From contig NC_041002.1 of the NCBI RefSeq assembly GCF_004193775.1, positions 14,894,113 through 14,958,112 of the forward strand: a stretch of 64,000 nucleotides of DNA, in the 5' to 3' direction. The notes under the pieces are model-generated. The model was given only the letters and a program-made list of their open reading frames with translations, was not told the DNA's origin and did not search any database. Shown here in pieces: positions 1 through 64,000 of this stretch. This DNA comes from Glycine soja. Its lineage: Eukaryota; Streptophyta; Magnoliopsida; Fabales; Fabaceae. Made by a program: the position numbers and the translations under genes. The first letter of the stretch is position 1. The number at the start of each line of letters is the position of its first letter.

Positions 1-960
1 CGCATTGATCTCCTAGTACATGACATGAAAGCGGTGACATCAATTCTAATTCAATCAAGTATGCACTCAAAGAACAAAGTGAAATGAACTAAACAAAAAT
101 TTTATCAAATTTAAGAAAAGACACTTAACCTATTCGTATGAATCAAGTATAGAAAAATGACTCTTCCCAAACTATTCAAACAGACAATTTAAGATTCAAT
201 ATAACCATTAATCAAAACTATTAGTATTAATCATTGTATTGGACCTCAAACGGGAAACTAAGGTTCACTCATAATGCATTAATCCTTAACTTGAATATAA
301 AGAATAGTACAAAAGAGTAATACATACACTAGCATAAAAGAGAAAAACATATATACAATGAGGGAGACTTGCTAGCAAAAACAATAAGTGCAAGTGGGCA
401 GTGCGAGATGACAAAGAAAAATAGTCTATGAAAGAGAAACATATGTTAGTGGTTATTTGAAATTATCTAGCATATTCTTCAATAAAATAGATAAAATACT
501 ATGTTCAAATATACATGTCTACTTGTGAAGAGATAGCTAGCTATCACATTTAGCTATGGTGATCAGCTTCATAAAGAGTCCTTCTAAACCCAATCAAAGC
601 AACAACAAAGTAACAAATTTACAGAATAGATCAAGTGAAAACACTTGAAGCTTAAAATCAGTAATCAATATGATTGGATAGAACTATAGTCTTATCTAAA
701 TCACAGGGCAAACCACAACTTGCAATAAAGGCAAAGTAACTAAATAGTGACTACTATAGATAACACTAATCAATTTCCAAAGTTGCATAGCAAAATATAT
801 CCAAATTGTGTGAATTAATAATAGTGATGTATAATGAAACAATATGTTAATCATAACAACTGGCATGTCATCATTAAATTAAACTTGGGGGAAAGATATT
901 GGCAGACATAAGTAGCATTACCAACATTTTGAGCTATGTAAAGAACTAGTGAAAGATATT
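1..960. other. AT-rich intergenic sequence, no gene seen
   Basis: About 960 bases of AT-rich sequence with no open frame of useful length, no recognisable retroelement motif and no clear repeat. It may be the leader or interior of the element whose LTR-like end lies just to the right, but nothing in it supports a specific call. Confidence 0.5.
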
Positions 961-1960
961 GGTATAGTTGTACCTTGTGTTAGACTTTTAGCAAGCGTAC
1001 CAATTGTTGTCACAGGTTACAAATTTATAAAAAGAGATCGTCTCCACAGGGACTTGAGTTACTTAATTCATTTGGATAAAGGTTATCAGTTCAATAGTTA
1101 TGTACAAATTTAATCGAAATATCATGGGTGTGTTTAACTAACTAAAGATAAAATAATGGAATTTACGGAAATAACAGAAATAACGGAATTTAGTGTATCG
1201 AAAGTACGTAAAATTACAAAAAAAATAATAATGAATTTAATTAATTCAAGAAAACTTAGGATTGGATTTCATCGTTCATACCCTCAGTATCCTGATAAGA
1301 TTAACATATATGAATCATTTTCTAACATTACGAATGCACACATTAAGTTACCCCGAGTCAATCCCTTGCACTCGAGAATCCTAAGAATATTTATAGAATA
1401 TCGATCCCTCGCATATGAAGTAAACATTCCAGCCTTAAAATCATAATCTTGTACTATTTGCAATCAAAACATTATGCCCTATTCTTAGAAACGTAACGTA
1501 AAGAGTAAAATCATTTAGTTCAAATTCTAAGAGTACTTCTCAGTCAAACTTAAAATCCAATTTCATGAAACTAGTGATCAAATAGAATCGAGCATTACGA
1601 ATAGAATGAAATCACCAATAATAAGTAGAAAAGATTCATACATATATATAATATCAAAAGAGATACATAAGGGTACAAAGATTACATAAGGGTACAAGAC
1701 TAACTAGAGAAATGATGAAGAATGCGATCCACGGTCATAACTCTATAGCGCCCAGACTCCACTTTCTACTTTCTTCTTCACTTCCTGAGTTTCTCACGTT
1801 TTCTCTCTGCCTTTGGATGTTATTTCCAACTTCCTAAACATGGCTATTTATATAAAAGAGCCAAGAGGTGCAGAGGAATTTGCCCAGGCGAGCTGTAGCT
1901 CGCCCAGGCAAATTTGTGACTTAGTGCTGAAGGCACCAATTCACCCAGGCGAGTGTGTTG
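960..1960 (-). mobile_element. Probable LTR and leader remnant, minus orientation
   Basis: Read on the minus strand, this stretch has a TATA-like TATATAAATAG (near 1845-1856) followed by a purine-rich leader, then a 'CCCTGTGGAGACGAT' type sequence (about 1040-1060) and a tract resembling the U5/leader of plant gypsy elements. No second LTR, TSD or coding domain could be tied to it, so family and exact ends are not established. It could be the LTR of an Athila- or Tat-type element whose body lies left of the window. Confidence 0.3.
1887..1904. repeat. GC-rich inverted repeat (GGCGAGCT/AGCTCGCC)
   Basis: Two perfect 8-base arms, GGCGAGCT and AGCTCGCC, separated by two bases. The motif recurs in the Ogre-type LTRs of this window about 35-45 bases upstream of the TATA box (7122-7138, 29101-29116, 51083-51098) and in the W interior at 24429. 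Confidence 0.75.
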
Positions 1961-3095
1961 CTTATGGCTAAAGAAATCTATTAGCCCAAGCAAGCTGATT
2001 GCTAACCTTTGGTCTTATTCATTAATCTTTATTGCACTTTTGTGCCTTCCTTGTAAAATTTGGAGATCTTTTGTCTCTTTTTTTCACTCACCTTTGGCGG
2101 ATTTGTTTTCTGTTTTTTTTATTAACATCATTGTTACCAAACCTAGAGATTAGTAAATCTTATGCATGTGTTATTTGCATTGCTCTTCCCGCCGGTTTAG
2201 TGGTGGTTCCTACTCAGGGTTTTTGTTGTTGTTGTTTTTTTTAAAGAAAACAAATATGCTTTGGCTCGAAAGGGGTAACAAGGGATAAATTGGTGTTTGG
2301 GGATGATGGAACACGACCTTTCAAATCTTGATTAGAGACTTTTACAGTTTGGATTTTGGGACAAAACCTTTGATAACACGCCCCTGATTGTTTTTTCCTT
2401 TTTTATTTCCCCAACTTTTGCCTAGGCCACTCTTTTGGGTTTTCAACCTATCGGGTGAGGACTTTTTGCTACCCCTAGGCTCGCTTGAAGCTCATGCATG
2501 GTGTATGTCATTGCCCCAATGTAGGTTTCAGAGGTATATATTGTTGTTGTTTGTCATGACCTTGTAGTAAGAAGAAATGAAAGAAACCATGCAGGTTTTA
2601 GAAAGAATTTTCAAGGACAAGAAATATTTAAAGGATTTTCAATTAACAGATTAAGTCAAATGACTCTTGTTCTTCACAACTCATCATTTTTTTTCTTGAG
2701 AAAGACAACTTTTAAGAATGATAAGATGAGGTCACATGAATGTCTATACTTCTCATTTTTTATTTGGAAACACAGTCAATCAAATGTTTATTCGACTTTA
2801 CTCGTCGCTTATGGCACCCCCACCAAACGCGTAGGACGTGCAATTTCTAATTGGGCAGACCTGGAGATCAACTTAGGAGCACAAGTCACTTGAGCAAACA
2901 AACCAACGACGTACATTCACATTCCAGTGAAAGTTAAATAAGCAAAGATGTAATTATGAGTGAATGAGAGACAACAACATCAAATTCATCCATATTATTA
3001 ACATTATGAGTGTTGTTTACAATAATAGCATAAACATGAAAATCCTAATGAGTCATTGGGAACATCTAACAACAACCTTCAAATTGCCCCAAGCA
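1961..3095 (-). other. 3' untranslated remnant of Ogre copy A, no gene
   Basis: No coding region is seen. The part next to 3095 reads, on the minus strand, as the sequence just after the integrase stop of Ogre elements ('GGGGCAATTTGAAGG', compare W at about 23741). The rest is low-information AT-rich sequence with T-rich tracts. No 3' LTR of copy A could be located. Confidence 0.35.
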
Positions 3096-4631
3096 TCATG
3101 CATAGTATTGCTTGGCGACATTAGAATTCACAAGCGATTCTCCTCCTCAAATCTCAGCCAGCCTGCATCAATCAGACTTTGCACCTTATGTTTCAGGGTC
3201 ATACAATGCTCAATGGAATGCCCCGGAACTCTCCTATGATAAGCACATGTCACATTGGAGTTGTATCCTCTGGGAGATGAAGGTTGAGGAATCTTTGATG
3301 GGCTCACAACTACCATTGCATTATCGAGCAGATACGGGAGTAAGTCAGCATACAACACTGGAATTGGGATGAATTCTACAGGCTTCTTTCCTGGAAAATT
3401 CCTTCCTTGGTTGGAGTTTTGATTGGAATTAGGAATGGTGGTGTAATGGGAAAGACTGATATTGGCTAAGTATTGATATTGTTGGGGAGGATATTGGTAC
3501 ATGGGATTTAAAGGGGCTAGTGGGAAATTTGGCCATGTAGGAACGATAGTCATAGCATGGGTTTCTCCTTCCTTCTTATTCCCTCCACTCATCCCAGGTC
3601 TTCTATTACTAGAACTCGTAGTATCAACATAATCAAATTTCCCTTTTCTGAAACCCACTTCGATCCTTTCGCTAGCAAACACTAAATCTGTAAAACTTGA
3701 AGGCATGTAACCTACCATCTTCTCATAGTAAAACACCGACAATGTGTCCACTATCATTGTTATCATCTCTTTCTCCATCATCGGGGGTGCTACTTGAGCT
3801 GCCAAATCTCTCCACCTTTGAGCGTATTCTTTGAAAGATTCATTGTCTTTCTTGCACATGTTTTGTAGTTGCATTCTATCTAGAGCCATATCAGAGTTAT
3901 ACTGATACTGCCTAATGAAAGCAACCATTAGGTCCTTCCAGGAATGGACCCAGGAAGGTTCCAGGTTAGTATACCAGGTAATTGCTGCCCCAACAAGACT
4001 CTTTTGGAAGAAATGCATCAACAAATTTTCATCTTTCACATATGCCCCCATCTTCCTACAATACATTTTTAGGTGATTCTTTGGGCAAGTGGTTCCCTTG
4101 TACTTATCAAAATCTAGCACCTTGATCTTTGGAGGAATAACCACGTCGGGTACCAAGCACAACTCTGCCATGTCAGCAAAGGCATAATTTCCTCCTCCTT
4201 CAATGGTGCGTAGCCTCTCCTCCATATGCTCAATCCTTTCCTTCTCAAGTACTGTGGAAGGCCCCTCTCCCCTTACAAAATGCAAGGTTGTGATAACGAA
4301 CAACATTGAGATATTCCGGGAGCATTCCGCACAGGGATGCCAGAAAATGCCTACCCTTCAGTGGTATATCCTGGATAAACCCCAAACTCAACCAGAGTGT
4401 GGTCTTGGGGAACTTCATGTGTTTCCCCCATGGGTTGAGAGACATGTGCTTGATCAGATTAGGGTTGGTGATTCTAAATGAATACGGTTGCAGAATTGTT
4501 GATATTCTCATTAGAAGCGTATACAATAGTGGGCAGTGTATAATTAGGAGGCAACCCATATGGTGAGAAAGAATGCTTGCTCTGAACCTGAACATGATGA
4601 GGCCCACATGCATTTTTCGTCGTCTCACCTT
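3096..4631 (-). pseudogene. Ogre/Tat-type gag remnant fused to integrase tail (copy A)
   Basis: The minus strand encodes a Ty3-gypsy gag of the Ogre/Tat lineage. From the N-terminal side there is a YGLPPNYTLP motif (about 4560), then 'LDFDKYKGTTCPKNHLKMYC', the retrotransposon_gag core (WYTNLEPSWVHSWKDL, FIRQYQYNSDM, YAQRWRDLAAQV) and a CAYH..GH..C knuckle near 3195. The reading frame breaks near 4245-4310. After the gag end (about 3130) the sequence jumps directly to 'NVAKQYYA' plus stop, which matches the extreme C-terminus of the integrase of element W ('VVKRYYA'). Protease, RT, both RNase H domains and nearly all integrase have therefore been deleted. Gag would coat genomic RNA in cytoplasmic virus-like particles. 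This copy cannot make a full product. Confidence 0.85.
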
Positions 4632-6058
4632 TGTCGTACCCTAATTTTGTCCGGGGACAATTGTTGTCGGCATGCGGACCTTGGTTGATCACTTTCAGAC
4701 ACTTAACACCCATCGCAGTGTAATCCGTAAAGTTCTACGACGTTTCAAAAAGAAATCAGCAAAAAACACAAAAATGGGGTTGCACTTATCAAACTAAGGG
4801 GTGTAACTAGCATTCGGTCCATCTGGGACCATCTAGAACACTCTGGAGGGGGGATGAACTTATCAATTGTAGGGTGTGCTCAAGAAACTTAACCAGGAAG
4901 CCTTTGGAGGGGGTGTGAACTTATCAATTGGGGGTGCGCTTAGAAATCTTCATCAGGAAGCAACTGGGCGGCAACCACCTCCCATTTTCTCTTATAAATA
5001 GGGGAAGGGGGATGAGTTTTAGGGGGCCAACAATTTTTTCACTAAGCTTTCACTTGAAATTAGTGAGGAAAAGAGAAAGAAGGGAAAAAATCCAAGCCGA
5101 GGTGCTTCCGTAACGCTTTCGAGACATTTCTGTGTGCAATTCCATGGAAGTTCTTCGTCGTTCTTTGTTCGTTCTTCATCATTCTTCGATCTTCAATCGG
5201 TAAGTTCTCAAATTCGAAGCTTTCAATTCATTCTATGCACCCTTAGTGGTCCATTCTTGTTTTGTATGCTTTCATTCTTACTTCATTTACTTTCGATATT
5301 ATTTTCTTCCATTTTTAACGAGTTTCGACCGATCTTTTAAGCCGTTATCTCGCCTAATAAATGATAAAATGAATTTCAACCGATCATTTGTGTTGTAATC
5401 TCATTTAATCACTGTTAAAACAAGATCCAACCGATCGTTCATGCCATAACCTCGGTTAAATAAAAAAAATCAAAATAATAATAAAATAATCAAAATATCT
5501 AAAATAATAATAAAATAATTAAAAGGCCCCCAATTAGATATTTTACTTTGAAAGTTCCTTTAAATGAGTTGATAATAACCAAGTGAAACTAAGGCTAAAA
5601 TCAACTCTCGAATCAAGCTTTGTCCGCAAAAAGGGTCACTTGAAATCGTTTTAAGGTCCAATGCCTTAAACGGTCGTCTTTGCTTTTATCAGTTAAAATG
5701 GACCTTTCAAAAGTATAAAATCAACACACCGTATAAACTTTACCACTTTTCGAAGAACTTCGTAGGTCTAATTTCCTCATCACAATTGAGGATATGTAGG
5801 AGCAAAAGCCCCGCTTTTGTCGACCCCATGAGATCGTTAAAGATCCAACGCCTTAACATTTCTCTCCTCTCAAAAACAAGATATCGTTAAAGGTCCAGCG
5901 CCTTAACAGTGCTCCCCTCCTTTCAAAAATCAAAAAGATCGTTTAAAGGCCCAACACCTTAAACGACTTTTGTTCGGTTACAATCGATCTTGCGGAAAAA
6001 TATCAAAACAACTTAACCAACGTTCTGTTCTTATGAAAGAACTACGTAGGTCTAATTT
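4632..6058 (+). mobile_element. Ogre-type LTR, 3' truncated
   Basis: Starts TGTCGTACCCTAATTTTGTCC, the start signature of the Ogre LTRs seen here (28651, and 51549 on the minus strand). It has a TATA box (CTTATAAATAGG, about 4990-5001), then U5-like sequence with repeated 'AAGGTCCAACGCCTTAA' units (5648, 5837, 5890, 5947) and two copies of 'CGTAGGTCTAATTT'. It lies inside the minus-strand gag of copy A. It stops at 6058 against the LTR of element V, so no 3' end or TSD can be checked. Confidence 0.8.
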
Positions 6059-6648
6059 TGATGGAAGCTTGCTTGTGTGGCTTCTATGGAGACTGGATCT
6101 TTGAGCTTCAATTAGGTCCTTTAATGGTGATTTTCCACCATGGAGATGCAGCGGAAGACAAAGGAGAAGAGGTGAGAGGAGGTGTCATCCACTAGGGAAT
6201 AAGCCATGGAAGAAGGAGCTTCACCACCAAGATGAGCCTTGGATAAGAAGCTTGGAGAGGATGCTTCAATGGAGGAAAAGAAAGAGGGAGAGAAAGAGAG
6301 AGGGGGGAGCACGAAATTGAAGGAAGAAAAAGGGAGAGAAGTTGAACTTTGAGTTGTGTCTCACAAGGCTCTCATTCATCAAAGTTACCACAAGTGTTAC
6401 ACATTATTCTATTTATAGACTAGGTAGCTTCCTTGAGAAGCTTTCTTGAGAAAACTTCCTTGAGAAGCTTCTTTGAGAAAACTTCCTTGAGAAGCTAGAG
6501 CTTAGCTACATATACCTCTTTAATAACTAAGTTCACTTCCTTGAGAAGCTTCCTTGAGAAGATTCCTAAAGAAGCTAGAGCTTAGCTACACACACCTCTC
6601 TAATAGCTAAGCTCACCTCCTTGAGATGAGAAGCTAGAGCTTAGCTAC
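6059..6648 (-). mobile_element. Element V 3' LTR, left part (split by W)
   Basis: Starts TGATGGAAGC and ends where element W is inserted. The other half is at 30264-30579 and ends GGATTGCATCA, so the intact LTR was about 906 bp with TGATG..CATCA ends. It is in the family of the solo LTR at 51685-52634. Its middle (6425-6640) is a degenerate minisatellite of 'CTTCCTTGAGAAGCTT' and 'AGCTAGAGCTTAGCTAC' units. On the element's own (minus) strand it is the 3' LTR. Confidence 0.75.
6425..6648. repeat. Degenerate minisatellite in V LTR
   Basis: Repeats of 'TTCCTTGAGAAGCTT' and 'GAAGCTAGAGCTTAGCTAC' at irregular spacing, three or more copies each. One GCTAC unit was the 5-bp target duplicated by element W (6644-6648 and 30259-30263). 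Confidence 0.7.
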
Positions 6649-7784
6649 TGTAATACCCTAATTTCGTCCGGGAACTATTGTTTGATGGCATGCAACCTTT
6701 GGTTGACCGCTTCGAGGTACTTGGCACCCTTTGTTGCACAATATGTGAAGTTCCGAGACATGCCGGAAATCAAAAGGAAGCATTGTTACGCAATCCGTGA
6801 AATTCCGTAACATGCCAGAAATCAAAAGGAAGTATTATTACGCAATCCGTGAGTTTCCGTAACATTCCGAAAGCTAAAAAAGGAGTAATTACATGACCCA
6901 TAAGGTTCCGTAACCTTACGGAAAGAAAACAAGTATCGTTACGAAATTCGTAAAGTTTCGTAACGTTACGGAAAAAGAATCACCAAACAAGCAAAGGGGG
7001 GTGTATTTAGTAAAAAAGGGGGTGCAAATAGCAACCAGGCCCACTTGGGCGCCCACTTGGGCCTTCCAGATTGTTCCTCCAGAAGGCGGTTGCTTCTGGA
7101 GGAAGCAACCTGGCTTGCCTGGGCGAGCTGAGCTCGCCTGAGCGAGCTGGGTGGCAAGCTCCTCCCCTATTTTCCTATAAATAGAGGGAGGAGTGAAGAA
7201 GAAAAGGGTTCAGCCTTCTTGGCATTTCGTAATCACTTAAAATTAGTGAGGAAAATTGTTTCCGTGAAGAAAATCCAAGCCGAGGCGCTTCCGTAACGTT
7301 TCCGTGGGTGATTTCGCAAAGATTTTCAACCGTTCTTCATCGTTCGTCGTTCGTTCTTCGTCGTTCTTCGGTCTTCAACCGGTAAGTTCCCGAAATCGAA
7401 CTTTTCAATTCATTTTATGTACCCTTGGTGGTCCCCACTTGTTTCGCGTGCTTTTATTTTCATTTCATTTACTTTCCGTACCCCCTTTTGACGTGCTTCA
7501 GTCATTTACTTAAGTCATTTTCTCGCCTAATCAAAAAATAAAATAAATTTCCACCGATCATTTGATTTTTAATATCCGTTAATTTCTGTTAAAATGAAAT
7601 CCGACCGTTCGGTCATGCCGTAACCACGTTGGAAACCCAAAAGAGGTAAAATAATAATATAATAATCAAAAAATATCTTTTAGTAAAATAAGGCAAAAAA
7701 ATCCATCGGACGTTTCTCTTTGGAATTTCTCTTTCTTAATTGAATTGACTAATAACTAAAGTGAAACTAAGGCTAAAATCAACT
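6649..7784 (+). mobile_element. W 5' LTR, first part
   Basis: Matches the 3' LTR (28651 onward) base for base over most of its length. It includes the GC-rich inverted repeat (7122-7138) about 40 bases upstream of the TATA box CCTATAAATAG (7174-7184). It is interrupted after CAACT (7780-7784) by the Tekay-like element and resumes at 13301. Confidence 0.92.
7174..7184 (+). promoter_or_regulatory. TATA box of W 5' LTR
   Basis: CCTATAAATAG, also present at 29143-29153 in the 3' LTR and on the minus strand in the Ogre LTRs of Y and the solo copy. Transcription would start some 30 bases downstream, marking the U3/R border. Confidence 0.7.
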
Positions 7785-8066
7785 TGTGACATCCTAGAAA
7801 TTTCTACCCGGAATTTTGTAAACAATGCTTTTTGAATGATTATATATAAGTGTTATTCAGTATATATATATATACTTCTGGTAGAAGTAGGTATATTGGG
7901 GGAAAGATACGCGGGTTAGGCTGATTAAGGAAGAGAAATCCATAACTGGATAGTTATAGGTTAATTCTCAATTAATTAGTCTAAAAAAATTATCGTTTTA
8001 CGTACAACTTAAAATTTAACGAAACCAACCTCTGAACCACGCTCGGGGTTTCATTCTGAGTGTTTT

Positions 8067-8078
8067 GATATATATATT
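8067..8078 (+). promoter_or_regulatory. TATA-like promoter of Tekay LTR
   Basis: GATATATATATT, conserved at 44897-44908 in the second copy. It sits about 280 bases into the LTR and is followed by a CT-rich leader-like stretch. If it is the element promoter, the RNA leader before gag is about 3.6-3.9 kb and contains the accessory ORF. Confidence 0.45.
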
Positions 8079-8534
8079 GCCTACTTTCGAAAACTGGCCC
8101 CGACGGGTGCAGAGAAACGCGAGGGATTGGAACCAGTGAAATGACACGCAAACTGAGGCAGGATTTTAGTGTTTCAAAAAGGTCAGATTTTTCTCTTCTT
8201 GTGACTGAGTATAAGTCACATCAAGAAAAAAAATGGACCCTTTTGCTCCACTCAAAAGAAGACATGTGGCACATCCTTTTTTTTAAAAAAAAAAAAGAAA
8301 AAAGAAAAGAAAAGCCTTTTAAACCAAAAGCCACGTTCTCTCTCCTCACTCAGCCCAAAATTTCAGAAGCTTTTCTCCCTCTCTTTCTCACGTTGCTATT
8401 CCTTTCTTCTTCCTCACCATTGAAGCTCCATCAAAGCTCCAACCTTTGCACACCATTTTTGCTCCAAATCGCGAAAGGAAGCCATTTTCGGAGTCATGAA
8501 GAGCACCTCTCCATTGTGGGACTTCACATTTCAG

Positions 8535-10676
8535 GTTTGGGTAGACTTCTTATCACATGAATTTTCCTGGGTATTGGGTTTTGGGAGTTATGAAGGGTAG
8601 TTTTACTAGGTTTATGCCTCATGATAGTTATTTGTGAAGAAATTTGATGAAAACATGTTAAACTTGTCATGTTTGGTATAAGTCAAGCTTACCCATTCTG
8701 TTTTAGGGTTTTTATGATGATGCTTGTGATGCTTGTATGCTGAAATGGTTGATGGAAAACTGATAGAGATGAAGGGTAGAGTTAACCTAGGGTTAAAAGT
8801 GAGAATGTAGTGATATGAGTGGAAAAGTGTGATGCTTTAAGGATTTGAAAAGCTAAATCTGGATTTAGTGGTAATTGGAGGTTAAAGTGAGTTAATCTTA
8901 GTTTGAAATATCATTTAGGACTGGGGAAAGCTTGGGTTGTGCAAAGGAGGTAAATGAATGACCAAAGTGAAGGCAAGAGCCATTTCTAGGGTAAATTGGG
9001 TGTTGAGGAGTCAAATTTTGATTCGGTGGAGTTTTCATCGTAAAACCAGTTTGAGCGAGTTTAGATCAATGTTATAGACTTGTGTGAGATGAGAGTTTGC
9101 TCCAAAATTACCCCATTCTCATTTTCACTTCTCAAACCTTGAAAATCCACTAAATTGAGGGGTTTTAGATACCTAGATTTTGAGCTGCTTTGGTCTGAGG
9201 CTTGTCTTTGGTTTAGGTGTGATTTATACATGATTTAGGACTTGTAGGATCTAATTTGGGCAAAATTGGATGAAGGAAAGAGTGATTTCGAAAATATGCA
9301 CTATTATGCAGAATTTTGCTGTTGAAATGTGCAACAGAATTTTGTGCTTGTGCAGAAAATGCTTATGCATGGCTGATTGTGGAAAGGGTTGTACATATTG
9401 GGTTCTGGACGTTTTCTAGCAGATCCCAACGGTCAAAATGTAGACTTATGTACTAGGAACCTCCAGTAAAATTTTCGAGTTGATCCAACGGTGAACAAAT
9501 TGGAACGAAGAGAATGTTACTGGGGTATTTGAATAAGAAAAACTGTGGTATTGGTTTGTGCTTTGGGCAGAGTTTTCTGCCTCTGCCCTGTTTTTGGCTT
9601 GGTTTTGATAGTTCATGATGTTTGGATGTTGAAATTGCTTGGATGTTATGGAAGCTTGGAGGGATTGATGGGGACCCGGTGTTGAGAGGAACGAGGATAA
9701 GGGCTACGTGGGAGTACGTGAGCTCAGTTGAAGGTGGGCAACTGGGGATGGTGGATATATGTGTGATTTGTGGATGTGGATAGTCGAATTGCACCATCGC
9801 CCGACCACCACCTAGTACCACATGTGACGGGTACCCCATAATCCTACAAGCTTGAAGTGAGGAAGTGTGGAAGGGTGAGACTTCCTACTTTTATTCGTTG
9901 ACCACAGAGTGGTACCTGGAGATATGTCGCGGGGGTCAGGAGACCTTGGGGACGTTAGGTGGGGTGCTATTGCCCAAGACCAAGCTTGACCAATCCCGAC
10001 CCAACCCAGGCGTAGTCAGTCAGTGAGAACCTGTGATGTACCTAAACAGGCGAGCTCCTGGCAGTCAATCGATAAAAGAACAAAGACCACAAAGCAAGGA
10101 GGCTTGTGTGGTGGCTGGCCAGCTATGGATCTTAAGTAATATTTGGAACATGGCCTCTGGTAATCGATTACCAAGGGTGGGTAATCGATTACAAGGCTTA
10201 AAAATGAAGACAGGAAGTTAAGATGACCTCTGGTAATCGATTACCAAGGATGTGTAATCGATTACCAGGCCTAGAAATAGGATCAGGAACGTGAGAGGGC
10301 TTCTGGTAATCGATTACCAATGTTGTGTAATCGATTACCAGGCTTAGAAATGGAGACAGTATGTTGTGGAGGCCTCTAGTAATCGATTACCAATGTTGTG
10401 TAATCGATTACACAGAGTAATAGGCCACTGGTAATCGATTACCAGTTATGTGTAATCGATTACACAGTGCATATTGCAGGTTTTCATGTTCTGAAGTTGT
10501 GTAACTCAAGTTAGGCCTCTGGTAATCGATTACCAATGCTATGTAATCGATTACCAGAGAAGAAAAGCCTTGAGGCACACCTTTTAATTGCATGTAGTGG
10601 TTATGGGACGCATTGTGTTGCTACTGTAGTTAGATCTCTCGTGAAAAAGTCTACCCCTTTCTTTTATTTCTTGTAG
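8535..10676 (+). other. Candidate intron inside Tekay LTR
   Basis: The donor-like TTCAG|GTTTGGGT and the acceptor-like TTTCTTGTAG|ATCGTG (pyrimidine-rich before it) are both conserved in the second LTR copy (45366-47433). Splicing would join a CT-rich leader exon to the 143-codon ORF, whose ATG lies 6 bases after the acceptor, and would remove the palindrome array. The upstream frames in the two copies differ in phase at the donor, so the first exon would be untranslated. This is inference from sequence; no transcript evidence is available here. Confidence 0.4.
10161..10553. repeat. Array of 12 paired TAATCGATTA palindromes
   Basis: Twelve perfect copies of the 10-bp palindrome TAATCGATTA start at 10161, 10182, 10234, 10255, 10307, 10328, 10380, 10401, 10432, 10453, 10523 and 10544. 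They form six pairs, each spaced exactly 21 bases. Pairs recur at 73, 73, 73, 52 and 91 bases, so the first four pairs form a 73-bp tandem repeat. In most pairs the first member is the longer 16-bp palindrome TGGTAATCGATTACCA, and the second is usually preceded by TG or GG and followed by C. Twenty-one bases is two helical turns, which puts both sites on one face of the DNA. Confidence 0.93.
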
Positions 10677-10682
10677 ATCGTG

Positions 10683-11114
10683 ATGGCAGCGCAGTTCAGC
10701 CATGACCGAGTGGAGATGGAGTGCCTAGAGGGAGTTTGGGAGACCCTCGAAGGCAATGCGAGGTGCCGATTCCGTGGCACGATCCGACTCACGGCTACTT
10801 CGTTGGTACATCCAGAGGAATCAGCACGCACGCTTCAGCGCACTGTGGAGTGGATATTACCTACACCTACTCTATATCTACTAGTGGAGCCAGTCCAAGT
10901 GATTGAGGTGACGTCATCTGAGGAAGACCCCGAGGAGGACCCAGAGGAGCTACCTCCTGAGCCTGCTGTGGATGCTCTTGACTTTCTAGAGGGTGATGAG
11001 GACCCACTCCCTGAGGTGGATTCTCCCGAGGACGTCATGTCGACATCTGAGGCAGACTCTACGGAGGAGAGTGGTCCCGGAGGGATAGCGACTAGTGGAG
11101 GTTCTTCATCATAG
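10683..11114 (+). CDS. LTR-embedded acidic accessory protein, 143 aa (copy 1)
   Basis: I do not recognise a family. The ATG at 10683 follows a splice-acceptor-like TTGTAG. The N-terminal half (residues 1-70) is of mixed composition, with conserved blocks RVEMECLEG, WETLEGN and RTLQRTVEWILPTP. Residues 71-140 are strongly acidic (VQVIEVTSSEEDPEED, LDFLEGDEDPLPEVDSPED) and end in a Gly/Ser tail. VIEV followed by Ser and acidic residues resembles a SUMO-interacting motif. No signal peptide or membrane segment is seen. The second LTR copy (47440-47871) has the same length with no indel. By hand count 29 codons differ silently and 20 change the residue, which points to purifying selection on a real protein. 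Because it lies in the LTR it is carried at both ends of the element and upstream of gag in the genomic RNA. Function unknown; a nuclear or chromatin-facing role is speculation. Confidence 0.75.
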   Translation: MAAQFSHDRVEMECLEGVWETLEGNARCRFRGTIRLTATSLVHPEESARTLQRTVEWILPTPTLYLLVEPVQVIEVTSSEEDPEEDPEELPPEPAVDALDFLEGDEDPLPEVDSPEDVMSTSEADSTEESGPGGIATSGGSSS

Positions 11115-11704
11115 CAGACGGCTCCTTAGATTAGGATTATATACTTTTTGGGGGTGGGTGTATCTAATACAGATAGTTAGGTTTACTCTTTTGGTTTTTG
11201 TATGGGTAGACCTATTGTATAGGAATTTGATGATTGTATACATGTGTCTGAAGCCACCACATTGGATACCTTTGCTCTGGATGTCACTATGTATTTTGCA
11301 AAACTCCCATATTTGGGACAGCTTTAGATTATGAATGTACTTATGTTTAATCTTGTTATTTGAAAAGAACGTGTTAACAAACTTTATTTGAAAAGGAGTT
11401 CACCGACCGTATTTCATTTTATTATTTTACACGTGACGACCTGAAATGATGGCTGGTATACTTTTATTTTTGAAAGAGCAACATATTTTAGAGGTTATGC
11501 GTGATCAGAAAGAAATGACTCCGAATAGAGTTGTGAACTGGCTATTCAGGACTCTATAGTGATGACTTTCCTTCTGAACTTAATTACTATGAAAAAGAGA
11601 AAGGAATGAAAAAGAAAAAGAAAAAGAAAAAAAAATTTCCCATGGTTTTTGTTATTTAAATCATTATTATTAAACCAGTCATTATTTAGGGATGCCACAA
11701 ATGG

Positions 11705-11716
11705 TGGTATCAGAGC
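11705..11716 (+). promoter_or_regulatory. Primer binding site, initiator tRNA-Met type
   Basis: TGGTATCAGAGC, the standard plant PBS complementary to the 3' end of initiator tRNA-Met, starting five bases after the LTR end at 11699. It fixes the 5' LTR boundary. Confidence 0.93.
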
Positions 11717-11991
11717 AAAAGTTGGATTCTAGTGAACCTGTTTATGGTCTTGCTGTGTGAATGTTGTGTATCTCTGAAACTTGGGAGTAGGTTTCGGGGA
11801 GTGACATTAAGTCACACATTGTGTGTATTTCTACTTTCTTGTCTTAAGCAGGAATGTGCAATTGATTCTGTAGAATTGTTGTGTGTATATGTATGTATAG
11901 AGAGAAGGATATTGTTGTAACTGTCATAGCCTGTGTGGTCACTCTCTCAGTAGAATTTCTTGGGTACTAATAGCTTCCCTACAGGTTAGGT
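11717..11991 (+). other. Tekay-1 leader between PBS and gag
   Basis: About 275 bases with no conserved frame. A CTTCCCTACAG acceptor-like sequence lies just before the gag start region. No function assigned. Confidence 0.5.
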
Positions 11992-12759
11992 ATGGCAGGA
12001 CGTGGTAGGGATCAGAACCGTGATGTTCTAGACCGCATCACAGCTGTGCTGGAAACTCTAGTGCAGGAACGTGATGTGGAGCCGGCAGAGTATCGAGGAC
12101 TCATGGCTTTCCGTAAGAACCACCCGCCGAAGTTCAGTGGAGACTATGATCCAGAAGGTGCTAGGTTGTGGTTAGCGGAGATTGAGAAGATTTTCGAGGC
12201 GATGGGTTGCCTCGAGGAGCATAAGGTCCCTTATGCGACATTCATCCTCCAAGGAGAAGCCGAGAATTGGTGGAAGTTTGTGAAGCCTTCATTTGCTGCA
12301 CCTGGAGGCGTGATTCCTTGGAATGCCTTCAAGGACAAATTTCTAGAAAATTATTTTCCACGAGATCTCAGGAAGCGGAAGGCGAGGGAATTTCTGGATC
12401 TGAAGTAGGGGAACATGTCTGTTGGGGAATACACGACCAAATTTAATGAACTTCTACAGTATTGGCCTCAATACCAAGATGCTCGGAATGAAGAAGATTT
12501 ATGTGCTCAATTTGAGAATGGGCTTCGATTGGAGATTCAGCAGGCGGTTAGCTATATGCAGATCACAGATTTTAATCAGTTGGTGACAAAGTGCAGGATT
12601 TTTGAGGACAAGATGAAGGAGAGGCAAGCTAGAGGCTTTGGAGGACCACAGAGAAGCCATCCTTTAAGAGGAAACAGTAGTAAGAGGATGAAGCCATATT
12701 CCAGCAACAAGGGGAAACAACCTATGGCTACGTCCACCGTGAGCCAGTCAAAGGGATAA
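11992..12759 (+). pseudogene. Tekay-1 gag, one in-frame stop, C-terminus lost
   Basis: Starts MAGRGRDQNRDVLDRI. The retrotransposon_gag domain follows: FRKNHPPKFSGDYDPEGARLW, YATFILQGEAENWW, FKDKFLENYFPRDLRKRKAREF, VGEYTTKFNELL, CRIFEDKMKERQ. One stop, TAG at 12406-12408, falls where the family has Gln (CAG to TAG). The basic tail (SHPLRGNSSKRMKPYSS) breaks off at about 12752, before any CCHC zinc knuckle, where sequence jumps into the 3' LTR. Gag assembles the particle and binds RNA; this copy lacks pol entirely. Confidence 0.9.
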
Positions 12760-13295
12760 CGACTAGTGGAGGTTCTTCATCATAGCAGACGACTCCTTAG
12801 ATTAGGATTATATACATTTTTGGGGTGGGTGTATCTAGTACAGATAGTTAGGTAATTGGATACCTTTTCTCTAGATGTCACTATGTATTTTGCAAAACTC
12901 CCATATTTTGGATAGCTTTAGATTATGAATGTACTTATGTTTAATCTTGTTATTTGAAAAGAACGTGTTAACAAACTTTATTTGAAAAGGAGTTCACCGA
13001 CCGTATTTCATTTTATTATTTTACACGTGACGACCTGAAATGATGGCTGGTATACTTTTATTTTTGAAAGAGCAACATATTTTAGAGGTTATGCGTGATC
13101 GGAAAGAAATAACTCCGAATAGAGTTGTGAACTGGCCATTCAGAACTTTATAGTGATAACTTTCCTTCTGAACTTAATTACTGTGAAAAAGAGAAAGGAA
13201 TGAAAAAGAAAAAAAAAAAAGAAAAAAAAAATTTCCCATGGTTTTTGTTATTTAAATCATTACTATTAAACCAGTCATTATTTAGGGACGCCACA
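12753..13295 (+). mobile_element. Tekay-1 3' LTR, last 543 bp
   Basis: Nearly identical to 11082-11699 of the 5' LTR apart from a roughly 75-bp deletion near 12852 and short length changes. The first 3.3 kb of this LTR are missing. The high similarity to the 5' LTR implies recent insertion and a later large deletion. Confidence 0.92.
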
Positions 13296-13300
13296 CAACT

Positions 13301-13611
13301 CGCAAAGTCAAGCTCGTCCGCAAAAAATCACTAAAAAAGATTTTAAGGTTCGATACCTTAGTTTTTCTCACCAAGTAAAAATGGATCATTTTAAGGTCCA
13401 ACGCCTTAAAAGGACCACCTTCCAAGTAAAAAGAATTGCTTGATTCACCCTTAAGAAAGAACTACGTAGGTCTGATTTCCTCTTCGATGGAGGGTACGTA
13501 GGAGCAAGAGCCCCGCTTTTGTCAACCTCAAAAATAAAAAAGGGAAATAAAAGTTTAGATACACAATTTCACACAATTCTAATTTAAGGCTGTTGTCCTT
13601 TGGGACAAATG
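13301..13611 (+). mobile_element. W 5' LTR, second part, truncated
   Basis: Continues the LTR broken at 7784 (compare 29755 to about 30066). It breaks at about 13611, roughly 190 bases before the LTR end. The true LTR 3' end, the PBS and the first part of ORF1 are deleted, and the sequence runs straight into ORF1 coding homology. Confidence 0.88.
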
Positions 13612-14597
13612 TTCCGTTGATAGGGACGAGGGGTTGTATTAACTATAATCTCGCACTTGCCATAAGACAGTTAGGGTACCCCAAGAGGGGAGCACCGATG
13701 GAAGAAAGCCTCTCGCCTTTCCTTGTGAGAGATTTCGGCGCGCAAAGTCTCAAGATTGCACAAAGAGTCCACAAGGCGTGGAAAAGCCCGTTAAGGAAAG
13801 ATAAAGAACTTAGGGGCATCCGTAATGGCATCATCGGTGGTTATCATGAATGGCTAAGAGTTCATACACGAGGGTTAGATTGGCTCTCCAAGTTGAAAAT
13901 TATCAACGAGGAGAACTTCGAAGCTCCGGAAGAGGATGAAGAAATCCAAGCTCTAAAATCAGAGCTAGGAAAGGCATGACTCGCCAAAGAAAAATTCAAG
14001 TCAGCCGCTACAAATATCCGGAAAGAGTGTGCCGAGTTACGAGAGGAAAATGCGGCTACCGCAAGAGCCCTTGAACAAGAAACCAAGAGGGCTCGCAAGG
14101 AAAAGCATGGCCGAGATAAATTCCGAGGAGCTTTGTGGGGCAGCAACAATGAGCTCAAGCTCCGGAGAGAGGAAAGAGACCAGTCACGAGTACATCGCAT
14201 GGTCTTAAAGGAGGAGTTAGCTGCATGCTCAAGATCCAAGAGGAGTTTGGCCCAACACTTAGAAGCCACGGAGCAAAGCATGCTAGCTATAATAGGGCAG
14301 TATAAAGAAGAGTTAAACTAGTCTTTGACCCATGAACAAAAACTAGTAGAGGACTTCGCACAAGCGTATGCCGAGAAGGAAGCAAGAGGGAGGGTGATTG
14401 ATGCATTGCATCAAGAAGCGACCATGTGGATGGATAGGTTCACCTTGACCTTAAATGGAAGTCAAGACCTCCCGCGACTGCTAGCCAAAGCAAAGGCCAT
14501 CGCTGAAGTGTGTTCAGCCCCAGAAGAAATTCATGGGCTAATCAATTACTGTCAACATATGATAGATTTAATGGCCCATATAATTAGAAACCGTTAG
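13612..14597 (+). pseudogene. W ORF1 remnant (Ogre pre-gag ORF, C-terminal part)
   Basis: Encodes the C-terminal part of the extra ORF that Ogre elements carry before gag. It begins VPLIGTRGCINYN and continues through LSPFLVRDFGAQS, HKAWKSPLRKDKELRGI and GGYHEWL. A long charged coiled coil follows (ATNIRKECAELREENAATA, ELKLRREERDQS), and it ends MIDLMAHIIRNR. It is collinear with element Y (43196-44374, minus). Stops are TGA at 13977-13979, where Y reads Arg, and TAG at 14319-14321. The N-terminal domain, seen in Y and resembling the legume DUF7745-type region, is deleted. The role of ORF1 in Ogre elements is unknown. Confidence 0.85.
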
Positions 14598-14841
14598 GTT
14601 CTGTTGTAACACTTTTGTATGATATTGGCTAGATAAAAGCTTTGTTCCTTTTTATAAAAAGAGAAGTTCTGAAACTCATCACGTTATCTAAAAAAGGCCT
14701 TGAGGTGGATCCAAGTGCTCTGATCATTCATTAGCATATTCATGTTTTGGTGGCATACTCACCACTGTTTGTTTCTTTAGGGAACTCACCATAACTAAAA
14801 AAGCGCAAAGGCACCCCTATAACACTCGATCCAGAAGTAAG

Positions 14842-16472
14842 ATGGATAACGAAGAGGGAGTGCAAGAACAGATGAAGGCCGACCTATCGGCCTTAAAAGA
14901 TCAAATGGCTTCTATCATGGAGGCCATGCTAAAACTTCAAAAAACTATAGAAGATAATGCTACGGCGGCCGCTTCCAATACAGCTAGGGAAGCGGAACCG
15001 GTGCTACATCCCGCAATAAACTTGGGCCGAGACAGAAACACGACGGGTTTCAATCGGAGGTATAGTCCTCAAGCCTACCCTTATGGTTTGCCTCCAAACT
15101 TCACTCCCCGTACTGCTCCAGACGATTTGAGCCAAGCCCCTACCTTCAAGGAATAACTCCCTCCTCATGCCGACTATCCTCTGCAGGAAGATGATGAAGG
15201 AGATGCCCATTTAGGCCCTCTACTTCCCCTCAAGGAACCATTCCCCCATGAGTTGCCCCAACCAAACATAGTCCGCCACGTCTCGTCTCCATCCGCACTT
15301 GTTAAGGAACTTGTTCCCTTTGCAAAAGACATGGGAAAGATTGATCTACTTGAAGAGAGGCTGAGAGCGGTAGAAGGCCTCGGCAACTATCCGTTCTCGG
15401 ATTTAGCGGATCTGTGTCTGGTACCTGACATCATCATTCCCCCAAGTTTAAAGTACTAGATTTTGATAAATACAAAGGGACGACGTGTCCAAAAGGTCAT
15501 CTTCAGATGTATTGCCAAAGGATGGGGGCATATTCTATGAACGAAAAGCTGTTAATGCATTTCTTTCAAGACAGCTTAGCCAAAGTAGCGGTGGCATGGT
15601 ACACCAATCTGGAAGCTTCTCAGATCCAGTCATGGAAAGACTTGGCAACTGCCTTCATTAGGCAGTACCAATACAACACGGATATGGCTCCTGATCGGAA
15701 CCAACTTCAGAGCATGACCAAGCGGGAACATGAGTCCATTAAAGAATATGCTCAAAGGTGGAGAGACCTAGCAGCCCAAGTCGTCCTGCCTATGACTGAA
15801 AGGGAAATGATCACGATTATGGTAGATACGTTGCCCACGTTCTACTACGAGAAGCTGATAGGATATATGCCAGCTAACTTTGCAGACCTCGTCTTCACCG
15901 GAGAAAGAATCGAGTCCGGATTGAGAAAAGGCAAGTTTGAATATGCCTCCAACGTTGCCCCCAACAACAATAGAAGAGCCCCAGTGGTGGGCACACAGAA
16001 AAAGTAAGGAGATACCCACGCGGTCACCACCGCCCCAACATGGATGAAAATGCCCCAAAACGCCCAAAACTCATACCAACACAACCACCCGAACTTTTCG
16101 ATCCGAGCCGGAAGTTCCCTCCCAACTCAAGTGGAAGGGCCTCCCGCAACAGAAAAAATGCCTGCCCAACACACAGCTCCAGCCATTCCCCGGCCAGCCA
16201 ATAATACAACTCCTGGCGCGAGCTATAACAATGCACGACACCCCCCGAAAGACGAGTTCTCTCCTGTTCCCATGGCATATTCCGAGTTGTGGCCCTCATT
16301 ATTGGAAAATCATTTGGTGGTGGCCATACCCGGGAAGGTCTTCCAGCCACCATACCCCAAGTGGTACAACTCGAATGCCACATGCGCGTACCATAGTGGA
16401 GCCCCCGGACACAACATTGACTCTTGCCTGCCATTCAAGTATAAGGTGCAACACCTAATAAATGTCGGCTGA
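14842..16472 (+). pseudogene. W gag (Ogre/Tat), disrupted
   Basis: Starts MDNEEGVQEQMKADLSALKD, with a short heptad-like stretch, then YGLPPNFTP. The core follows: KGHLQMYCQRMGAY, LAKVAVAWYTNLEAS, FIRQYQYNTDMAPDRNQL and YAQRWRDLAAQV. A CHHC knuckle (CAYHSGAPGHNIDSC) is at about 16381-16425. Breaks: TAA at 15154-15156, a one-base loss near 15440 and TAA at 16005-16007. The final TGA at 16470-16472 is in frame with the protease region. Compared with the minus-strand copies A and Y the order and spacing are the same, so the breaks are decay of an originally complete gag. Confidence 0.92.
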
Positions 16473-16475
16473 CTA
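16470..16475 (+). promoter_or_regulatory. In-frame UGA-CUA at the gag/pro boundary
   Basis: TGA followed by CTA, in frame between gag and the protease region. UGACUA is a known efficient stop-codon readthrough context. Element Y has TGA (followed by CTG) at the same codon, while copy A has TGG there. It may be a translational control point or a shared mutation. Confidence 0.4.
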
Positions 16476-18373
16476 TCATTCCAAGAGGAGGGCCCCAACG
16501 TTAAAACCAATCCACTAGCCAGTCATGGAGGAGCTAGCGTAAACGCCATCGAAAGGGATAGGCCGTCAGGGTCAAAGAGATTAGAAGATGTGGCTAAGTC
16601 TAGACAATTCATCTACCAGTCGTTGCAGGCAGAATGCATGGTCTCTCGTGGCGGAGGCGAAAGTGACGAATGTCTGTTTCATCTCAGGGAATCACACGAC
16701 ATGGAAACCTGCCCCGCGGTGGAAGAGTTACTTCAACGGCTCATGGACTGGGGGCAGCTCGAAGTGTCCAAGGGAAATAGGGAAGAACCGCAGATTTGCA
16801 TGCAGTCGGCAGAAAGGAAAGTTCCCCCAACCCCCAAAGCCCTAGTAATATGTTTCACTAGGAATGTCACCGGCTCCATATCCAAGTACCCCTCGATAGT
16901 GCCCAAGCCAACGCCGTTTTCCTACCAAAGCAATAAGGCCGTTCCATGGAAGTATACCCCTCTCGCTTTTGGAGAAAGGGCTGCAACCGAGGTTGACTCC
17001 TTGTCAGCCAAGGTGACCAACATTACCGGCCTTAGCGGCGTAACCCGCAGTGGCCGGGTGTTCGCTCCCCCTCACTCGGCGGAATTGCCCTCTAAGGGGA
17101 AAACACCCATGATCCAAGAGCCCGCAGACGTGGCCACCTCCTCAAAAGAAGTGGATCCCCTGGTGGTAAAAGGAGCTGAAAAGAAAGAAGGTCTTCAAGG
17201 AAAGACAGTGACCTTGGAAGAGGCTCATGAGTTTCTTCGGCTCATCCAACAAAGCGAGTTTAAAGTAGTTGAGCAATTGAATAAAACTCCGGCAAGGATC
17301 TCTTTGCTCGAACTGCTCATAAACTCCGAGCCTCATCGTGCACTATTGGTAAAGGTCCTCAACGAAGCCCACGTAGCACACGACATCTCAGTTGAGGGTT
17401 TTGAAGGCATTGTTAATCATATAACTACTAATAACTATATCGCGTTCGCGGAAGAAGAGATTCCCGTCGAGGGGAGAGGGCACAACAAAGCTCTACATGT
17501 GTCTGTCAGATGCATGGACCATGTCGTCGCTAAGGTGCTCATCGACAATGGTTCAAGTTTAAATGTGATGCCAAAGACCACCTTGGAGAAACTTCCTTTT
17601 AATGCGTCACGTCTAAAGCCAAGTTCCATGGTAGTACGAGCCTTTGACGGTAGTCGGCGGGAGGTGATGGGGGAAATCGACATCCCCATTCAGACAGGCC
17701 CCCACACTTGCAATGTGGTTTTTCAAGTGATGGACATAAATCCCGCCTACAGCTGCCTTTTGGGGAGACCCTGGATTCACGCGCTAGGAGTGGTCCCTTC
17801 GACGCTTCACCAGAAATTGAAATTCGTGGTTGGTGGACTCTTGGTGATAGTGTCAGGCGAAGAAGATATGTTGGTGAGCTGCCCCTCCTCCGCACCATAT
17901 GTAGATGCAGCGGAAGAATCATTGGAAACAGCTTTCCAATCCTTCGAGGTGGTGAGTTGTGCCTCTGTGGAAACAAGTCCGTTGCTGCCTTGTCTCTCTA
18001 ATGTGGCCCTAATGGTGGCACGGGTAATGCTCAGGCACGGTTATGAGCCCGGAATGGGTCTGGGCAAGGACAGCCACGGGAATGCCGATGTGGTCGACAT
18101 TAGGGGGAACCCGTACAAATATGGGTTAGGGTATGAACCCGGGAAACCGAGAAGAAGGAATGCGCCATCAAGACTCCGGGCAGATAGGGCATGGCTCGGC
18201 CATGTTAGCCAGTGTTTCACAAGTGTCAGGATAATGTTCGAGGAAGAGGTGGCGGCAATAGGAGAGGAGTCTCCACAAGATACGCCAAGTTTCGTGCGAC
18301 CATGCCATCCCAATTCCCAAGTGGGGAACTGGCGCGTGATGAGCCAGTCGGAAGTCTATACCACTGATTCAAT
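16473..18373 (+). CDS. W protease region with G-patch domain
   Basis: Open for its full length. The N-terminal part matches Y (second knuckle-like region, LHNMETC-type motif). The aspartic protease is near 17430-17830: FAEEEIPVEGRGHNKALHV, then the active site VLIDNGSSLNV with Asp-Asn-Gly in place of the usual Asp-Thr/Ser-Gly, then YSCLLGRPWIHALG as the flap/C-terminal motif. A G-patch (about 18024-18140, GYEPGMGLG and YGLGYEPG) follows; such domains bind RNA. A G-patch next to a retroviral-type protease is also known in betaretroviruses. The exon ends at 18373 inside the last ATG. This is the best-preserved coding segment of W. Confidence 0.9.
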
Positions 18374-18522
18374 GTAATTAGAGGCTATAGATTCCTTTCT
18401 CTTTCGTTTTGTGAAACCTACCTTATTAAATAAACAAATAGATCTTGTTTCATTTGTTCTTGCGATTCTACCTTTTCTCATATCATTTTGCATGTTTTTG
18501 TTTTTTGTCTTGATTGGTATAG
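18374..18522 (+). other. Intron between protease and RT exons
   Basis: The donor is AAT|GTAATT and the acceptor is GGTATAG|ATG. The 149-bp interval is AT-rich with a T-rich tract before the acceptor. Removal keeps the frame: two bases of the upstream codon join one base downstream, continuing into 'CEGRFFEDPN'. Ogre elements are known for a spliced intron at this position. Element Y keeps the same donor (AT|GTAACC at 39430, minus). Without splicing, the protease frame stops at 18375-18377. Confidence 0.8.
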
Positions 18523-21500
18523 ATGTGAGGGTCGATTCTTTGAGGATCCTAACAACGAGGGTTTGATAATCGATTTTGACCGAGAAGTAAGTCAAACAAT
18601 AAACGAAGAAGAGGACGTCCTTTCACCAGAGTTGGAGAGGTTGATCGCTCAGGAAGAACGCGAAATGAAGCCTCACCAAGAGGAAACCAAACTGATAAAC
18701 TTAGAGACCGGGGAGCTAAAGAAAGAAGTGAAAGTAGGAACTGGTATGACCGCACCTATTCGCCAAGGTTTGATAACCCTTCTTGAAGAATATCAAGACA
18801 TCTTTGCGTGGTCATACCAAGACATGCCAGGTCTGGACCTCGACATTATGCAGCATAAGTTGCCATTGAATCCTGGGTCTTCCCCGGTTAAGCAAAAACT
18901 ACGAAGGATGAGACCCGAAATGTCTTTGAAAATTAAAGAAGAAGTGAGAAAGCAGTTTGATGCGGGTTTCTTGGCTGTAGCTCGATACCCAGAGTGGGTA
19001 GCCAACATTGTCCCGGTCCCAAAAAAGGACGGCAAGGTGCGAATATGCGTAGACTATCGGGACTTAAACCGAGCCAGTCCTAAAGAAAATTTTCCCTTGC
19101 CACACATTGATATACTGGTAGATAATACAACCAAGTTCGCCCTTTTCTCCTTTATGAATGGTTTCTCAGGGTATAATCAGATAAAGATGGCACCCGAAGA
19201 TGTGGAGAAGACTACTTTCGTCACCCTATGGGGAACATTCTGCTACAAAGTGATGGCCTTCGGGCTGAAAAATGCTGGGGCAACCTATCAGCGTGCCATG
19301 GTAGCGTTGTTCCACGACATGATGCATAAAGAGATAGAAGTCTACGTAGATGACATGATTGCTAAATCTTGGACTGAGGACGAACACCTCGTCAATCTGT
19401 GTAAGCTGTTTAGAAGGCTGCGGAAATACCAACTGAAACTAAACCCCGCCAAGTGCACCTTCGGGGTGAAATCAGGGAAGTTATTGGGATTTATCGTGAG
19501 CCAGAAAGGGATAGAGATAGATCCCGAGAAAGTGAAGGTCATCCTTGAAATGCCAGAGCCACGCACGGAGAAGCAGGTTCAAGGTTTCCTGGGCAGATTG
19601 AATTATATCGCGAGATTTATCTCACAACTCACCCCTACCTGCGAGCCCATCTTCAAACTATTGCGTAAGAACTAGGCGGTCCTGTGGAACAACGACTGCC
19701 AAGAGGCCTTCGAAAAAATCAAACAAAGCCTCGCGAATCCCCCGGTGCTCATGCCACCTGTAACAGGAAGACCTCTTTTCTTGTACATGACTGTGTTGGA
19801 CGAGTCTATAGGGTGCGTGTTGGGACAGCACGATGACTCTGGGAAAAAGGAACAAGCCATTTACTATTTAAGCAAGAAGTTTACCGCCTGTGAGATGAAT
19901 TACTCAATGTTGGAAAGGACGTGCTGTGCCTTGTGTCGCAACCTACCCATTGGCGGGAGGGCTACGCGGGGCTCGCGGGTGCGTCTTCCAAGAAAGGAAT
20001 ACGCGCAGAGTTGCCACCAAACGTTTATTTGAGGAAAACGTCGAAAAAACTGGAAAAGACGTGATCTACAAACTTTAAGTGAAAGGTTCGAGAATTGTAT
20101 TTACGCACGGGGAAGGTATTAGCACCCCACGCGCTCGTCACAAGAAACGGCAACCTTTAATCAAATGTGCAAATATGACTTCAATTTATGTTATCTTCCC
20201 TTTTAACGTTCTTATGCTTTTTTATATTTTTATCTTTTTGTGGTCGACAAGGGCGTTTCCCTTTGCTCCTACGTATTCCTCAATTGTGATGAGAAAATCA
20301 GACCTACGTAGTTCTTTTGTGAACAAAGCGTTTTGGTTAAGTTATTTTTTTAGTTTTTATTGAATGAAAGGTCATTTAAGGCGTTGGACCATTAGACAAT
20401 CTTTCGATTCTTTTGAAAAGTGAGAAAACATTAAGGCATTGGACCATTAATGATTTCTTTATTTTTGAAAGAGGTAACAAAGTTACATATTGATTTTAGG
20501 CTTTTTAGAAATCTACACTTAACCAATAAAAGCGGAAAAGACCATTTCAAGGCGTTGGACCTTTGAAAATGGCTTTTTTAGGCGATGACAAAAGTTTGGT
20601 TTATGAATTGATTTTAGCCTTAGTTTCACTTTGGTTATTAGTCGATTCAATTTAAGAAAGAGAAATTCCAAAGAAAAACGTCCGATTGATTTTTTTGATT
20701 TATTTTACTAAAAGATATTTTTGATTATTATATTATTATTATACCTCTTTTTGGTTTCCAACGTGGTTACGACATGACCGAACGGTCGGATTTCATTTTA
20801 ACAGAAATTAACGGATGTTACAATTCAAATGATCGGTGGAAATTTATTTTATTTTTGATTAGGGGAGAAAATGACTTAAGTAAATGACTAAAGCACGTCA
20901 AAAGGAGGTGCGAAAAGTAAATGAAATGAAAATAAAAGTACACGAAATAAATGAGGACCACTAAGGGTACACAGAATGAATTGAAAAGTTTTATTTCGGG
21001 AACTTACTGGTTGAAGACCGAAGAACAACGAAGAACGAAAGAAGAACGTTGAAGAATGGTCGAAAATCTTCGCAAAATCACCCACGGAAACGTTACGGAA
21101 GCGCCTCGGCTTGGATTTTCTTCACGGAAATGATTTTTTTCACTAATCTCAAGTGATCTCGAATTACCAGGAGGGCTGAACATTTTTCCCCTTCACTTCT
21201 CCCCCTATTTATAGGAAAATAGGGGAGAAGCTTGCCACCCAGCTCGCCTAGGTTGCTTCCTCCAGAAGCAACCGCCTTCTGGAGGAATATTTTGGAAGGC
21301 CCAAGTGGGCCTGGTTGCTATTTGAACCCCCATTTTTACTAAATACACCCCTTGCTCTTTTTTGGTGATTCTTTTTCCGTAACGTTACGAAATTTTACGA
21401 ATTTCGTAACGATGCTTGTTTTCTTTCCGTAATGTTACGAAACCTTACGGATTACGTAATCATCCCTTTTTTTCCTTTCGGAACGTTACGGAACTTTACA

Positions 21501-23736
21501 GATTGCGCACTAACACTTCCTTTTAATTTTCGGCATGTCACGGAACTTCACGGATTGTGCTACAATGCCTTCTTTTGACTTCCGGCATGTCACGGAACTT
21601 CACGAATTGCTTAACGATGGGTGCCAAGTACCTCGAAGTGGTCAAACGAGGGTTGCATCCCAACAACGGATGGTCCCTGGACGAAATTAGGGTATGACAC
21701 CTTGGTATGGGCGTCACATCGTCTTAGGCAGTACCTGCTCAGTCATACCACGTGGCTTATTTCCAAAATGGATCCCGTGAAATACATCTTTGAGAAGCCG
21801 GCCCTCACAGGACGAATCGCTAGGTGGCAGGTACTACTATCTGAATTCGATATTGTGTACGTCACCCAAAAGGCGATAAAGGGAAGCGCCTTGGCAGATT
21901 ATTTGGCCCAACAACCCCTCCAAGATTATCGGCCGATGCACCCTGAGTTCCCGGATGAAGACATCATGGCCCTATTCAAAGAGAAGCGGACGCACGAGGA
22001 TATAGACAAATGGATTGTTTGTTTCGATGGGGCATCTAATGCTTTGGGCCATGGAGTAGGGGAAGTCCTTGTATCCCCAGATGATCAGTGTATTCCTTTC
22101 ACGGCTAGGCTAGGTTTCGATTGTACCAACAATATGGCCGAATATGAAGTGTGCGCCCTTGGGATTCGAGCGGCCATTGATTTTGACGTAAAGCTACTCA
22201 AAGTGTATGGAGACTCGGCTTTGGTAATATGCCAGTTGAGAGGAGAATGGGAAACTAGGGATCCAAAGTTGATACTCTATCAAACTCATATCTTAAAGTT
22301 AGCCGAATTCTTTGACGACATTGCTTTCCACCACATACCTCAGGAAGAGAACCAAATGGCCGATGCATTGGCCATCTTGGCATCCATGTTTCAACTTGCC
22401 CCACACGGGGATCTGCCGTACATTGAATTCAGATCTCGGGGCAAGCTGGCACATTGTTATGCGATAGAGGAAGAGCGAGATGGGAAACCGGGGTATTTAG
22501 ACATCAAACAATATGTTGAGAACAAAGAATATCCACCAGGGATTTCTGACAATGACAAAAGAACGTTAAGGAGATTGGCTACTGGTTTCTTTGTGAGTGG
22601 TACCATCCTGTACAAACAAAACCACGACATGACCCTCCTGCGATGCATAGATGCCAAAGAGGCGAACTACATGATTGAGGAAATCCACGGGGGTTCATTT
22701 GGGACACATGCCAATGGGCATGCTACGGCCAGGAAGATCCTTAGAGCAGGTTATTACTGGCTCACTACGGAAAGCGATTGCTGCGCCCATGTAAGGAAAT
22801 GCCATAAATGTCAAGCGTACGCGGACAATGTCAATGTTTCGCCACATCCTCTGAATGTCATGTCCGCCCCTTGGCCTTTTTCCATGTGGGGGATAGATGT
22901 CATTGGGGCCATCGAACCCAAAGCTTCGAACGGTCATCGCTTCATTCTCGTGGCGATAGATTGTTTCACCAAATGGGTCGAAGCGGCTTCTTATACCAAT
23001 GTCACGAGGAGTGTGGTGGTCAGATTCATAAAGAAGGAACTGATTTGTCGATATGGACTCCCTAGGAAGATCATTACTGACAATGGCACCAATCTGAACA
23101 ACAAAATGATGCAGGAAATGTGCGGGGATTTCAAGATCCAGCATCATAACTCCACCCCCTATCGGCCAAAGATGAACGGGGCTGTGGAGGCTGCAAATAA
23201 AATATTAAGAAGATTATTCAGAAGATGACGGTGTCATACAAAGATTGGCATGAGATGTTGCCTTTTGCCCTGCATGGATATCAAACCTCGGTACGAACTT
23301 CTACTAGGGCAACGCCATATTCCTTGGTTTATGGGATGGAAGCGGTACTCTCATTTGAGGTAGAGGTCCCTTCCCAGAAGATATTAGCGGAATCGGGCCT
23401 AGAAGAATCAGAGTGGGCTCAAACACGCTACGACCAGCTCAACCTTATTGAAGGTAAGCGTTTGACGGCCATGAGCCATGGGCGCCTGTATCAACAAAGA
23501 ATAAAAAACGCGTTCGACAAGAAGGTACGCCCGCGCAAATTCATTCAGGGGGACCTTGTCCTGAAAAAGATATCCCACGCTGTTAAAGATAATCGAGGGA
23601 AGTGGGCCCCGAATTATGAAGGGCCTTTCATTGTGAAGAAGGCTTTTTCTGGGGGGCTCTGGTGCTCACCAACATGGATGGCAAGGAGCTACCCTCGCCT
23701 GTGAACTCTGATGTCGTTAAGCGATATTACGCTTAA
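18523..23736 (+). pseudogene. W pol: RT, RNase H, archaeal RNase H, integrase (interrupted)
   Basis: RT (about 18900-19560): NIVPVPKKDGKVRICVDYRD, FPLPHID, AFGLKNAGATYQRAM, catalytic YVDDM. One stop, TAG at 19673-19675, follows LLRKN. The first RNase H region is cut at 19933 by a reversed solo LTR and resumes at 21705. A second, archaeal-type RNase H (about 22015-22400) has FDGASN, NMAEYE, YGDSALV and NQMADALA, supplying the acidic residues. Integrase: HH-CC zinc finger ending CHKC (about 22700-22815), then Asp in GIDVIG, Asp in DNGTN and Glu in GAVEAAN (about 22890-23190). Single-base losses shift the frame near 23205 and near 23650, and the true stop is 23734-23736. Together these domains reverse-transcribe and integrate the element. 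Confidence 0.92.
19934..21699 (-). mobile_element. Solo Ogre LTR, reversed, inside W RNase H
   Basis: Runs TGTCGCAACC to GGTATGACA, the reverse complement of the TGTCATACC..GGTTGCGACA Ogre LTR. It is flanked by the 5-bp duplication CCTTG (19929-19933 and 21700-21704). It carries the reversed TATA region (about 21205-21220) and the GGCGTTGGACC hairpin units. No internal sequence remains, as expected after LTR-LTR recombination. Removing it and one duplicate restores the RNase H frame. Confidence 0.94.
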
Positions 23737-24428
23737 AATCTGGGGCAATTGAGGAAACCGCTACATGTTCTTTTTATTTTTGTGTTTTTTTTCTTGGTTT
23801 CCTCCAGGGATTCCTGTTCGCTGTAATTGTCTCGTCACAGTTCTTTAAAAGAAGAGAACATGGGTCTGAGGCTTCAGTCCTCACTTTGGTTTTAAACCAT
23901 GTGCAGTTTGTAATAACCTGAGCCCTTTCGCTCAGTTCATGGGGTGCCCCAAGCGCTTAATTAAAACTGAACCTAACCAGCTTTCACTAAGAAGATTATT
24001 GCATTGAAAACATTCATGCATACGCATACGCATGCATATTTTGTGATAACAGGGGCAGGATCGTCTTAGGCAACGGTCAGAGATCGAGACAAGGTTAAAG
24101 GCAGAAACCAATCAAGGTAAGACGACGACGCGGTCACAATTTGCCACGCATTGTTGTTTCCTACTTTCAGGTACTTAGGGACGGACGCAAGGAGAGGCTA
24201 GGGTCACGACCAATAGGTCGTCATCCTTTGCCAAGCCCGGGACAAACGGAAAGCGCCGCTGAAAAGCAGCCTAGTATCCTTTAAAAATTCACAGTAATTA
24301 TTACTGTTGTTTGTTTAAAATAAATAATGGATGCCTAATCTACCTTGAGTGGGTTCAAGTAAGCGAACGCCGGCCCGTAGAGGGCCATGCTTATGTCTTC
24401 CCTAAAAAAAAAAAGAAATGGCAGGTTA

Positions 24429-24444
24429 GCTCGCCTGGGCGAGC
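24429..24444. repeat. GCTCGCC-TG-GGCGAGC quasi-palindrome in W interior
   Basis: Same 16-base motif as at 29101-29116 in the LTR, where it precedes the TATA box. Here it precedes a TTTAAAAAG stretch (24463-24471) and the third ORF, so it may mark a captured or duplicated promoter segment. Confidence 0.6.
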
Positions 24445-24476
24445 AACCCCTGCACGAAAATGTTTAAAAAGGGGGA

Positions 24477-24510
24477 GGGGGAAGGTTTCTGCACTCAGAA
24501 AACTTCCCCC
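24477..24510 (+). repeat. 15-bp-arm hairpin upstream of third ORF
   Basis: The arms are 24477-24491 and 24496-24510, with 14 of 15 bases paired and a four-base CACT loop. The G-rich arm starts GGGGGAAGG and the other ends CTTCCCCC. It lies about 110 bases before the ORF start. Confidence 0.7.
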
Positions 24511-24620
24511 CTCATTAAAAAAAAAAGAAAGCTCACGGATTTCACGAGTTTGCAGCCCTAGGATCACAATTTATCGCGTTTTTTATTCCGTTTTGCACTA
24601 TTGTTCATCTCCAACAAGAA

Positions 24621-25871
24621 ATGCCACCGAGGAAGCTCTCCGCAAAGAGATCTAGGAGGAACGCAGCAGTCGAAGGAACCAGCACCGCTTCTAAGTTTGA
24701 CAGCCATCGTTTCAGGAGCGCCGAGCACCAGCAGCGTGTCGAGGCCATCAAAGGATGGTCGTTCCACCGAGAGAGACACGTCCAACTCAGGGACGATGAG
24801 TACATAGATTTTCAGGAAGAGATAGCTCACCGGTGTTGGACGTTGCTGGTCACTCCCATGGCTAAGTTTGACCCAGATATAGTCCTAGAGTTTTACGCTA
24901 ATGCTTGGCCCACGGAGGAGGGCGTGCGGGACATGCGGTCATGGGTAAGGGGCCAGTGGATTCCTTTTGATGCAGACGCCCTCAGCCAGTTCCTGGGTGA
25001 CCCGCTAGTGTTAGAGGAGGGCCAGGAGTGCGAGTTTAGTCAGAGAAGGAATCGGGCCGATGGATTTGATGAGGAGGCCATTGCCCAGCTGTTATGCATA
25101 CCGGGTCAGGATTTTTCCCGGACCGCTGCCGGGAGGCGGGTACGGATCATGCGCACCAGCATGACCACCTTGACCCAGATGTGGATGACGTTGCTGCTCA
25201 GGAACGTCCTGCCCAGCGATCATAACTCCGACCTCCCTCTGCCGAAGTGTCAGTTGGTGTATGCCATCCTGACACGGATGAGCGTCCATGTGGCTCAGTT
25301 GATCGCTGACGCCATTTATTTATTTGCAGGTATGCCACCTACCAGGCACCCTCTAGACCCGGATAAGTCTAACAGGGCCTTGGGGTTTCCAGCAATTATC
25401 ACGGGTCTCTGCCAGTCATTCGGGGTTCCCGTCACGCCTAGTAAGGTGATTTGACCGCCGATCACCCAGGCCTTCATTGAGAAGTATTGCACGCCTAGAC
25501 AGGCGCAGGGTGATGCACCGCAGGCCGCAAACGCACCGCCACCACCTCATCAAGCTGATCCAGCTGGGTCATTTGGCATTGAGCGGTATTTACAACACTT
25601 GGTTCGCCAGCAGGCGGCCAACCACAGGGGGCAGGTGCAGACCCATGAGTGTCTCTACCAGCTCAGCCTCAGTCTGTAGAGCCAGGGTTTCGCTCCTTTT
25701 TCGTGCCCTACTCCATATCATTTCAGGGCAGAGGTCGAATGGCCCGGAGATTGGTCTGAGGCCCAGGCAGGGGAGGCACCCGCAGAGGCTCCCGACGACA
25801 TGGAGGGGGCCCGCATGGATGAGGAGATGACAGATTTACTCGATTTCTTGGGAGGGAGAGGAGCCACATGA
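24621..25871 (+). pseudogene. W third ORF, plant transposon-associated domain
   Basis: A 416-codon frame starting MPPRKLSAKRSRR (basic, nuclear-signal-like). It then reads FHRERHVQLRDDEYIDFQE, VLEFYANAWP, VRGQWIPFDADALSQFLGD, LPLPKCQLVYAILTRMSV, GFPAIITGLCQSFGVPV and an acidic tail ending LLDFLGGRGAT. In-frame stops are TGA at 25452-25454 (Arg expected) and TAG at 25677-25679 (Gln expected). The layout 'FYAN... VRG... small Pro-rich C-terminus' resembles the 'putative plant transposon protein' domain (Pfam PF20167), as I recall it. Function is unknown. Its place after integrase and before the PPT makes it part of W rather than a host gene. Confidence 0.7.
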
Positions 25872-27745
25872 CCAGGGGATCCCCAGATTCATATTCTCTT
25901 TTATGTTTCCTCTTTTATCTGTTACATATCATTTTATTTTTATAACTTGAGGGACTAACGTTTGTTTTGTTTTTTCGATTATCTTTTGTTTTGTGCATAC
26001 ATTTTGTTTGGACTGTTGCGTTAGTGCTTACTTCGTTATTGTCGATAATGTTTGTTGAAATTCTAGAACCTTGTAGAGTTTTCCTTTAGGAACGTCATCC
26101 TAAAAATAAAACAAACAAAAATCATGATAACACCAAGAATAGAAAAAAAGAAAGAGGCGTTGTGAAAAAATGTCGTGTCTATATATAAAGAAAAGAAAAA
26201 AAGAGTTTTTTATATATAAAAAGTGTATGAAAAGATTTTGTGTGCATGTAAATAATGTGGGAAAAGAAATTCTTGTGTGTGAGCAATGAGTGTATATAAA
26301 GAAATTTTTGTATAAACCACGAGTGTATGTTGAAAAAACGAAAAAGAAATCTTTGAACATGAGTAGGGTTTGTATATAGACCGTGTTGATATAAAGAGAA
26401 AGAGTTTTAATGCGTGTGTATACAGAAAAAGTTCTTCATGTATAGGAATGTAGGTGTACAAAGAAAAGCTTTCTCATAGATGGCGATGGATGTATAGTTT
26501 TTGCGAACATAAAAAAATGAAACAAAAAGAAAAAAGAAAGAAAGACCTCGAAGGTCGGCATGTTATGGTCATAGGAAGCATAAATCATTCGTAGAGAACA
26601 AACATATCTTTTGGAAACAAAGGGACTGACGCTAAGAGTTTATTTTCCAGAATAACCGAGATGAGAATGGATGGATTCGTTGAACCGATGAAAGAACATA
26701 ATTTGGAAACATTGGGTCTACTTGTGTAAATCCCAAGCCTTAGTCTCACAATGCCATAAACTGGATGCTTGAGTACCCACCTAGCTGTAGCCATGACTAA
26801 TTTTTCATGTTGTTCCCAAATCATCAATGTTACGCGTGCCTCGTGGAAATAATATGGAAGTTTAACCCGAAATCGACACCCTGACACATGAATTTGTTTT
26901 GCCCCAGATATCAAAATCGGGTTTGCACGATGAAAAGACCATGTTGAGACACAACCTTAAGCTGCTTTGAACCTTGACCCATGAAAAGAATCCTCATCCT
27001 TTCCCCCAAAGCAAAGGAAAGCAGAATCTCCTCAAGGGAGAGCGAATAACGAATGCTTAAAATCTGAATTCCCAATCAAAGATCGGAAAGGAAGAAATGA
27101 AAAGAAATAAAAGAAAAGGAAAAGAAGGATTCCCGATCGAAGATCGGAAGAAAGTAAAAGGAAAAAGATCGAAGGAAAAACAGAATAATTCCCAATCAAT
27201 ACAGGAAACCAGGAAAGAGAACAAAAGATCTTCTGACCAGATAAATTTTTCGGCAGGGTAAGTGACTGCCGACAAAGGAAAACCCATTTTTTGAAGTAGT
27301 TCTTCCTTTGGGATTGCCATTCAAAGTCGCTCTCGACTGGCGATATCCCACCCCATATAAACAAAGAGGAAAAGAACGAAACATCTAGCTTCCTCTCCAA
27401 AAACACTACCCTCGAGAAAATCCTATTGATCCGTCATCGTGCGTGTGATCTTTTGGTTCGATAGGAAATCATGTGCAAAATAAAGTCATGGTGCAGCTAT
27501 GGTTTGGAATTAGGGTAAAACACTTACCTGTGTGAGTTTTTATACACTATGAGTGATTTTATTCCCAGTTTCAGTCTGACCCGACATTTCCCCTGAATGT
27601 TCATTTAAAAGCTAAATGCTGACATCCTGCCCTTCATTTTCGGTTACAAGGAAAATTACTTTTGGCATGAGTATATTGTTTCTCTAAAATGTGGTGCTAT
27701 CGTGAATGATTTATTTTTCCTTGCTAAAGCATGTTCGCCTTTTAG
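25872..27745 (+). other. W 3' untranslated region with degenerate repeats
   Basis: No gene. 26130-26510 holds degenerate purine-rich units ('GTGTATATAAAGAAA' types) about 45-60 bases long. 27060-27215 holds three copies of 'TTCCC(A/G)ATC(A/G)AAGATCGGAA'-like sequence in purine-rich surroundings. Open frames here are by-products of biased composition. Confidence 0.6.
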
Positions 27746-28395
27746 GTGAAAGAACCCGGTGGACCATTCAGTCCCACCCTCAAATCTTATACGGAGCCCC
27801 ATGAACTGCTTATCATTCATGCATTCTCCACCATCGAGTTTGGAGCCCCACGAATTGATTGCCTAGTGTTGTTCGTCTATCCTTCACCCTCAAATTTTAT
27901 CCGGAGCCCCATGAATTGCTTATCATTCATGCATCCTCCACCATCGAGTCTGGAGCCTCACGAATTGATTGCCTAGCGCTGTTCGTCTATCCTCCACCCT
28001 CAAATCTTATTCGGAGCCCCATGAATTGCTTATCATTCATGCATCCTCCACCATCGAGTCTGGAGCCCCATGAATTGATTGCCTAGCGCTGTTCGTCTAT
28101 CCTCCACCCTCAAATCTTATTCGGAGCCCCATGAATTGCTTATCATTCATGCATCCTCCACCATCGAGTCTGGAGCCCCACGAATTGATTGCCTAGCGCT
28201 GTTCGTCTATCCTCCACCCTCAAATCTTATCCGGAGCCCCATGAATTGCTTGTCATTCATGCATCCTCCACCATTGAGTTCGGAGTCACACGAATTGATT
28301 GCCTAGCACTGTTCGTGTATCCTCCACCATCCTATTCGGAGCCCCATGAATTGATTGCCTAGCGCTGTTCATGCGTCCTCCGTTATCAAGCACGG
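27746..28395. repeat. 110-bp tandem repeat in W 3' UTR
   Basis: GCCTAG(C/T)G(C/T)TG landmarks fall at 27861, 27971, 28081, 28191 and 28301, exactly 110 bases apart, with a last half unit at 28357. Each 110-bp unit is itself a dimer of about 55-bp halves sharing GGAGCCCCATGAATTG. Tandem repeats between integrase and 3' LTR are typical of Ogre-like elements and can seed satellite DNA. Confidence 0.93.
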
Positions 28396-28637
28396 AGCCT
28401 CCGGTGACTGGAAAATATGATTTTTTGTTATTTTCTCGATTGGTTCCTTCGCCAAACATGTGTATATGTGTATATTATGTTATTGGTGTTTTTTTTTTGT
28501 TTGTGTTTGTTTTGTGTTGTGCAGAAAAAGAAGAAGGAGAGACGGAAGTCGTCATAGACTAATCACGGAAAAGGGCGAAGACAGACGAAATCAGTGTTTT
28601 CTCTTTGCTTTTCTCTTATCTCCGATAAAAGGTAAGT

Positions 28638-28650
28638 AAAGAGGGGCAAC
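28638..28650 (+). promoter_or_regulatory. W polypurine tract
   Basis: AAAGAGGGGCAAC immediately before the 3' LTR start TGTCATACCC at 28651. It serves as plus-strand primer for reverse transcription. Confidence 0.85.
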
Positions 28651-30258
28651 TGTCATACCCTAATTTCGTCCGGGGACTATTGTTTGATGGCATGCAACCT
28701 TTGGTTGACCGCTTCAAGGTACTTGGCACCCTTTGTTGCACAATACGTGAAGTTCCGAGACATGCCGGAAATCAAAAGGAAGCATTGTTACGCAATCCGT
28801 GAAATTCCATAACATGCTGGAAATCAAAAGGAAGTATTGTTACGCAATCCGTGAGTTTCCGTAACATTCCAAAAGCTAAAAAAGGAGTAATTACATGACC
28901 CATAAGGTTCCGTAACCTTACGGAAAGAAAACAAGTATCGTTATGAAATTTGTAAAGTTTCGTAACGTTAAGGAAAAAGAATCACCAAAAAAGCAAAGGG
29001 GTATATATAGTAAAAATGGGGGTGCAAATAACAACTAGGCCCACTTGGGCCTTCTAGATTGTTCCTCCAGAAGGCGGTTGCTTCTGGAGGAAGCAACCTC
29101 GCTCGCCTGGGCGAGCTGGGTGGCAAGCTCCTCCCCTATTTTCCTATAAATAGAGGGAGGAGTGAAGAAAAAAAGGGTTCAGCCTTCTTGGCATTTCGTA
29201 ATCACTTAAAATTAGTGAGGAAAATTGTTTCCGTGAAGAAAATCCAAGCCGAGGCGCTTCCGTAACGTTTCCATGGGTGATTTCGTGAAGATTTTCAACT
29301 GTTCTTCATCGTTCGTCGTTCGTTCTTTGTCGTTCTTCGGTCTTCAACCAGTAAGTTCCCGAAATTGAACTTTTCAATTCATTCTATGTACCCTTGGTGG
29401 TCCCCACTTGTTTCACGTGCTTTTATTTTCATTTCATTTACTTTCCGTAACCCCTTTTGACGTGCTTCAGTCATTTACTTAAGTCATTTTCTCGCCTAAT
29501 CAAAAAATAAAATAAATTTCCACCGATCATTTGATTTGTAATATCCGTTAATTTCTGTTAAAATGAAATCCGACCGTTCAGTCATGCCGTAACCACGTTG
29601 GAAATAAAAAAGAGGTAAAATAATAATATAATAATAAAAAAAATATCTTTTAGTAAAATAAAGCAAAAAAATCAATCGGACGTTTCTCTTTGGAATTTCT
29701 CTTTCTTAATTGAATTGACTAATAACTAAAGTGAAACTAAGGCTAAAATCAACTCGCAAAGTCAAGCTCGTCCGCAAAAAATCACTAAAAAGGATTTTAA
29801 GGTTCGATACCTTAGTTTTTCTCACCAAGTAAAAATGGATAATTTTAAGGTCCAACGCCTTAAAAGGACCACCTTCCAAGTAAAAAGAATCGCTTGATTC
29901 ACCCTTAAGAAAGAACTACGTAGGTCTGGTTTCCTCTTCGATGGAGGGTACGTAGGAGCAAGAGCCCCGCTTTTGTCGACCTCAAAAATAAAAAAGGGAA
30001 ATAAAAGTTTAGATACACAATTTCACACAATTCTAATTTAAGGTTGTTGTCCTTTGGGACAAACGTGAGAGGTGCTAATACCTTCCTCAAACGTAAATAC
30101 AACTCCCGAATCTGGAATATTCTTTATGACCGGTTTCCTTCGGTTTTTCCGACGTTTTCCACAAATAAACGTTGGTGGCGACTCCGCGCATTTTCCTCCT
30201 TTGGAAGACGCACACGTGAGCCTCGCCTCGCTCGCCCGCAAAAGGGTAGGTTGCGATA
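28651..30258 (+). mobile_element. W 3' LTR, complete
   Basis: 1608 bp from TGTCATACCC to GGTTGCGATA (family end is GCGACA). It contains the GC-rich quasi-palindrome (29101-29116), TATA box CCTATAAATAG (29143-29153), CGTAACGTTACGG-type repeats upstream, and 'TTAAGGTCCAACGCCTTAA' hairpin units (about 29846). It is followed by TSD GCTAC (30259-30263). Confidence 0.94.
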
Positions 30259-30263
30259 GCTAC

Positions 30264-30579
30264 ACACCCCCTATAATATCTAAGCTCACCCCCATTCCAA
30301 AAATACATGAAAATACAAAAAAAAGTCCCTACTACAAAGACTACTCAAAATGCCCTGAAATACAAGACTAAAACCCTATACTACTAGAATGACCAAAATA
30401 CAAGGCCGAAAAGAAGGAAAAACCTATTCTAATATTTACAAAGAGTGGATCCAACCTTGACCCATGGGCTCAAAAATCTACCCTAAGGTTCATGAGAACC
30501 TTAGGGCCTTCTTTAGTAGCTCTAGCCCAAGCCTCTTGGAGTCTTCTATCCAATACCCTTGGGGGGTAGGATTGCATCA
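30264..30579 (-). mobile_element. Element V 3' LTR, right part
   Basis: Continues 6059-6648 and ends GGATTGCATCA. Over its last 250 bases it matches the solo LTR end at 52340-52634. On the minus strand the LTR begins TGATGCAATCC directly after a purine tract (30580-30592). Confidence 0.85.
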
Positions 30580-30592
30580 TCCCCTCCACCTT
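30580..30592 (-). promoter_or_regulatory. Element V polypurine tract
   Basis: AAGGTGGAGGGGA on the minus strand, adjoining the LTR start. Confidence 0.75.
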
Positions 30593-30624
30593 GGAAAGGA
30601 TTTGACCTCAAATCCCGAGGTTCT

Positions 30625-31539
30625 TCATACTCTGGGTATGTTAGAGTAGGGTAAGGTGTGAAAACCCCTTTCACGGACATCTTCCCATGAGGGAACATGG
30701 TTCCTCACCAACTCAATGAGTGGTGCTACAAGTATAGAAAAATATGGGACAAACCTTTTGTAAAAGTTTGTTAAGTCATGGCAGCCCCAGATTTCCCTTA
30801 TACTTGGTGGAGTGGGCCAATCAAGAATGACCTTTATTCTCTTAGGGTCCGTGGGAACCCCTTGATCACTATTTAAAAAATTAAGGAAAGTAATGCAATA
30901 AAGTGTACCTTTTTCTGTATTTTTATGTTGATTATTCCTACAAAAAAATACGACAAACCTAAGGTGTCCCATATGAGCACCTAAGTTTGTATTAAAACCA
31001 AAAATAAGAACAAACCTACCTAATGAGTCCCTATGTACACACACCATGAAGATGTTAGGTGTACAAGTGATTTTACAAAAGAGGGTTGCACCACTTAAAA
31101 CATTCATCATACCACCTATTTTAGGGAATTGGTGCCTAATAATACCTATTTTGGGCACCAACAAAGCACAAGGATTTAAGCTCTTGCGAACCAAACCCTC
31201 ATCCAACAACTTCTTTACTTGAGGAATAAACTCAAGCCCAAGAGGTGTGGCAATGCTAGCAAGTGTCATTTTACAAAAGAGAAAATGTGGAGGTTGTCTA
31301 AGAGATAAAGTTTCTTTAATGTTTGTCTTTATTGTAAAATGAGTTTCCTTCTTAGCTAACCTCTTGGAGGAGACACTTACCTCCTCACACTTCTCTTTAA
31401 CCACTAATGGTTGTCCTTCTTCTTGGGGGTAGATTTCTTCACTAGATTCTTCCCCTTTTGCTTCTTCACTTTCACTAGAGGAAGGTAAAGTAGTAGCCTT
31501 ATCTTGGCTACTATATATGTCTTGGCCCCTCAAAATCAT
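30625..31539 (-). pseudogene. Element V pol remnant (gypsy RT, heavily deleted)
   Basis: After a gag-end/linker segment (MILRGQDIYSSQDKATT, acidic ESEEAKGEESSEE), the frame reads FIPQVKKLLDEGLVRKSLNPC, LLVPKIGIIRHQFP and MMNVLSGATLF, the start of a Ty3-gypsy RT palm. It then passes through unrelated-looking sequence and resumes at KVILDWPTPP, FYKRFVPYFS and LVAPLIELV, the segment after the RT catalytic core. The protease and the YxDD motif are missing. The product is an inactive relic. Confidence 0.75.
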
Positions 31540-31557
31540 GATTTTTGTGGTGGGGCA

Positions 31558-32219
31558 TTAAGAAGTAATGTGTCCTCTTCCAAGACATTTAAAGCACTTT
31601 ATAGAGCTAGTTTTCTCTTGCATACTAGCCTTAGGGGCTTGCTTTTCTATTGTATTCCCCTTAACATCTTTGGGCTTAGAAGGTGTCACCCCTAAGATGC
31701 CTTGACCTTGGTATTTCTTTGGATAAGAGTGAGAGCCATAAGATTTTGACGTAGACTTCTTTTTAAGTTGTTGCTCTACCCTTATTTCCAAAACTAAGTT
31801 ATCCTCTACATTGTCCTTCCCATGGAAGTATGGGAGGTTAAAGTTAGCCTCTTGAGGCTTTCTTTCCTTTTCTCTTCTATGGGAGTCAGGTCTAAGATGT
31901 GACCTATGCCTTCCTTCGTAATAGTCACGAAGTTCTTCACTTAGGCTCTTGCAAGAGTTATGACTACTATAGGAGGCGTGTTTTTCTCTTTTCATTTCTT
32001 TCATTATTTTTCTTCTTTCTTCCTCTCTTATTTTCTTTCTTTCATCTTGACTTATTTCTTCCACTCTTTTTTTCCCTTTTTCTTTTCTCTTGTTTTTCTT
32101 TCCATAACTTGAGGGAACTCAACTTATCTAAGATTCTAGATAAAGGGTCGTTATGACTAGTACCCTCGCCATTAACACTAGATGAATGATGACTCATGTT
32201 GGTTCCTAAGCTGTGGTTC
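31558..32219 (-). pseudogene. Element V gag remnant and leader
   Basis: The minus strand starts near 32195 with MSHHSSSVNGEGTSHNDPLS, followed by a Lys/Glu-rich stretch. It then gives REKHASYSSHNSCKSLS, PYFHGKDNVEDNLV and a CCHC-type knuckle CFKCLGRGH (about 31570). The frame is broken near 32064 and most of the capsid core is missing. The leader adjoining 32219 was the target of element S. Confidence 0.75.
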
Positions 32220-32664
32220 TGATGTGATCCTAACTAGGAGCGGATCGCTTGATACAGGCTACGGAGATTTGGATGACGCCACTTCCAGTGAAGGAAGATA
32301 AGTCAGGGTAGACGCCACAAGGATTACCTTGATAAGTCTGAGATTGGTTCAACAAGGAACCCAGAGAGAAACTCTCACCAAATTTTATGAAAAGGCCAAA
32401 AGTTTTTTTTTATTGAAAACAAAAACCAATACTTATAGTGTATATGAACAAAAAGATAAAAAATAGACATGGGCCTTCAAAACAGTTTGGGCCAAAAAAA
32501 TTATAAATAAAAAAATAGAACATATGTATTATGGGCCTTCAAAAACAATTAATAGTCTTGATAGTGTCTCTGCCTCTGGGCCTTCATCCTTCTCCACTCG
32601 GGGGCTTTGTCCTTCTCCATTTGGGCCTTTAGCCTGTATTTGGCCAATTTTAGGATTCTCATCA
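32220..32664 (-). mobile_element. Element S 3' LTR (minus-strand gypsy)
   Basis: Starts TGATGTGATCC and ends GATTCTCATCA. Its first 200 bases match the left LTR of element U (57955 onwards). Preceded by GGTTC (32215-32219), but the matching duplicate on the far side was not found, so S is truncated or its 5' LTR lost. Confidence 0.8.
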
Positions 32665-32679
32665 TTCCCTCCTTCTTGG
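32665..32679 (-). promoter_or_regulatory. Element S polypurine tract
   Basis: CCAAGAAGGAGGGAA on the minus strand, adjoining the LTR. Same type as in U (58577-58590). Confidence 0.75.
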
Positions 32680-33022
32680 AAAACATTTGCCCTCAAATGT
32701 CCAGGATCATCACCGGGTTCAAGTACCACTTCCTTCCTTTTCTTGTTGGCTTGCTTGGCATAGCTTTCATTCTTCTCTGCAATTTGCACCTTCACTTGGT
32801 CATACAATCTTTTCACATACTCAACTTTGGCCTCTACATCCTTATGCTGAGTCTCTTGGGGCTTGCTGTTGTAAGTTGGCCTGTTAGGCAATGAAGCTTC
32901 TGGAAGGAGATTAACTTGATGTTCTATGCTTCTTGAAGGTGGCAGTCCATGAGGAATCTCCTTGGGAAAGACATCTTCAAGTTCCTGCAATAAGGGTTGA
33001 ACACTAGGAGAAACATAAATAG
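32680..33022 (-). pseudogene. Element S pol relic: RT start fused to integrase end
   Basis: The minus strand reads ELEDVFPKEIPHGLPPSRS and IEHQVNLLPEASLPNRPTY, the start of gypsy RT. Near 32848 it passes directly into EYVKRLYDQVKVQIAEKN and KRKEVVLEPGD, the C-terminal part of integrase (compare U at 58800-58920). Everything between, including the RT active site, RNase H and the integrase core, is deleted, yet the frame stays open. Confidence 0.85.
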
Positions 33023-33872
33023 TTAACTGAATAGAATTATCACTCTCTCTCTCTTGTGTATCACTCCATCTCTCAAGTGTATCACTCTTCCTTTTTCTAT
33101 TCCTCTATGGTGCCTCACTATTGTCTCTCTCTTGTTCTCTCTTTTCTCTCCTTCTGATTTGGTCATCACACACTTCTCTAAGGGATAGAGGTTTAAGAAT
33201 AATTTTATGGCCATGGTGCTGGAAAGAAATCATGTTGGTGAAGCCATCATGCACTGCTTTGGTGTCCTCTTCAATGTTGGCCCTCACTAGTGCCATCTCC
33301 ATCTCCTTGTCCTCAACAATCAAACTTCCCTGGGATAACCTCTGGAGTTTCTGTCGCATGGTTCTACTGTAGCTAGTTGGAACATACCTCTTTCGCATAA
33401 CCCTTCTCATCTCAGTCCATGTATTTATATCCCGCCCTTCTTCTCTCTTCATCTCTCTTTGATTTTTCTTCCACTAAACAAGGGCATAGTCTAAGAATGT
33501 AGCTGCTGCTAACTTCACCTTCTGCTCTTCAGGATAATCATTGTAGGAGAATGCATGCTGAATCTTCATCTCCTAGTCAAGGTAGGCGTCTGGGTCACTC
33601 CTGCCTATAAAAGAGGATACATTGAGTTTTACTCCCTCAATTCTGTCTTGCCCCTCTATTCAGTTCGATCCATCATTGACCCTTCTGTTGCCACCATAAG
33701 TTCTCCCAACATTTGGATTCATTTGGTGCTCTAGTCCTTCTATTCGCCTGTAGAGCTCTTCATTGTTACGTTTCAACAAACATTGCATTTGTGTAGTCAT
33801 CGCGTCCAGTAATAAGCGCTGAAATCCGTCTAGTTGATGATATACACCACCATTGTCACCAGCTCCTGCCAT
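33023..33872 (-). pseudogene. Element S gag relic
   Basis: Starts MAGAGDNGGVYHQLDGFQ at 33872, then ELYRRIEGLEHQMNPN. After stops between 33453 and 33659 it continues with MKREEGRDINTWTEMRRVMR, RYVPTSYSRTM and RLSQGSLIVEDKEMEM, a gypsy gag capsid C-terminal region. The zinc knuckle and protease are missing before the RT start at about 33000. Confidence 0.8.
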
Positions 33873-34134
33873 GATTAAGGAACAAAGAATTTTGCAGTAA
33901 TTTAAAAAAAGATTTAGGACCTCACCACCCTCTACTCACGTGTTTCTCTCTTTGATGGTAGTTCACTCGTGTTTGATGCTCTCTATATAGGCTTTTATGT
34001 AATGTATTCCCTCTTGCCTTTTACCACTCGTGTTCCCTCTTAAGTTCCTGGATGGACCAAATTAGACACACAAGGTAATATAAAATTAAAGGAAAGAAAA
34101 TATAATATCACAGACTGAGTAACAGATTTGATTT
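33873..34134. other. No gene; flank of element S
   Basis: About 260 bases without coding or a recognisable LTR. A TATATAGG stretch lies at about 33985. No match to the S LTR start or end. Confidence 0.4.
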
Positions 34135-34286
34135 GGGATAACAACTTGGACTTGATTTGGATAGCAGATTGGATTTGATTTGGATAAAATATTAGATTTG
34201 ATTTGGATAATATATTAGATTTGATTTGGATAACAGATTAGATTGGATTTGGATAACAAATTAGATTTAATTTGGATAACAGATAT
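34135..34286. repeat. 23-bp minisatellite GATTTGATTTGGATAACAGATTA
   Basis: About seven head-to-tail, slightly diverged copies of a 21-26 bp unit. AT-rich, with no link to a coding region. Confidence 0.85.
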
Positions 34287-34325
34287 GATAACAAATAAGA
34301 TAACATATAGGATAAATATACATAT

Positions 34326-35522
34326 TGTTTATATATTCAAATGTAATCATAATTTATATTCAAGAAGGGGGGTTGAATTGTGATTTTAGAAATTTTTAAA
34401 GCCTTTTTTGTGAAAAACAAAGTTATCTCCTAAAGAGAAACTTTGTAAGATAGATAACAAATTTTCACAAAAACACTATTAGAAGAGGAAAAAAGATTTT
34501 GCAAAACAGAATGAGTTTTCAAAATAAAATCAAATTCAAACCCTAGGTCAGTTTAAAGCAGAAGAATAAGATAGCATATAAGACCCAAAGATATATATTA
34601 GTTCATCTCGACCACTGAGACTACGTCCAATTCTTGACTAACAACCAAGTTCCATTAACTTCAATAAGTTACAAGTATTAATCATTGTCGCTTCTGGTTG
34701 TATAACTCAAGATCTACACCAACCTTGTTACAACCCAATATTCTTTGTCTTACCAAGCCACTACTGGTTCTATACAAATCACACATATTTGTTTGTTTTC
34801 ACAATGACTAACTCGTAATCATTTTATAGATGAATATACAATCTCAACACTTGGTCTTTTCTCTCTAGGTGTTTAAGTTGTTTTGAGAGCTTTCTTGAAC
34901 TATGCAAAGATTTACAGAAAGCATTTTACAAAAAGAATTTGAATGAGAGTGTGTAGGTTCGTGTCCATGTCTTTAAAGCTTCTAGTATTTATAGGCCTTC
35001 TTCAACAAGTGTTTGTTGTCTCTAAACGAATAAATTTCTTCACTTGAGTTGATGTTCGAAGATTGTGGCCATTGGAGCATTTAATGCTTGCATTAAATGC
35101 ACGTACTCCTTCATGCTAGAAAACCACTCTTGTGAGCTTTCATGTCGATCACTTCAACAGAAAACTGCTTGCTTTAAGTCACAACAAGTCTATCACCAAC
35201 AATGCAAATCTTTTGATGGTGTTTGGAAACTTCTAGATCTTAGGCTTCATTTATACTTCATAAGATTCTACAAATCCTATGAGAATGTCTCTGCAAAATG
35301 AATCTCATACATAGAGCAATAAATGAATTCTTAAATGCCATAATTTAATATTGTATTAGATCATGTCATGTCTCTTTTATCATCTGATAGTACAGCCACA
35401 AATGTATGAGGATCAATATGATATTACATAAGATGCAACTTTTAACCTTTGTATTTATTTGCATCTAATCAAAATAATTAAGGGTCCTAATTTGTCTTCA
35501 GACACAAATGTTTTGAGTTAAC
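34326..35522 (-). mobile_element. Probable copia-type LTR, minus orientation
   Basis: Read on the minus strand it begins TGTTAACTCAAAAC after a degenerate 'GGCATCATCAAAATAGAGAAAG' purine tract (35523-35545). It ends near 'CAATTCAACCCCCCTTCTTG', common at the ends of legume SIRE-like LTRs, and a terminal CA at 34326. The length of about 1.2 kb fits. No 5-bp duplication was found, so the ends are provisional. The small open frame at 35065-35301 is not convincing. Confidence 0.45.
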
Positions 35523-37021
35523 ACTTTCTCTATTTTGATGATGCCAAACAAATACAAATTTAAAAGTTGAAGACAGACTTATAAGATATATCAATAAGAG
35601 TCAGTCAAACTTATCAAATGGAAAGGAAAAATATAACAGATATAACACATGCATCATAAGACTTTTAGATAAAGTCTAATTAGAACTACTGAAAACATTT
35701 CATTTTATTCATAAAGAATTGTCACATCAATAAGATGATAAAAAGTATTAGGGCAAAATAACAAAACTGAAAAATCACTTTTTTAGTGATATTTTATGTG
35801 AGTTTTTGTGTCATTTTACATGCATTTTCTTGGAAAATCTCACGTTTGGACACTAGTTTTGTATTATAGAGGTACAAAGTGAAAGAGTTGGAAATTGTAT
35901 GATTTTATGAAGATTTGAAAACTTTGCACTTAATCATGGTCGTGGTAAGCAACACGACCACAATAAGATGATAACAATCCTCCAGAACAGTGTCAACGAT
36001 CTGACAATGGTAGTGGTCAACTAATGAGGGTCATGGTCAACCATGAGGTTGTAATCAATCCACAATGCCCTAGAGCTTTAGCATAACTTTCGACCACGCT
36101 CATGGTAGATTTTATCACGATCATAGTGCGCCTTTTCAAACTGATATCTTTAGAAAGCTATATATAGGTCTCTAGACTTTGTAAAAATAATCTTTTGTTC
36201 ACTTTTATCTTTTTTATGAATTTGAGAGAACCTTTAGGGCTTTTGAGAGCTATGAAGCATGGACAACATTGTGAGGATGAATCATGATCTTCGTTCCTGC
36301 CTTATTGATATGTCTATGTCTATTGGGTATAAGGTTGCTAATTTTGCTTTGATCATGAGTCTTAGTCCAGGAGTTATTATGTAATTGTCCAATTTTACCC
36401 TCCTCTATGTTCTTAATGGAATTCCTCATTTTTTATGTTAATTAATTCCCTTCCTTATCTTTATTGTTTATTTTGAACCAACCATTCTAATACTTAATCG
36501 ATTGCATAATAGTGGTCATCTGCATGTAATTGATACATCTAGGTACTAAAATGTTTTACACCAAATTGTATGATCAAACTATTTGAGTAATCTCTGATAG
36601 ATTAGTTAATCTTTAATTGATCATCCCTGTAATTGACTATATCCTTTGACTTAAATTGATAGACCCATGATCATTGGGGTATTGATTTAAGGCAAAGGGC
36701 ATTCTCTGACCTTCATCATAGGCTTTGGTTGATTTTGCGAATCGATAATTAATTGGGGAAGGAATTTCATTGGGACTGGGATTAGGGGAAAATTAGTGCT
36801 AGTGAATCATAACCCCTGGTCACTCTTATCATCACTCAAATCTCTTTTTTGCATTAGTTTATTTGTTTTCTTCTAAAAACCAAAACCACAAAAGTATTTA
36901 AATCCTCTTTTTAATCACCTTAATTGTTAGTTAAATAAACTTGACTAATTGAGAATATAATTGGTTCTTTTGGTTCAATATCTGGACTTTTGAGTCCACT
37001 GTTAATATTGCGTAGGATACA
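35523..37021 (+). mobile_element. Athila-like LTR region (5' side), ends unclear
   Basis: No coding. The right end, near 37021, is followed by 'TGCCCTTGTGTCGGGGACT', which resembles a degraded tRNA-Asp-type PBS (family form TGGCGCCGTTGCCGGGGA) of Athila elements, and then a leader leading into Athila-like gag. The left limit is not defined. 35930-36130 contains loose repeats of 'GGTCGTGGT/CATGGTCAAC'. Confidence 0.4.
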
Positions 37022-37192
37022 CTTGCCCTTGTGTCGGGGACTAGTTGTGGAATTCCCAACTAGTTTAATTTTGTTAAACCAAATAGTTTTGTTTATAGAA
37101 ATTATTTTATTACTTATTTAATTTTTTGCTATTTATTTTATTTTATTCTTTTATTTCTCATTGCACTTGATCTTCTCCTTTGTTTTGTAGTA

Positions 37193-38118
37193 CATGCAAA
37201 CTAGGTCCAAAAATACACCACTATAGTACAAACCCAAGACTAACAAACTAATCCAAAGACTTCATGTGGAACTCCATGGAGAGAAAGAGCAATAGCAGTT
37301 GATCCAACTCAGACCCTTATGGATTATCTCACTTCTACCTTGGGGAAACCAATATCATCCAACTTCTCGAACTACCAGAAGGAGTCACATTTGACTTTAA
37401 GCATGGGTTCCTATAGATGTTGGAGAACAACCCGTTCAGTGGCGCTGCCCATAAAGATCCTATCCAAAACCTAGGAAAGTTCATCAAGTTGACCAACACG
37501 ATGAGACAAAACTGTGTACCAAGAGTACATCAGACTCTATGCTTTTCCTTTCTCTCTAAATGGGAAGGCATGGGACTGGTTGTGCTCATAACTTGAGAAC
37601 AACATCACTACATCGAACCAAAGTGCCTTCTTACGAAGGTATTTTTCTCCCATGAAGATGAATCAGTACATCAGGGACATTGGAAACTTTGTGCAAAAGG
37701 AGAAAGAAAGTCTACTGAGGCCTAGGAAAGGTTGCAAGAGATCATTAGAAATTGTCCACACCATGGCATTACTCAAAAAAGGTTGGTTCACATTTTCTAT
37801 GGTGAAGTGTCCTCACAATAAGTTTAGATGTTGCTTGTGGGGGAACCTGATGTTAAAAACCTTGCCAATGTCATCATGATCATTAAAGTTATATGCTTTA
37901 GCCCTTATAACTAGATAGGAGGATTATGAAGAGAGGCATCAATCAGGTGGGGACATGAATCCCAAACAGCATTGGGAAAGAAAATGCAAGCTCTATCACT
38001 GAAGATTGAAACACTCATGAGAGCTCAAGATCAAGTCCCCATTACTACATCTCCATTCCCAACCAATAATAAAAGTAGGATTGTGCATGGGCCAAGAGAA
38101 TGCACTATTGATGATAAG
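37193..38118 (+). pseudogene. Athila-like gag relic, first part
   Basis: Starts near 'ATGCAAACTAGGTCC' after a leader. Fragments across shifting frames read VTFDFKHGFL, LENNPFSGAAHKDPIQN, LYAFPFSLNGKAWDW, FLRRYFSPMKMNQ and EKESLLR, matching the capsid region of Athila-type Ty3-gypsy gag. Several stops and frame changes. It is cut at ATAAG (38114-38118) by element Y and continues after 51554. Confidence 0.7.
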
Positions 38119-39291
38119 TGTCACAACTTACCCTTCGACGGGGAGGGCGATGCGAGACACACGTTTATTTGAGGAAAACATCAGAAAAATCGGAAAAGAC
38201 GTGGTCTACGAACTTTAAGTGAAATGTTCGGGAGTTGTATTTACGCACGGGGAAGGTATTAGCACCCCACACGTCTGTCACAAGGGACGACAACCTTTAA
38301 TCAAATGTGCAAACATGACTTCAATTTGGGTTATCTTCCCCTTTTAACGTTTTTATGTCTTTTATATTTTTATCTTTTTGTGGTCGACAGGGGTGTTTCC
38401 CTTGCTCCTACGTATTCCTTAATTGTGGTAAGGAAATCAGACCTACGTAGTTCTTCGAGAACTAAACGTTGGTTAAATTGTTTTTATCCTTTTTTTGCAA
38501 GATATATTTTTATTGAACGGAAGGGTCATTTAAGGCGTTGGACCATTAAACGATCTTTCGATTCTTTTGAAAGGAGAGAAAACATTAAGGCATTGGACCA
38601 TAAATGATCTCTTGGTTTTTGAAAGAGGTGACAAAGCTATGTATTGTTTTTAGGCTTTTTAAATCCACGTCTAACCAATAAAAGCGGAAAAGATCATTTC
38701 AAGGCATTCGACCTTAAAAATGGCTTTTTAGGTGATGACAAAAGTTTGATTTATGAATTGATTTTAGCCATAGTTTCACTTTAGTTATTAGTCAATTCAA
38801 CTAAGAAAGAAAAATCCCAAAGAAAAACGTCCGATTGATTTTATTTTTATTATTTTACTAAAATATATTTTTTGATTATTATATTATTATTTTGCCTCTT
38901 TTTTGGTTTTAAACGTGGTTACGGCATGACCGAACAGTCGGATTTCATTTTAACAGAAATTAAAAGATGTTACAATTCAAATGATCGGTGGAAATTTATT
39001 TTATTTTTTATTAGGCGATAAAATGACTTAAATAAATGACTAAAGCACATCAAAAGGGGGTACGAAAAGTAAATGAAATGAAAATAAAAGCACGCGAAAC
39101 AAGTGGGGACCACTAAGGGTACATAGAATGAATTGAAAAGTTCGATTTTGGGAACTTACCGGTTGAAGACCGAAGAACGATGAAGAACGGTGGAAAATCT
39201 TTGCGAAATCACCCACAGAAACGTCTCGGAAGCGTTATGGAAGTGCCTCGGCTTGGATTTTCTTCACCGAAACAATTTTTCTCACTAATTT
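38119..39291 (-). mobile_element. Y 3' LTR, truncated
   Basis: Starts TGTCACAACTTACCC and matches 49773 to about 50990 of the other LTR, lacking about 44 bases near 38163. It breaks at 39291 inside U3 (the promoter side), where it meets intron sequence. Confidence 0.9.
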
Positions 39292-39430
39292 GAGAATGGG
39301 TAGAGACGTAGGAACAAATGAAGAAAGATCTTTGTATTATAAATTCAAGAACAAAAGACATAAAGCCTTAACAAAAGGAAACTCTAAAGCCTAGGTCCAA
39401 CCGTAGAGTTTAAAAGCCACAAAGGGTTAC
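39292..39430 (-). other. Y intron fragment after protease exon
   Basis: Begins, on the minus strand, with GTAACC after AT of the last ATG, the same donor position as W. About 139 bases remain before the deletion junction with the 3' LTR. No acceptor is left. Confidence 0.6.
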
Positions 39431-41298
39431 ATTATGCTTGTCGCGTAAATGTCCGGGCGCTCTTCCACTCGCCAATTTCCTAGTCGGAAACAAGGAGGAC
39501 ATGGTCGTACCAAATCCGACCCACTCGAAGAATCATCTTCGCATATCGCAACGACTTGGCCTTCGTGTCCTAGACCCGCGCTTATGAAGCTCCTACTGAT
39601 GTGGTAGGGCGGGCCCCCTTCGACTTTCCATCCCAATTGCGAGCCTTGGCTTCCGCTCTTCCTTCCCGCAACACTTTTTATTATGTCTGCCTGCGTGGGT
39701 TTATAGCCTAACCCAAACTTCCCACGGTTTCCTCTGGCGCTTATCAGGCTGGTTCTGCCGCCGCTGTTCTTGCCTAAACCCATTACGGGCTCGTAACCAT
39801 TCCCTAACATCACCCGGGCCACCATTACTGCCGTATCGGACAGGCAAGGTTGCCCAGAGAACGAATCTACGGAGGCAATGCTTACTACCTCAAAAGACTA
39901 GAAGGCTGTTTCTAATGACTCTTCCGCGGCTTCCACATATGGCATAGAGGACGGGCAACTCACCAAGATGTCTTCCTCGCCCGACACAATGACCAAATGC
40001 CCTTCTACTACGAATTTCAATTTTTGGTGGAGTGTAGAGGGAATGACTCCCACCGAGTGGCTCCACGGGCGTCCCAAAAGGCAGCTGTAAGCCGGGTTAA
40101 TATCTATTATTTGAAAGGTAACCTGACAGGTACAGGGGCCTATCTGTATAGGGAGGTCTATCTCTCCCCTAACCTCTCGACGGGTGCTATCGAAGGCACG
40201 AACCACCATGGAACTTGGCTTTAGATGGGAAGCATTAAACAGTAATTTCCCCAACGTGCTTTTGGGCATTACGTTTAAACTGGAACCGTTATCGATGAGC
40301 ACCTTAGCCACGACATGGTCCATGCATTTGACTGATACATGCAAAGCCCTGTTATGCCCTCTCCCCTCGGCAGGGATTTCTTCTTCGGCGAAGGCGAGAT
40401 AGTTGTTGGCGGTGATATTATTGACGAGTCCTCCAAAGCCTTCTACAGAGATATCTTGGGCCACATGAGCTTCGTTCAAGACCTTTATTAACAAAGCCCG
40501 ATGAGGCTCAGAGCTCATGAGTAGTTCCAAAAGAGAGACCCTGGCCAGGGTTTTGTTGAGCTGCTCAATGACCTTGAACTCGCTTTGCTGAATAATGTGG
40601 AGAAACTCGCTTGCTTCCTCTAGCAACACTTCCTTATTGTCATCTTGTTCTTCCACCATCTTTGCCTTCCCTTTAACATTTGCGGGTTGTGTCGGCAGGT
40701 CGGGGGGTGCAAACATGCGACCGCTGTGGGTCATGCCGCTCAGCCCTGTGATATTGGTTTCCTTGGCTGACAACGAGCTGATGTTGGTGGCCTCTTCCTT
40801 CCTTTCACTTGGAGGTGCATACCTCCACGGGACTGCGTGGCTGTTTCGGTATGGGAAAGGAACAGGTTTAACTACCGAGGGGTATCGAGGCTTTTGGGGA
40901 GCTGCGTCTTTGGTGAAATATACCACCAAAGGCTTAGACCTTCCAAAACTTCTCTCATCCACGAACTGCATACATATATGCTACTCTTCCCTCCCCTCAT
41001 CGCCGACTTCCAGTCGGCCTTGATCTATCATCTGTTGCAAAAGGTCCTCCACTGCTAAACATGTTTCCATGTTATGTAGCTCGCTGGGATGCAACAAACA
41101 AGAATCCTCTTCATGCCCATCGTGGGGAATTACGCCCCCCTTTTGTAGGGCCTCGTAGATATACCTCCTAGGGGTCGTCACGTCCTTTAAAGGCTTAGAC
41201 CTGCACAGCCTACCCGACTCGACGACATTAACTGCTCCCCCTCCATGATTGGCGAGCGGGTTTGTTTTCACGTTGGGCCGATCCTCTTGAAACGTCAG
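39431..41298 (-). pseudogene. Y protease region with G-patch
   Basis: Collinear with W 16473-18373. Domains in order: a knuckle-like HNMETC segment (about 41060), LSAKETNITGLSGMT, the aspartic protease with VLIDNGSSLNV (Asp-Asn-Gly) and YSCLLGRPWSHSVG, then the G-patch (GYEPVMGLG, FGLGYKP; about 39700-39800). Two TAG stops are at 40979-40981 and 39898-39900, the second at a Gln codon of W. That W and Y both keep Asp-Asn-Gly argues that it is the family's working motif. Confidence 0.9.
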
Positions 41299-42989
41299 TC
41301 ATCCGGCGTCTATCAAATGTTGGACCTTGTATTGAAGGGCCAGGCATTTTTCGGTGGAGTGGCCCGGGGTTTTCCCATGGTACGCGCAAGTCGCGTCAGG
41401 GTCATACCACTTTGGAAAAGGAGGTTGGTAGATCTTCCTGGGAGATATCACAGCCATCTGGTTGGCGATGAGGGACGACAAGAGATCTTTGTACGTCATT
41501 GGGATCGGGGTGAATTCTGGAATTGGCCTCAGGGGAAAGTTCCTCATCGCGTTGGAAACGACGCCAAAGTGGGCATTGCTGGCCGGGCGAGTCGTGGTTG
41601 GAGCCGGAGCTTGGGGGGCCTCCCTCTGGATGGGGGTGGGCGCTCTAGGCTGTACGGGTGCTGAATTGGAGGAGTTCCCAGCACGAGCTGAGAAGCTCGG
41701 ATGATGTTGCGCGTACTGATGGGTACCATGAGAGGTCTGTGGTGGCTTGACCCATGCGGGCGCCGAAGTGACGGCATGGGTATCTCCTTCCTTCCTTTTT
41801 GCCCCAGTTGCTCTGATTCTCCTAGCATTGGTACTTGTGGAGGAGACATAATCGAACTTCCCTCTCTTCAAACCTACTTCGATTCTCTCCCCGGCAAATA
41901 CCAAGTTCGTGAAGCTGGAGGGCATATAGCCTACCAACTTCTCATAGTAAAACACTGGTAAGGTGTCTACCATCATGGTAATCATCTCCCTTTCGACCAT
42001 AGGAGGGGCCACTTGTGCTGCCGGGTCTCTCCACCGTTGTGCGTACTCTTTAAAGGTCTCACTTTCCTTCTTAACCATGTTCTGCAGCTGAGTGCGATTA
42101 GAAGCCATATCAGAATTGTACTGATATTGCCTAAGGCAGTAATCAGATCCTTCCAAGTACAGACGCGGGAAGCTTCCAGATTAGTGTACCAAATGACCGC
42201 GACTCCAGCCAAGCTATCTTGGAAAAAGTGCATTAACAACTTTTCATCCCTAGAATGCGCCCCCATCTTGTGACAATACATCTTGAGATGGTTCTTAGGA
42301 CAAGTCGTCCCTTTGTACATGTCGAAATCAGGTACCATGAATTTTGGGGGGATGACGACATCCAGTACCAAGCAAAGATTTGTCATGTCCGCAAACGGAT
42401 AGTCGCCAAAGTCTTTAACAGCTCTCAATCTCTCCTCGATGAGATCGAGTTTCCTTCTTTCTTCCGCCGCCGAGGGTGGTCCTTCTGTGGACAAGAATAT
42501 TGGTTGTGTTGTGGGGTTGTGCTGAGGCAATACATTGGGTGCCGGCCCCTCGACGGGGACCGAGGGGTAGAAATCGACATCCCCTTGGGCATACTCTCGA
42601 TGATCCTCGTGAACCTCGTCGGCCTGTCGAGGAGGCTCCCCTTCAAGGATGGGGGAAGGGACATGACTCACGTCATCACGCATGACTGGTGGTGTGTAAT
42701 TAGGTGGTAATCCATAAGGGTAAGCCACCCGGTTGTATCCTAAATGGGGGTTGCTGGTGTGCCCCAGTGTGCTCCTTTCTTATCCTTCCGTGATTGGGAG
42801 AGGATGGTGCGCAGTAGCTGGGAGAGTTGGGTCTGCTTAGGCAGCCGAACTAACAGTGGCAGCGGTGGCCATGTTATTCTCCATGAGTTGTCTCATTCCT
42901 AACATGGCCTCCATCATGGAATCCATTTGCTCTTTCAAAGCTGACATGTCGGCTTTCATCTGTTCCTATGTCTCCTCTTGATCACCCAT
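41299..42989 (-). pseudogene. Y gag (Ogre/Tat)
   Basis: The start near 42989 reads MGDQEET then TAG, and there is a further stop in the linker. From 42728 it gives AYPYGLPPNYTPP, FDMYKGTTCPKNHLKMYC, LAGVAVIWYTNLEAS, and after a 4-base loss near 42136 RQYQYNSDMASNR, YAQRWRDPAAQV and the knuckle CAYHGKTPGHSTEKC. It ends AG-TGA at 41299-41301, the same site as the TGA of W. Copies A, W and Y all have the CHHC spacing in the knuckle. Confidence 0.9.
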
Positions 42990-43195
42990 CGTTCTAGATT
43001 TGGATCTGGTGCGATAGGGATGCCTTGGGGTGCGTTTAGTTATGGTGTTGGAGTAGGGAAAAAATGAATGCATGCTAGAGATAAAATGCGGGAGTGATTT
43101 GATTCGCACCGATCTTTGGAGTAAAAACATGGGATAAACTCATTTTATTCAAAAAGTTTATAACAAGTCAAGATCTAAGCGACAATACAAACTTC
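42990..43195 (-). other. Y spacer between ORF1 and gag
   Basis: About 200 noncoding bases, corresponding to 14598-14841 in W. It contains a purine-rich tract and no conserved frame. Confidence 0.6.
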
Positions 43196-44600
43196 CTAGT
43201 GATTTCTAATTATATGGGCCATTAAATCTATCATATGCTGACAATAGCCAAGAAGTTCGTGGATCTCCTCGGGGGCGGAGTAGGTGTCCACCATTGCTTT
43301 GGCCTTGGCTAGCAATTGGGGAAGCTCTTGACTCCCATTCAAAGTAAGAGCAAATCGGTCCATCCACATTGTTGCCTCTTGATGTAACGCGTCGATCACC
43401 ATTCCTCTAGCCTCCTTTTCCTCGTACACTTGGGCATACTCGTTCGCCACTTTGTGCTCATGGGCCGTGGCTAGATTTAGTTCTTCTTGGTACTTGCTGA
43501 CGATAGCTAACATGTTGCTCTCTGTCTCGCATAAACGCTGAGACAAGTTTCTTTTGGACCTTGAGCAAGCAACTAACTCCTCTTTCAAGACCATGCTATG
43601 TGATCGTGATTGGTCTCTCTCTTCCCTTCGAAGCTTGAGCTCACTGTTGCTGCCCCATAAAGCTCCACGAAATTTGTCACGGCCATGCTCTTCCTTGCGA
43701 GCCCTCTTGGTTTCTTGTTCAAGGGCTCTTGCGGTAGCTGCATTTTCTTCTCGTAACCCGGCACACTCTTTCCGAATGTCTGTAGCGACCAACTTGAATT
43801 TTTCTTTGGCAAGTCTTGCTTTTCCTAGTTCTGTTTTGAGAGCTTAGACTTCTTCATCCTCTTTCGGAGCTTTGAAGTTCTCTTCGTTGATAATCTTTAA
43901 CTTGGAGAGCCAATCTAACCCTCGTGTAAGAACTTTCAGCCATTCATGATAACCACCGATGAGGCCATTACGAATGCCCCTAAGTTCTTTATCTTTCCTT
44001 AACGAGCTTTCCCACGCCTTATGGACTCTTTGTATAACCTTGAAACTTTGCGCGCCGAAATCTCTCACAAGGAAAGGAGACAGGCTTTCTTTCGCCGGTG
44101 CTCCTCTCATGGGGTACCCTAACTGTCTTATAGCAAGTGCGGGATTGTAGTTAATGCAACCCCTCGTTCCTATCAACGGGATGTTTAGGTAGTCCCCACA
44201 TGAGAAGAGAACTCCCTCCTTTCCTTCCTTCCATCGTGGAAACCAGTTGATTGTTCTGCCTCCTATCCCAGCCAAGTGTTGGTCCCAATCTACTCTTCTC
44301 TTTTCGACACACGAGCGATGGCTTTGGGGTGGACATCGATGCCTTATGTCTTGTTGGAATAGGTGCAAAACCAACCATACACAAAGAGCGGGTAAGCAGC
44401 AGATGATCCGTGCGCTACTCTTCTCGCACCTTCGGTCAAATGTGTGAAATAAGCCCGCCTAGATAGCCACTACCGGGCTTTCTTCGCTATGGTGATATGC
44501 AAGGAAAGCATCAATTGCGGCTAGGTCCACCAAACCATCCATGTTTGGAAAGAGGACAACCCCAAAGATTAACAATGCTAATACGTCCATAAACGGGATC
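43196..44600 (-). pseudogene. Y ORF1, C-terminal part
   Basis: Right after the solo LTR the frame reads VLALLIFGVVLFPNMDGLVD and AAIDAFLAYHH, then a stop near 44460. It resumes with IPLIGTRGCINYNPALAI, LSPFLVRDFGAQS and ESSLRKDKELRGI, and then the coiled-coil tail (REENAATARALEQETKRA, LKLRREERDQS) ending AHIIRNH at 43196. The frame breaks near 43845. It matches W 13612-14597 and extends it upstream. Confidence 0.88.
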
Positions 44601-45365
44601 TGTAACATCCTGGAAATTTCTACCCGGAGTTTACGGAAACGATGTATTTTGAATGATTATATATATATATATATATAAGTATTGTTCCGTGTATATGTAT
44701 AGATATGTTCTTGGTAGAAATAGGAATAGTGGGGGCAAGATACGCGGGTTAGACTAATTAAGGAAGAGAAATCCATAACTGGGAGGTTATGGGTTAATTC
44801 TTAATTAATTAGTTAAAAATCATCGTTTTGCGTGCGACTTTGAATTTAACGAAACCAACCTCTGAACCACGCTCGGGGTTTTATTCTGAGCGTTTTGATA
44901 TATATATTGCTTGCTTTCGAAAACTGGCCCAGGCGGACGCAGAGAAACGCGAGAAACTGGAATCAGAGAAACGGCACGCAAACCGAGGCAGGATTTTAGC
45001 GTTTCAAAGGTCAGATTTTTCTCACTTTTGTGACTGAGTATGGGTCACAGTCAAAAAGAGAAAGTGGGCCCTTCTTGCTCCACTCAAATAGGGACATGTG
45101 GCAGAGCTTGAATAAAATAATGGAAAAAGGGAAAACCTTTTATTTAAGACCAAAAAGCAACTCTCTCTCTCTCTTCACTCAGCCCCACAAAATTTCAGAC
45201 AGCTCTCCCTCTCTCTCACGCAGCCTTCTTCTTCTTTTCTCCCATCCACCATTGTTGCCCAACAAAGCTCCAACCTTTGGTGCTCATTTCCGCTCCAAAT
45301 CGCAAAAGGAGGGCATTCCCGGAGTCGTGAAGTGCGTGGCTACGAGTGGGACTTCGAAAATTCAG

Positions 45366-47433
45366 GTTTGGGTGGACTTCTTTCTCTCTTAAATTTCGTG
45401 GGTATGGGGTTTTGGGAGATATGATGGGTAATCTTGCTAGGGTTCTGCTGTGTGATGATTATTTGTGAAGACATTTGTTGAAAGCTTGTTGAAATTGCCA
45501 TGTTTGGATGAGTTAAACATACCCATTCTGTTTTAGGGTTTTTGTGATGATGTTTGTGATGTTTATATGCTGAAATTGCTGATGGAAATCTGTTAGGGAC
45601 GAAGGGTAGAACTAACCTAGGGTTAGAAAGTGAGAATGTGATGTTATGAGTGGAAAAAAAAGAGTGAGACTTTGAGGGTTGAAAGGCTAAGTCTGAATTC
45701 TGTGGTAAATGGAGGTTAAAGTGAGTTAATACTAGCTTGAAATGTCATTTAGGACTTATGAGAAAGCTTGGACTGTGCTAGAGAGAAAAATAAATGACCA
45801 AAGTGAACAAAGAGCCATTTCTAGGGCAAATTTGGGTGTTGAAGAGTCAAATTTTGATTCGGAGAGATTTTAGGTGTAAATCCAGTTTGAACAAGTCTAA
45901 ATGGATGTTATGGACTGGTGTGAGGTGAGAGTTTGCTTCAAATTTACCTCATTCTAAATTTCACCTTTCAAACCTAGAAAAGCCATTGAATGGAGGGGTG
46001 TTGGACACCTAGATTCTGTGTTGCTGTGCTTTAAAGCTTGAATTTGGTTTAGGCATGATTGATACATGATTTGGGACTTGTAGGAATTGATTTGGGCAAG
46101 ATTGGATGAGAGGAAGTGTGATTTTCGAAATCTGCACTTATGCAGAATTTTTGCTGTGAAATTGTGCAGCAGAATTTTGCACAAGTGCAGAGAAAATGCT
46201 TGTGTGTGGTTGGCTGTGGAAAGTCTAGTGCAGAATGAGTTCTGGATGTTTGCCAGTAGATCCCAACGGTCCAAATGTAGGCTTATGCACTATAGACTCC
46301 CAGTAAAATTTTGGAGTCGATCCAACGGTTAATGAATTGGATCGAAGGAATTGTTACTGTGGTCTTTAAGTGAGAAAAGCTGTGATTTTGGTTGATGTGT
46401 TGAGCAGAGTTTTCTGCCTTTGTTCTGTTTTGCTTGGCTGTGATAGCTTGTGCTGTTTGAATGTTGTTTTGCTTGGATGTTGTGGAAGCTTGGGAGGATT
46501 GATGGGGACCCGGTGTTGAGAGAAACGAGGATATGGGCTACGTGGGAGTACGTGAGCTCAGTTGGAGGTGGGCAACAGGGGATGGTGGGTTTATGCGCGC
46601 ATTGTGGATGTGGAAAAACTTGTTGTGCACCATCGCCCGACCGCCACCTAGTACCACATGTGATGGGTACCCCATAATCCTACAAGCTTGAGATGAGGAA
46701 GTGTTGAAGGGTGAAACTTCCTGCTTTTATTGTTGACCACAGAGTGGTACCTGGAGATATGTCGCGGGGGTCAGGAGACCTTGGGGACGTCAGGTGGGGT
46801 GCTATTGCCCAAAACCAAGCTTGACCAATCCCGACCCAACCCGGGCATAGTCGGTCAGTGAGAACCTGTGATGTACCTAAGCAGGCGAGCTCCTGGCAGT
46901 CAACCGATAAAAGGAAAACAAAGACCACAAAGCAAGGAGGCTTGTGGTGGCTGGCCAGCTGTGAATTTGTGTGATATGTGGAGTATGGTCTCTGGTAATC
47001 GATTACCAAGGGTGGGTAATCGATTACAAGGCTTAAAAATGAAGACAGGAGGCTAAGATGGTCTCTGGTAATCGATTACCACGGGGTGTAATCGATTACC
47101 AGGCTTAAAAACGAAGTCAGGAAACCTAGGGAGCCTCTGGTAATCGATTACCAGCCTGTGTAATCGATTACACAGAGGAATGGGTCACTGGTAATCGATT
47201 ACCAGGCATGTGTAATTGATTACACAGTGTATTTTTGCATATTTCATGTTCTGAGGCTGTGTAATTCAAGTTTAGCCTCTGGTAATCGATTACCAAGGCT
47301 GTGTAATCGATTACCAGAGATGGAAAGCCTTAAAATACCCCTTTTACTTGCATGTAGTGGTTATGAGACAAATCGTGTGCAGCGCAGTTAGATTCTTGTG
47401 AAAGAGTCTACCCCTTTCTCTTCTTTCTTGTAG
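45366..47433 (+). other. Candidate intron inside solo Tekay LTR
   Basis: ATTCAG|GTTTGGGT donor and TTTCTTGTAG|ATCGTG acceptor, at the same places as 8535-10676 in Tekay-1. It encloses the palindrome array and ends 6 bases before the ATG of the acidic ORF. Confidence 0.4.
46996..47313. repeat. Array of paired TAATCGATTA palindromes, copy 2
   Basis: Ten sites start at 46996, 47017, 47069, 47089, 47141, 47161, 47192, 47213, 47283 and 47304. Within-pair spacing is 21, 20, 20, 21 and 21 bases; pair-to-pair it is 73, 72, 51 and 91. Nine are perfect and the one at 47213 is TAATTGATTA. One 73-bp unit fewer than in Tekay-1, otherwise the same architecture. Confidence 0.93.
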
Positions 47434-47439
47434 ATCGTG

Positions 47440-47871
47440 ATGGCGGCGCAGCTAATTCGTGATCGAGTAGAGATGGAGTGCCTAGAGGGAGCTTGGGAGA
47501 CCCTCGAAGGCAACACGAGGTGCCGATTTCGGGGCACCATTCGATTCACGGCTACTTCTTTGGTGCATCTAGATGAACCTGCACGGACGCTTCAGCGCAC
47601 TGTGGAGTGGATACTACCCACGCCTACACCATATCGTCTAGTGGAGCCCGTTCAAGTGATCGAGGTAACGTCATCCGAGGAAGACCCTGAGGAGGACCTG
47701 GAGGAGCTACCTCCTGAGCCTGCTGTGGATGCCCTTGACTTTCTAGAGGGTGATGAGGATCCACTTCTTGAGGTGGATTCTCCCGAGGAAGTCATGTCGG
47801 CATCTGAGGCAGACTCTACGGAGGATAGTGGCCCGAGGGAGATGGCGATCAGCGGAGGCTCTTCATCCTAG
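47440..47871 (+). CDS. LTR-embedded acidic accessory protein, 143 aa (copy 2)
   Basis: Same length and frame as 10683-11114, with no indel in 143 codons. The core is conserved (RVEMECLEG, RTLQRTVEWILPTPTP, VQVIEVTSSEEDPEED, PAVDALDFLEGDEDP). Differences cluster at residues 5-7, 44-47, 64-66 and 133-137. It is open although the LTR is a solo relic, and it follows the same acceptor-like TTGTAG. Family unknown. It could act as an accessory or regulatory factor of the element; this is inference from conservation and position only. Confidence 0.75.
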   Translation: MAAQLIRDRVEMECLEGAWETLEGNTRCRFRGTIRFTATSLVHLDEPARTLQRTVEWILPTPTPYRLVEPVQVIEVTSSEEDPEEDLEELPPEPAVDALDFLEGDEDPLLEVDSPEEVMSASEADSTEDSGPREMAISGGSSS

Positions 47872-48456
47872 TGGACAGCTTTTTGGATTAGTTTTGTATA
47901 CTTTTTGAGGGTGGGTGTATCTAGGACTGACTGTTAGGTTTACTCTTTTGTTTTTGTATGGGTAGACCTGATGTATAGGAATTTGATGATTGTATACATG
48001 TGGCTGAAGCCACCACTATGGACACCTTTGCTCTGGATGACACTATATATTTTGTAAAACTCTCATATTTTGGACAGCTTTAAATGATGAATGCATTTAT
48101 AATCGATCTTGTTATTTGAAAAGAAAGCATTAGCAACTTTATTTGTAATAGAGTTTATCGACCGTATTTTATTCTTTTATCTTCATGTGACGACCTAAAG
48201 TAATGGCTGGTACATTCTTCCTTTTGAAACAGCAAAATAATTTAGAGAATTATGAGCGGTAAGAAAGAAATGACTCCGAATAGAGTTGTGAACTGGCCAT
48301 TCAGGACTTTATAATGAGGATTTTCCTTCTAAACCTAGTTACGGTGAAAAGAGAAAGAACCGAAAAAGAAAAAGAAGAAAAAAAAATTTTACCATGGTTT
48401 TTGTTATTTAAATTATTTCTATTAAACCAGTCATTAATTTAGGGCGCCACAGGATC

Positions 48457-48917
48457 CACTCCTCTTGATTCTCCATATCCCATGCCTTGCCTTCTAAGAA
48501 CTTACGTGGTAGGCCCACTACGCCGTTTCGAGTTTGTTTTACACGGTCTAATCCTCTCGCCGAATCCCTGACCACAACTGCAATCTTGCTCAAGGAGGGA
48601 AGAAACCCGGAGAAACGATACGGTTTCCTTCCCCCAAGAGGACATCCTAGAATCTCCTCAAATTCTTCAACAGTCGGTACTAATTGGAAGTCTCCAAACG
48701 TGAAGCATCTCAAAGGCTGGTCATAGTATTGGGTGAGTGATACAATGGCTTCTGTGGATATCTCTGCTATGGTCAAATCTAAAATCTTTTTGTACGCCTT
48801 ATGGAAGGCTTGCATTTGGAGAGGTCCCATCAACCACCCCAACTCCTTAATGCTGGTGATATCTAGGCCCTTAATCTTGACTTGATAAAACCTTTTTCCA
48901 GTTTGATTTGTTCCCAT
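48457..48917 (-). pseudogene. Y ORF1, N-terminal part
   Basis: Starts MGTNQTGKRFYQVKIKGLD at 48917, then SIKELGWLMGPLQMQAFHKA, VSLTQYYDQPLRCFTFGDFQ, TVEEFEEILGCPLGGRKPY and RDSARGLDRVKQTRNGVVGL. It is cut by the solo LTR within QEEWILW and continues at 44595. This is the N-terminal domain of the pre-gag ORF of legume Ogre elements, resembling the DUF7745-type family as I recall it. No catalytic motif is recognised. The start follows a long leader and fits other family members. Confidence 0.85.
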
Positions 48918-49752
48918 GTTTTACTAAAGTGAAAAAAAAAACCCAGTGCGAATCAAAACTCCGACATCTATCATGGGTGGAATGGATGAATGCATGAAGA
49001 AATGCATATGACACAGATGTAATTTATGAATATGGGGGCCCGCGAAATTGTCTCCTTCTTAGATACAACGTCTTGGGGTAGCACAGTGCCCGACATATGT
49101 ATTTAAAAAGGTGACACGGACCCTCCGTTGGTTTGCCAAAGAGAGGGAATCAAGATGGAACCCGCGCATGATGCATATGCAAAAGGCACAACACGGGATG
49201 TACATAGTACGACAATATTCACAAACAAATATAAGCAAAGGGGTACATGACACTTATGCATGGCACGCAGCGTGTTTGCTCCGTGCCCCTATTTTAGGGA
49301 CCTACATGGGAGGGAGATAAAAGGGCTTTTTAGTGATAATTCCCAAGGTGGTCATATCTCTCTTGATGGTCTCTAGAGGTATCATCCCCTTCGAAGAACA
49401 TATTGAAGCAATAGGGACTACTAGCAACAATATGTTATCAAAGAGAAAAACTCTAGATGAGGGTTCACTGTAATCAAGCAAGTCGCAGACCTAGCATGAT
49501 CACAGATTCACCTCCACTCCTTATGTTCCCACAAACCCGAGTATAGGGCCCTTTTTCAACTCACCGTGTGTGCAAATAGTGTTGGTGTTTGTGTGCATCA
49601 AAATGAATAAATATTTACCTCATGCATACATTTTAAAACACACTAAAAGCATCAAAAGAGTTTTATATACACAAGAACAAAAGAAAAAGAACAAAAGGGA
49701 AGTCATAGTAAAGAAAGCACACTGATTGATTGGCCTAACTCTCTAACAATAG
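48918..49752 (-). other. Y leader between PBS and ORF1
   Basis: About 835 noncoding bases. In Ogre elements a long leader here carries packaging and priming signals. No conserved frame is seen. Confidence 0.6.
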
Positions 49753-49770
49753 TCCCCAGTGGAGTCGCCA
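49753..49770 (-). promoter_or_regulatory. Y primer binding site
   Basis: The plus strand reads TCCCCAGTGGAGTCGCCA, like the 3' end of a tRNA with CCA. On the minus strand it lies two bases after the LTR end at 49773. The sequence fits the tRNA-Arg-type primer reported for legume Ogre elements; the exact tRNA should be matched against a tRNA set. Confidence 0.75.
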
Positions 49771-49772
49771 AT

Positions 49773-51549
49773 TGTCGCAACCTACCCTTTGACGGGAAGG
49801 CGATGCGAGACTCACGGGTGCGTCTTCCAAGAAAGGAATACGCGTGGAGTCGCCACCAATGTTTATTTGAGAAAAAACCGGAAAAGACGTGGTCTACGAA
49901 CTTTAAGTGAAAGGTTCGGGAGTTGTATTTATACACAGGGAAGGTATTAGCACCCCACATGTCTGTCACAAGGGACGACAGTCTTTAATCAAATGTGCAA
50001 GCATGACTTCAATTTGTGTTATCTTCCCCTTTTTACGTTCTTATGTCTTTTTATGCCTTTTATATTTTTATCTTTTTGTGGTCGACAGGGGTGTTTCCCT
50101 TGCTCCTACGTATTCCTCAATTGTGGCAAGGAAATCAGACCTACGTAGTTCTTCGAGAACTAAACGTTGGTTAAATTGTTTTTATCCTTTTTTTTGCAAG
50201 ATATATTTTTATCGAACGGAAGGGTCATTTAAGGCGTTGGACCATTAAACGATCTTTCGATTCTTTTGAAAGGAGAGAAAACATTAAGGCATTGGACCAT
50301 TAATGATCTCTTGGTTTTTGAAAGAGGTGACAAAGCTATGTATTGTTTTTATACTTTTTAAATCCACGTCTAACCAATAAAAGCAGAAAAGATCATTTCA
50401 AGGTGTTGGACCTTAAAAATGGCTTTTTAGGTGATGACAAAAGTTTGATTTATGAATTGATTTTAGCCTTAGTTTCACTTTAGTTATTAGTCAATTCAAT
50501 TAAGAAAGAAAAATCCCAAAGAAAAACGTCTGATTGATTTTTTTTTATTATTTTACTAAAAGATATTTTTCGATTATTATATTATTATTTTGCCTCTTTT
50601 TTGGTTTTAAACGTGGTTACGGCATGACCGAACGGTCGGATTTCATTTTAATAGAAATTAAAAGATGTTACAATTCAAATGATCGGTGGAAATTTATTTT
50701 ATTTTTGATTAGGCGAGAAAATGACTTAAATAAATGACTAAAGCACGTCAAAAGAGGGTACGGAAAGTAAATGAAATGAAAATAAAAGCACGCGAAACAA
50801 GTGGGGACCACTAAGGGTACATAGAATGAATTGAAAAGTTCGATTTTGGGAACTTACCGGTTGAAGACCGAAGAACGACGAAGAACGGTGGAAAATCTTT
50901 GCAAAATCACCCACGGAAACGTCTTGGAAGCGTTACGAAAGCGCCTCGACTTGGATTTTCTTCACGGAAACAATTTTTCTCACTAATTTTAAGTGATTCT
51001 CAGATACCAGGAGGGTTGAACATGTTTATTCTGCCCTCCTCCCCCTATTTATAGGGGAAAAAAGGGAGGAGCTTGCCACCCAGCTCGCCCAGGCGAGCTA
51101 GATTGCTTCCTCCAGAAGGTAGTGCCTTCTGGTGGAACTTCCTGGAAGGCCCAAGTGGGCCTGATTGCTATTTGTACCCCCATGTTTACTAAATACACCC
51201 CCTACTTTTTTTGCTGATTCTTTTTCCGTAACGTTACGGAATTTTACGAATTTCGTAACAATACTTGTTTTCTTTCGGTAATGTCACGGAACCTTATGGA
51301 TTACGTAATCATCCCTTTTTTGGCTTCCGGAATGTTACGGAACTTCACGAATTGTGCAACAATGCTTCCTTTTGACTTCCGGCATGTCACAGAACTTCAC
51401 GGATTGTGCAACAATGCTTTCTTTTGACTTCCGCCATGTCACAGAACTTCACGGATTGCCTAACGATGGGTGCCAAGTACCTCGAAGTGGTCAAATGAGG
51501 GTCACATCCCAACAAACGGATGGTCCCCGGACGAAATTGGGGTATGACA
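49773..51549 (-). mobile_element. Y 5' LTR, complete
   Basis: 1777 bp, on the minus strand TGTCATACCC to GGTTGCGACA. It includes the reversed TATA region (CCCTATTTATAGG, about 51045), the GC-rich quasi-palindrome (51083-51098) and CGTAACGTTACGG-type repeats (51225-51440). Followed by TSD ATAAG (51550-51554). Confidence 0.93.
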
Positions 51550-51554
51550 ATAAG

Positions 51555-51684
51555 CTAGCTACATTCGTGGATGAGATCAACTTTTTTAGGGGAGGAAACC
51601 ATTCTTATAATTAGTACCCCAACAATTTCAATCAAGGACAGGGCTTCAAGCAAAGTCAAGGAATGCGTAGGCCTTAACCCATGC
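51555..51684 (+). pseudogene. Athila-like gag relic, second part
   Basis: Continues from 38113. The fragment reads NNFNQGQGFKQSQGM, the Asn/Gln-rich gag C-terminal region of Athila elements. Cut at CATGC (51680-51684) by a solo LTR. Confidence 0.6.
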
Positions 51685-52634
51685 TGATGTAACTCCATGT
51701 GTAGCTTATAGTCCTTGGATCTTCTTCATCAATGGAGTCTTTTGCTTCTTGAAGATGAATGGTAGCGGAATGGAGAAGGAAGAAAGATAATTGGAGACAC
51801 CATTTCAAGGAGAATATGAGTCAAGAAAAAGCTCACCACCATAGGAAGACATGGATAAGAGCTTGAAGGTAGGAGAAGAAGCATGAAATTTTGTGCCTCA
51901 AATGAGGTCTGAACTTTGAAGTGTAATTCTCAAGTGATCAAAGTTGAAAAAATGCACACACATGACCTCTATTTATAGCCTAAGTGTCACAAAAAATTGG
52001 AGGGACATTTGAATTTCTATTCAAATTTCACTTGAATTTGAAATTGAATTTGTGGAGCCAAATTTTGGAGCCAAAATTTCACTAATTATGATTAGTGAAT
52101 TTTAGCTATGGTTCAGCCCACTCATCCAAGATCAAGTCCAAGATTATCCACTAAGTATGCTTAGGTGTCATGAGGCATGTAAAGCATGAAGGACATGCAC
52201 AAAGTGTGACTATATGATGTGGCAATGGGGTGTAGCAAGAAAATGCTCACCTCCCCCTCTAAAATTTAATTGGATTGGGCTTCTCCCAATTCAATTAAAT
52301 TCATTTTCCAACACACATCAAATATTCACTTAATGCATATGAAATTACAAAACTACCCCTAATACAAAAACTAGTCTAGGTGCCCTAAAATACAAAGGCT
52401 GAAAAATCCTACATTTCTAGGGTACCCTACCTACATTATGGAGCCCTAAATACAAGGCCCAAAAAATAATGAAACCTTAATCTAATATGTACAAAGATAT
52501 GTGGGCTCATACTGAACCCATGGGCCCAAAATCTACCCTAAGGCTTATGAGAACCCTAGGGCCTTCTCTTTTATCTCCAGCCCAATCATCTTGGAGTCTT
52601 CTATCCAATGCCCTTGAGGGGTAGGATTGCATCA
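51685..52634 (-). mobile_element. Solo LTR of the element V family
   Basis: 950 bp, TGATGTAACTCC to GGATTGCATCA, flanked by CATGC (51680-51684 and 52635-52639). The last 300 bases match the V LTR at 30264-30579. Orientation is assigned from V, where the coding strand is minus. No internal sequence. Confidence 0.9.
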
Positions 52635-52639
52635 CATGC

Positions 52640-53385
52640 AAAATATGAGGCCTAGACAGGAGGAGAGACAACTAACTCTTCAAGAAACCATGCTTCAGTA
52701 TATGCCCAAAATGATCAGAGACTGAAGTAGGTGGAGTCCCAATTGGCTAGTATACAATCTCTCTTGTCACAAAGGTAATCAGGCATCCTTCTTTCACAGA
52801 CCGCACCCAATCCCAAGGAGGAAGTGGATGTTGAGAGTATTAGAAGTGGACAACCTATAATAGAGGAGAAAGCCACTCCACCACAGGAAAAAGAGGCTCT
52901 TATTGAAGAGATCCAAGAGGCAAACAAGGCGGGTGAGAATGACGTACTGACACCTCCTCAGGTAAATGTTCCATTCCGTCAAAAGATTGAAAGACAAGAG
53001 TGAGGATTGGCAGTTTGCTAGATTTGGTGAGATGATTAAAAGGGTGCATATTAATATCCTCTTCGCTTAGGCAATTGATCAAATGCAAAAGCACGCCAAA
53101 TATTTGAAAGGAATTTTTTCAAATAAAGGAAAGTTGGTGGACTTGGCTACAATTGGTCTCAACAAAAAGTGTTTTGCTATATTTTTAAGGAAGTTCCCAC
53201 CTAAGCTTAGTGATCCAAGGAGTTTTTCAATCCCTTGTACTATTGGCAACTTAGGAATTGATAGCGCTTTATGTGATTTGGGTGCTAACATTAATTTGAT
53301 GTCTTATTCTATTGATAAGAAGTTGGCGTTACAACAACCACAACCCACTAACATTTATCTTTTGTTGGCAGAACAAGAACGCGAA
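52640..53385 (+). pseudogene. Athila-like gag end and protease relic
   Basis: Reads NMRPRQEERQLTLQETMLQY, then a stop-ridden linker (52710-52980). It then gives AKYLKGIFSNKGKL and the protease segment IGNLGIDSALCDLGANINLM, with active site DLGA as in Athila-type proteases, ending NIYLLLAE near 53370. RT and later domains are missing, because the sequence changes to an Ogre-related LTR fragment. Confidence 0.75.
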
Positions 53386-54133
53386 AGATACCGAAAGAGA
53401 GGGTCAAAAGGGTCATTTCAGGGAGTTTTATGGACCCTGGCTTGCCCAGGCTAGCCTCTAGCTCTCCTGAGCCCCCAAATAGCTTAGGGGTGAAGTAGCC
53501 AGCTTGCCTGGGCGAGCAAGGTTACTTCAGGGTGAAGCAATAGCTCGCCTGGGTGAGCTGCCATGACCCCTAATGCCATCTTTTGCTATAAATAGGAGAA
53601 ATCAGAGTAATCAGAGAGAAGAAGAAGAAGAAAGAAGAGAAAAACAAGGCCGAAGCGCTACCGAATTACGACCGTAATCGACTTCTACATCATTCTTCAT
53701 TCGTCATCCGGTTAGTTTTTGTTTTAAGGATTTGAATGTGATCTATGCACCCTTAGGGGTCCTCTTTCTTGTTTTTTGCATCTTCATCTCCTTCTTCTAT
53801 CATCAGTAATCACTTTTCTTCTTGTAAAGTAAGTTTCAACCTATCGTTAATGTCGTAAATCATCTTTTTAAGGAGATTGAAAGTTAATGAATAAAACCAA
53901 GATGAAATCAACATATAACTGATTTTCTCTTCATTAAAATCATTTGAGATCATTTCAAGGTCCAATGCCTTAACGATTCTCTCTGCTTTTCAAACTTGAG
54001 AAGATTGTTTCAAGGTCCAGCGCCTTAACGATTCTCTCCGCTTTTCAAACTTGAGAAGATCGTTTCAAGATCCAACGCCTTAACGATTCTCTCTGCTTTT
54101 CAAACTTGAGAATATCATTTCAAGGTCCAACGC
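53386..54133 (+). mobile_element. Ogre-related LTR fragment, divergent subfamily
   Basis: Contains three GC-rich motif copies (CAGGCTAGCCT, GCCTGGGCGAGC, GCTCGCCTGGGTGAGC; 53430-53560), a TATA box GCTATAAATAGG (53584-53595), the 'GGCCGAAGCGCTACCG' leader motif and the 'GCACCCTTAGGGGTCC' motif. About four 56-66 bp repeats of 'AAGGTCCAACGCCTTAACGATTCTCTC' type follow (53940-54133). Both ends are broken. Confidence 0.75.
53940..54133. repeat. 56-66 bp tandem repeats in LTR fragment
   Basis: Units of 'TTCAAGGTCCA(A/G)(C/T)GCCTTAACGATTCTC' plus 'GCTTTTCAAACTTGAGAA', four copies, the last cut by the junction to copia sequence at 54134. Confidence 0.8.
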
Positions 54134-55435
54134 CAAGAATATAATTACTTCTGCATTAGGAATGAATGAGTATTTTAGAGTCTTAAACTGTAAAAATGCA
54201 AAAGAAATGTGGGATACATTACAAGGAACACATGAAGGCACAATTGATGTGAACTTTTTAGAATAAATCAAAATGAGACCATACAAGATATGAAGACACA
54301 TATAGTTAATCATCTTGCATCATTAGGAAAAATATTTCCTAATGAAGATCTCATTAACAAAGTGTTAAGATGTTTAAGCAGACAATGGCAACTAAAAGTA
54401 ACAGCAATTGCGGAATCTAAAGATCTGACCAACATGTCTCTTGCCACTCTCTGGGAAAATTCAAGAACATGAAATGGAGACTCCATCGACATGAAGAGAA
54501 TGACAAAAAGAAGAAAGGAATTACACTCAAAGCCTCATCTTCTTCTATTCATGAGGAAAATGACAAAGAAGATTCAAATGAAAAAACTAAGAAGAAGATG
54601 ATGATTTTAGTCTCTTTGTAAAGAGATTCAATAAATTTTTGAGGAACAAAGGAAATCGAAGGAGATCAAACTTCAATCCAAAGAAGAAAGGATAAGATTC
54701 CTCCTTAGTTCCAAAATGCTATGAATGCGATCAACATGGGCACCTGAGAGTTGATTGTCCTATCTATAAAAGAAGAATGGAAAAACATGCAAAGATAAGA
54801 AAGGAAAGAAAGCATATATCACTTGGAAGATAATGACATGGATTCATCAAGTGATTCAGAAAACGAAATCGTAAATATAGGCCTCATGGCCAAAGACTAT
54901 GAAAGCGAAGAAGAGGTAACATCTTCAAACTATGGTTTATCTATTTCTTTTTATGAACTTCAAGATGCATTCAATGATTTGAATAAAGAATCTACTAAAC
55001 TTGTCAAATTAGTTTCATATTCTAAGAAAACCATTTCAAATTTAGAAAAAAAAATTGAAATTAAATGTAGAGTTAGAAAATATTAAATCTAAAGTTAAAA
55101 CATTAAAATCAGTAAACAAAAATCAGTTTTCTACAAAATGCTTAATACAAGAAAACAATAAAGCATCTCATTCATGTGAATATTGTAATAAATTTAAAGA
55201 AGAAATTGTAGATTTAAAAAATGCTCTTGCCAAATTTACTCTTGGTAAAAATAATTTAGATATTATATTAGGAAAACAAAGATGTATTTTTTACTTGGTT
55301 GGATTAGGGTATAATCCTAAAAATCAACAAAAGATGTATAAAAATTTCTTTGCTTCCACTCAAAAGACTAGTTCTACCTTCTTAACATGCTTTTACTGTG
55401 GTAAGAAAGGTCATAGTGCATGAACATGTTATATT
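54134..55435 (+). pseudogene. T gag (copia, UBN2-type)
   Basis: Starts mid-gene with ITSALGMNEYFRVLNCKNAK and EMWDTLQGTHEGT, then LGKIFPNEDLINKVLRCLSR. A first CCHC knuckle CYECDQHGHLRVDC is at about 54718-54760. A Lys/Glu-rich linker follows with coiled-coil heptads (54960-55090). A second knuckle, CFYCGKKGHSA, has its following Arg codon changed to TGA (about 55422). Several frame breaks (54262, 54471, 55085). Confidence 0.82.
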
Positions 55436-55499
55436 AGGAAGAATGGTAGTAGCATTGGAAAAATGGTATGGGTTCCAAAAGGATCTTTAGTCAAAACTA

Positions 55500-57954
55500 A
55501 CATTCAAGGACCCAAGAAAATTTGGGTACCTAAATCAGAAATATGATTATATGAATGAAGGACACCTTGAAGCAAAGTTGGTACATTGATAGAGGTTGCT
55601 CCAAACGCATGACAGGAAATGCATCAAAGTTTACTCATATTTCTCCCAAGAATAGTGGACATGTGACCTATGGAGACAACAACAAAGGTAAAATTCTTGG
55701 AGTTGGAGAAATAGGTTTGAATCCCTCTACCTCCATAGAAAATGCTTTACTTGTTGATGATCTTAAGAATAGTCTATTAAGTGTTAGTCAATTATGTGAT
55801 AAAGGCTTTTTGGTGTCATTTGATTCTCATAATTGCTTTATTGAAAGTTAACGTGACAAGAAAATAAAACATGTAGGACATGGAACTAATAATGTGTACA
55901 TGATAAATCTAGATAAAACTCCAAATCATGCTCAATGCTTTCTAACCAAAGAGGATTAATCATGGTTGTGACATAAGAGAATTGCTCACATAAATATGTA
56001 ACACTTAAATAAATTAATTTCAAAAGATTTAGCAATTGGCTTGCCAAAACTCAAATTTGAAAAAGATAGATTGTATGATGCATGTCAAAAGGTAAAGCAA
56101 GGGTTTCTTTCATATCAAAGAATGTTGTTTCAACCACCCAACCCTTACCGCTTTTGCACATGGATCTCTTTGGTCCTTCTAGAACTATGAGCTTTGGAGG
56201 AAATTATTATGCTCTTGTCATAGTAGATGATTATTCTAGATTTACATGGACTCTATTTCCTGCTCACAAAAGATTTACATTTCATGCTTTTAAGAAACTT
56301 GCCAAAATCATTCAAAATAAGAAAAACCTCAACATTGCATCCATTAGAAGTGATAATGGAGGGAAATATGAGAATAAAGACTTTGAATTATTTTGTGATG
56401 AAAATGGGATAGAACATAATTTTTCTGCACCTAGAACCCCTCAACAAAATGGAGTAGTTGAGAGGAAAAATAGATCATTAGAAGAATTAGCCAAAACCAT
56501 GCTTAATAATACAAATCTTCCTAAATATTTTTGGACTGAGGCTGTTAATACTACATGCTATATAATGAATAGAGCATTTAATTAGACATATTTTAAAGAA
56601 AACACCATATGAACTATATAAGGGGAGAAAACCAAATATTTCCCATCATATTTTTGGATGTAAATGCCTTGTGTTAAATAATGGAACAATTTAGGTAAGT
56701 TTAATGCAAAGTCGGATGAAGGTATATTCCTTGGTTATTCTTTGAATAGTAAATCTTTTGGAATATATAATAAAAGAACTATGACTACTGAAGAATCAAT
56801 ACATGTTGCTTTTGATGAGACTAACTCTATTAGGCCAAGAAAGGATATACTTGATGATATTACAGATACTTTAGAAGATACACATATTCATGAAAAAGTC
56901 CACAAAAACAAAGAAGGAAATAGCAAAGATTCTCAATCCTAAGAAAATCAAATAAATGTGGATCTTCCAAGGGAGAAGAGAACTTCAAGGTATCACCCTC
57001 TTGACAATATCATAGGTGACATCTCAAAAGGGGTAACAACTCAACACTCTCTTAAAGATGCATGCAATAACATGGCTTTTGTCTCTTTAATTGAACCAAA
57101 AATATAAATGAAGCCATAATTGATGAACATTGGATTATTGCTATGCCAGAAGAATTAAATCAATTTGAAAGAAATCAAGTATGGGAATTAGTTGATAAAT
57201 CTAATGATCATCCAATTATTGGAACTAAATGGGTATTTATAAACAAATTCGATGAACACGAAATAGTCATTAGAAATAAGGCTAGATTAGTGGATAAAGG
57301 AATAGATTATGAAGAAACTTATGCTCCAGTAGCTAGATTGGAAGCCATTAGAATGTTGCTTGCCTTTGCATCAATAATGGATTTCAAACTTTATCAAATG
57401 GATGTTAAAAGTGCATTTTTAAATGGATTTATTCAAGAAGAAGTGTATGTTGATCAACCTCCTGGATTTGAAAATTCAGATTTGCCCAATCATATTTTTA
57501 AACTAAAAAAAAAGGCTCCATATGGTTTAAAACAAGCCCCTAGGGCTTGGTATGAACGATTGAGCAAATTTCTTTTAGAAAAGGGCTTCGCTAAAGGAGA
57601 GGTTGATATCAGACTTTTCATTAAAAGTAAAATGCATGATATTCTCTTAGTTCAAATTTATGTAGATGATATAATCTTTGGTGCTACTAATGATTAGTTG
57701 TGCAAAGAATTCTCTAATGATATGCAAAGTGAATTTGAAATGTCCATGATAGGTGAGTTGAATTTTTTTCTTGGACTACAAATAAAGCAAAACAAGAATC
57801 TAATTTTTATAAGTCAAACAAAATAGTGCAAAGAATTGCTCAGGAGGTTTGGAATGGAAAATGCTAAACAAATGGCCACCCCTATGAGTACTGCTTGCTA
57901 CTTGGATAAAGATGAAGTTGGTCAATCAGTACATATAAAGAAATATAGAGGTAT
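55500..57954 (+). pseudogene. T pol, first part: protease, integrase, RT
   Basis: The protease site reads WYIDRGCSKRMTG, where the family has Asp-Ser-Gly; the Ser is Arg here. Integrase (56082-56640): HMDLFGPSRTMSFGG, IVDDYSRFTW, IRSDNGGKYEN, TPQQNGVVERKNR, FWTEAVNTTCYIMNR, giving the Asp, Asp and Glu residues. RT (57143-57954): [57 protein letters not shown] and the catalytic YVDDIIF. Stops at 55852, 56583-56585 and 57695-57697, plus small frame changes. RT is cut at GGTAT by element U. Confidence 0.88.
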
Positions 57955-58576
57955 TGATGTGAACCTGACTAGGAGCAGATCGCTTGATACAGGCTACGGA
58001 GATTTGGATGATGCCACTTTCAGTGAAGGAAGATAAGTCAGGATAAACGCCACAAGGATTACCTTGATAAGTCTAAGATTGCTTCAACAAGGAACCCAGA
58101 GAGAATCTCTCACCAAATTTTATCAAATGCCAAAAGTTTTTTTATTGAAAACAAAAACCAATACTTATAGTGTATTTGAACAAAAAGATAAAAATAGACA
58201 TGGGCCTTCTAAACAGTTTGGGCCAAAATTACAATAAATAAAAATTATAACTAAAAACATATTTAACTGGGCCTTCAAATTAGTTTGGGCCTTCAGCAGC
58301 AATTAATAGCCTTGGTAGTGCCTCTGCCTCTGGGCCTTCATCTTTCTCCACTTGGGCCTTCAATCATCATCAATGGCAGCTATACAAATGACCAGCCTTG
58401 TCTCTATGACGTGTTGGGCCTGTTTAAGTCTGCCTCTGGTCATGGGCCCTTTAAGTGCTTCATGGTCCTTGCCCTTTGTTGTATCCTCATCACTATGTTG
58501 GGCCTGTTTAAGTCTGCCTCTGGTCATGGGCCCTTCAATTGCTTCATGGTCCTTGCCCTTAGTTGTGTCCTCATCA
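57955..58576 (-). mobile_element. U 3' LTR with 84-bp internal duplication
   Basis: TGATGTGAACC to CTCATCA. 58412-58495 and 58496-58576 are tandem copies of a segment present once in the right LTR (about 60854-60934), so the duplication arose after or during insertion. A purine tract AAGAAGGAGGGAG (minus, 58577-58590) adjoins it. Confidence 0.9.
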
Positions 58577-58590
58577 CTCCCTCCTTCTTG
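58577..58590 (-). promoter_or_regulatory. U polypurine tract
   Basis: CAAGAAGGAGGGAG on the minus strand, directly before the LTR start TGATGAGGACAC. Confidence 0.8.
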
Positions 58591-59724
58591 AAAAGGATTT
58601 GTCCTCAAATCCAAGGCTCCTCCATCTGCATCAAAAAGAGATAGATCAGACACATTGAACGTGGCACTTACATTATACTCACTAGGCAAGTCAATCTTGT
58701 AGGCATTGTCATTGATCTTCTCCAACACTTGGAATGGTCCGTCTCCTCTAGGTTGAAGCTTGGACTTCCTGTGTTTTGGGAACCTCTCCTTCCTCAGGTG
58801 TACCCAAACCCAATCACCTGGTTCAAGCATGACTTTCTTTCTGCTTTTGCTGGCTTTCCTTGCATAGCTCGCATTTTTCTTTTCAATTTGAGCCTTCACT
58901 TGCTCATGCAGTTTCTTCACATACTCAGCTTTAGCCTATGCGTCCTTATGCTTAAACATAGCAATGTTAGGCATAGGCAACAAATCAAGAGGAGTCAAAG
59001 GATTAAATCCATACACTATCTCAAATGGTGAACAATTAGTTGTGCTATGGACAACCCGATTATAAGCAAACTCAACATGAGGCAAACATGCTTCCCAAGA
59101 TTTAAGATTTTTCTTTAAAACAGTCCTAAGCAGTGTGCCTAAAGTCCTATTGACTATCTCAGTTTGACCATCAGTTTGTGGGTGACAAGTAGTAGAAAAC
59201 AACAATAACAAGAAACCATTATGCCTATAGTAACCATTTTCAGAAAACTTTTCGCATGCAGCAAAAATTTCAGCAAAGTCCACATCATGCACATACATGT
59301 CTTTCAAAGACTCGGGGCCAAACAGTTTAGTTTCAAGCATAGCAAGTAAAGCATGTCTCCTAGACAGCGCATCAACCACTACATTCCCTTTCCCCTTTTT
59401 ATGTTTAATGACATATGGAAATTGCTCTAAAAACTCTACCCACTTAGCATGCCTCTTATTAAGCTTTCCTTGGCCTTTTAAGTATTTTAAGGACTTGTGA
59501 TCACTATGGATGACAAACTCTTTGGGTAATAAGTAATGTTGCCAAGTTTGTAAAGCTCTAACCAAAGCATACAATTCCTTATCATAAGTTGAATAGTTAA
59601 GGGCAGCGACTCCTAACTTTTCACTAAAATAAGCTATCGGATGTCCCTCTTGCAACAAAACAGCCCCAATACCCACATTTGACGCATCACACTCAATTTC
59701 AAATGATTTTGCAAAATTAGGCAT
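58591..59724 (-). pseudogene. U RNase H and integrase C-terminal relic
   Basis: From 59724 down: [50 protein letters not shown] and VDALSRRH, the gypsy RNase H. After [13 protein letters not shown] the sequence jumps past the integrase zinc finger and first catalytic Asp to [17 protein letters not shown], then [40 protein letters not shown] and FNVSDLSLFD. One stop separates 58936 from 58920. No chromodomain is seen after the integrase tail. Confidence 0.88.
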
Positions 59725-60508
59725 AGCAAGAATGGGTGCATTAGTTAACCTATGTTTGAGGGCAGCAAAGGCCTCTTCTTGTTTCTTACCCGTACTCCCT
59801 CAGCACTAACAACAAAACCCAGAAACACCACAAGATCAGTACAAAAGGAGCACTTTTCTAGGTTGGCATACAATTTTTCTTTCCTAAATACACTTAAAAC
59901 AGATTGCAAATGTTCAGCATGCAAATCAAGACTAGTGCTATAGATAAGAATATCATCAAAGTACACCACCACAAATTTCCCAATAAATTCCCTTAAAACA
60001 TGGTTCATCAATCTCATGAAAGTACTAGGTGCATTAGTCAAACCAAATGGCATAACCATCCACTCATACAAACTATATTTTGTTTTAAAGGCAGTTTTCC
60101 ATTCATCTCCCTCTCTGATTCTAATCTGATTATAGCCACTTTTCAAATCAATTTTAGAAAACACACATGCACCATACAGTTCATCAAAAAGATCATCTAA
60201 CCTGGGGATTGGAAGCCTATACTTGATGGTGACGTTGTTTATGGCTCTACAATCAGAACTCATCCTCCATGAGCCGTCCTTCTTAGGTACTAGAATGACA
60301 GGTACAGGGCACAGACTCATACTATCTCTCACCCAACCTCTGCGCAGGAGTTCGGACACTTGCCTTTTGATCTCCTTAGTTTCTTGTGGGTTGCTCCTAT
60401 AAGCTGACCGATTGGGCAAGGACGCTCTTGGAATGAGATCAATGTGATGCTCAATTCCCCTCAATGGTGGTAAACCATCCGGTACACTTGCTGGAAACAC
60501 ATCATCCT
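59725..60508 (-). pseudogene. U reverse transcriptase relic
   Basis: Starts at a deletion junction with DDVFPASVPDGLPP and IEHHIDLIPRASLPNRSAY. Then come the full RT core VPVILVPKKDGSWRMSSDC, FSKIDLKSGYNQIRI, MPFGLTNAPSTFMRLM, catalytic YFDDILIYS and [19 protein letters not shown]. After GVRVR a deletion joins it to the segment before RNase H. The active-site residues are intact but the gene is not. Confidence 0.9.
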
Positions 60509-60533
60509 AAAGGATAATGAGATATTTACTAGG
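60509..60533. repeat. 25-bp templated filler at U deletion junction
   Basis: Perfect 25/25 copy of 61042-61066, a piece of the flanking copia RNase H gene, on the same strand, placed exactly where U's gag/protease deletion joins the truncated right LTR. It marks a repair event. Confidence 0.85.
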
Positions 60534-60934
60534 AACCCAGAGAGAATCTCTCACCAATTTTATCAAATGCCAAAAGTTTTTTTTATTGAAAACAAAAACC
60601 AATACTTATAGTGTATCTGAACAAAAAGATAAAAATAGACATGGACCTTCTAAACAGTTTGGGTCAAAATTACAATAAATAAAAATTATAACTAAAAACA
60701 TATTTAACTTGGGCCTTCAAATTAGTTTGGGCCTTCAGTAGCAATTAATAGTCTTGGTAGTGCCTCTGCCTCTGGGCCTTCATCTTTCTCCACTTGGGCC
60801 TTCAATCATCATCAATGGCAGCTATACAAATGACCAGCCTTGTCTCTATGACGTGTTGGGCCTGTTTAAGTCTGCCTCTGGTCATGGGCCCTTCAAGTGC
60901 TTCATGGTCCTTGCCCTTAGTTGTGTCCTCATCA
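60532..60934 (-). mobile_element. U 5' LTR, truncated
   Basis: Matches 58096-58576 of the other LTR (with a single copy of the 84-bp unit) and ends GTCCTCATCA before the GGTAT duplicate. The part matching 57955-58095 is deleted. Confidence 0.9.
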
Positions 60935-60939
60935 GGTAT

Positions 60940-61445
60940 GACCGGATCTCTTCTTTATTTATCAACAAGTAGACCAGATATTATGTTTAGTGTTTGCATG
61001 TGTGCTAGCCAATCTCAAAGAATCCCACTTAAGTATCGTCAAAAGGATAATGAGATATTTACTAGGCACTATAAATTTAGGCTTATGGTATCCTAAGAAT
61101 TCTTCTTATAACTTAGTAGGATACTCTGATTTTGACTTTGCTGGATGCAAAACCGATAGAAAAAGCACTAGTGGGACTTGCCATTTTATTAGGTCAACAT
61201 TAGTATCATGTCATAGCAAAAAGCAAAATAGTGTTGCCTTATCAACTGTAAAAGCGAAATATATTTCTACTGGAAGTTGTTGTGCACAAATCCTATGGAT
61301 GAGACAATAACTCTCTTATTATGGTTTAATGCTTGATCATATTCCTATCCGTTGTGACAATACGAGTGCAATCAACCTATCCAAAAATTTTATTATGCAC
61401 TCTAGAACAAAACATATTGAAATAAGGCATAATAGAATTTTGTAA
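60940..61445 (+). pseudogene. T pol, RT end and RNase H
   Basis: Resumes after U with SLLYLSTSRPDIMFSVCMCA, then RIMRYLLGTINLGLWYP, GYSDFDFAGCKTDRKSTSG, VALSTVKAKYIS, SAINLSKN and TKHIEIRHNRIL, the copia RNase H with its conserved Asp and Glu. A stop lies at 61308-61310. It ends near 61445. Confidence 0.88.
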
Positions 61446-61569
61446 TTGATTACCAGGGAACAAAAAGTGTTGTAATCAATTACCAGAGGCAATTAGGCGG
61501 TTATTCAGCACAATTGTAATCGATTACAAATGGTTGTAATCGATTACCAGTCATCCCTGACTATAAATA

Positions 61570-61570
<1 letters not shown>
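61441..61570 (+). promoter_or_regulatory. Palindrome cluster and TATA box before T third ORF
   Basis: TAAT(C/T)(G/A)ATTA-type sites start at 61443 (TAATTGATTA), 61473 (TAATCAATTA), 61517 and 61537 (both TAATCGATTA, 20 bases apart). They are followed at 61561-61569 by CTATAAATA and then CT-rich sequence (61575-61676). This is the composition of a plant promoter with leader and would give the third ORF its own transcript. Confidence 0.5.
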
Positions 61571-61574
<4 letters not shown>

Positions 61575-61605
<31 letters not shown>

Positions 61606-61676
61606 GCAGAAACTCAACTTCTCTCTCTCTCTCTCTCTCTCAGTGCAGAAACTCAACTTATCTCTCTCTCTCTCTC
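61575..61676. repeat. (CT)n microsatellite with duplicated spacer
   Basis: Three CT tracts separated by two copies of 'CAGTGCAGAAACTCAACTT', probably a slippage-driven duplication in the leader of the third ORF. Confidence 0.85.
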
Positions 61677-61818
61677 TAACGGCGCCCTACTCCCTCCAAC
61701 CTTCCAATTCTCATATCATCTTCATTTCTTCACCAAATCGCATCAAACAAAGTGCAAAATTCCTCTTTTTCAATCCTCTACAAAACCCACCGATCAAAAT
61801 CTTCATAAACTTCATGAA

Positions 61819-62907
61819 ATGGCAGAATCATCAAAGAAGCGCAAGGGCTCATCTTCCTCCACCACCACTTCAGGCCACCACCACCACGGTGCTTCCGGTG
61901 ACTCTCCGGCACCACCAAACCCATATCTTTCGTCACCATGCTCTCTCACTCTATTTTCCACCGATGACCAATGTCAAAGGTATTACTCCTCATTTTCCAA
62001 TCGTGTCATCCTTGACCCTAAATTCCTTGATTTTGAATTCTTTGAGGGAGAAAACTTTGATTGTTATCAAGTTTTTCAAAAATCTGAATTAGCGGATTTT
62101 ATGACTCTGAAATTGCCTTATTATTCGAAAATAGTTCGGGTCTTTTATAACAACTTGGAAATTCGTGATGGAGTGATATTTTCTGAAGTACACAAAATAC
62201 CCATTGTTGTTGATCAATCTTTGTTTAATTCTTTAACCAAACTGAGTAGTCAAGGTGTACCTTTTGAAGGAGCCTTAGTTGATGATTGGAAACCCATTTA
62301 TTCTAGTCATGATGCCTGAAAAATGGTCTATGTTGAAAATGCTGATATGACTAGTCGTTTACTTGCTGGTTCATTTACCTTTGAATGTCGTATCATGCAT
62401 TATATTTTATATCGTGTGTTTCATCCTCGTTCTACTAACCTATCTCAAGCCTTTAAAGAAGATTTGATTTTATTATGAGCACTACAAATTGGTCGTCAAA
62501 TTCACTGGGGCCATCTTGTTCGCCACCGTATCCATAAGGCATTACGGGTAAATGCACCTCTCCCATATCCCCATCTGGTTACTCTAATTCTGCAGCACTT
62601 CAACATCCCTCTTGCTAATGAACCTTTTGTCAAGGTTAAACGTTCATTTGCCATTGGAGCCGCTGCAGTTGCGTCTTTTGGGTATAGGAAAGATATTGAT
62701 GGCCAATGGGTGGGTAAATAGGATCTCCCGACTAATGCTCCTGATGAACGCACTCCATCTCCACCACCAAGGGATTCTTCCTCTACACTACTAAATGATG
62801 TCCTCACCGAGCTTCGGGATCTTCGTGCTTTTGTTGGAGAAAGATTTGATTCCATGGATTCTTGCATCATTCATCTTGAGGATGACATGGGATTTATCCG
62901 TCGTTGA
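61819..62907 (+). pseudogene. T third ORF (env position), plant transposon-associated type
   Basis: A 363-codon frame. It has a basic, Ser-rich start MAESSKKRKGSSSS, a His-rich patch, then LDFEFFEGENFDCYQVFQ, YYSKIVRVFYNNLEIRDGVI, MHYILYRVFHPRSTNLSQAF, IHWGHLVRHRIHKALRVNA, LPYPHLVTLILQHFNIPL, and a C-terminal coiled-coil-like LNDVLTELRDLRAFVGERFD. In-frame stops are TGA at 62317-62319, TGA near 62476 and TAG near 62719. No signal peptide or membrane helix, so not a typical envelope protein. The 'FYNNL' and LPYP blocks resemble the plant-transposon domain PF20167 and loosely W's third ORF. Function unknown. Confidence 0.7.
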
Positions 62908-63376
62908 TTGGATCCTCCGACCGATTCTTAGGTTTCCCTTCATTATCATAGTTATTAGAACTTAAAGACTTGTTTCTCTTCAATTAGGTCATTCAATATG
63001 TTATTTCTGACTTATTACATTTGGTTGTTGGTACTTTAGTACTCTGTATTTCAGACATTACTATTTGTTGCATTTACATTACTATTATTCTGCTTGATTA
63101 GTACTCTACATGGTATGGTATGCTCTGCTCTATTAATTTTCTTATAATTATTAATTGTTGTATGCTTTTCTTCTCTATACTCCTAATTTATTTTTTATGC
63201 TGCCAAAGGGAGAGAGATAGATAAGATGGTAAGGGGAATTACCTATTTTTTGAAAAAGTTTATTATATATAAAATCTTCCACTTTTTCATATAAGCAGTC
63301 ATTGAAAAATCAAGGGGGAGTGAATGACACAAATGGATATTCTTTTTACTCCTTACCTACAGATGGTGGTCATCAT
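62908..63376 (+). other. T region between third ORF and PPT
   Basis: No gene, T-rich sequence with short purine stretches. Typical 3' untranslated spacer of SIRE-like elements. Confidence 0.5.
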
Positions 63377-63391
63377 CAAAAAGGGGGAGAA
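63377..63391 (+). promoter_or_regulatory. T polypurine tract
   Basis: AAAAAGGGGGAGAA region directly before the LTR start, the classic copia PPT. Confidence 0.8.
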
Positions 63392-64000
63392 TGTGAATCA
63401 TGCAGGTTTTGATGATGCCAAAAGTATTTACTTGATGAAAGCACACATTGTTTAAGTCAACAAACAAGATCAAGAAAATCACAGATAAGGACTTAGTCAA
63501 ATTGTTAAAAGAATCTCATTTTTATTTGCAATAGTTTGGCCTCAAAGTCTTTTATCAAAATTTCTTTATCAAAATTTTGTTATCTCCATCCCCCAATCCT
63601 TGTCAAACACCAAACCTTCTTTTGCACATCTAGACACAAGAACAATGGTTTCGAAAGAGATGATCACCTCATTTCCTTTAATGGTGCCTCTGATATTGAC
63701 TTCGTCTTGACGTGTAATTCCCCAAAACTAGGCCTAGGGACCATAATGCCAAGAGTTGAACTTTTCAAGGAATAGTGTCCACCCAACATGATCAAAAATC
63801 CCTTTGACTTGAATGCCCTCTTCTTCTAAGCCTTGAAATTTCACCCATCATCTCTTCTTCTAAGCCCTTTGGCATCCCTTTCATTGTTGATACCCGAAAT
63901 CACAACAACTTCATTTTTCTTGGATTCCATTGTTTTGAAAGATTAAAAGTTTTTGAAGAAACAGAAGAGATTTTTGAATTTTGACTTCTCAAATGCAAGT
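63392..64000 (+). mobile_element. T 3' LTR, start (runs off the window)
   Basis: Begins TGTGAATCATGCAGG, followed by TTTTGATGATGCCAAA, found near the start of SIRE-like LTRs. From about 63540 the sequence changes character and holds a reversed coding relic, so another insertion may interrupt the LTR. Confidence 0.6.
63558..63840 (-). pseudogene. Reversed coding relic at window edge
   Basis: One minus-strand frame reads FQGLEEEGIQVKGIFDHVG, WTLFLEKFNSWHYGP, two TAG stops, then DEVNIRGTIKGNEVIISF and AKEGLVFDKDWGMEI. The 'GW..FL.. IRGTIKG..I.IS' layout resembles other plant mobile-element accessory ORFs (PF20167 or Athila ORF types). Not firmly identified; ends beyond the window. Confidence 0.4.

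Follow-up and report, generated by a model that had tools for sequence, protein, structure and literature searches.

A reading frame inside an LTR has a retroviral precedent in the superantigen (Sag) of MMTV, which lies in U3, is copied to both ends and is expressed from the 3' LTR. The usual view of LTRs is that they are regulatory DNA, and insertions are dated from the divergence between their LTRs as though it were neutral. A study of Del LTRs classes the LTR as a non-coding region (PMC4029996).

Frames beyond gag-pol have been described elsewhere in such elements. Plant additional ORFs (aORF/eORF) are described from the internal part of the element, usually from the interval between pol and the 3' LTR (PMC7264820), and a 2019 survey of additional ORFs left out any frame shorter than 250 codons (PMC6317226). 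Retrosat2, which the same survey assigns to the Del/Tekay group (PMC6317226), shares with RIRE3 and RIRE8 a frame called ORF0 that evolves faster than ORF1 and that is reported, in the portion of the source available, only in grasses; Soysat2, the soybean homolog of Retrosat2, is listed there with ORF1 only (PMC3485330). The LTR retrotransposon Cer1 of C. elegans produces CERV, a novel accessory protein, from a spliced mRNA, and its genomic RNA keeps the splice sites; according to the available text, experiments showed that Cer1 solves the export of its intron-bearing RNA through CERV (PMC10309623). No protein gene embedded in a plant LTR was described in the titles and abstract starts among the matches listed by a literature search, and the two papers matched by a full-text phrase search are by title on other subjects; since the search covered few subscription papers, a report elsewhere is possible.

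Here we analyse a 64,000-nucleotide stretch of the Glycine soja genome (the window; NC_041002.1, positions 14,894,113 to 14,958,112), in which a frame of 143 codons lies within two LTRs. Given its position and its length, a survey such as the one described above, restricted to frames of 250 codons or more, would miss it.

Two separate insertions carrying the same frame

The two copies of the frame are located at 10683..11114 and 47440..47871, both on the forward strand, and translation at these positions gives 143 amino acids and a stop in each case. Copy 1 lies in the 5' LTR (7785..11699, forward strand, TG...CA) of an internally deleted element, which was delimited by pairwise alignment, by the PBS-like TGGTATCAGAGC just 3' of the LTR and by the target site duplication (TSD) CAACT at 7780-7784 and 13296-13300. 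A partial gag on the same strand (11992..12751, PF03732) is located downstream, placing the frame 5' of gag in this element. A stop codon in frame at 12406-12408 breaks this gag; the part upstream of it matches PF03732 with an E-value of 2.7e-7, the part downstream falls below the gathering score, and the remainder of gag and pol are absent. The element closes with a truncated 3' LTR (12752..13295, forward strand), recognized by its similarity to the 5' LTR and by the CAACT that follows it, which retains only the last codons of the frame and aligns with the 5' LTR in stretches of 441 and 102 columns, at 96.1% and 95.1% identity respectively. Copy 2 lies in a solo LTR (44601..48451, forward strand, TG...CA) flanked by the TSD GGATC at 44596-44600 and 48452-48456. 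The LTR lengths of 3915 bp and 3851 bp are consistent with, and not diagnostic of, the soybean Del subgroup, for which the accessible text gives 3737.1 bp (sd 169.8 bp; PMC4029996).

As a correction to the initial sequence-only reading of this DNA, the two LTR copies are not the two ends of one element: the TSDs (CAACT and GGATC) identify them as separate insertions, and selection can consequently have acted before insertion. Because the LTRs of the copy-1 element differ by about 4%, this copy has accumulated about 2% of change of its own since it was inserted; we infer that the rest of the divergence between the copies predates insertion and accumulated while the lineages were active, the stage at which a functional product is expected to be under selection. 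The same reading had proposed that the frame survives in solo LTRs, and copy 2, with its 5-bp TSD, provides one such case.

The window also contains a repeat of about 1.1 kb in several copies and both orientations (6642-7784, 28646-29754, 20605-21699, 38185-39291 and 49873-51557; 83-95% identity), as well as a tandem repeat at 27774-28357, seen as overlapping self-matches with a period of about 110 bp and 91-94% identity.

Purifying selection on the frame

The pairwise alignment of the LTRs is free of gaps across the frame, which is open in both copies as originally claimed, and a recount of the codon pairs returned exactly the reported 29 codons with only silent differences and 20 with replacements. 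These 49 codons hold 56 base differences, distributed as 7, 10 and 39 over codon positions 1, 2 and 3 (p=5e-8 against equality). The 432 bp of the frame contain no gap event, compared with 38 in the 3,375 aligned columns of flanking LTR; about 4.9 would be expected in the frame (Poisson P(0) about 0.008), a value to be read with the caution that gaps in the flank cluster. The frame also differs in composition, with a GC content of 0.56 against 0.33-0.43 elsewhere in the LTRs. As for the segments RTLQRTVEWILPTP and VQVIEVTSSEEDPEED, which had been described as fixed, both are identical in the two window copies but only mostly conserved across the wider family.

The proposal that the frame evolves under purifying selection holds for the two copies in three different analyses. 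Maximum likelihood estimation under the Goldman-Yang model (GY94, F3x4 frequencies) gave an omega of 0.174 for the pair and rejected an omega of 1 (2dlnL 33.5, p 7e-9), with values of 0.15 for residues 1-76 (p 9e-7) and 0.26 for residues 77-143 (p 8e-3). The NG86 method gave a dN of 0.065 and a dS of 0.45, a ratio of 0.14. For the second analysis, neutral evolution was simulated from each copy using a mutation spectrum with CpG classes taken from the LTR outside the frame, with about 56 changes per run and 20,000 runs per copy, of which 2,475 and 2,833 remained free of stops. Among these stop-free outcomes the silent share was 0.26 +/- 0.06, compared with an observed 0.59 that none of the 2,475 or 2,833 simulations reached (maxima 0.52 and 0.56). 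The flank spectrum predicts about 35 replacement to 12.5 silent codons, or 2.8:1, within the two to three replacements per silent change that had been assumed for neutral drift. Finally, a codon-phase scan in 432-bp windows showed that the largest share of differences falling in one phase is 0.70 at the frame and at most 0.46 in 874 other windows, which overlap one another and none of which touches the frame.

One observation complicates a simple reading of these results. The silent divergence of the frame (36 of 106 sites, 0.34) is higher than the mean divergence of the flanks (552 of 3,375 columns, 16%). Flanking divergence varies from 5% to 30% along the LTR, so that parts of the flank seem to be constrained themselves, or else the segment with the frame seems older than its neighbours through recombination. 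The central interpretation of the sequence-only reading, a selected protein-coding frame inside an LTR, is supported, and we consider it practically certain that the LTR contains a genuine protein gene.

Gene anatomy, encoded protein and relatives

Both LTRs contain sequences that may belong to a larger transcription unit. A TATA-like motif, GATATATATATTG, is found on the forward strand at 8067..8079 (at 44897 in copy 2) and may act as the promoter, a role assigned from its sequence. Further downstream, a donor site CAG^GTTTGG at 8534/8535 would end exon 1 at 8534 (45365 in copy 2), and a pyrimidine-rich acceptor, TTTCTTGTAG^ATCGTGATG, is located at 10676/10677 (47433^47434 in copy 2) and ends 6 nt 5' of the ATG. 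Together, these sites delimit in both copies a putative intron of about 2.1 kb (8535..10676, forward strand; 45366-47433 in copy 2). For the frame to precede gag in the genomic RNA, transcription must begin upstream of it, as the TATA-like motif and the splice-site sequences suggest.

Gene models from the database bear on the same structure. At least part of the extension matches the LTR in 57 of 58 N-terminally extended models, and exon 1 ends at the donor at 8534 in 32 of the 58 when aligned to copy 2 and in 28 when aligned to copy 1, these models being database predictions that may be ab initio. A second exon-1 donor near 10014 is used in six of the 58, and copy 2 has no GT at this place. 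In the predicted exon 1 codon phase is absent and the copies diverge by 27-30%, and we therefore read this exon as a leader. From the splice sites and the models, the protein is probably made from a spliced LTR mRNA.

Two further features were noted inside the putative intron region. Conservation within the LTR is highest in a non-coding block at 9801-10232 (about 46640-47010 in copy 2), which lies within the putative intron, lacks codon phase and diverges by 5-9% against about 16% overall; no unusual RNA folding was found in its 9801-10130 portion (z -0.45 and -1.02). An array of palindromic TGGTAATCGATTACCA / TGTAATCGATTACA-like pairs extends over 10152-10557 and 46989-47317, with a spacing of mainly 73 bp in copy 1 and with 12 AATCGATT sites in copy 1 and 9 in copy 2. 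Located just 5' of the frame, this array is a possible enhancer or protein-binding array.

The structure of the encoded protein was predicted with AlphaFold2 using 64 sequences. The model predicts a compact N-terminal beta domain with three long strands (residues 8-22, 27-40 and 49-60), where residues 11-60 reach a mean pLDDT of 93-97 per ten residues, followed by an acidic C-terminal tail predicted to be disordered. An earlier model built with 59 close sequences displayed the same strands with lower confidence. No fold relative was found.

The distribution of change along the protein was reconstructed on a tree of 118 unique 143-residue cores, which yielded 864 amino-acid changes, 160 of them on internal and 704 on terminal branches. 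Internal changes are rare in the strands (0.53, 0.79 and 0.58 per site) and in residues 61-77 (0.29), reach 0.94 in residues 78-94, and are commoner in the two loops (2.25 and 1.38) and in residues 95-120 (1.65) and 121-143 (1.74), with 1.43 for residues 1-7; the strands and residues 61-77 thus span 0.29-0.79 changes per site and the loops and residues 95-143 span 1.38-2.25. Terminal branches show a weaker regional contrast (3.07 to 6.83 changes per site), as expected if dead insertions decay neutrally.

The frame is conserved across many copies of the family. A search of a protein database, composed of predicted proteins only, with the window protein (P0001) returned 312 relatives at E<=1. 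Among the best 120 of these, all relatives with a named species belong to Glycine max or G. soja and are annotated as 'hypothetical' or 'uncharacterized', and no grass species appears. The ungapped 143-residue core is present in 119 of the fetched proteins, 118 of them unique. A Pfam scan found no family in P0001 and only a sub-threshold match to DUF6255 in P0002 (E 0.16). The first 80 residues used alone as query recovered 85 relatives of 56-140 amino acids, shortened and frameshifted copies included. Four clusters (P0167, P0168, P0169 and P0171) are cut off at the same place, after VEW/VAW, and finish with a TAPWISFVYF-like end in place of the tail, suggesting that this tailless variant has multiplied.

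More distant relatives (P0178, P0179, P0182 and P0186), at 48-58% identity, keep the N-terminal domain and lack the acidic tail. A profile built from these four retrieved 80 proteins at E<=10, and its eleven best rows form the distant branch (the same four and P0197-P0203). Several proteins of this branch start at the residue matching M12, which is a candidate start. A basic linker and two zinc-knuckle motifs are present in P0197-P0200, P0202 and P0203, and in P0201 and in P0204, the twelfth row of the profile, the first motif is present before the protein ends. The first motif (CX2CX3HX4C) was identified by eye; at the second, PF00098 was detected in six of eight relatives scanned, five of them above the curated cut-off, the remaining two (P0205 and P0208) belonging to the acidic-tail branch. 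The CCHC zinc knuckle was found by Pfam only in these distant relatives and not in the proteins of the window itself.

Possible functions and comparison with known systems

The reading that we prefer, tentatively, is that of an LTR-embedded and probably spliced accessory gene that acts in trans on the handling of unspliced RNA, as Rev and CERV do. A transcript would start at the LTR promoter near 8067, and removal of the intron of about 2.1 kb within the LTR would bring the ATG of the frame near the 5' end of a short mRNA, the unspliced RNA serving as genomic RNA and as gag-pol mRNA. Since the unspliced genomic message would keep the intron, the element would face the known problem of exporting an intron-bearing RNA. 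Acting in trans and probably in the nucleus, the protein would bind the nucleic acid of its own element and promote the production, export or packaging of RNA that has not been spliced. Its working core would be the beta domain, and the C-terminus differs by branch, with zinc knuckles and a basic linker in one and the acidic tail in the soybean one. Nucleic-acid binding is suggested by the zinc knuckles of the distant relatives. In the soybean branch the acidic tail takes their place, which leaves transcriptional activation and anti-silencing as serious rivals.

The first of these rivals, which we consider unlikely, is that the protein activates transcription from its own LTR. The beta domain would dimerise or bind DNA, possibly at the AATCGATT palindromes, of which there are 12 in the LTR of copy 1 and 9 in that of copy 2, and the acidic tail with its hydrophobic residues (VDALDFLEGDEDPLPEV) would be the activation domain. 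The tail may resemble acidic activation domains, and such an activator would be comparable to retroviral transactivators. In the 118 sequences the net charge of the tail averages -24.6 (range -28 to -19), and D97, D100, D105, V112 and D113 are each kept in 113-117 of them. Against this, the tail has an excess of E-to-K changes (58 observed, 32 expected; 50 of the 58 on terminal branches), so that its acidic charge is not clearly protected, the zinc-knuckle branch does without an acidic tail, and the fold search gave no DNA-binding fold.

Somewhat less likely again is an anti-silencing factor acting in trans on the copies of the family. VANC proteins act in this way for VANDAL DNA transposons. 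A location in the LTR would keep the gene in every copy, beside the target of silencing. The presence of the frame in a solo LTR and the many full-length frames of the family fit a trans-acting factor, but the Pfam and fold searches linked the protein to no known factor, either by sequence or by fold. We regard as improbable that the frame was captured from a host gene, or that its product was later taken over by the host, with selection acting through the host and not the element. No homolog of named function was found, as this would allow, but the named matches listed are multi-copy Glycine hypothetical proteins, no single-copy host locus was seen among the best 120 of the 312, and the extensions of the gene models match the LTR at least in part in nearly all cases. 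That the frame is open by chance, with a non-coding cause for its substitution pattern, is scarcely credible: dead copies can stay open (probability of no stop 0.12-0.14 in the neutral simulation), but the one-frame codon-phase signal is absent from the rest of the LTR, the omega test and the homologs at 48-58% identity oppose it, and it could be rescued only by misalignment, whereas the pair aligns over the frame with no gap.

Returning to the accessory gene, any LTR in which the frame is intact would carry it as a self-contained unit, and this would apply to solo LTRs as well. More tentatively still, the LTR may be a complete, portable, intron-bearing protein gene with promoter, 5' exon, intron and coding exon, whose helper copies, solo LTRs among them, could act in trans across the family. 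If this is true, the family spreads self-sufficient helper genes, and LTR-embedded genes may be a class that has been overlooked because LTRs are annotated as non-coding; dozens of matches to this frame are already in soybean databases as 'hypothetical proteins'. Where the LTR contains a selected gene of this kind, protein constraint acts on part of it for as long as the element is active, and a solo LTR can be the source of a trans factor for the whole family. The presence of a gene with an intron may also account for the length of some very long plant LTRs. The frame offers a testable candidate for the means by which high-copy plant retrotransposons regulate their own RNA or evade silencing.

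Among the systems described, the plant aORF/eORF frames resemble the present one, as far as the accessible texts go, in being extra to gag-pol, conserved across family copies and without a known domain (PMC7264820, PMC6317226), and differ in their internal location (PMC7264820), whereas this frame lies wholly inside the LTR in both window copies. ORF0 too is an extra frame 5' of gag-pol, and its elements have LTRs of about 3 kb or longer; the available description places it upstream of ORF1 and only in grasses (PMC3485330), whereas the present frame lies in the LTR, in Glycine. With CERV it would share the origin of an accessory protein from a spliced mRNA, a likeness drawn here from predicted splice sites and, for Cer1, from the accessible part of the report (PMC10309623). 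For the location inside an LTR, the frame can be set beside Sag of MMTV with no claim of homology. Like Sag, this protein frame lies inside the LTR; unlike Sag, it is probably located 3' of the transcription start site, and would thus be readable from a 5' LTR or from a solo LTR.
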